This document shows, in pieces, positions 1-31,436 of a stretch of DNA of 31,436 nucleotides; the stretch's first letter is position 1, and each line of letters opens with the position of its first letter. The notes under the pieces were generated by a model that ran no database searches, was not told where the DNA came from, and worked only from the letters and a program-made list of their open reading frames with translations. The stretch covers positions 1-31,436 of IMG/VR virus record IMGVR_UViG_3300005466_000057, one strand, 5' to 3'. The position numbers were made by a program, and so were the translations under genes. Origin of the DNA: a virus.

Positions 1-282
1 TGGACCCCATCGACTGAGTATGTCGATCATACGCCTATCCCGGCAGGGACACCGATCTCGTATTGCGTCTATGTAGGGACGACCGCTGCGAATATCGTCC
101 AGGTCGCCAAGACGAAGGAGACTGAGGTTGATACAGACGCTATCGGGCTCACTGTCGGCAAATACGTTGCCGTCAAAGCAACTGATGGGCAAGTGGAAAG
201 CGATCTCAGTTCTGTCCTGCATTACAATCCCCCGAGTGCTGTTAAAGTCAGCATTACCTCAACCATCGAGATGTCACAGTAG
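1..282 (+). CDS. C-terminal part of an Ig/FN3-like phage structural protein (partial)
   Basis: The window opens inside an open frame (frame 1) that runs 93 codons to TAG at 280-282; the start lies upstream. The visible part reads like a fibronectin-III or Ig-like beta sandwich: an ISYCVYVG strand, a TKETEVDTDAIGL segment, then KYVAVKATDGQVESDLSS, the usual 'gL..G.y..kA.d....ES..S' end of an FN3 domain. Such domains decorate phage capsids, necks and tails. It lies just upstream of the tail module on the same strand, so a virion decoration or head/neck protein is the natural guess, but no family can be named from the C-terminus alone. Confidence 0.6.
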   Translation, partial: WTPSTEYVDHTPIPAGTPISYCVYVGTTAANIVQVAKTKETEVDTDAIGLTVGKYVAVKATDGQVESDLSSVLHYNPPSAVKVSITSTIEMSQ

Positions 283-292
283 CAGGTATCCG

Positions 293-562
293 ATGAACAA
301 GCCGAACACTCAGCCCGTACATATCCAGCAAGCCTACGGTTATGCCACGACATCGAAGACGAACCGTGCGGGTGAGTCGACGCATGAGATACCAGGTAAT
401 ATATCCCGCCGCGCACTGATTGAGCAAGTGCTAGAAGAGCTACTGGCTCAGGTAATGCACCGGGGTATCTATGCGAATTGCCAGGTGTCGTTTGATGTGG
501 TTGATGGTATAATAGAAACCACAGTAGGCAAGACGACACAGGAAAAGGTGAGGCAGGGGTAG
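293..562 (+). CDS. Small phage protein of unknown function (89 aa)
   Basis: The same frame is open further upstream to a TTG at 128, but that stretch overlaps the preceding gene; ATG at 293, 10 nt after the preceding stop and behind AGCAGG, is the likely start. The protein begins MNKPNTQPVHIQQAYGY, has a basic helical middle (ISRRALIEQVLEELLAQVMHRG) and a short beta-like C-terminus (CQVSFDVVDGIIETTVGK). No catalytic motif, membrane segment or signal peptide is seen and the family is not recognised. Position between a structural protein and the tail genes fits a head-tail connection accessory, which is inference only. Confidence 0.55.
   Translation: MNKPNTQPVHIQQAYGYATTSKTNRAGESTHEIPGNISRRALIEQVLEELLAQVMHRGIYANCQVSFDVVDGIIETTVGKTTQEKVRQG
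505..513 (+). promoter_or_regulatory. Candidate extended -10 promoter in front of the SLOG-like gene
   Basis: TGGTATAAT is a perfect sigma70-type extended -10 element (TGn followed by TATAAT at 508-513). No good -35 is seen at 15-19 nt spacing, which extended -10 promoters tolerate. Expected transcription start is near 520, inside the end of the upstream gene and about 57 nt before the SLOG-like start codon. It would let that gene be expressed independently of the structural operon. Confidence 0.4.
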
Positions 563-576
563 ATAGCGGGGGCAAA

Positions 577-1206
577 ATGGCTTTAGCTTATGGCGGCAAG
601 ATACATACCGTTAGCTCGGCGCATCAGATCAGAGGCGCGCTTGTCTTCAACATCACACCACGTAAGGTAGTGACGTTCGCGGGATACTCAGGAGCGGGAT
701 ATGAAGATAATGACTATGTAGCTAACGTCACCACGGGCATTCTATCGTCTCTCAATCCGCACGACACGATCATAAACGCTGGCGCTACGATAGACGGTAT
801 CGGTGTAGTATATGAGCTAGCCAGGGCACATGACTTCATCACGATTGGCATTGTCTCGTCTCTAGCTCGCAATGATGCCGTGATTGCGCCACATGTTAAC
901 CACGTTTTCTTTGTCGATGACGACACTTGGGGCGGCTATTTGCCGGGATCAGACAAACTATCGCCCGTGTCTCGGGTGATGGTAGATATCAGCGATGCGA
1001 TGTTTTGTATCGGTGGCGGGCAGATTGCGCGAGATGAGTTTATCGAGATGGGTAAAGCTGGAAAGTTCCGACGATTCTACTCAGCCGATATGAATCATCA
1101 AAAAGCGATTGAAGCGGCTAAGCGCAAGGGGTTGGATGTGCCAGAGAGTTTCATGGGCTCTGTCGGTGATTGCTTTGCCGTCAATGTCGATGCATTTCTT
1201 ATGTAA
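577..1206 (+). CDS. SLOG/LOG-like Rossmannoid nucleotide-binding protein (putative moron)
   Basis: A 209-aa soluble protein. Visible features: a first strand and glycine loop, VVTFAGYSGAGYED (31-44); a second glycine-rich element, INAGATIDGIGVVYELAR (66-83), followed by a strand FITIGIV; and CIGGGQIARDEF (144-155), which resembles the GGxGTxxE phosphate-binding motif of LOG/SLOG proteins, with GGG at 146-148 and E154 in place. SLOG proteins bind or cleave nucleotides and nucleotide-derived signals; known members include LOG cytokinin-activating enzymes and the sensor half of Thoeris ThsA. It is flanked by a candidate extended -10 promoter (505-513) and an intrinsic terminator (1378-1421), so it may be a separately expressed cargo gene. 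Alternatives are another Rossmann-type nucleoside or NAD-processing enzyme. The fold call is from motif reading only. Confidence 0.5.
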   Translation: MALAYGGKIHTVSSAHQIRGALVFNITPRKVVTFAGYSGAGYEDNDYVANVTTGILSSLNPHDTIINAGATIDGIGVVYELARAHDFITIGIVSSLARNDAVIAPHVNHVFFVDDDTWGGYLPGSDKLSPVSRVMVDISDAMFCIGGGQIARDEFIEMGKAGKFRRFYSADMNHQKAIEAAKRKGLDVPESFMGSVGDCFAVNVDAFLM

Positions 1207-1295
1207 AATAGGCACAGGGTTATTGCCTCGTTATTGAAAAGGCGAACATTAATTGGGGCAATGACCCATCTCGATTGGTATATATGCCGAGTTTC

Positions 1296-1325
1296 GTGAC
1301 GTATGAGTCTCTCATAGGCTATAAT
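1296..1325 (+). promoter_or_regulatory. Candidate sigma70-type promoter upstream of a leader and terminator
   Basis: GTGACG (1296-1301, four of six matches to TTGACA) is followed after 18 nt by a perfect TATAAT (1320-1325). Predicted start near 1332. The transcript would meet a 6-bp hairpin at 1348-1368 and the strong terminator at 1378-1421 after about 90 nt. It is therefore either a short RNA or an attenuated leader for the tail operon. Confidence 0.35.
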
Positions 1326-1347
1326 TAATCAACAGGTATTTGGAGCG

Positions 1348-1368
1348 GCCTCGCACGCTACCCGAGGC
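1348..1368 (+). other. GC-rich hairpin between candidate promoter and terminator
   Basis: GCCTCG (1348-1353) and CGAGGC (1363-1368) form a perfect 6-bp stem around a 9-nt loop, extendable by one G-T pair. With the terminator hairpin immediately downstream, it makes a two-stem leader. No ORF of reasonable length lies in 1207-1440. Confidence 0.35.
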
Positions 1369-1377
1369 TAGCCCCCC

Positions 1378-1421
1378 AAAGCCCGAATCTCTCCCTCTCT
1401 CCTGGGGATTCGGGCTTTTTC
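1378..1421 (+). terminator. Intrinsic (Rho-independent) terminator
   Basis: AAAGCCCGAATC (1378-1389) pairs perfectly with GATTCGGGCTTT, beginning at 1407, around an 18-nt loop, and the right arm runs into TTTTTCTATTT. A 12-bp perfect stem plus a T-run is a textbook terminator. It separates the SLOG-like gene from the tail genes. Because the left arm is preceded by only three As, leftward activity should be weaker. Confidence 0.85.
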
Positions 1422-1440
1422 TATTTGTGGAGTAATCGAT

Positions 1441-1842
1441 GTGTCAGTACTGGACGAAATCGCTGGGTATCTCGCCACTAACGGGCTAGGCTCTGTCGGC
1501 ACTAACATATTCAAGAGCGGCTTGATGCCATCGCCTGACGTGCAGATTGCCCTGATTCAGACAGGCGGTCAACCTCCGATTCACGCGATGGACGATAGCG
1601 GCGATACAGCGACTGACCGCATCACATTGCAGATACTTAGCCGGGGCGCGAGAGACAACTACCCATCAGCGTTTGCACCGGCGCAATCTGCCTATCTCTT
1701 GCTTGATGATGTGGCAGGCGAAGTGATCAGCGGTGGATATTATAAAGCGATACAACCGCTACAACCTCCATTCGCGATAGATATCGACGACAACGGGAGG
1801 TCTGTTGTAGCGTTCAACGTATTGGCGAGGAGACGCAGATAA
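1441..1842 (+). CDS. Tail terminator / minor capsid-type protein
   Basis: GTG start at 1441, just after TGGAGTAATCGAT; 133 aa. The sequence follows the phage tail-terminator pattern often annotated 'bacteriophage minor capsid protein'. It has an N-terminal helix (LDEIAGYLATNGLG), a strand with variable sequence around DVQIALIQTGG, then ITLQILSRG, a helix YPSAFAPAQSAYLLLDDVAG, a strand pair GGYYKAIQPLQPPFAIDID, and a final strand FNVLARRRR. Such proteins cap the tube at the head-proximal end and join it to the connector. Location directly before the tube gene fits. The stop codon overlaps the next start by one base (TAATG), so the two genes are probably translationally coupled. Confidence 0.7.
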   Translation: MSVLDEIAGYLATNGLGSVGTNIFKSGLMPSPDVQIALIQTGGQPPIHAMDDSGDTATDRITLQILSRGARDNYPSAFAPAQSAYLLLDDVAGEVISGGYYKAIQPLQPPFAIDIDDNGRSVVAFNVLARRRR

Positions 1843-2039
1843 TGCCCTACACCGAACACGAATGGGGTGGCATCACCATGTTTGATTGCCAGGTTAGCGG
1901 GTGCCACACGACCAGCTATAGCGTCGACGATGCGGAGCGGCATGAGGCCACGCATCAACGTGTGGTGGTGAGCCGGCCCACAGGATTATTCGATGCGAGT
2001 GGCGACCCTGCGACGATAGACGAAGAAGAGGTCGTGTAG
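1842..2039 (+). CDS. Small C2H2 zinc-finger protein (65 aa)
   Basis: Starts at ATG 1842, sharing one base with the stop of the tail terminator gene. Residues 16-38 fit the classical C2H2 zinc-finger spacing exactly: C16-x4-C21-x12-H34-x3-H38, with F14 before the first Cys. The C-terminal third is acidic (DPATIDEEEVV). A single finger cannot normally bind DNA specifically, so a structural zinc or protein-contact role in head-tail joining is as plausible as regulation. No homologous family is recognised. It is followed by 106 bp without a gene before the tube protein. Confidence 0.6.
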   Translation: MPYTEHEWGGITMFDCQVSGCHTTSYSVDDAERHEATHQRVVVSRPTGLFDASGDPATIDEEEVV

Positions 2040-2145
2040 CTCGCGATAGTGTTGACAATAGAATAGACCGGTATTTCGCAGCGTCCCACGGGATAGCCCC
2101 GCAAAGCCGTCATTGCAAACGCAGTTGCCATAGAAAGGGCATGCA

Positions 2146-2826
2146 ATGGCTGGTTATGAGGGACGCGGGACTATTATCCAAATTGGCGACGGTACGGCTG
2201 GCGCTTCCAAAACCGTGTCGGGTTGCACTGTATCTTCTGGTGTAGCGACGATCACGTCTACTGCCCACGGGCTCAGCACGGGCGACGTAGTCCTTCTCGC
2301 CTCCATCGGCGGCATGACCGGACTCGATGATTATTTCCTCATCGATAAAGTCGACGCCAACTCATTCAAGGTCTACAACGGCGGCATCTCAGGCACATAT
2401 ACCTCGGGTGGTACCGCAGTCTCCCAAAATACAACGGGTTCAGGCGGTTGGATATCTATTGCTGCCGTCCAGGGCTATGAACTCGGCCAGCAGGCTGACC
2501 GTCTTGACGTGTCCGCGATGGATACGCCACTAGGGTTCCGTGAGTATCGCCCTGGCATGAAGGACGGTAGCTTCTCGCTCACCCTAAACTTCCTACCCAA
2601 TAGTGCCTCACACGGCGTTGTTTCCGGGCTTGCCTTCCTTGCCCAAACCGGTGCGCCGCGGTGGTTCAGGCGCTACTACCCGCAAATCAGCACGGCCCCA
2701 TCTCCATATACCGCATGGATTGGCCTGATTCTGGATTTTAACGAGTCGGGTGATACGGAGTCGGCTATCCAACTCTCAGTCAACGGCGCGGCAACACGTA
2801 CCATTCTGCGTATGCCAGGCGCGTAA
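2146..2826 (+). CDS. Major tail tube protein with an inserted FCCH-like domain
   Basis: 226 aa, start ATG 2146 behind AGAAAGGG. The tube fold is recognisable from GTIIQIGDG at the N-terminus and WISIAAVQGYELGQQADRLD (102-121), then MDTPLGFREYRPGMKDGSFS; these match the 'f..I..v.sis..g...D.iDvT.m....g.re...gl.DgG' tail tube pattern. Between the first two strands (about 24-93) lies an inserted module, TVSGCTVSSGVATITS to YTSGGTAVS, with the signature HGLSTGDVVLL and NSFKVYNGG. This is the beta module that matches the ubiquitin-E1 FCCH domain in phage proteins; it probably faces out from the tube surface. A second copy type occurs at 8109-8702. Start of the tail tube-tape measure operon. Confidence 0.8.
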   Translation: MAGYEGRGTIIQIGDGTAGASKTVSGCTVSSGVATITSTAHGLSTGDVVLLASIGGMTGLDDYFLIDKVDANSFKVYNGGISGTYTSGGTAVSQNTTGSGGWISIAAVQGYELGQQADRLDVSAMDTPLGFREYRPGMKDGSFSLTLNFLPNSASHGVVSGLAFLAQTGAPRWFRRYYPQISTAPSPYTAWIGLILDFNESGDTESAIQLSVNGAATRTILRMPGA

Positions 2827-2846
2827 TATTACCCAAAGAGGCAACT

Positions 2847-3239
2847 ATGGCCCTGAATCGTGAACAAATCATGAATGGCGCGATGCTTAAAACGCGCGCT
2901 GTTCATGTCCCTGATCTTGAGGGTGACATCATTGTCAGGCAAGTCACCGCATTAGACATGGAAACCATCTTGGAGAAGACAACCGATGCGGACGGGAAGG
3001 TATCGCAGAAGGGTTTTCGCTCTCTATTTCTGGTCATGTCTATTGTCGATGATGATAATAACAGACTATTTTCTGACAGCGAAGCTCACTTGCTTTCGAA
3101 CTTCTCTAACAAGTTGGTGGACCAACTCTTTACAGCAGCTAAGGAGTTGTCTGGCATCCGTGATGGGGAAGAGGAAGCGATTGACGAAATAAAAAAAAGT
3201 TCCTTACCTCAGACCGACAGCGTGCCAAGTACCGACTAG
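2847..3239 (+). CDS. Tail assembly chaperone, short form (gpG-like)
   Basis: 130 aa, start ATG 2847 behind AGAGG. Residues 1-117 form the chaperone domain (VRQVTALDMETILEKTT, KVSQKGFRSLFLVMSIVDDD, LVDQLFTAAKELSGI), the arrangement seen between tube and tape measure genes in siphoviruses. The frame ends with a low-complexity tail, KKSSLPQTDSVPSTD, only if no frameshift occurs. Near the end lies A AAA AAA (3191-3197); a -1 slip there continues into the downstream frame. By analogy with lambda G/GT, the short form is expected to be the major product and to bind the tape measure during tail assembly without entering the virion. Confidence 0.8.
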   Translation: MALNREQIMNGAMLKTRAVHVPDLEGDIIVRQVTALDMETILEKTTDADGKVSQKGFRSLFLVMSIVDDDNNRLFSDSEAHLLSNFSNKLVDQLFTAAKELSGIRDGEEEAIDEIKKSSLPQTDSVPSTD

Positions 3240-3643
3240 CGTGGCATTTTGGTTACCTGTCGCCTCAAGACATGCTGGACCGGATGTCCTACGAGGATTA
3301 TCTACACTGGCAGGTCTTTGTGGCGATTGAAGGCGGGTTTGAGGTGGAACGCGACGACACCCATTGGGCCATGCTGACGCAGCTTATCTCAGTTATGGCC
3401 CAGGGTAAGAACGTCAAGGACACGCGCACGTTTAACGATTTCCTCCTGCACCAGCGTCGTATTGTCCAGGTCGAAGCGCCATTCCAACACACCGAAGAGG
3501 ACGCGAGCAAGATGCAAGCGATGATTGACCGGCTCAAGGCCAGCGGTGTGCAGCCCAAGAGTGGCATGGACGTACAGAACAAGTTCGAGATGATTGCCGA
3601 GCGCGTAAGGCTCAAGCAGTTGGAGGCCAGCCGTGGCGATTAG
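2847..3643 (+). CDS. Tail assembly chaperone fusion made by -1 frameshift (gpGT-like)
   Basis: Reading 2847-3197 in the first frame and then 3197-3643 after a one-base backward slip gives a 265-residue fusion: 117 codons, then 148. After the slip the peptide continues KFLTSDRQRAKYRLAWHFGYLSPQ and on to DMLDRMSYEDYLHWQVF, a gpT-like 'AWHFGyspeel..m....y..W..F' signature. The first ATG of the downstream frame (3272) lies after this conserved start, so independent initiation would lose it; this is strong evidence for the fusion. The long form recruits tube subunits to the chaperone-coated tape measure. It ends 11 nt inside the tape measure gene. Confidence 0.85.
3191..3197 (+). promoter_or_regulatory. 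Programmed -1 ribosomal frameshift slippery site (A AAA AAA)
   Basis: In the zero frame the site reads ATA AAA AAA AGT, so the heptamer A AAA AAA is in the exact X XXY YYZ register. Eight consecutive As are present (3191-3198). The G and T frames are related by -1, and the T frame stays open from this point. The heptamer type is efficient in bacteria. I did not find a clear downstream stem-loop by eye. Confidence 0.85.
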
Positions 3644-6600
3644 TGTTGGAGCCATAGAGGCATCTCTAAGCCTAAATACGCGGCAATTCACGCAGTCTGT
3701 CCGCTCTGCTAGCAGCACGCTCGCCAAGCTTGAATCGCAATTCTCGACGATTGCCAACGCGGCTACGGCGTTTGACGATGCTGTGGGTAAAGCCACGCGC
3801 AATGTGGTAGCCAACAATCGCGCGATGGCGTCGAGCGTCTCGGATTCAGCCAAGAATATCAAAGCAAGCCTCGGTGGCATATCGAAGCAATACGATGACT
3901 TGACGTCAAAGGCAGGCAAGTCTGCTAAGGCGCAAGCGCAGTCTCTCACATCGATTAATCAAGTGGTTGGCAAGGTCCAATCGTCTATCCAATCGCAGTT
4001 CTCTCAATCATTTGGGGATGGCCTGATAGGCGGGATAATAGGCGGTGCTGCGGCTGGCATCGCTGTGCAAGCCCTTAGCGGCATCAAGGGCGCGATAGAA
4101 GACATCATCTCGTCGGGGCTTAAGCTCGAATCGCTCAATGCTGCATTTACGGCCATTACGGGATCGACGCAAGCTGCCGGGAAGGAAATGCAATTCCTTC
4201 GGGAACAGGCAGAGCGGTTGGGCTTCTATTTCCCTGACCTCGCCGAGGGATTTAAGGGGATAGCCGCTGCTGCTCGTGGCACGTCACTCGAAGGCAAGGG
4301 AGCAGAAGAGGCATTCCTTGCGATTGTCGAGGCAGGGCGCGTCTTTCAGCTCAGTAACCAACGTGTTGGGCTATCTCTTCTTGCTGTTCAGCAGATCATC
4401 TCAAAAGGCAAAGTCTCCCAAGAAGAGCTGAGGCGGCAATTAGGCGAGAATTTGCCCAATGCGCTGGCTGTTGCTGCTCGTGCCTACGGTGTCACGACGC
4501 AAGAACTCAACAAGATGGTTGAGGGTGGTCTTGACTCTGTCGATTTCATCACGAAATTTAGCGCCCAGATGCGGAAAGAAGTGGCCGGGAACGTAGTCCA
4601 AGCCGCAAATACGGCATCGGCAGCATTCGGGCGTTTTAAGACGGCTATATTCGACCTAGAAACAACTATTGCCAGCCCTAAGTTCCAGGGTGGCCTAGCT
4701 GCGCTGATTGACTTCTTTACCAAGATAGTTAAATCGACACAAACCGACATTAGTAATATATCCAAGATATTCGGTGGCGCTGATGATTTGCCCAAGACAT
4801 TCACCGAGACTAAGGCCGCCATTACCGACCTTATCAAGCAGCGGGAAGACTTAGGCACCGTCATTCGCACAGGCACAGCTCAGGAAGTTGAGGATGCTCA
4901 GAAGCGCCTAGCGTCTATTAACCAGCAGCAAGCCGCGCTCGAAAAACTCTACGATATTCAGGCCAAAGAGCGCGACCCTTCTGTTATGCGGGCCGACTAT
5001 AAAGAAGCTCTGGCTCAGATACAGAAGCGAATTGATCTCGGCCACGAAGTTGAGCTGAATCTAGCACGCCAACGCGATGTGCTCAAGTCGATGACGGAGT
5101 ACGAGGCCAAACTGGTATCCGATCAGGGCAATATCACAGACCCATCGGGCGAAATGGGCCCTGGCACCACATCAGATTCTGCTGACCGTATCCGTGAGAT
5201 TCAGCACCAAGCCGAAGTTCTCGGGCGTAGCGGCGTCAAAGTCGATGTGCTGAGTAAGTCCCTCCAAGCCGTTGATAAAGACCTAGCCAAAGAGGTTGCG
5301 TCAGCGCGTGCTTTCGGCCAGGCGATGGCATCAATGGGCGATGACACGGCAGAAGCTAAGGCTGTGCTCGAAGTGCTACAGAAAGCCCTGAAGGACGCAT
5401 TCGGCGGCGCGGCCAATAAGCCTGCTGAAGAGATCGACCTGATCAAGGCGAACATCAAGCAACTTACGGCTGAACTCTCAGACAGCTCTGTATCGCTTGC
5501 CAAACAAAACGCTTCGATAGATCGATACGCCAAGGCGCTACAAGGCACAGGGCAACAGTTCGATCCCTTCGCGGCCAAGGCTAAGAAGGCGATGGATACC
5601 CTGGAGAGCGAGACAGCCAAATCAACCGGGCGCTCTGATCAGCTCATCCAGAAATTGCGGACGGATATCGTCGGGCTTACCGCGAGCAGCGAACGGCTAC
5701 AAACGGCATTCCAGCTCAAGGATTTGCAGAAAGAGCTGACGAATATCGACAAGCTCGGCGACACGATCAACAACGCCGGGGGCAACTACGACAAGCTAGA
5801 CGCCAAAATCGCAGCGGTCAACAAGACCATTGGCGCGATGAGCCCCAAGACAAAAGCGGGGCAGCAGGCCATTGCCAAACTCACCAAGCAAGTCGAGGGG
5901 TTTAAGGGGCTGAAGGCCGATCAGGATGCGAGCAATCTCGAACGTCTCGCCAAGGCTGTAAAAGGCACGACTGAGGCATTTGACCCCTTCCGTGAGCAGA
6001 TCAACAAGACATTCGGAGCCCTCAAAGAAGAGATAGGCAAAGGCTCTCGCGCCTCGCAAGACGAGATCGACCGGCTCAGCAAGAAGCTCAAAGACCTGAG
6101 CACGAAGGACCAGACGTTCACGTTTGATTTGCAGGTCGAAGGACTGAGCAAGTCACTCAAAGAGGTGGACGATTTCGGCAAGGCAGTCCAAGACGCTGGC
6201 GGGAATTTCGATATCGTCGGGGCGAAAATCAATCTTGTTGAGGGCTTTCTCAGCAACGTGCCTAAGTCGGCTAAGGGTGCAGTCGATGCCTTCGTCGAGA
6301 TGGGTGATTCCCTTAATGGACTCAAGACCGATCATCTCAATGCAGCGCTCCAGGCCACAGATGCCTTTGCCGCAGCGGTGCGTGACGCGGGCGGCAGCTT
6401 CGACGAACTCGCGGCTAAGAAAGAGCAGCTCGATGCCGAGCTAAAGTCTATCAACACCACGACGACTCAAGGCGCGGCACGGTTCGCTGACTTGCAGACG
6501 CAGATTAAGGCCATTGAGGCACTACAGCTTACCCAGACGCTATCGAATTTTCAGCAATTAGGGCAGATCATCCAGTCAGTCGGCGGCAACACGGATACGC

Positions 6601-7940
6601 TTCAGTCTCAGATTGACGCGCTGACCCAGGCTATACAGAAAGTCGATCCGACTTCGCAAGACGCTGGCGCATCTATCGCTGGCATGCTGGCTCAGATTAA
6701 GCAGCTCGAAGGCCAGCAAGTCATCAATGACCTGGCTGTGCCGAAAGTCGAGAATCTCAAAGATAGTCTGCTTGGATTTATAGAAGAAACGCGCACGCCT
6801 CTACAGAAATATAAGCGCGACATTGAAGAGCTTAATCAAATTAAAGCTTTCTCGATAGAGATCGGTGTTGATATCCCTGATGGTTTAATAAAGCAAAAGA
6901 TAAACGAATTACAGATAGCATTAGCTAGAACATCAATAGGTGGGCAACTTATCGAATCGTTCGGCCAGGGGTTATCTAGCTCGCTACAGGGCGCATTGAA
7001 GAGCGTATACGATAGTTCTGACGCTAAATCTAAATTAGCTGACCTAGCTAACGAGGAAGACAGGCTAAACGACATTGTACGCACAGGAAGTGATGAGCAA
7101 GTTGCTGCCGCTAACCGTAGATTGCAGACCATTGAAGATGAAAAAGCTAAGTACAAGGAACTTGAGGTTACTGTTGGTGACGTATTTAAAAACATTGGAC
7201 GCAGCATAGTCGAATCTCTCACGAATACGCTAGTGCAGAATGCGATCAACGGCATTGTCAATGTCGGTTTGGGGATTCTCGGTGGCGGTATTGCTGGAGG
7301 CGGACCCTATAGCGCTGGTGGGGGACTCGGTGTCTTAGCGAGCCAAGCCTTTTTCCCAGAGACAGCGCGTGGTGGCGTAGCGCGTAGCAAGCACACCGTA
7401 CTGCTAGGCGAACGCGGCCCCGAGATGGTCCTTGGCGGCATCGGCAAAGCGGCACAAGGCGCGATGGTAAATAAGCCGACGCTGATGACGCTAGGCGAGA
7501 AAGGCCCCGAGGTCGTACTCAACAAGAAGCAACTCCAGCAGATACAAGGGCCTAACGGCTATCAGGCATTTCAAGCCCTCGTCGAGCAGATCAATGGGAA
7601 GAAAGGCCAGGTGTCTGGCGGCATCGAGCGCCCCAATCTCGGCGGTGGCGGTTCAGGTAACGGCATGAAGCTGAAAATCCCAGGCTTTGCCAATGGCGGG
7701 GTGGTGACACAGCCCACGCTTGCGATGGTCGGCGAGAAAGGCCCCGAGGTAATCACCCCGGTCAACAAAATGCAGACGGACAATACCGTGAACATCATCA
7801 TGGTCAACAACAGCAACGATGCCGAGAAAGAGCGCCAGAGGCTGACTCAGATGAAACAGGTTGCGGTGATTGCGGTGGCCGAAGAGCTGAGTAAGGGCAC
7901 GGGTAGTAGAGTACGACAATCCTATAAGGCGTATAGCTAG
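3633..7940 (+). CDS. Tail tape measure protein
   Basis: 1435 aa with GTG start at 3633, overlapping the chaperone stop (3641-3643). The N-terminal region (1-100) is helical and Ser/Ala/Asn-rich. A hydrophobic glycine-rich segment, GLIGGIIGGAAAGIA, lies near 130-145. Residues 150-330 hold the conserved tape-measure domain (LESLNAAFTAITGS, FKGIAAAARGTSLEG, QIISKGKVSQEELRRQLGE, MVEGGLDSVDFI). The middle is coiled coil with internal repeats, and a second hydrophobic Gly-rich stretch occurs near 1206-1226. Three GExGPE motifs (about 1257, 1287 and 1366) mark the C-terminal end, typical of tape measures. It sets tail length; at about 0.15 nm per residue, 1435 aa predicts about 215 nm. Nucleotides about 6830-7210 use more TTA and AGA codons than the flanks. 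Confidence 0.92.
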   Translation: MAISVGAIEASLSLNTRQFTQSVRSASSTLAKLESQFSTIANAATAFDDAVGKATRNVVANNRAMASSVSDSAKNIKASLGGISKQYDDLTSKAGKSAKAQAQSLTSINQVVGKVQSSIQSQFSQSFGDGLIGGIIGGAAAGIAVQALSGIKGAIEDIISSGLKLESLNAAFTAITGSTQAAGKEMQFLREQAERLGFYFPDLAEGFKGIAAAARGTSLEGKGAEEAFLAIVEAGRVFQLSNQRVGLSLLAVQQIISKGKVSQEELRRQLGENLPNALAVAARAYGVTTQELNKMVEGGLDSVDFITKFSAQMRKEVAGNVVQAANTASAAFGRFKTAIFDLETTIASPKFQGGLAALIDFFTKIVKSTQTDISNISKIFGGADDLPKTFTETKAAITDLIKQREDLGTVIRTGTAQEVEDAQKRLASINQQQAALEKLYDIQAKERDPSVMRADYKEALAQIQKRIDLGHEVELNLARQRDVLKSMTEYEAKLVSDQGNITDPSGEMGPGTTSDSADRIREIQHQAEVLGRSGVKVDVLSKSLQAVDKDLAKEVASARAFGQAMASMGDDTAEAKAVLEVLQKALKDAFGGAANKPAEEIDLIKANIKQLTAELSDSSVSLAKQNASIDRYAKALQGTGQQFDPFAAKAKKAMDTLESETAKSTGRSDQLIQKLRTDIVGLTASSERLQTAFQLKDLQKELTNIDKLGDTINNAGGNYDKLDAKIAAVNKTIGAMSPKTKAGQQAIAKLTKQVEGFKGLKADQDASNLERLAKAVKGTTEAFDPFREQINKTFGALKEEIGKGSRASQDEIDRLSKKLKDLSTKDQTFTFDLQVEGLSKSLKEVDDFGKAVQDAGGNFDIVGAKINLVEGFLSNVPKSAKGAVDAFVEMGDSLNGLKTDHLNAALQATDAFAAAVRDAGGSFDELAAKKEQLDAELKSINTTTTQGAARFADLQTQIKAIEALQLTQTLSNFQQLGQIIQSVGGNTDTLQSQIDALTQAIQKVDPTSQDAGASIAGMLAQIKQLEGQQVINDLAVPKVENLKDSLLGFIEETRTPLQKYKRDIEELNQIKAFSIEIGVDIPDGLIKQKINELQIALARTSIGGQLIESFGQGLSSSLQGALKSVYDSSDAKSKLADLANEEDRLNDIVRTGSDEQVAAANRRLQTIEDEKAKYKELEVTVGDVFKNIGRSIVESLTNTLVQNAINGIVNVGLGILGGGIAGGGPYSAGGGLGVLASQAFFPETARGGVARSKHTVLLGERGPEMVLGGIGKAAQGAMVNKPTLMTLGEKGPEVVLNKKQLQQIQGPNGYQAFQALVEQINGKKGQVSGGIERPNLGGGGSGNGMKLKIPGFANGGVVTQPTLAMVGEKGPEVITPVNKMQTDNTVNIIMVNNSNDAEKERQRLTQMKQVAVIAVAEELSKGTGSRVRQSYKAYS
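5520..6360 (+). repeat. Tandem ~140-residue duplication inside the tape measure
   Basis: Two successive units begin near residues 630 and 770. Matching pairs are GTGQQFDPF (639) against GTTEAFDPF (779), and NNAGGNYDKLDAKI (about 713) against QDAGGNFDIVGAKI (about 853), both about 140 residues apart. Two further partial copies of the AGGxxD motif follow near 915 and 979. A separate diverged pair, RTGTAQEVEDAQKRL (nt about 4860) and RTGSDEQVAAANRRL (nt about 7080), brackets the region. The pattern suggests lengthening of the tape measure by segmental duplication. Confidence 0.55.
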
Positions 7941-7948
7941 GAGGCATC

Positions 7949-8155
7949 ATGCCACTTGAAGATACAAGAGAACGTATCATTCGTGAAGTAGCTGAGGCAC
8001 GTGGGCTGAATGGCTACTCCAAGGCCGAGCAAATGCGGAAATTCTACCAGATCAAACAGGCGAAGCAGGAACCCACAGAGTCATCACCCCAAGCTGATGA
8101 ACAGGTAAATGACAATGGCGACGTGGCCGACGATCACATACCCGAAGAGCGTTAG
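7949..8155 (+). CDS. Small acidic tail-module protein of unknown function (68 aa)
   Basis: ATG 7949 lies behind a consensus AGGAGG, right after the tape measure stop. The first half is helical (MPLEDTRERIIREVAEARGL, KAEQMRKFYQIKQAKQ); the second half is polar and probably disordered (PTESSPQADEQVNDNGD). Its 3' end overlaps the next gene by 47 nt, an uncommonly long overlap. No family is recognised. The position between the tape measure and the tip proteins suggests a tail assembly accessory. Confidence 0.6.
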   Translation: MPLEDTRERIIREVAEARGLNGYSKAEQMRKFYQIKQAKQEPTESSPQADEQVNDNGDVADDHIPEER

Positions 8156-8702
8156 CCCAGGACAGACCCACATGCCTATGGTCAAGTTTGAGTCTACCGG
8201 GCTGTACGAGTGGAGACAACCCCAGGGTACTCGCGCACTCAGGCGCTTCACGCTGAGCTATAAAGGCTTGCCATATGACGAGTGGCAAGTGATCGATACG
8301 TTTATGCGGCTGTCGCTGAACTACGGCACGCTTAAATTTGACTGGCAAATGCCGCCGGATCACGGCATGGACATAACCTCGATCAGCACAGCTAACCCCA
8401 GAGTCGTATTTACCACGCGGCTACACGGGTTTGTGACCGGCGACTACGTCATCATTCGCAACGCGGCATCGGCAGTCAACGGCGTGCGGCGCGTCACTCT
8501 GGTCGATCAGCAGCATTTCTCGCTTGATGGGCTCTCGGGCGGTACGTCAATCGGCGTGGTGAAGAACTGCGTCAATCTCGCGTTCCCGTATGCCTTGATT
8601 GACTCGGATACGATCCCTGCACCTGAGAAGGTATTCGGCCCGATGGCGGATAATCACGGGTTTTACAATCTCGACGTGCCGATTATCGAGGCGAGGGCTT
8701 AG
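8109..8702 (+). CDS. Minor tail protein, lambda gpM-like, with inserted FCCH-like domain
   Basis: 197 aa. Residues 25-85 match the gpM/DUF2460-type pattern: VKFESTGLYEWRQPQGTRALRRFTLSYKGL, then EWQVIDTFMRLSLNYGTLKFDWQMP, like 'Y..R.p.G.n...r.wsltf..l...e...i..F.....g...F.w.PP'. Residues about 88-150 are an insertion with RLHGFVTGDYVIIRNA and QQHFSLDGLSGG, the same FCCH-like beta module as in the tube protein. The gpM-like part resumes at CVNLAFPYALIDSD. Such proteins sit at the tail tip between the tube and the central tip protein. ATG 8109 is used; ATG 8115 in the same frame is equally possible. It is followed within 2 nt by the gpL-like gene. Confidence 0.65.
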   Translation: MTMATWPTITYPKSVSPGQTHMPMVKFESTGLYEWRQPQGTRALRRFTLSYKGLPYDEWQVIDTFMRLSLNYGTLKFDWQMPPDHGMDITSISTANPRVVFTTRLHGFVTGDYVIIRNAASAVNGVRRVTLVDQQHFSLDGLSGGTSIGVVKNCVNLAFPYALIDSDTIPAPEKVFGPMADNHGFYNLDVPIIEARA

Positions 8703-8704
8703 GG

Positions 8705-9202
8705 ATGCGTTTTTACAGCAACGCATTTAACAGGCGCTTACGTACCCGTGAAGGAGCCGCACTCATATGGTTGATCGAGGTGTCGATCCCGTTAATCGCA
8801 GGGTCGCCTGTACGTTTTGCGGTGAATAACGAGACGGTCACGTTTCACGGCAACGTGTTTGACCCGATTGATGCGGTGATAGATCAGGTAGGTGAAGGTA
8901 CGGTGGATTCACCCCCAGGCGTAACCATAACCGTGAGCAATGTGGGAAATCCGATAGGCGCGACGGTGGATAACTACTGGTATCCGGCGCTTGGGGCTGA
9001 GCAAATATGGTCGGCAACGCTCTGGTATATCGATGCCTCAGCGCCTGACAATGTGCCCACGGGGCTAGGGATGCAATTCGAGATTAGCGACATTACATAC
9101 AGTGCTGTGATGGCTAAATTCAGCATGCGGCCTAAGTTTCTGTCGATAACCAAAACGTTTGGCCGCAATTTCAATACAACCGACTTCCCAGGCTTACAAT
9201 GA
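8705..9202 (+). CDS. Minor tail protein, lambda gpL-like
   Basis: 165 aa, start ATG 8705 preceded by TTAGGG. It follows the gpM-like gene directly. It has the layout of gpL/DUF1833-type tip proteins: an N-terminal segment ALIWLIEVSIPL with VRFAVNNETVTFHGNVFDP ('r.t.~.~~v.f.G..y.p'), a PPGVTITVSN strand, then ATLWYIDAS and FEISDITYS. The C-terminus FGRNFNTTDFPGLQ resembles the tail of such proteins but lacks the cysteine cluster that lambda gpL uses for its iron-sulfur centre. The stop overlaps the next start in ATGA (9199-9202), so the next gene is likely translated by coupling. Confidence 0.65.
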   Translation: MRFYSNAFNRRLRTREGAALIWLIEVSIPLIAGSPVRFAVNNETVTFHGNVFDPIDAVIDQVGEGTVDSPPGVTITVSNVGNPIGATVDNYWYPALGAEQIWSATLWYIDASAPDNVPTGLGMQFEISDITYSAVMAKFSMRPKFLSITKTFGRNFNTTDFPGLQ

Positions 9203-12200
9203 TCATAGACGCTGAATACCGCACCCTGGATGCTACAGAAGAGGCAGATGCCCAAGCGGCAGACGTGCGCATGGCTCTGCCCAATATTGAAGACGTACTC
9301 GATGGCATACAGGGCGTGGCCTACGAAGACTGCAATTGCTTCCAGCTACTCGTTCGCGTCTATGAGTCAGGGTTAGGCATCCCAATCAATGACGACCCCG
9401 AGACTGCGGCTAAATCATTCGTCGAGACGTGGTACGAGGACGACGAACGCGATGCCTACGAGGTTAGCCAACCGTGGGATATCTGGTTCCTCTGGATACG
9501 CGGCGAGGCGCACGTTGCGATTGTCGCTAACGCATCAGAGCTCGTCCATTCTCGGCCTGAAGTGGGTGTCTGTCGTGAGCAGCTCGTGCGGTGGCGTCCG
9601 TTCCTCAAGCAAATCGTGCGGCCTGTCAAATTCGCGCAGACGGTAGCCGAGGACTTCCCCGAGACAAAGCTGGAAGCCCCTGCGCTCCCCCGCGTGCGCG
9701 TCATGGTTAGCCCCGTGAAAGGGCAATATGGCGAACTGCGATGCGAGCCGGTTAAGGCGCAAGCAGGCAAGCCGCTCAGCGAGATTCTGCGCCGATACAA
9801 AGTCGATTGTATCATCCGAGATGGGCAACGCATTGACGAGTGGCAAGACCTGATTCTAGGCGAGCGTGATGACATTATTGTTGTGCCTGAAACGGGGATT
9901 GTCGGGGCGCTCATACCTATCCTCATCCAGCTCGCCATTGCATTAACGCTAAGCTATATCTCTTACCGATTCCTCGGCCAGCCACAGCCTAAAGACGCCG
10001 GGGAACTCGAAGTCAGTACAACCTACACGGGTACGGGTATCCGCAGCACAGAGGGTTATGGCCCCAAGATACAGACCGTCTACGGCAGGCATCGCGTAGG
10101 GGTCCATTGGGCTAGCCGCAAGGTGCGTTATGCCAATATTTATCATGGGCTAGGCGACCCCGTAAATATCTTCAATATCACAGGCTGTTCAGGCGGTAAC
10201 GATAAACACGATCCCATCCTATTGCAAGTCCCTGGGCATAATCTAGGCGTCGGATGGATCAATGTTGCAGGGATTACGGGTAAAGTTCTGGCCAATGGCT
10301 CATGGCTCGCCTATCCCTTGCCAGGCGATATTTTACGCCTGGCCGAATCAGAGGGCAAGGACGACCGTGCCTATACAGGCGGTGGTCAATGCTCGCGCGC
10401 ACCTGGCTCAGGGGCTGTCCCTGTCGAGGCGAGCAGTGTCTATGATCTCGTTGGGTTTGTCGCTGCTGGGCCTATCCAAGACATTGATATTTCGACGCTA
10501 GAGTTGAATGACCAGAAGATACAGTTTTTCCAGGTCACGTCGATTGACTATACCCGAGGCGATGGGACTGTACTAGCCGGGGCGATCACAGCAGATAACA
10601 CGTTTGGCGTTGTTCACAGGTTTGATAGTCCCGCTGGGCTTAGTGCGCCCTATTTCTACCAAACCACTAGCCCAGTTGTCGGATTTGATCTCAATATTGA
10701 TTTTGACGGCGGGCTTGGACATCTTGACGATCAGGGGAATGTTCAGAGCAATTGGGTAGAAATTGGGTTCAACTTCAATATTAACAATGGCCCATATACG
10801 GGATTAGAAACCGTCCGTATTCAGCAACAGACAGCTAATACGTGCCGCATATCCATAAGAAAAACCAACCTCGCAGAAGCGGTCTATACCATTGCCGTGC
10901 ATTTCACAGCCGCCCTGCACTCTGGCGCACAGGACCGATTCGTACCGACTCTAACGAGTGTTACCGAGATGGTCGACACGGGCATCGTCTACCCCGACAT
11001 AGCCATGATCCGCGTTCAGGGCATGTTTAGTGACCGTTTACATGACGAATTCCCTAACCTAACGGTCGAAGTCTTAGGCAAAAAAGTCCGTGTCGGCTCA
11101 TTCTCAGGTACCAGGCAGTACAGTACTAACCCGGCCTGGTGCATTATGGATGCAATCCTCGATCAAAAAGATGGCTTCCAATTCCCGCAAAGCGCGGTAT
11201 CTCTGCCTGATTTTCAATCATTTGCTAACTATTGCGACACGGTTATTGGTGGCAAACCGCGCATATCGCTCAATATTGTTCTGGGCGAGACGTCAGAGGA
11301 CAGCAAATTCCAGCATATTCTAGAGGATATGCTACGCGGCTCCAATGGCGTGATGTTGAATGCAAACGGGCAATATATACCCCGGTCGACGTCACATCCT
11401 GGCACGCCTCAGTATCTGATCAATGGCGCAAACTGCCGCAATGTGCAGGTCACGGCCACGCGCGACTTAGACCGCACCAACCTTGTCGAGGTCGTTTGGT
11501 ACAGCCCCGCACAGCGGTATGAGCGCACTACCTCACAGTGGCCGCAGACTAAACCGGCAGGCCCCGAGGTTAAGAAAAGCTACGAGGTGCGCGGCGTTAC
11601 AGACCCCGATCAAATCTTACGGTGGGCACAGTTCCAGTACAAGCTGATGGTCCTAACAGGGTTTACGATTACCTTCGAGATGCCACATGATGCATTTCTG
11701 CTGCAAAAGTGGGATGTCGTCGGGTTCAGCGATCAGCCGGTTATCTCACAGGTTACGTCTGGGATGGTGGGAGGCGGCGGGACAAGTAGCCCAAGCCGTA
11801 TCTACGTCGATGAGACGATCACGATTGCATCGGGCACAACCTACCATGTTTATGTGACGCATCCGACAGGCAATACAGAGGTCCGCACTGTTGCAAACGC
11901 GGCGGGTACCTACAATTATATCGATGTGCAAACGTCATTCTCCGAGACCCCAGAGCCAGGCATTACCACCTATGCATTCGGCCGTGCTGCGCCTGTAGAT
12001 ACCGCAATCCGGTGGATACGCATCCTCGATATCCAGTATACGACAGACGGGTTTGCTAAGGTCCAGGCACAATCGCACAACCCCGCGATGTTTACGAGTG
12101 ATGACATTGTGCCACTGCCGGCCATCAATTCACTGCCGTATTTTGCTGCGCCGCCTCCGCCGATCTTGACGCTCTATGCCTATAGTGAGCGCCGCCAGCG

Positions 12201-14757
12201 TGCCGACAAATCGCCCTATTACGTCGTCGTGCTCGAATGGACGGTTGACAACCCGAGCCGTGATTATGCTCCTTATTACCGCGCCGATATCCAGAGACGA
12301 CAGGTGCAGGTAGCTGCACATACGGGCATTGCTGAAGTGGGGTCATCTCAGGTTGGTGAGCGCATCTCATCAAAAGACCTGAATCAGCCGGGGTTTTTCC
12401 AGGTCGGGCAAGTCGACAACGCTGCAACGAAGTGGGAAGACCCAAGCGTATCAGCGGGTAGCGTCTACGTCTACCGCGTCGTGCCTAAATCGCAGCGCGA
12501 CATCAAAAACAACAATGGTGCTGAGCAAGTTACCATTGAGGTGACGGCCATTCCCACGCCTCCCCCGCCCGCTCACCTTCGTTTGTTCGTCCACGGGCTT
12601 AGCGGTAGCTGGATCGATGAACACATTATGGACCCCGGCATCATCGAGTCTGGCCCTGTCATTTTCAACGCGCAAGACGTCGCGTTTGGGTGGGATGCGC
12701 CGCCGTTCGCGGCTGATGTCGCGGGATACAATCTCGAAATCCATACGGGTGACGGCGGTATTCTTCTCAAGTCCGAGAAGAATATGACCAATACGCTCTA
12801 TCCCTACTCGGCGCAAGACAATCTGAATGACGCAAGGCGCTTAGGCTACACCATCCCATTCCGCGACCTGATGGTGCTGGTATGGTCTGTCAATGCCAGA
12901 GGCACGCTATCTGCGGCCCCGGCTAAGCTACTCGTTCGCAACCCGCCTATTGATCTATCGCATATTCTGCCGGTGCTTGAGCCGATCATAGGCGGCGCAG
13001 TGGTTAAGTGGGACTTTTACGTACCTCCCGCTGATATCTACCAGTGGGAAGTCTATATTGACACCTACACACCACCCACGACGCTATACGATACTAAGCA
13101 CGACACGGCTATAGGCGCGATTGTAGACGGTCTCAAGCCAGGCGTGCAATACTATTGCCGCATTGCTGCGCGGGATACCTACGGCCCGTCAGCATCACAA
13201 TTTTGGTCACAGACTCGGTCATTCATCCCCGCGACTGTGACTACGGACATGATCGACAACACACCCCCGCCGACATGGGATCCATGGGTAACGGGCAAGC
13301 TGACCATCGGCTATACGACATCGAGCGATGGCACGACGCTAGCCTATATCCAGGTGACGTGGGATGATAACCCCGCGCTGGACTTGTCGCATTACATTGT
13401 CGCCTACCGATATGTTGGCGTGGACCCCGAGATTCTCTACACTGAAAAGACTGGCGATACGCAGTCTAAATTCAAGATCGACAATCTGCCGGGCGGCATC
13501 ACGGTTGCGGTCAAACTCGCGGCGGTAGACAAATTCTTTAACCAGTCGCCATACACCGCAGAGCGCCAAATTACGATATCTGCTGACAGAACAACGCCTC
13601 TGCCGATCCTCGGCATCAACGCCACGGGTGGGTTTAAGCAGATTATTCTATTCTGGACGCCTCCGCTCACCTACGCCACGATCCGGCAATACCAAATATA
13701 CGCCTCGCAGAGTAACAACCGCGATCTCGCGACTCTCGTAGGCAGCGTAGCCGGAACGATCTTTACCCATAAGGGGCTGGGCCACGAAGAGACGTGGTAC
13801 TACTGGGTCCGTGCCGAGTCTGCGAGCGGTGCATTCAGCGACTTCATCCCGGCAGGGATTACGGGTGGCGTCTCGGCTACCACGACCAAGATTGACGACC
13901 CCGATATCGTCACCGTTGCTGCTGACAAACTCATCGCTGGTACCATCACCGCAACGATATGGCTCGCGGTTGGCGTGGCTGGCGGCAGCAATCCGGCGGG
14001 GCGCGTGCTGATTCAGGGTACCCCATCGCCTGTCATTCGTGTCACTGACCGCAACGGCGTCAATCGCGCAGAGATGGGCGCGATAGGTGGTGGTGTCAAC
14101 CCCACGGATTACGGTATTCGCGTATTCAATGCCAATGGCGCGATCATGTTTGATGCCACAAGCGGCGGCGTCACGGCAAATGGGGTGCAGACCGGCGCGA
14201 TTACAGCGCAGCACATCACCACATCTACGGCCGTTATCACCAACTCGGCGCAGATTGGGGCATTAGTCGTTGATGGGCCGACGCATCTCAAAGACCTGAC
14301 GGTTGATACGATCAAGATTAAAGACGGGGCGATCACATCTTCTGTCGGTGCCAGCATTAATAATGGCCTACACGCGATGAGTATTATCGAAGACCCCGTT
14401 ATAGCCGTGGGCCTTGCATCATTAGCTAACGGCATATTGGAGCTATATGGAGAAATCCAAATGACCCTGAATACAGGGTTTGGCACGTTAAAAGCTCTCG
14501 TTAGAATTAGAGAAGATTCGATAACTGGGAATATATTAGCCACAAGAATGGTGCAGCGCCAATTTACTCAAAATGGGAATTGGGTAAACGGCGCAATAAC
14601 GATGGTTATCCCTATTTCATATATTGCAGGCGTCAGCAACCCTATTCCCATATTTAATAAAGTTTACCTTTTGACTGTCCAGATTCAGCCAGGATTGCTT
14701 ACAACGGGCGCCAGTTGGGAAAGTCCAATTATTAGATTAGTAAACTATAAGAAGTAA
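9199..14757 (+). CDS. Giant tail-tip protein: NlpC/P60 peptidase + gpI-like + gpJ-like fusion
   Basis: 1852 aa. Residues 1-150 form an NlpC/P60-type domain: YEDCNCFQLLVRVYE (C45 catalytic), HVAIVA (H105) and LVHSR (H117), like lambda gpK; it would cleave peptidoglycan cross-bridges at entry. About 164-260 looks gpI-like: a ubiquitin-like stretch (VRVMVSPVKGQYGE, GERDDIIVVP), then a hydrophobic segment IVGALIPILIQLAIALTLSY. From about 262 the gpJ-like hub begins: TEGYGPKIQTVYGRHRVGVH, then TGIVYPDIAMIRVQG and AWCIMDAILDQKDGF. About five FN3-like domains span 974-1560. The C-terminal part (1560-1852) has beta-repeat segments (DKLIAGTITA, IKIKDGAITSS) and a final AT-richer receptor-facing domain from about 1720. 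In lambda, K, I and J are separate genes; here all are one chain. Domain boundaries are approximate. Confidence 0.85.
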   Translation: MIIDAEYRTLDATEEADAQAADVRMALPNIEDVLDGIQGVAYEDCNCFQLLVRVYESGLGIPINDDPETAAKSFVETWYEDDERDAYEVSQPWDIWFLWIRGEAHVAIVANASELVHSRPEVGVCREQLVRWRPFLKQIVRPVKFAQTVAEDFPETKLEAPALPRVRVMVSPVKGQYGELRCEPVKAQAGKPLSEILRRYKVDCIIRDGQRIDEWQDLILGERDDIIVVPETGIVGALIPILIQLAIALTLSYISYRFLGQPQPKDAGELEVSTTYTGTGIRSTEGYGPKIQTVYGRHRVGVHWASRKVRYANIYHGLGDPVNIFNITGCSGGNDKHDPILLQVPGHNLGVGWINVAGITGKVLANGSWLAYPLPGDILRLAESEGKDDRAYTGGGQCSRAPGSGAVPVEASSVYDLVGFVAAGPIQDIDISTLELNDQKIQFFQVTSIDYTRGDGTVLAGAITADNTFGVVHRFDSPAGLSAPYFYQTTSPVVGFDLNIDFDGGLGHLDDQGNVQSNWVEIGFNFNINNGPYTGLETVRIQQQTANTCRISIRKTNLAEAVYTIAVHFTAALHSGAQDRFVPTLTSVTEMVDTGIVYPDIAMIRVQGMFSDRLHDEFPNLTVEVLGKKVRVGSFSGTRQYSTNPAWCIMDAILDQKDGFQFPQSAVSLPDFQSFANYCDTVIGGKPRISLNIVLGETSEDSKFQHILEDMLRGSNGVMLNANGQYIPRSTSHPGTPQYLINGANCRNVQVTATRDLDRTNLVEVVWYSPAQRYERTTSQWPQTKPAGPEVKKSYEVRGVTDPDQILRWAQFQYKLMVLTGFTITFEMPHDAFLLQKWDVVGFSDQPVISQVTSGMVGGGGTSSPSRIYVDETITIASGTTYHVYVTHPTGNTEVRTVANAAGTYNYIDVQTSFSETPEPGITTYAFGRAAPVDTAIRWIRILDIQYTTDGFAKVQAQSHNPAMFTSDDIVPLPAINSLPYFAAPPPPILTLYAYSERRQRADKSPYYVVVLEWTVDNPSRDYAPYYRADIQRRQVQVAAHTGIAEVGSSQVGERISSKDLNQPGFFQVGQVDNAATKWEDPSVSAGSVYVYRVVPKSQRDIKNNNGAEQVTIEVTAIPTPPPPAHLRLFVHGLSGSWIDEHIMDPGIIESGPVIFNAQDVAFGWDAPPFAADVAGYNLEIHTGDGGILLKSEKNMTNTLYPYSAQDNLNDARRLGYTIPFRDLMVLVWSVNARGTLSAAPAKLLVRNPPIDLSHILPVLEPIIGGAVVKWDFYVPPADIYQWEVYIDTYTPPTTLYDTKHDTAIGAIVDGLKPGVQYYCRIAARDTYGPSASQFWSQTRSFIPATVTTDMIDNTPPPTWDPWVTGKLTIGYTTSSDGTTLAYIQVTWDDNPALDLSHYIVAYRYVGVDPEILYTEKTGDTQSKFKIDNLPGGITVAVKLAAVDKFFNQSPYTAERQITISADRTTPLPILGINATGGFKQIILFWTPPLTYATIRQYQIYASQSNNRDLATLVGSVAGTIFTHKGLGHEETWYYWVRAESASGAFSDFIPAGITGGVSATTTKIDDPDIVTVAADKLIAGTITATIWLAVGVAGGSNPAGRVLIQGTPSPVIRVTDRNGVNRAEMGAIGGGVNPTDYGIRVFNANGAIMFDATSGGVTANGVQTGAITAQHITTSTAVITNSAQIGALVVDGPTHLKDLTVDTIKIKDGAITSSVGASINNGLHAMSIIEDPVIAVGLASLANGILELYGEIQMTLNTGFGTLKALVRIREDSITGNILATRMVQRQFTQNGNWVNGAITMVIPISYIAGVSNPIPIFNKVYLLTVQIQPGLLTTGASWESPIIRLVNYKK

Positions 14758-14759
14758 TT

Positions 14760-15218
14760 ATGTCTGTCCTTAACTTTGTTATTTACAGAAAATTAGACGG
14801 CGCTATCGAGTCTGTGTCTCAAGTTGTAGATTCCCACACGCCACTCGACAAAATCATTTCCTCTCAGCTTATGGGCCGAGAAGAAACGCATGGGTGCCTG
14901 TCTATCCCGACATCTCACCCTTGCCGATTGAGTCAGGAGGGATGGCGGGTTGTGGATGATATTCTTGTTGAAAAAACATTAATCTCATGGCAGCTATCGC
15001 CAGATTACGGGATAGGCGAGGAATTTACCATCACTCTGGATCCTAACCCCGCGCCTGCTATAGTACAAGTGCTGTCCAGCCTTAACCTCGAAAGCACAAT
15101 CGACATCACTCCCGATGATGCTGTGCTTGAGATGATGGTTGATGAACCGACAACCCTGACATTTATCCTAGAATCGGCAACACATTATGCACCTGCACTC
15201 AATCTAATGGTGGAATGA
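14760..15218 (+). CDS. Tail-tip or spike-associated protein of unknown function (152 aa)
   Basis: Starts at ATG 14760, two bases after the tip protein stop. Mixed sequence: NFVIYRKLDGAIESVSQVVD, SSQLMGREETHGCLSIPT, EGWRVVDDILVEKTLISWQL, then a C-terminal FTITLDPNPAP and VDEPTTLTFILES. The C-terminal strand pattern could be a small beta domain. No membrane segment. Like the last part of the tip protein it is AT-richer than the surrounding genes, so the two may have been acquired together. Its place between the tip and the spikes, and ATGA overlap with the next gene, suggest a role in spike attachment, which is inference. Confidence 0.6.
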   Translation: MSVLNFVIYRKLDGAIESVSQVVDSHTPLDKIISSQLMGREETHGCLSIPTSHPCRLSQEGWRVVDDILVEKTLISWQLSPDYGIGEEFTITLDPNPAPAIVQVLSSLNLESTIDITPDDAVLEMMVDEPTTLTFILESATHYAPALNLMVE

Positions 15219-15427
15219 TGCCGCGATTGCACATCCCTAAGCGAGAGAACCCAGACGGTCAATTGTCACCAGAGGATGCGATGCTTGCCGCGCTGTCCGA
15301 CATCGTCTCGCAATTCAACGAACGTCTTGAGACGCTCAACGCCGAGCCTATCGACATGATCAGTATTAAGCAGAGTTATAAGCATCATAGATCACGCAAA
15401 CGCAATCATCGCCCCAGGGCAGAGTAG
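15215..15427 (+). CDS. Small basic tail protein of unknown function (70 aa)
   Basis: Start ATG 15215 overlaps the preceding stop as ATGA (ATG 15218 in the same frame is the alternative). The protein is a helix (SPEDAMLAALSDIVSQFNERLETLNA) flanked by a basic N-terminus (MPRLHIPKREN) and a strongly basic C-terminus (KQSYKHHRSRKRNHRPRAE). Seven bases separate it from the first spike gene. The family is not recognised; a helix with a positive tail could serve as an adaptor between tip and spikes. Confidence 0.55.
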   Translation: MMPRLHIPKRENPDGQLSPEDAMLAALSDIVSQFNERLETLNAEPIDMISIKQSYKHHRSRKRNHRPRAE

Positions 15428-15433
15428 GCACAC

Positions 15434-18400
15434 ATGGCACGAGTTGGCGACGGCATCAGCACGAATGGTACAGTGACAGGGGCAGGGTGGCCTAAAAACA
15501 CGTTCGATACGCTATGGGTACGCGACAATGTCCCAAACTCGCATGAGCCCTCCTCAACAACGCTTCATAAAGAGCTGATCAATGATGGCCTGGCCTACGC
15601 GCTATACATTACGCGCGTCTTGGGGCTAAACCCTATCGGCACGTACCCGAGTTTGCAAGCACGGCTCGACCCGTACATCCCGAGCAACCCTGGCGATCCC
15701 AACCATCTCGTAGGTCCGGCAGGCGAAAAGATGTCTGTGAATGCCATCACATTCACGGGTGGGCTATATGGGCATGGGTACGCGGACATCAAGCTCAACG
15801 GCTCATCCACTAGGCGTCTCGACTTTGGTGACGCTGCCGATGCGAGCGTGGCGGGCACGTTTGCCGGGTTGTCGCCCCGTCTCGATGCCTACATCCCGCT
15901 GAATCCTGGCGAGCCCAATCCGTGGGTAGCAAGCACAGGTGAGAAGTTTACGATTGTTGGCGTCAGTCTCACGGGCGGGTTATTTGGCTCTGGCTACGTC
16001 GATCTCAAAATCAATGGTACGACCTCGCAGCGGTTTAGCTTCAGCGGCGCAGGCGCAGCGATTGGTAGCGCCATCGTCAGCTATACGCCGACCGCAGCCA
16101 ACTCGGTAACACGCACGCTCAATGCCCATCTAGCCGATATGGTCAACGTCAAATCATTCGGCGCAGTAGGCAATAATAGCACGAATGATGCGACGTCAAT
16201 CCTTAATGCTAATCTTGCAGCGGGAAATAAGATTGTCTATTTTCCTGCCGGAGACTATGTCATTAGCTCAACGATGTCACTCAATGCGATATCCCTGGGC
16301 TATAATACTCAGCTTAAACCTGGCGCGGGCGTGACGCTCTCTGTCGGCAGCATTGACGCCCCTCCCGATACGCAAATATTCGGCGGCAGCGGGTCTGTCC
16401 AGGTGACTAGCAAACAGCCCGTTTATGCGAAATGGTGGGGTGCAAAGGGCGATGGGACAACTAACGATCTCGCCGCCATACAAGCAGCAGTCGCTTCGTC
16501 AGCCAGCACTGTGCGTCTTATGGGCGGGACATTCTTGGCAGGCACAGGGACACTGTCGGGGCAAATCGAGTTTGCCCGAGGCGCGATCCTGAAAGTGATC
16601 GCTGGGAATACGATCACGTTCGCAAACCAGTGGGCTGCCGGATATTACCCGATATTTGATGCCAACGAAGTGACCAGCGGGACGATACGTGTGGTCAATG
16701 GCACCGGGATTATCTTGCATCCCATCCATTGGGGTGCGATTGCAGACGGTGCCACGGATTGCAGACTACCTCTACAGGCTACATTTAACCTATGTCAATC
16801 CCTGGGGGCAATAGGGAATATCAGCGGTGGCGTGACTCAGCTTGGCTCTGGCACTTATCTCACCAGTGGAACTCTAACGTTTGCTGTGCAAGGAGGGATA
16901 CTAAGAGGCGAGGGCAAGCGCGGGTCGTTTATCGTTGGGAACTTCGCCAGCGGTGATATCCTGAAAGTCGGGCTCCCTGGGTCAGACCCAGGTCTAGTGA
17001 CATATTTGTATCGCCTGCAAGATTTCTCTATAGATTCTAGTGTTGTGAAAACATCTGGGTTCGGTATCCATTTCGAGAACATCGTCCTCTGCAATGCGCA
17101 GAATATGGCAATTGGGTCTAGATTCCCGAATAATCTATTCAGCGGTATTTACTTAGACGGGCTTAATGGATTCACCATTGATAGCTTTGAGGCTTATGGC
17201 CGTGATACTGGTGTAGCTATACGCGGGAAGACATCTCCCAATCTAGGGGCAGGTGCGACATTTACGAAAGGCAATATAAACGAATGCAGCATTGGACTGC
17301 ATGTCGGCGGTCTATTTGGTGGCGTGATCATAGACGAGACGGACTTATCTCTCAATGCCACCAATTTGTTCATCAGCCAGAATTTACAGCCTGTACCGGC
17401 AGCACAGCAAATCTTTCTCGGGCCGAAATGTTTTTTTGACTCTGCCACGGCTGGCCCTGGTATTCGTATCGACGACCCTGGAGGCTGGAACTTATTCCTA
17501 TCAGGAACATGGATTGCTTCAAATAGAGGTGGCGGGATTGTTATCAATAACGGCACCTCACTCGCACGGCTCGTCTATTGCGGCGGTACTGTCTATAACA
17601 ATACTGGGCCAGGTATATATGCTAACACATCAGTACCACGAATATTCGTTGATGGGGTCAGCTTTGCCTTGAATACAGGAATGGCCCTAGAGAGCGGTGC
17701 CGTCAATCCTAATTTTATCATCGGCAATAATGATTACTACCTCAATGGCGGAACGATAGGCGCGAATATTACAGGCGTCGTCATGACTCGGTCTCTGCGA
17801 GTCAGTAAACCTAGCGGCACGTTGCTAGAGCCTGGGGTGAGCATGCCCCATACGGGCAATACCATAATCACGGCTAATGGTCTGACGCCGCTGACTGTGT
17901 GTCTGAATACGACAAATGGCACTCTGATTGATCTTGCCAAAGACGGTATCTCTCAGGGGTCCATCTCAGTTAACGGCACGACTGTAGCTTACAACACGTT
18001 CACCGGCTCCCACTTTGCTCAGTGGGGCACGGGATGCGAGCCAGACGAAGAGCCACTGCCAGGCACGCTCCTATCTACCGTAGACGAACCCTACGAACGG
18101 TGGTACTTCGATGAGGATCGCGTGAGAGCCGATAGTGATGGCGCCATCCTCATGTCCAAACCGCAACTCGTCAAGGTTCGCATTACAGATATGTCCGATG
18201 ATCAGCGCATCTACGGTGTCTATGCCGGGAGGGATGATCATGGCGACATCTCGGTATATGGGCTAGGCACGGCCATGGTGCGCGTGATAGGCCCGGTAAC
18301 AGGAGGCGATCTCCTTACAGCGAGCGATACCCCTGGCGTGGCCGAGAGGCAAGACGGCAATATCATCACGTCGAGCACCCTTGGCAAGGCGTCACGCGGC

Positions 18401-18451
18401 GACAACGAAACGGGCGAGCGGCTCTTGCCCTGTGTCCTCTATGTAGGGTAG
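15434..18451 (+). CDS. Tail spike 1: right-handed beta-helix, pectate-lyase-like
   Basis: 1005 aa. Residues 1-90 are the anchor shared by all three spikes (MARVGDGISTNGTVTGAGWP, FDTLWVRDNV, TLHKELINDGLAYAL, SLQARLDPYIP). Residues about 70-235 hold two tandem copies of a ~75-residue unit, each with ARLDxYIPxNPGxPN and TGGLxGxGYxDxKxNG. Three pectate-lyase-3-type entry motifs follow: VKSFGAVGNNSTNDATS (near 236), KWWGAKGDGTTNDLAAIQ (331) and IHWGAIADGATD (430); each normally starts a beta-helix. The long Gly/Asn-rich helix runs to about 855. The C-terminal domain (about 857-1005; GSHFAQWGTG, DEPYERWYFDEDRV, GLGTAMVRVIGP, TASDTPG) is shared with spike 2 and probably drives trimerisation or self-processing. 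Probable role: binding or degrading host surface polysaccharide. No substrate can be named. Confidence 0.8.
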   Translation: MARVGDGISTNGTVTGAGWPKNTFDTLWVRDNVPNSHEPSSTTLHKELINDGLAYALYITRVLGLNPIGTYPSLQARLDPYIPSNPGDPNHLVGPAGEKMSVNAITFTGGLYGHGYADIKLNGSSTRRLDFGDAADASVAGTFAGLSPRLDAYIPLNPGEPNPWVASTGEKFTIVGVSLTGGLFGSGYVDLKINGTTSQRFSFSGAGAAIGSAIVSYTPTAANSVTRTLNAHLADMVNVKSFGAVGNNSTNDATSILNANLAAGNKIVYFPAGDYVISSTMSLNAISLGYNTQLKPGAGVTLSVGSIDAPPDTQIFGGSGSVQVTSKQPVYAKWWGAKGDGTTNDLAAIQAAVASSASTVRLMGGTFLAGTGTLSGQIEFARGAILKVIAGNTITFANQWAAGYYPIFDANEVTSGTIRVVNGTGIILHPIHWGAIADGATDCRLPLQATFNLCQSLGAIGNISGGVTQLGSGTYLTSGTLTFAVQGGILRGEGKRGSFIVGNFASGDILKVGLPGSDPGLVTYLYRLQDFSIDSSVVKTSGFGIHFENIVLCNAQNMAIGSRFPNNLFSGIYLDGLNGFTIDSFEAYGRDTGVAIRGKTSPNLGAGATFTKGNINECSIGLHVGGLFGGVIIDETDLSLNATNLFISQNLQPVPAAQQIFLGPKCFFDSATAGPGIRIDDPGGWNLFLSGTWIASNRGGGIVINNGTSLARLVYCGGTVYNNTGPGIYANTSVPRIFVDGVSFALNTGMALESGAVNPNFIIGNNDYYLNGGTIGANITGVVMTRSLRVSKPSGTLLEPGVSMPHTGNTIITANGLTPLTVCLNTTNGTLIDLAKDGISQGSISVNGTTVAYNTFTGSHFAQWGTGCEPDEEPLPGTLLSTVDEPYERWYFDEDRVRADSDGAILMSKPQLVKVRITDMSDDQRIYGVYAGRDDHGDISVYGLGTAMVRVIGPVTGGDLLTASDTPGVAERQDGNIITSSTLGKASRGDNETGERLLPCVLYVG

Positions 18452-18458
18452 GTAAATT

Positions 18459-21428
18459 ATGGCTCGGATTGGTGACGGCATTAGTTCAAACGGTGTGATC
18501 ACAGGAGCGGCATGGCCAGGCGGGTTCGATACGCTATGGACTCGCAACAACGTGTCAAACCCTGTCACTCCATCGGATACAACCCTGCATAGAGAATTGA
18601 TTAATGACGGGTTGAGTTATGCCTTGCACATTGCCAGCAAACTCGGAGCTAATCCGCTAGGGTCATTTCCAAGCCTCCAGGCTCGGCTCGCACCGTATAT
18701 CCCGACTGCGCCGGGGGGAGCTAATCCTCTTGTTAGTGCTAATGGTAAGACCCTGACTATCAACGATTTGCAGCTCACAGGCGGACTTTATGGGATTGGC
18801 TATGCCGATATTAAAATAGATGGGGCAACCAACAAAAGGATCGATTTCAGCGACACAGGAAGTAGCACCCTATCTGGTACATTCTCTTCCCTGTCTGCCC
18901 GTCTTGATGCTTATATTCCACTGACTCCGAGCGGTCCCAACCCGTGGAAATCAATCTCAGGGCAGGCTCTAACGGTTAGCTCGATCAGCACGACCGGCGG
19001 CCTATTCAATACAGGCTATATCGATATTAAGATTGACGGCGCAACAACCAAGCGATTTAGTTTTACCGACAATTCGACAGGGATGACTACAGAGCTTGTA
19101 TCCTATACGCCGACAGGGACGGGAGGCCAATCGCGCCCGCTCACGACACACCTGGGCGACTTCATGGATGTCAAGGCGTTCGGTGCGCTCGGTAATGGCG
19201 TTCAAAACGATGCCACGCTGATTGCTAATGCGAATACAGCCGCGGGTAATAAAATTCTCTATTTCCCATCAGGGACTTATGTCATTGGCGGGAATATCAC
19301 GCTCAATACGATATTCATGGGCCACAATACGAAGTTGTCGGTGAATAGCGGCGTGATTGTCAATATTGCCCATGTTATTGCTCCTTTTGATACTCAAATA
19401 TTCGATGGCTCAGGCCATATCAATATCACGAGCAAAGAGCCTGTCTACGTGCGTTGGTTTGGCGCGATTGGCGACGCCACGACAAATAGTACGACTGCGA
19501 TTCTTGCTGCCGACACATGCGGTAGCAACATCGTTCGGGTAGCTGCGGGGACATATTTAGTCAACACGACAACGCTAAGTGCTAAATATGAGTTTTTAAA
19601 TGGCGGGGTGTTTAAAGTTCCAGCAGGGCAAGCCTTGACGTTTGTCAATCCCTGGTTAGCCGAAGAATATAAAATATTTGACGCCAATGAGTCATCGACT
19701 GGAGCTGTCAGATGTGTTGCGAAATGCGACCTCTATGTGGCGCATTGGGGAGCGAAGGCGGACGGCGTTACAGACGACATGAGGCCCATACAAGCCGCGC
19801 TCAATGTAATGTCGGCATCAGGGGGTGGCGCTGTGCATCTCATGCACGGCACGCATAAGGTGTCTGGCACGCTGACAATGACGGGGCATGTTCAGACACT
19901 GAGAGGTAGAGAAAACGGCGGGACAATCATCCAAGGCACATTCGCAAGCGGTGACATTTTATACGCAGGGACGCCAACGGGTGTCAATATTCGATATTAC
20001 ATTACGGATGTCACCATAAATAGTTCAGTAGTTAAAACATCGGGCGCGGGGCTACACTGCCAGAACTTAAATCAAGTTTATATACAAAATGTCGCAGCAG
20101 AGTCAGGCGCGAATCTTTATGACGGTGCTTACTTTGAAACGACGACAACGAACCAGATCAATAACTTTATCTGCCGTGGCACGAATATATGCGTAAAAGT
20201 TAAGGAGAGCTTTGATCTTTATATCATGAATGCACTCATTATCGGGGGCGGGATAGGTATATATGTTGGCGGCGGCAGCGGCGGCCTCTATTTTGATTTT
20301 CTCGATATCCTACTCAATACGCGCGGATTTGTTATGGATCGCGCGTTATCAGGAACGGATAACGGGCAGATGTTTTTCGGTGCGGGGTGTTTCATTGACA
20401 GCTCCAGTAGTCATGGGGTCCACATCAATGACACGGGAGGATGGAATGCTTTTTTCTCTGGCACCTGGATATCATCATCCACCGGATGCGGAATTGTTGT
20501 GGAAACTGGGAACTCGACATCAAGATTATGCTATGTCGGCGGCACTATATACAACAACCAACAACAGGGTATTCTGACAAAAAATGCAAACACTCGCATT
20601 TTTGTAGACGGCGTCTCTCTGTCCCTAAATGTCGGAGTTGCTCTTGAGACGACTGTCGTTAATAATTCAAATTTTATTGTTGGTGTTAATGATTATTTTT
20701 TGGCGACAGGTGGTGCCATATCTGGCAATATCACAGGCGGAACGAATCTGCATTATGTATCTACCGACAGCTTCAAAGTGCAGAAGCCATCAAATGGCGT
20801 CAATGAAGTTGGCATGATTGTCCCGGCAACGGGCAACACTACTATTACAGCGAGCGGCGTAGCGCCTTTGCAAATTAACCGTACTACTAACGACGGGACG
20901 TTGATGGATTTTTTACGCAATGGCGTCTCTCAGGGATCAATCCAAGTGAGTGGTACAACCGTATCGTACAACACGTTTACAGGCTCTCACTTCGCGCAAT
21001 GGGGCACGGGCTACGAGCCTGGCGAGGAACCCCAAGAAGGCACGCTGCTCTCTACCGTAGACGAGCCATACGAGCGATGGTACTGCGATGAAGACCGCGT
21101 CGCATGCGATCATGATGGCGCCATACTCGTGCCTAAACCGCAATTGGTTAGGGTTCGCATTACAGCCACAGCAAACGACAACCGCGTTTATGGCGTTTAT
21201 GGCGGCGTAGACGATCATGGCGATATCTCTGTATTCGGACTAGGGACGGCGATGGTGCGTGTGATGGGGCCTATAGAAGGCGGCGATCTTATCACAGCGA
21301 GTGATACCCCAGGCATAGCTAAGCGGCAAAATAGCGACGTGATCACATCGCGCACGCTCGGCAAAACATCTCGCGGCGACGATGAGACAGGCGAGCGATT
21401 GATTCCATGTGTTCTTTATGTAGGATGA
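18459..21428 (+). CDS. Tail spike 2: right-handed beta-helix paralogue of spike 1
   Basis: 989 aa, 7 nt after spike 1. Same architecture: anchor (MARIGDGISSNGVITGAAWP, TLHRELINDGLSYAL); two N-terminal repeat units; three pectate-lyase-3-type entries (VKAFGALGNGVQNDAT, VRWFGAIGDATTNSTTA, AHWGAKADGVTDDMRPIQAA); beta-helix; and C-terminal domain (GSHFAQWGTGYEPGEEP, GGDLITASDTPG). The anchor and C-terminus are close to spike 1, while the beta-helix core (for example GGGIGIYVGGGSGG, VHINDTGGWNAFFSG) has diverged at many positions. This is the expected result of keeping assembly parts and varying the receptor-facing part. The motifs VHINDTGGWNAFFSGTWISS and RIDDPGGWNLFLSGTWIAS still align, so the two arose by duplication. 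Confidence 0.8.
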   Translation: MARIGDGISSNGVITGAAWPGGFDTLWTRNNVSNPVTPSDTTLHRELINDGLSYALHIASKLGANPLGSFPSLQARLAPYIPTAPGGANPLVSANGKTLTINDLQLTGGLYGIGYADIKIDGATNKRIDFSDTGSSTLSGTFSSLSARLDAYIPLTPSGPNPWKSISGQALTVSSISTTGGLFNTGYIDIKIDGATTKRFSFTDNSTGMTTELVSYTPTGTGGQSRPLTTHLGDFMDVKAFGALGNGVQNDATLIANANTAAGNKILYFPSGTYVIGGNITLNTIFMGHNTKLSVNSGVIVNIAHVIAPFDTQIFDGSGHINITSKEPVYVRWFGAIGDATTNSTTAILAADTCGSNIVRVAAGTYLVNTTTLSAKYEFLNGGVFKVPAGQALTFVNPWLAEEYKIFDANESSTGAVRCVAKCDLYVAHWGAKADGVTDDMRPIQAALNVMSASGGGAVHLMHGTHKVSGTLTMTGHVQTLRGRENGGTIIQGTFASGDILYAGTPTGVNIRYYITDVTINSSVVKTSGAGLHCQNLNQVYIQNVAAESGANLYDGAYFETTTTNQINNFICRGTNICVKVKESFDLYIMNALIIGGGIGIYVGGGSGGLYFDFLDILLNTRGFVMDRALSGTDNGQMFFGAGCFIDSSSSHGVHINDTGGWNAFFSGTWISSSTGCGIVVETGNSTSRLCYVGGTIYNNQQQGILTKNANTRIFVDGVSLSLNVGVALETTVVNNSNFIVGVNDYFLATGGAISGNITGGTNLHYVSTDSFKVQKPSNGVNEVGMIVPATGNTTITASGVAPLQINRTTNDGTLMDFLRNGVSQGSIQVSGTTVSYNTFTGSHFAQWGTGYEPGEEPQEGTLLSTVDEPYERWYCDEDRVACDHDGAILVPKPQLVRVRITATANDNRVYGVYGGVDDHGDISVFGLGTAMVRVMGPIEGGDLITASDTPGIAKRQNSDVITSRTLGKTSRGDDETGERLIPCVLYVG

Positions 21429-21434
21429 GGCATT

Positions 21435-23279
21435 ATGGCGCGAATTGGCGATGGGATTACTACGAATGGGCAAATAACCGGTGCATCATGGCCGGGCACA
21501 GCATTTGATACGTTATGGTCTCGTAACAGCGTTGCTAATCCCGTGGCTCCTAGCGATACGACGCTGCACAAGGAACTAATTAATGACGGGCTGAGTTATG
21601 CCCTGCACATTACGGCTAAATTGGGTCTAAATCCCCTTGGTAACTTCCCCAGCTTGCAGGCACGCCTTGCTCCGTACATCCCAACGACGCCTGGCGCTCC
21701 GAATCCACTCGTATCCGCAGATGGCAAAGCCGTTACGGTCTCATCTATTGCGTCTAGCGGTGGAGGCAACGGGGAGGGGTATATCCGATTCTTGCTCGAT
21801 AATGCAACGACAAAACAAGTTGATTTTGGTACGGTTACGCTTCCATCCTATCCCGATTTTACGACGATAGATGCCAGCAGGGTATTCTACGCCCCCACGA
21901 ATGTCAAAGCCGCCCTCGATGCCCAAACTGGACAAATGACACAACTGAACACAACGATACAGGCTATTCAAGCTACCGATGCAGGGCAGGCGATATCTAT
22001 AGCCAATAATAATGCAACATTGAATAGCCATACAACTACTATTAACAATCATACAACTACGATAAGCGATCATACTGCAAAGATCGCATCCATCCAAGTC
22101 CGCCAGCTCAAGATGCCATACGTCACAGATAGCCTGTGGAACGCAACGGGTAACGGTACGACAGATGATTACGCTGCGTTTGCTGCATGCCGAGATGCAA
22201 CCGGCGGGAATTTTTTTATCCCCCCCGGCACCTATAAACTCAGCAATGTCCTCACATTTACAGGCCCATTCAACATTCGCGGAGCAGGACGACATACGAC
22301 CTATCTCTACTATGATGGTAATCGAGATTGCATTAAGATCGATTCGAGTGCAGCTTGGTCTATCAGAGATTTAGCTATTACGCATACTAGGCAGAGCGGC
22401 GTGCCGACTGCTGGCGCTGCGATTAATATCATATCGAGTAATTTCGGCCATGCAGAGAATCTCATCATTGAAAAACCTCGTATTGGCGTACTCCTGCAAC
22501 CCAAGGCAGGCGCAGCGGTCAACAAGAGCTGTTACTACGACATTGTGATAGGCGGGCATGAAGTTGCTGGATTTTACCTGGATGGGCTGACTGCTCCTGT
22601 CATCGATGTCGTCATACAGGATTGCACGATCACAGGATTTACAGGTACGGGGAAGGGGCCTGGTGTGGGCGTTTACATCACAGGCCAATGCGAGGGGAAC
22701 TTTATACGTGGCGGCGATTTTATCCTACAACAACGTGGTATCTGGGTAACTAACACATCTCTTGTGCACCCTAAGCATCCTTCAGGCGTCCATATAACAG
22801 ATTGCCAATGCGATAGTAACGTTTTTGGCATTACAATTGATCATTGTGTATGGGCTAAACTGGCGGGTTGTTGGATGTCTACATCTGAAAATCATGGCCT
22901 TTATGTCAGTGATACGTACCTGCTAGACGTAGCCGATTGCATGTCTTACAACAATACAAAAGCTGGTGTGTATTGTGAAGCTACCACGAAACACGCCAGG
23001 ATTCACGATAATCAAATGTTTGGCAATAGTCGACTCGCTCCGAATCAATGGAGCGGTATCATGATGGCCGCTAATACAACCGATTTTTCCATTACAAATA
23101 ATGTGAGCGGATGCGATGGTGCAATTCCTACGACATCCGACCAGAGATACGGAATAGAGGTTGGCACAGGAGCGTCAAACCGTTATATCATCACAGGGAA
23201 TAGGCTGATAGGGAACCAAACTGGCACGATCTTCGATGGCGGGAATGGAGCCAGTAAAATTGTCTCAGGCAATATCTAG
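21435..23279 (+). CDS. Tail spike 3: short beta-helix spike with shared anchor
   Basis: 614 aa, 6 nt after spike 2. The anchor is conserved (MARIGDGITTNGQITGASWP, TLHKELINDGLSYAL, SLQARLAPYIP), but only one N-terminal repeat unit is present. A polar, heptad-like region follows (about 165-220; AIQATDAGQAISIANNNATL, HTTTINNHTTTISDHTAKIA), then a single pectate-lyase-3-type entry (DSLWNATGNGTTDDYAAFAA, FFIPPGTYKLS) and a beta-helix with ITNNVSG, ITGNRLIGNQ near the end. The C-terminal domain of spikes 1 and 2 is absent; it ends in FDGGNGASKIVSGNI. The coiled-coil stretch may replace that domain as trimerisation element. Convergent with the lyase gene, 88 bp away; no clear terminator is seen in the gap. 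Confidence 0.78.
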   Translation: MARIGDGITTNGQITGASWPGTAFDTLWSRNSVANPVAPSDTTLHKELINDGLSYALHITAKLGLNPLGNFPSLQARLAPYIPTTPGAPNPLVSADGKAVTVSSIASSGGGNGEGYIRFLLDNATTKQVDFGTVTLPSYPDFTTIDASRVFYAPTNVKAALDAQTGQMTQLNTTIQAIQATDAGQAISIANNNATLNSHTTTINNHTTTISDHTAKIASIQVRQLKMPYVTDSLWNATGNGTTDDYAAFAACRDATGGNFFIPPGTYKLSNVLTFTGPFNIRGAGRHTTYLYYDGNRDCIKIDSSAAWSIRDLAITHTRQSGVPTAGAAINIISSNFGHAENLIIEKPRIGVLLQPKAGAAVNKSCYYDIVIGGHEVAGFYLDGLTAPVIDVVIQDCTITGFTGTGKGPGVGVYITGQCEGNFIRGGDFILQQRGIWVTNTSLVHPKHPSGVHITDCQCDSNVFGITIDHCVWAKLAGCWMSTSENHGLYVSDTYLLDVADCMSYNNTKAGVYCEATTKHARIHDNQMFGNSRLAPNQWSGIMMAANTTDFSITNNVSGCDGAIPTTSDQRYGIEVGTGASNRYIITGNRLIGNQTGTIFDGGNGASKIVSGNI

Positions 23280-23367
23280 TTTACAATTTAGCGCGGCGGC
23301 CCCTACTGCCATGAGACTGGGGTTCGGAGCCATCGCTATCATCGCGTTGAAGAGGTGATAGATTGTA

Positions 23368-25053
23368 CTATGAATCCGACTCTGCGTCATCCGCGGGACA
23401 TGATGGAGCCGGTTGCGGTCCTGGATCGGGTTTAGGCTCTGGTTCTGGCATCGGTTCGGGATCAGGGCAATGACACGGGTCTGGCTCAGGTTCTGGCGTA
23501 GGCTCAGGGATCGGCTCTGGCTCGGGATCAGGGGTAGGCTCCGGTTCCGGTGCAGGGGTTGGGCCGGGCTCAGGTGTCGGGTCTGGCTCTGGCTCTGGGG
23601 CTGGTACCGGATCAGGCGCAGGCTCTTCTTCACTCTTACAGCACACGCACCCCGTTGCTTCGCAGTCACAATCCGGGTTAGCCGCACAGCACTTACATCC
23701 GCAATCGTGCCCTACCGGCGGGTCAGTCGGTACTTCGTCTGTTGCAGTCGGATACGGTGGGCATTTCCCCTCGCGCTGCCCAAACATGAAGAGCACGGCA
23801 GGATACGTCCCCCAATCTCCGCCCCACACATCATATCCACCACCCCATGCATGTTGAGGCATAGAGGTTCGCATGTATGAATCTCTGATGGCCTCTGACC
23901 GATAGTACATATTCGCCACGCTGAGAATGATATCGTGATTCATCGTTTTCCCAGCGTTGATGATTTTATCGGACGTAAGATTTTTGTCCTTGCTGCCGTA
24001 AACTTTGATCTTACCCAACGTCATGGCCACATAACGATCAACAATTTGCTTGAGGCTTTTAGGCCCGCCATCCCATCCATGCGCCCCCTGTGATGTCTCA
24101 TAGGTATACAGGCTCATATCACCCGCACGCGCGAAATGGTCCGCCATCGTAATCATACTGCCGATGACTAACCCCGCGTAGTGATAGCCCGTCTGGGCTG
24201 GTTTCTCTTCATGGTAAAATTTGGCGTCATTCCAACGATATTGGTCCATCACGGTGCCGTCTTTGGCCACAGCAAAACACATCCAATCCTGGAAAAACCG
24301 CTTGGCACAGTCTTTTATTTTAGCATCATTGAGCATAATACCGATCGCTGCGCCGGTGCTCATTGCGAAGGCAGATTTGTTGTGGAATATCTCATGGAAT
24401 TTATAGACCTGGTACCCATCCCAATGAGTCATGCCGTGTTTGACGCCAGGGGCAGGGTACTTACCGGGGCTTTTCCAATCGCCTGCCGCGTATTTCGGAA
24501 AATAATCCTCGATCCACTGGCATACATTATCCACCCAATAGCGCCCAGAATCAAGGAACCATTTGTCGAGTTTGGTACGGTCTGCGTCATTGACGCTTGG
24601 CCGGATATAGCTATAAGCGTAGGTGATGCGGCGTAACCACATGCTGATGTCTTCGTTACCATACGAGATGGTATCATATGGCAACCACCGCTTCCGGTCC
24701 ATAAACTTAGTGCCAACCGCGTCGGCTTGCCTCAGTAGTGCTTTTAGGACGGCATCACGGTAGCGATGGTCCTCGGTGAGGAGCCAAATAAACGCGGCGT
24801 CTCGCATGCTATTGCCGAGTTGGCGGCTAGGTTCCGCGTTGGGTTTCTGTTTGCCAACGTCAATATCCGGCGCTTTCCACGGCACAGATAGCTGATTGCC
24901 TACCCAAAAATCGGCTGTGGGCTTGGCTAGGAATGCGTTGGCGCGGTCGAGGATGCGCTTGTAGTGGGTCTGGTAGATATAGGTCTGAGATCGCTCCTGC
25001 CAAAACTTAATCTCGTCCTCGGTGCAATGTAAGGCTACGTGTTTCGTCGCCAT
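23368..25053 (-). CDS. Alginate-lyase-like polysaccharide lyase with Cys cluster and Pro/Glu tail
   Basis: 561 aa, ATG at 25053 with AGGAG ten bases upstream. Residues 1-430 read as an alpha/alpha-toroid lyase of the alginate lyase superfamily: [20 protein letters not shown] (repeating helix pair), [58 protein letters not shown], and [20 protein letters not shown] with GDMSLYTY, close to the 'hYHnfal.plv..ae.a...g.dly' region of family PL5-type enzymes; H and Y in GYHYAG are candidate catalytic residues. Residues about 449-472 contain nine cysteines in 24 positions. Residues 479-561 are almost entirely PEP/PDP repeats with a CHC insert. No signal peptide. It is encoded opposite to the spikes. 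It probably depolymerises uronic-acid-type polysaccharide; specificity is unknown. Confidence 0.65.
23371..23619 (-). repeat. Low-complexity GGCTCN-type repeat encoding a Pro/Glu stalk
   Basis: On the + strand the stretch is an imperfect array of GGCTCTGG / GGATCGGG-like hexamers; on the coding strand it gives (P-E/D/A/T-P) repeats over about 83 residues. Alternating Pro and acidic residues are expected to form a stiff extended spacer. Such DNA is prone to slippage, so length may vary between related phages. Confidence 0.75.
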
Positions 25054-25084
25054 AGTTGAGTGACTCCTGTGTATCGTTGATCAT
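25007..25084 (-). CDS. Possible 25-aa leader ORF overlapping the lyase start
   Basis: The best Shine-Dalgarno of this interval (AGGAGG followed by CAGCC) precedes an ATG at 25084, not the lyase ATG at 25053. That ATG opens a 25-codon frame ([13 protein letters not shown]...) which ends inside the lyase gene in another frame. It may be a leader peptide that couples translation to the lyase, or only chance. The region 25085-25125 holds no other ORF. Confidence 0.25.
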
Positions 25085-25125
25085 GGCTGCCTCCTGATCG
25101 GTCGAGTATCGATGCTGCCTCGTTA

Positions 25126-25488
25126 TTAATATAACTTTCTCAGTCTCTCCAGTACATCATCCGATGTGTGGCCATCCCATTCGGGTGCGAGATCGAGCGT
25201 CTCGGCAAACTCGGTTTCGTCCCAGTAGGCTATAGGTAGGTGATAGGTGATCTGCTTTCCTGGTTTTTTGTCTATGCCCATCACAAACCACCCATCCATT
25301 GTACTGCCGTCGCTATGGCAGAGAGATCACCAAACGCATGCGTTCGTCCCATATTCATGTGCCAAAAAGTCGATTGTGCTGCACAGCGCGATAAATAGCC
25401 TATGCCTATGGTGATATAGCTCGTCAAACGTGTGGTACCCATCGCATGTGCATGGGTCTTGTTGGCATTTAGCCGCGTGCTGCCTCAT
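25126..25488 (-). pseudogene. Conserved phage protein split by an in-frame TGA (HTFDELY..WDGHTSDDV family)
   Basis: A single frame of 121 codons carries one TGA at 25327-25329. The ATG at 25488 overlaps the upstream stop (ATGA). The first half (53 aa) contains CTCDGYHTFDELYHHRHRLF and ends NACVW. Directly after the TGA the same frame continues SLCHSDGSTMDGWFVMGI, KQITYHLPIAYWDE and APEWDGHTSDDVLERL, ending at TAA 25126-25128. In the phage family I recognise, these two halves form one protein ('HTFDELYeHRh...W.S..H.DGs..dGWF..GI....itYHlp...W......aPeWDGHTs.DV..RL'). The stop therefore probably replaces a sense codon such as CGA. The second half could restart at ATG 25299 (57 aa). Function unknown. 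TGA is a normal stop elsewhere in the window. Confidence 0.7.
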
Positions 25489-25871
25489 CAGGGTTCATCC
25501 CCTCTGTAATTAGGCACTGGCGCGATGCGTCTTTCCATCCATTCTAGTCGCTCAATGCGCTGGATTAATGTATCCATTTTATGCAAAATATCTTGCGTAT
25601 GTTCGTCAGTTTTCTCTAGGTGGGTCTCAATCCGTATGAGTCGGTCATGCTGGCTTGCCACTCGTTCCATGTATGCGATCATCTTTTCGCGGACATCTTC
25701 AATCTTAGGCTCCACCTTATCAAAACGTGCCACAGGGCTTTCGATCCAGAATCGAATCAGGAATCCCCCCGTGCCTATAATGATGACGCTCGCAGCGCCA
25801 GCAATCCATTTAATGATCGTTTGCGACCAAAAGGTATCCGACCCTCCCACATGGTTAGATGGGTGAGCCAT
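25488..25871 (-). CDS. Membrane-anchored coiled-coil protein A (127 aa)
   Basis: ATG 25871 is chosen because a GGAG lies upstream and the protein then starts MAHPSNHVGG. One transmembrane segment (about 18-43, IIKWIAGAASVIIIGTGGFLIRFWIE) is followed by a long amphipathic helix (about 55-112; KIEDVREKMIAYMERV, IRIETHLEKTDEHTQDI, KMDTLIQRIERLEWMERR). It ends with RIAPVPNYRGDEP. It is a paralogue of the next gene upstream (25984-26325), sharing IGTGGFLIRFWI with IGTGGYLGRVWV and a PVP-aromatic end. An N-terminal anchor plus coiled coil is seen in holin-associated and spanin-like proteins, but no lysis role is proven. Confidence 0.65.
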   Translation of the reverse strand: MAHPSNHVGGSDTFWSQTIIKWIAGAASVIIIGTGGFLIRFWIESPVARFDKVEPKIEDVREKMIAYMERVASQHDRLIRIETHLEKTDEHTQDILHKMDTLIQRIERLEWMERRIAPVPNYRGDEP

Positions 25872-25924
25872 TGCTATGCATCTCCGGCAATGCCTCCGAC
25901 TTTGAGCGCCTGACAATAGAGCCT

Positions 25925-25937
25925 AATTGTAACAATT
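25925..25937. promoter_or_regulatory. Perfect 13-nt palindrome between the two coiled-coil genes
   Basis: AATTGT-A-ACAATT is an exact inverted repeat in the 112-bp intergenic gap 25872-25983. It lies about 55 nt upstream of the 25871 start codon. Such a symmetric AT-rich element can be an operator; no convincing -10/-35 pair surrounds it. Confidence 0.3.
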
Positions 25938-25983
25938 TGTCAGGTCGCCTCACAACGTGACGGATTCTATCTCTGTCATATCG

Positions 25984-26325
25984 TCATTTTTTGGGCTCTT
26001 GAAAATCTGGCACCGGATTCAATCTGTGCTCAAACTGCTCGACGTAGTGCATGATCTTCGCCATCCTATCGTCGATAAAATCAAGTCGTTTATTGACATG
26101 GGTAAGCCAACCTTGGAGGTTCTCGACATGCTCTTCATTGGTTATGATTTTGTTGCTGTTCTCCTCTATTTTCTTCTGATTCTCCTCAAGGAGAACACGC
26201 TCATGATGTTTATCGACCCATACCCTCCCCAGATAACCTCCGGTCCCAATCGTCACCACTAGAATAGCACTGAATACCAGTTTCGTGATGAGATGCGTCG
26301 CAAATCTGCCCTTATGACCATTCAT
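25984..26325 (-). CDS. Membrane-anchored coiled-coil protein B (113 aa), paralogue of A
   Basis: Start ATG 26325 behind AGAGATTAAAAAA. The N-terminus is basic (MNGHKGRFATHLITK), followed by one transmembrane segment (LVFSAILVVTIGTGGYLGRVWV, about 16-37) and a coiled coil (KHHERVLLEENQKKIEEN, NEEHVENLQGWLTHVNKRLD, KIMHYVEQFEHRL). The end PVPDFQEPKK parallels PVPNYRGDEP of protein A. Probably inner membrane with the coiled coil in the periplasm, given the positive N-terminus. The pair may act together, for example as hetero-oligomer. It is the first gene of the leftward unit; the 201-bp gap to the divergent gene is AT-rich without a clear promoter. Confidence 0.65.
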   Translation of the reverse strand: MNGHKGRFATHLITKLVFSAILVVTIGTGGYLGRVWVDKHHERVLLEENQKKIEENSNKIITNEEHVENLQGWLTHVNKRLDFIDDRMAKIMHYVEQFEHRLNPVPDFQEPKK

Positions 26326-26526
26326 TTTTTTAATCTCTGGATACGCCTCCGACGTATTAGCGCCAGATACTATTTAATTTTAACAAGTTATGATATCCCA
26401 CCACAACTAGAGACATTTCTACCGTATACTGCCCAAATTTTCAGTATGTCTAATTTATGCAAGATGGAGGAACATATAAGTATAAGAGGTTTAAATTTGA
26501 AATATGATGGTATAGGAGAGGGTCAG

Positions 26527-26952
26527 ATGAGGAAATGGATGTGTTTCACGGTAGCGTCATGGGCATTTGTGGTACTACTCGGCAATTTCAACTCTGCTAC
26601 AGCATTGCCGTGGGGTCCGCACGGTAGTGAACTTACACTGGATATCCCCAATAATCCCGGCTATACGCTAGAGCCTTCTGGCACAAATAACGCGGGGTGG
26701 GCATGGGGGCATGCCTATGATTTTACAGGCAATCTGGACGATTTTATATTTATCTTTGACGGATCAAAATGGTACTGGCTCAAGACGCCAGACGATGTAA
26801 TATGTTCTCAAATATTTGATATAAATAGAAAGAAAGAAGCGATTATGGATTGTCTCAAGGAAAGCGAAGGCAAGTCAAAATATCGGATCATTAGATTAGA
26901 CAGAATAGGCTGGATGGTTCCGCTCCCAAGTAACGGTATGCCTAACCCCTAA
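26527..26952 (+). CDS. Secreted protein with LPW mature start, copy 1 (141 aa)
   Basis: The frame is open from 26293, but ATG 26527 has AGGAGAG eight bases upstream and gives a clean Sec signal peptide: MRKWM, hydrophobic core FTVASWAFVVLLG, and an ATA cleavage site before LPWGPHGSE. The mature part has GWAWGHAYDF, FIFDGSKWYWLKTPDD and a C-terminal IGWMVPLPSNGMPNP. It aligns with the next gene. The NGW.x.G.A / DGSKW.W / DIN pattern recalls HAF-type extracellular repeats. Exported to periplasm or surface. Gene and 5' flank are AT-rich and lie on the + strand between leftward operons, as expected for a transferred cargo gene. Confidence 0.7.
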   Translation: MRKWMCFTVASWAFVVLLGNFNSATALPWGPHGSELTLDIPNNPGYTLEPSGTNNAGWAWGHAYDFTGNLDDFIFIFDGSKWYWLKTPDDVICSQIFDINRKKEAIMDCLKESEGKSKYRIIRLDRIGWMVPLPSNGMPNP

Positions 26953-26977
26953 CCCAACGATGCATGTGGAGAACATC

Positions 26978-27454
26978 ATGAAAAGCAAAATAAGTATGAT
27001 GGTTGCCGTAGTTGCTTTTGTTTTTGGGACGATGGTGAGCCAAGCGATTGCGCTACCTTGGAAGACGGGGCAGAGCGAAATGCCGCTAGTATTGCCCGGC
27101 TCGCCAAATTACTTTGTCTCAGCCGATCACATCACGGACAACGGGTGGGTAGTGGGTAGTGCGAGATCGGTCGACGGGTCGCTGCCGGGCTATCGTGCTG
27201 ATGCGGATTATTATGATTGGTTTTGGGATGGGTCTAAATGGTGCTGGTTCAACTATCCCGACTATATGGATGACCCCGCCGTGCTCGACATCAACTCGTC
27301 TGGTACAATCCTTATTTCATATACCGACCGCACTGATGGGCAGTATAAATCTAGGTTCCTGCGGTACTATTTCCTCGATTGGCTGAAGCGTCTGTCGGCT
27401 AACGGCATTCCGAATCCGGCTGGCGATGCAGCTTGTAACCCGCCTAAGAAATAG
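26978..27454 (+). CDS. Secreted protein with LPW mature start, copy 2 (158 aa)
   Basis: ATG 26978 is preferred to ATG 26960 because GTGGAG sits seven bases upstream and the signal peptide then starts MKSKISMM. The hydrophobic core VAVVAFVFGTMVSQ leads to an AIA cleavage site before LPWKTGQSE, the same mature start as copy 1. The mature domain shows NGWVVGSARS, YDWFWDGSKWCWFNYPD, VLDINSSGTILISY and LKRLSANGIPNPAG, matching copy 1 in order. NGWVVG and DINSSGTI are typical of HAF-type beta repeats. Single cysteines at GSKWCW and DAACNP. Likely periplasmic or extracellular; function unknown. Tandem with copy 1, 25 nt apart. Confidence 0.75.
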   Translation: MKSKISMMVAVVAFVFGTMVSQAIALPWKTGQSEMPLVLPGSPNYFVSADHITDNGWVVGSARSVDGSLPGYRADADYYDWFWDGSKWCWFNYPDYMDDPAVLDINSSGTILISYTDRTDGQYKSRFLRYYFLDWLKRLSANGIPNPAGDAACNPPKK

Positions 27455-27486
27455 GGGTTGCATAAACTGAGACGATTCGCGGCTAC

Positions 27487-27612
27487 ATGATCAACGTCGG
27501 GGCCGATCAGAACGGCGTAGGCTATGGCCCGTGGATGCATATAGACGGGTTCAGTGATGGCGTCGTGAAGTATATGGTCGAGTACGAGCGGGAAACTCAA
27601 TCCGTGCTATAA
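27487..27612 (+). CDS. Small ORF downstream of the secreted pair (41 aa)
   Basis: ATG 27487 to TAA 27612 encodes MINVGADQNGVGYGPWMHID followed by GFSDGVVKYMVEYERETQSVL. The composition (G, Y, W, acidic end) is protein-like and the frame is open for six sense codons upstream (TETIRGY) after a TAA. No Shine-Dalgarno precedes it. It could be the remaining C-terminus of a larger decayed gene. Not recognised. Confidence 0.35.
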   Translation: MINVGADQNGVGYGPWMHIDGFSDGVVKYMVEYERETQSVL

Positions 27613-27654
27613 TCAAACCAATCGCCATAGGGAAGGCGAGGGAAAGGAGTGCGG

Positions 27655-27681
27655 CGGCTCGGGTCACGCCAACCTGAGCCG
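27655..27681. terminator. Hairpin between convergent units (possible bidirectional terminator)
   Basis: CGGCTCGGGT (27655-27664) pairs with ACCTGAGCCG (27672-27681) with one G-T pair and a 7-nt loop. A smaller hairpin TCGCC/GGCGA lies at 27622-27639. Neither is followed by a T-run, so intrinsic termination is uncertain. It sits where + and - units converge, the usual site of a terminator. Confidence 0.35.
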
Positions 27682-27695
27682 TCAACATTCTCGGT

Positions 27696-27851
27696 CTAAA
27701 TGACACCGATTAGCCTACCTATCACCATAATCGTCATGATAGCAAACCCAATCGCTACTAATGCCATTATTGACCAGTACATCAACGAACCAAACGCATC
27801 GAGCACTTCATAAACTATTTGGCGCAGGTTATCTCGCGTCGGCATCGGCAT
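27696..27851 (-). CDS. Small single-span membrane protein (51 aa)
   Basis: ATG 27851 shares one base with the stop of the preceding gene (TAATG), with CTGGAG upstream. The sequence MPMPTRDNLRQIVYEVLDAF is followed by one long hydrophobic segment SLMYWSIMALVAIGFAIMTIMV ending IGRLIGVI. Last gene of the leftward operon. The size and single span allow many roles (pinholin-type, antiholin, superinfection exclusion); none is demonstrated. Confidence 0.55.
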   Translation of the reverse strand: MPMPTRDNLRQIVYEVLDAFGSLMYWSIMALVAIGFAIMTIMVIGRLIGVI

Positions 27852-27976
27852 TACTCCAGTGGCCCAGGCGTAGGCCACATCCGACCGAGCAGGCACAGCA
27901 CCATCGCCGTGAATGTCATGGCGGTGAAGGTCCAAACAACGAGACGGGTACGTAGGGTCATATTGGTTTGCGGCAT
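27851..27976 (-). CDS. Small single-span membrane protein (41 aa)
   Basis: Start ATG 27976 with GAGGA eight bases upstream, three bases after the preceding stop; an internal ATG at 27961 is the alternative. MPQTNMTLRTRLVVW precedes a hydrophobic helix (TFTAMTFTAMVLCLLG) and a short tail MWPTPGPLE. The tail ends in a stop that overlaps the next start. The overlap arrangement on both sides is the main evidence that it is a gene. Confidence 0.5.
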   Translation of the reverse strand: MPQTNMTLRTRLVVWTFTAMTFTAMVLCLLGRMWPTPGPLE

Positions 27977-27979
27977 GAG

Positions 27980-28195
27980 TTAGTCCTCGATCTTAAGGAG
28001 TGCCTTTGCTAGTTCTAAATCCTTAATCAGCTTGTGCCTATATGAATCGGCATGACGGATTTCATTCTCTAGCCTAAAAAGGAGTAGGGCTATTGCAAAA
28101 TCGATTCCTTGACCTGGTTCTTTTCCCATAATACGACTACACTTCAGCACGAGGTCAGTCATCCCCTCGCCAAATCTGATAGAACAGTCACTCAT
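27980..28195 (-). CDS. Helical protein of unknown function (71 aa)
   Basis: ATG 28195 overlaps the upstream stop (ATGA), and AGGAG is placed eight bases upstream. The protein is soluble and helical: MTDLVLKCSRIMGK, IDFAIALLLFRLENEIRHAD, SYRHKLIKDLELAKALLKIED. Two cysteines, no motif. The arrangement of two amphipathic helices could form a dimer. Not recognised. Confidence 0.6.
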   Translation of the reverse strand: MSDCSIRFGEGMTDLVLKCSRIMGKEPGQGIDFAIALLLFRLENEIRHADSYRHKLIKDLELAKALLKIED

Positions 28196-28536
28196 TCTTC
28201 TACTCCTACATCATCAACCGGCATATTATTTAGGATGATTGGCTCTCCATCCCCATCTACCCTGATCGTATTAGCAAATTTTACTTGTGACAGATCATTA
28301 TCTCCGAAGTTGCAGCTATCGAACATACATCCGATAAATGTGCAACCTGCAATCTGTGCCTCTGAGAAATCTACGTTGCGAAACAAGACGCTATCAAATA
28401 CTGCCTTACTCAGGATAGATGTGCCGAAGGTTATATCTATCAAGTCACAATGAGTCATCCTTGACCACGGGAGCATGGCTCCTGATGGCGATATGGAAAT
28501 GAGTCGGCCATTTATCACTACATTGTCTGTAATCAT
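28192..28536 (-). CDS. Pentapeptide-repeat protein (114 aa)
   Basis: ATG 28536 is preferred because AGAAGAGG lies 5 nt upstream; a GTG at 28557 would add seven residues but has no Shine-Dalgarno. Residues about 29-90 follow the pentapeptide-repeat pattern with a bulky central residue every five positions: CDLIDITFGTSILSKAVFDS, VLFRNVDFSEAQIAGCTF, IGCMFDSCNFGDNDLSQVKF. This folds as a right-handed quadrilateral beta-helix. Some proteins of this fold mimic DNA and inhibit gyrase (Qnr, MfpA); most have unknown roles. The C-terminus (DGDGEPIILNNMPVDD) is acidic. It is soluble and lies in an operon of small membrane proteins. Confidence 0.75.
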   Translation of the reverse strand: MITDNVVINGRLISISPSGAMLPWSRMTHCDLIDITFGTSILSKAVFDSVLFRNVDFSEAQIAGCTFIGCMFDSCNFGDNDLSQVKFANTIRVDGDGEPIILNNMPVDDVGVEE

Positions 28537-28547
28537 CACATCCTCTT

Positions 28548-28742
28548 CTATAGACACATTTTGCCCGATATATTCGTAGAAAAGGCATTAAGCAATATGC
28601 TCACAACAGCATATGCGGCCAACTCAAATATGAGAGCATATGTCAATCTTGCAAAAGTTATATCCTCTCCATAATCTGTTCTCCCCCATATGCCTCCAGA
28701 AATAAATGAGAACATGCAAGCTATCCATATTATTGTTGGCAT
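28548..28742 (-). CDS. Two-span small membrane protein (64 aa)
   Basis: The frame extends up to a TTG at 28781, but ATG 28742 follows GAAGAGCTTAC and starts after the upstream gene ends. MPTIIWIACMFSFISGGIWG forms the first hydrophobic segment; FARLTYALIFELAAYAVVSI the second; a short polar loop RTDYGEDIT separates them. The end (STNISGKMCL) reaches the ribosome-binding region of the pentapeptide gene. Two-span, 60-70 aa proteins include class II holins, which makes it a candidate, but no lysis partner is identified. Confidence 0.55.
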   Translation of the reverse strand: MPTIIWIACMFSFISGGIWGRTDYGEDITFARLTYALIFELAAYAVVSILLNAFSTNISGKMCL

Positions 28743-28752
28743 GTAAGCTCTT

Positions 28753-28956
28753 CTATATCCTCGTTCTCGCCACATCCTCAACCAGATCGTTGATGCGTGG
28801 CGTATCAGGGTTATTGCCGTAGTGCGCTGCGAACTCGGCTTGAATCTCGCGCAATATCTCCGTGGGTATGTTGAACATCAGTAAGTGCCGCGGCATCGCG
28901 ACGTTGCTGTACTGCGTACGGCGGTCGACGAAGTAGTTGTCGTGGTCGGTGGACAT
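28753..28956 (-). CDS. Soluble phage protein of unknown function (67 aa)
   Basis: ATG 28956 with AAGGAG six bases upstream decides the start; the longer frame upstream is a shadow of the neighbouring gene. Sequence: MSTDHDNYFVDRRTQYSNVA, then LMFNIPTEILREIQAEFAAHYG and TPRINDLVEDVARTRI. The middle predicts a helix. No known motif. It follows the 94-aa gene by ten bases. Confidence 0.6.
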   Translation of the reverse strand: MSTDHDNYFVDRRTQYSNVAMPRHLLMFNIPTEILREIQAEFAAHYGNNPDTPRINDLVEDVARTRI

Positions 28957-28966
28957 AGCAATCTCC

Positions 28967-29251
28967 TTATGCCGCGCTCTCTTCCATCTGTGCCCATTCC
29001 CGCGTTCTGATCTCGCCATTGGGCAGGGCCGGGGGCGGGCCGAACTTCTTCTCGCACAACCAAAACCATCGGTTGTTCGCTTCCACCATGATGGGGTGAA
29101 AGTTTGACCGTGCCGCAATGTCGCTATAATCATCACCCTGAAAGATGATGATGTTGTGCAACCCTGCCCAAATCCGCACGAGATTGTCGAGGACTTCGAG
29201 CGTGTCGGCAGACTGGATGCGTTCTATGGTCACAATGGGTTCGTTGATCAT
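28967..29251 (-). CDS. Phage protein of unknown function (94 aa)
   Basis: ATG 29251, with GGAG eleven bases upstream. MINEPIVTIERIQSADTLEV starts a compact alpha/beta protein: VLDNLVRIWAGLHNIIIFQG, DYSDIAARSNFHPIMVEANN, RWFWLCEKKFGPPPALPNGE. The WFWL element and NNR suggest a folded domain. No family recognised. It lies in a run of tightly packed genes. Confidence 0.6.
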   Translation of the reverse strand: MINEPIVTIERIQSADTLEVLDNLVRIWAGLHNIIIFQGDDYSDIAARSNFHPIMVEANNRWFWLCEKKFGPPPALPNGEIRTREWAQMEESAA

Positions 29252-29253
29252 TG

Positions 29254-29373
29254 TTATGGCGCTCCATATATCAAATATATAATATATAATATCCCACCTA
29301 GTGATATGGACATCACGACTATGCCTATTATTGCCATAATGTCAATTGCAGTCATGCGTTGCCGATTGGCCAT
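29254..29373 (-). CDS. Very small membrane protein (39 aa)
   Basis: ATG 29373 has a near-consensus TAGGAGG seven bases upstream. MANRQRMTAIDIMAIIGIVV continues MSISLGGILYIIYLIYGAP, so almost the entire peptide is one transmembrane helix with a basic N-terminus. The AT-rich 3' half (29275-29295, alternating TATA) encodes the ILYIIYLIY segment. The strong ribosome-binding site and two-base spacing to the next gene support translation. Confidence 0.6.
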   Translation of the reverse strand: MANRQRMTAIDIMAIIGIVVMSISLGGILYIIYLIYGAP

Positions 29374-29382
29374 GATAGCCTC

Positions 29383-29916
29383 CTACGATTGTTTCCACCC
29401 AAAGCACAATTCGCCGTCTTCCATTCTATGGCTCCAGTACGGCTTACCGCTCTTTTTACTGATACGCGACTCCATTTCTGCGCCGGAGTGCTCAGGCAGT
29501 GGGCATGGCTTTACCCCAGGGTCTGTGCTATGTTGCACAGTTGCCGGAATAGACTGCGCAGACTGCCTAGCTTTCGCTTTTGCCGCATCCAATACCGCAT
29601 TGAGTTTGCGGACATGTACCAATACTTCGTCGAGATTATCGCCCCTAATGACGTGCAGGTTCTCCCTGCCGTAGACGTCGATGAACTTGACGCTGTGCAC
29701 GATAGGCGGTTCGCAGTCCCGCCAGCTTGGCTCTCGTAGTGGCTCCAGCATTGGCATAGGCTCAGGCTCATGAGTGACCACAGGCACTGTGGGTACTTCC
29801 TCCCACTGGCTGATGTCAGGCGGCGGCGTATCGTCCTCCATCGTCGCGTTCCAGTCATCCAGCGATGGCTCAGGGCCAAACTCGTCTTCATCATGTGTGT
29901 CGAATAGTTCAGGCAT
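29383..29916 (-). CDS. Acidic protein with C-terminal zinc-ribbon-like motif (177 aa)
   Basis: ATG 29916 shares one base with the upstream stop (TAATG) and has GGGAG nine bases upstream; ATG 29931 is possible but would lie inside the upstream gene. The first 70 residues are acidic and Pro-rich (DEDEFGPEPSLDDW, EPEPMPMLEPLREP). The middle is helical (NLDEVLVHVRKLNAVLDAAK). The C-terminus CPLPEHSGAEMESRISKKSG, KPYWSHRMEDGELCFGW matches the 'C..H...m....s..G..YwsH....g.lC.G' element seen at the end of many phage proteins and probably binds zinc (C, H, H, C). A nucleic-acid-binding role is possible. Confidence 0.6.
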   Translation of the reverse strand: MPELFDTHDEDEFGPEPSLDDWNATMEDDTPPPDISQWEEVPTVPVVTHEPEPMPMLEPLREPSWRDCEPPIVHSVKFIDVYGRENLHVIRGDNLDEVLVHVRKLNAVLDAAKAKARQSAQSIPATVQHSTDPGVKPCPLPEHSGAEMESRISKKSGKPYWSHRMEDGELCFGWKQS

Positions 29917-30095
29917 TATTTTGGCTCCCATTCATCGAGGCGGAATACTCTATACCAGAAATCTATGTATCTCATGAATAACCTGAATGCTACCGCGGCT
30001 ATGGGAACGGCTGCCATGACCATTAGTATCCCGGCTACTATGGCTATGGGAACGGCTGCCATGGAGAGTAATATCTGAAGTAATAAGTCAAGCAT
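29916..30095 (-). CDS. Membrane protein with internal MAAVPIA repeat (59 aa)
   Basis: ATG 30095 follows GGAGGGTAAAT. The peptide has two tandem copies of MAAVPIA (MLDLLLQILLSMAAVPIAIV, AGILMVMAAVPIAAVAFRLF) and ends RYIDFWYRVFRLDEWEPK. The hydrophobic part would span the membrane twice or as one long helix. The copies match a 22-nt exact DNA repeat, so the duplication is recent. Confidence 0.6.
   Translation of the reverse strand: MLDLLLQILLSMAAVPIAIVAGILMVMAAVPIAAVAFRLFMRYIDFWYRVFRLDEWEPK
29997..30063 (-). repeat. Two exact 22-nt direct repeats spaced 45 nt, in frame
   Basis: GGCTATGGGAACGGCTGCCA plus TG (22 nt in all) occurs at 29997-30018 and again at 30042-30063. The 45-nt period is exactly 15 codons, adding MAAVPIA and flanking residues. 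The unit is in frame and its exactness shows recent duplication or slippage. Confidence 0.85.
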
Positions 30096-30097
30096 AT

Positions 30098-30265
30098 TTA
30101 CCCTCCATACACATGGCACACAAAGTACACTGTCGCCAATATCGACACAAAACACGTACCTATAATCATAGCTTGATCCACTACGCGATACTGCGTACTC
30201 AGGCCGCATACACCGATGAACAGCGTTAGCAGCGTGTTCAGGATGAGGTACCCCGCGCTTAGCAT
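30098..30265 (-). CDS. Two-span small membrane protein, holin candidate (55 aa)
   Basis: ATG 30265 lies seven bases after AAGGAGAG. MLSAGYLILNTLLTLFIGVC forms the first span, and MIIGTCFVSILATVYFVCHV the second, joined by GLSTQYRVVDQA; it ends YGG. Its 3' end contains the ribosome-binding site of the next gene. Small two-span proteins in late phage operons include class II holins, but with no endolysin nearby this is only a candidate. Confidence 0.6.
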   Translation of the reverse strand: MLSAGYLILNTLLTLFIGVCGLSTQYRVVDQAMIIGTCFVSILATVYFVCHVYGG

Positions 30266-30477
30266 GCCTGGCTCTCCTTGCTGCCGATGCTAATTAGCCC
30301 GTCTATCTCGGCTATCGTGTCTATCAGGCAATCTATCGAGAATTGCAGGCGATTGCGCTTCTTGCACAGCGCCATGATGCGGTGGTGCTCGCGTTCGTAT
30401 ATGGCTTCGAGCTGCCGCGAGATGTCGCCTAGCGTCTCGCGCATTGCCTCGATTTGTTCGATGTCGTTGGAGTCCAT
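30259..30477 (-). CDS. Coiled-coil protein of unknown function (72 aa)
   Basis: ATG 30477 follows AGGAGGTAGGCTG and overlaps the previous stop (ATGA). The sequence is heptad-like throughout: MDSNDIEQIEAMRETLGDIS, RQLEAIYEREHHRIMALCKK, RLQFSIDCLIDTIAEIDGLI. Soluble, likely dimeric. The family is not recognised. Confidence 0.6.
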   Translation of the reverse strand: MDSNDIEQIEAMRETLGDISRQLEAIYEREHHRIMALCKKRNRLQFSIDCLIDTIAEIDGLISIGSKESQAC

Positions 30478-30644
30478 CAGCCTACCTCCTGCCAGTCATC
30501 TAACATTTGCCGCGAAATCTCGATCTGAGACCATCGTCCGTATGTTACATGGCACGGCTCGCAGACATTTATCCCGTGGACGTCATGCGTAGCAGGCGTA
30601 TCGCAGTCGGATAATTTGCATATCTCGCAGTAGATCGTGCCCAT
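30477..30644 (-). CDS. Small CxxC...CxxC zinc-ribbon protein (55 aa)
   Basis: MGTIYCEICKLSDCDTPATH, then HGINVCEPCHVTYGRWSQIE. C6-x2-C9 and C28-x2-C31 form a treble-clef or zinc-ribbon type site, with further C14 and H residues nearby. The stop overlaps the next start as ATGA. Such miniature zinc proteins are common in phages and often act by binding nucleic acid or host protein; none can be specified. Confidence 0.65.
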   Translation of the reverse strand: MGTIYCEICKLSDCDTPATHDVHGINVCEPCHVTYGRWSQIEISRQMLDDWQEVG

Positions 30645-30661
30645 AGGTCACTCGCTTTCTA

Positions 30662-30679
30662 GGGGGCCTTACGACCCCC
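30662..30679. other. Short GC hairpin after the secreted-protein gene
   Basis: GGGGG (30662-30666) and CCCCC (30675-30679) can pair around an 8-nt loop just beyond the 3' end of the 30687-31052 gene. There is no T-run on either strand, so it is at best a weak pause or processing structure. Confidence 0.25.
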
Positions 30680-30686
30680 ACGTATC

Positions 30687-31052
30687 TTAATTCATCACGT
30701 TGTTAATATAATTGAGCGCACGGTTAAATACGGCATCGCACATCGCATCGAATTCTTTTGCAGCATTAAACGTACTGCTCGCATACATCGAACCGCTAGC
30801 GATCAACTTCGAGCCACCAGGGTAGCGTTGGTAGACGTACATCATGCACGGGCGACAATCGATAGTGCCTTCCCTACCAATCCGCCGTTGTATCTCGTAT
30901 GAGTAGTTGTGGTTGTGGTTCTTTTTCGCCTCGTGCAATCGTTCTGCCTGAGTCAGCGCAGGCAACGCATACACGTCATCCGATCCGTTGACGGCTAATA
31001 CGGGGCTTGCTGTGGTGGCAAGCACTAGTGTGGCAATGATCGCTCGCTTCAT
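30687..31052 (-). CDS. Secreted protein with a CRPC motif (121 aa)
   Basis: Start ATG 31052 behind GAGAAACGT. A typical Sec signal peptide, MKRAIIATLVLATTASPVLA, would be cut before VNGSDD. The mature part has an aromatic/His helix (KKNHNHNYSYEIQRRIG), a CRPC motif (IDCRPCMMYVYQRYPGG) and a helical C-terminus AAKEFDAMCDAVFNRALNYI. The CxxC resembles redox or metal sites, but the third cysteine (MCDAV) could make a disulfide. Export to the periplasm is expected in a Gram-negative host. Function unknown; third signal-peptide protein of the window. Confidence 0.65.
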   Translation of the reverse strand: MKRAIIATLVLATTASPVLAVNGSDDVYALPALTQAERLHEAKKNHNHNYSYEIQRRIGREGTIDCRPCMMYVYQRYPGGSKLIASGSMYASSTFNAAKEFDAMCDAVFNRALNYINNVMN

Positions 31053-31128
31053 ACGTTTCTCATTTGGTTAGGTGGATGTTGGCGCTTTGGTAAACAGGAC
31101 AGTTAGGCGATATCGTCACCCCCTTTCT

Positions 31129-31368
31129 TTATTCCAGTGAGTTACTCAATTTCTTTAACACATCCAATATAATATCCACTGACTCTTCGACTCGCATATA
31201 TTCAATGAACTTTACCCCCGAGTAATTAGGGAATGTAAGATGAGTGCCATTCCCCCTAGGCTCCATGCTGATAACTGAGTTCATATTTACATATATAATT
31301 TCTTTATCTCTAGATCCGTCATAATCATCTGATATCTTGTTGAGTCTTAAGAATATAGGCTTCATCAT
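31129..31368 (-). CDS. FlbD-like small protein (79 aa)
   Basis: ATG 31368 is chosen because GGAGGA sits six bases upstream and it shares a base with the preceding stop (TAATG); the frame itself is open further upstream. MMKPIFLRLNKIS leads to EIIYVNMNSVISMEPRGNGT, HLTFPNYSGVKFIEYMRVEE and SVDIILDVLKKL. This follows the FlbD family layout ('I.l...ng.....vN...I..ie......T.i.l..g....V.Es..ei...i'), a small beta-strand plus helix protein first known from flagellar operons; relatives of unknown role occur in phages. The 76-bp gap to the next gene is AT-rich without clear signals. Confidence 0.55.
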   Translation of the reverse strand: MMKPIFLRLNKISDDYDGSRDKEIIYVNMNSVISMEPRGNGTHLTFPNYSGVKFIEYMRVEESVDIILDVLKKLSNSLE

Positions 31369-31436
31369 TATTCCTCCATCTGCGTCAATTGCCCGCATAT
31401 CTCGTTGTACAGCCGCAATGCCGTGCGTGCTGCCTC
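31368..31436 (-). CDS. C-terminus of an unidentified gene (partial)
   Basis: The window edge cuts a reverse-strand frame whose last 22 codons read EAARTALRLYNEICGQLTQM followed by EE and TAA. The stop overlaps the FlbD-like start codon (TAATG). Helical, no motif. The coupling indicates that the leftward operon continues beyond the window. Confidence 0.5.
   Translation of the reverse strand, partial: EAARTALRLYNEICGQLTQMEE

Follow-up and report, generated by a model that had tools for sequence, protein, structure and literature searches.

A small gene of an uncultivated tailed phage, encoding a member of the WDGH-domain family (PF25311), is interrupted by a single in-frame TGA that is unique to this contig; the remainder of the gene is intact, and TGA is a stop codon in this phage. 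The interruption probably arose very recently, by a nonsense mutation in an accessory gene that the phage can do without. A very recent change of this kind was among the options listed in a first-pass annotation of the sequence, and it is the best supported of them, as the stop is private to the contig and the rest of the gene has not decayed. The features needed for the argument are listed below; the window is the whole stretch of DNA that was analysed, 31,436 nt in length.

25126..25488, minus strand: gene for the WDGH-domain protein (PF25311); 120 codons, one of them an in-frame TGA
25327..25329, minus strand: the in-frame TGA, codon 54, flanked by the invariant W53 and the near-invariant S55
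25330..25488, minus strand: first half, 53 residues, with the HTFDELY helix; matches PF25311 alone with E = 8e-08
25126..25326, minus strand: second half, 66 residues, with DGWF and WDGHTSDDV; matches PF25311 alone with E = 1.6e-17
25499..25505, minus strand: AGAGGGG, a good ribosome-binding site for the gene's own start, -8.2 kcal/mol
25297..25299, minus strand: internal ATG at which translation may restart; ribosome-site energy -2.6 (background median -2.4)
25488..25916, minus strand: upstream gene, with one transmembrane stretch and a coiled coil (by eye)
18459..21428, plus strand: tail-spike paralogue ending in TGA (CVLYVG), showing that TGA terminates here

The minus-strand frame runs from the ATG at 25488-25486 through the TGA at 25329-25327 to a final TAA at 25128-25126, in one frame throughout, which bears out the earlier claim that no indel lies between the halves. 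The central claim, that a conserved phage gene is broken by a single in-frame TGA, proved to be real; PF25311 recognises either half by itself. Two details needed correction: the second half has 66 residues where 67 had been given, and the start overlap is not ATGA but TGATG, in which the TGA stop of the upstream gene shares one base with the ATG of the WDGH gene. The neighbouring genes at 25491-25892 and 25984-26325 (minus strand) look like paralogues by eye, each with one transmembrane stretch and, after it, a coiled coil, and neither has a Pfam match. Further on, at 26293-27454, two adjacent plus-strand genes oppose the direction of their neighbours; they have signal-peptide-like starts and a similar layout (LPW..., NAGWAWG / DNGWVVG), and the first of the pair has no PHROG match.

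The first-pass annotation had proposed a search with the concatenated translation. The read-through protein matches PF25311 over residues 14-118 with E = 8.7e-31 and 106.6 bits, far beyond chance; the Pfam gathering cut-off for this model is 27 bits, and each half alone also exceeds it. PHROGs 3392 and 3769 match as well; neither has a known function. Relatives come from 156 records of named phages (Listeria, Salmonella P22-like, Klebsiella, Streptococcus and Lactococcus, among others) and from 257 viral-contig stretches, and the few genomes that carry them probably do so as prophages. WDGH is a small gene, common in phages. A search of one literature collection for the domain returned no papers, and a sequence search of solved structures gave no meaningful match. 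The contig's copy matches the family over its full length with every strongly conserved column kept, and it is a stand-alone small protein, as in L046 and L047. It differs in its one in-frame stop, the intact members that were checked having a continuous frame, and in a loop before W53 that is longer than in most members but common to its nearest clade. The gene is therefore classed as an interrupted member of the WDGH family, and not as a working one. Two observations touch on the family more broadly. In the phage csAssE-Sib (L040:2767-3522) WDGH is joined in one protein with a Tad2-like (Thoeris anti-defence 2-like) domain, which is no more than a hint at what the family may do. An N-terminal His/Cys pattern (e.g. 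HAAKC...CTCDG) precedes the domain at 25440-25488 (minus strand) and also in the near relatives L046, L048 and L053, and may form a metal site.

Whether related genomes also carry TGA at codon 54 had been raised as a check. A stop occupies this column in none of 115 loci, which instead carry W (51), K (50), R (10), L (3) and C (1); many of the W entries are near-identical Salmonella copies, and among 64 distinct proteins the residues are K (42), W (12), R (9) and L (1). These relatives thus have mostly K, W or R, and none has a stop. The nearest clade (L046 to L052, 52-60% identical) carries R or K and W appears in more distant members, in keeping with the earlier guess of an Arg-type original codon. 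A profile check across the whole records of ten members found no internal stop. Homologues that occur naturally as two proteins with the same boundary, which the first-pass annotation had named as evidence against its own reading, were looked for and not found. An apparent TGA in the Collinsella copy (L039) was set aside as a separate event, because that copy lacks the domain's second half. As for DNA spanning the stop, no near-identical sequence was found in the viral collection with this codon left open, a megablast of 20000-31436 against named phages returned no near-identical DNA, and searches with the spike, the tail-tip protein and the 561-aa protein encoded next door gave no relatives.

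Apart from codon 54, the gene has the appearance of an intact one. All 14 conserved columns before the stop and all 13 after it are kept. After the stop, identity to the nearest sisters is 0.58-0.66, compared with 0.50-0.61 among the intact sisters themselves, and half by half the identities of the contig's copy are no lower than those between intact sisters. In a maximum-likelihood tree, the end branch of the contig's copy is 0.39, against 0.42 for L046, 0.60 for L051 and 0.66 for L052, intact sisters that each form a single row; the protein shows no sign of evolving faster than its intact sisters. This lack of decay implies that the change is very young, or that it is an error, or that full-length protein is still made. 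A private disabling change, with a remainder free of decay, is one mark of a recent pseudogene, and the copy shows it. The case resembles ordinary nonsense-mutated phage accessory genes in its single private stop within an otherwise intact frame, and differs from them solely in its extreme youth.

The same cleanliness is a counterpoint to the nonsense reading, for a gene that is sound but for a single base also resembles a consensus error. A sequencing or assembly error, with the phage itself carrying an intact WDGH gene, is the main rival explanation, which we regard as a real but distinctly less probable one: a single base is involved, with no indel, no decay and no relative with the same stop, and the sequence comes from a single record of an uncultivated virus. 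Substitution errors are, however, rare in assembled consensus. Moreover, a second contig of the same phage, found via the minor tail gene (L045, IMGVR_UViG_3300005340_000125), is 99.99% identical over positions 1-8799, where it ends, and reaches 405 bases beyond the left end of our contig. Only one of the 8,799 bases differs, a synonymous third position at 2685, and the consensus is thus accurate there. This difference also indicates that variants of this phage exist. Random point changes in the long genes are nonsense in 3.2% of cases; at the density seen in L045, about 3 to 4 differences and about 0.1 nonsense changes would be expected per window, a rough estimate because it is based on that single difference. 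When many contigs are scanned, then, a single case of this kind is to be expected and is unremarkable.

In the nearest clade, the WDGH copy of L053 (2980-3404) is frameshifted in the first conserved motif, which supports the view that the gene is dispensable, with the reservation that L053, too, is a metagenome contig. Together with the loss of the second half in the Collinsella copy and the patchy distribution of the family, which is present in 1 of 369 and 4 of 298 genomes, this frameshift suggests that the gene is expendable elsewhere.

Is TGA read as a stop at all in this phage? Two tandem spike paralogues share the same protein end and finish it differently, 15434-18451 as ...PCVLYVG-TAG and 18459-21428 as ...PCVLYVG-TGA. 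Since they end at the same residue with either codon, TGA terminates here, and the phage uses it as an ordinary stop. If the spike TGA were read through, the second spike gene would be fused to the whole of the third. The 35 listed frames end in TAG (15), TAA (13) and TGA (7), and no other in-frame TGA occurs among the about 9,900 codons of the listed genes. The idea that TGA is a sense codon here (code 4-like) could draw on its being the least used terminator, but the paralogue comparison, the fusion of two complete genes that readthrough would entail and the lack of TGA inside any other listed gene refute it in practice. Recoding of TGA would place the codon in many genes and leave it unused as a terminator, and the contig shows neither. 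Recoded phages have the stop in many ORFs; phAss-1, for example, is reported with TAG in 41 ORFs (PMC10607447). The likeness to stop-recoded phages lies in a conserved gene that contains a stop in frame; unlike them, the contig has one instance, no tRNA was found and TGA terminates other genes. The prevalence of TAG as terminator is unusual at about 52% G+C. The spike-like genes number three in tandem (15434-23279), with near-identical starts (MARIGDGI...) and C-terminal ends common to the first two, and look like paralogues diversified in place.

Continued production of the full-length protein would also keep the second half conserved, which is a further counterpoint to the nonsense reading. 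This could come about through a leaky stop, or through a suppressor tRNA encoded outside the fragment and decoding TGA. The homologues are single chains, the second half is fully conserved, and, as the record is possibly incomplete, a tRNA encoded in another part of the genome is conceivable. Neither the suppressed stop nor the programmed readthrough proposed earlier gained support, however. No tRNA and no Rfam family was found within the window, no relative conserves the TGA, and the absence of other in-frame TGA codons is unlike phAss-1 (PMC10607447). Folding downstream of the stop gave z values of -0.29, 0.45 and -1.54 in three windows, and even for the last, from the larger window, 15 of 200 shuffles were as good, so no structure reached significance in these windows. 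We therefore hold a leaky or suppressed stop to be unlikely, and slightly more so the specific version in which it acts as a lineage-specific control that keeps full-length WDGH protein at a low level. If true, readthrough would make this a regulated stop confined to one lineage, which is rare in accessory genes of phages.

The first-pass annotation had also offered a two-chain protein with a restart at ATG 25299. In this reading, the second chain begun there would combine with residues 1-53 to form a functional domain. The ATG is in frame and follows the stop by just under 30 bases, and the second chain alone matches PF25311 with E = 6e-14. Its ribosome site, however, is at background level and far from the -8.2 of the true start; its Met is common in intact relatives (DGTMYDG and similar), so a role as start does not account for its presence; and no relative is split at this point. 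In an AlphaFold model of the read-through protein (TGA modelled as Trp; mean pLDDT 79.7), codon 54 falls within strand 51-55, the first strand of a single compact predicted domain, and this strand would be cut. Two cooperating chains are consequently very improbable; like a leaky or suppressed stop, they have nothing positive in their favor except that the second half is intact. Foldseek with this model gave no match at E under 0.001, and the best VIA-align hits, SRP Alu-domain proteins at Z 4.5, were within the range of common arrangements, and no function was read from them.

We thus favor the recent nonsense mutation, by which a dispensable accessory gene would have acquired a single change. 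Translation would begin normally and end after 53 residues. The position of the stop within strand 51-55 implies a first chain of one helix and a partial strand; such a product, with only the start of the first strand, should not fold, and WDGH function would be lost in this variant. The change would be so young that the second half is not yet decaying. Two points in this account are inferred, the reality of the base and the inactivity of the truncated product. The case is an ordinary one, of little importance by itself. Gene callers will split or miss the WDGH gene here. The case suggests that the widespread WDGH gene of tailed phages can be lost, with the other genes of the contig intact.
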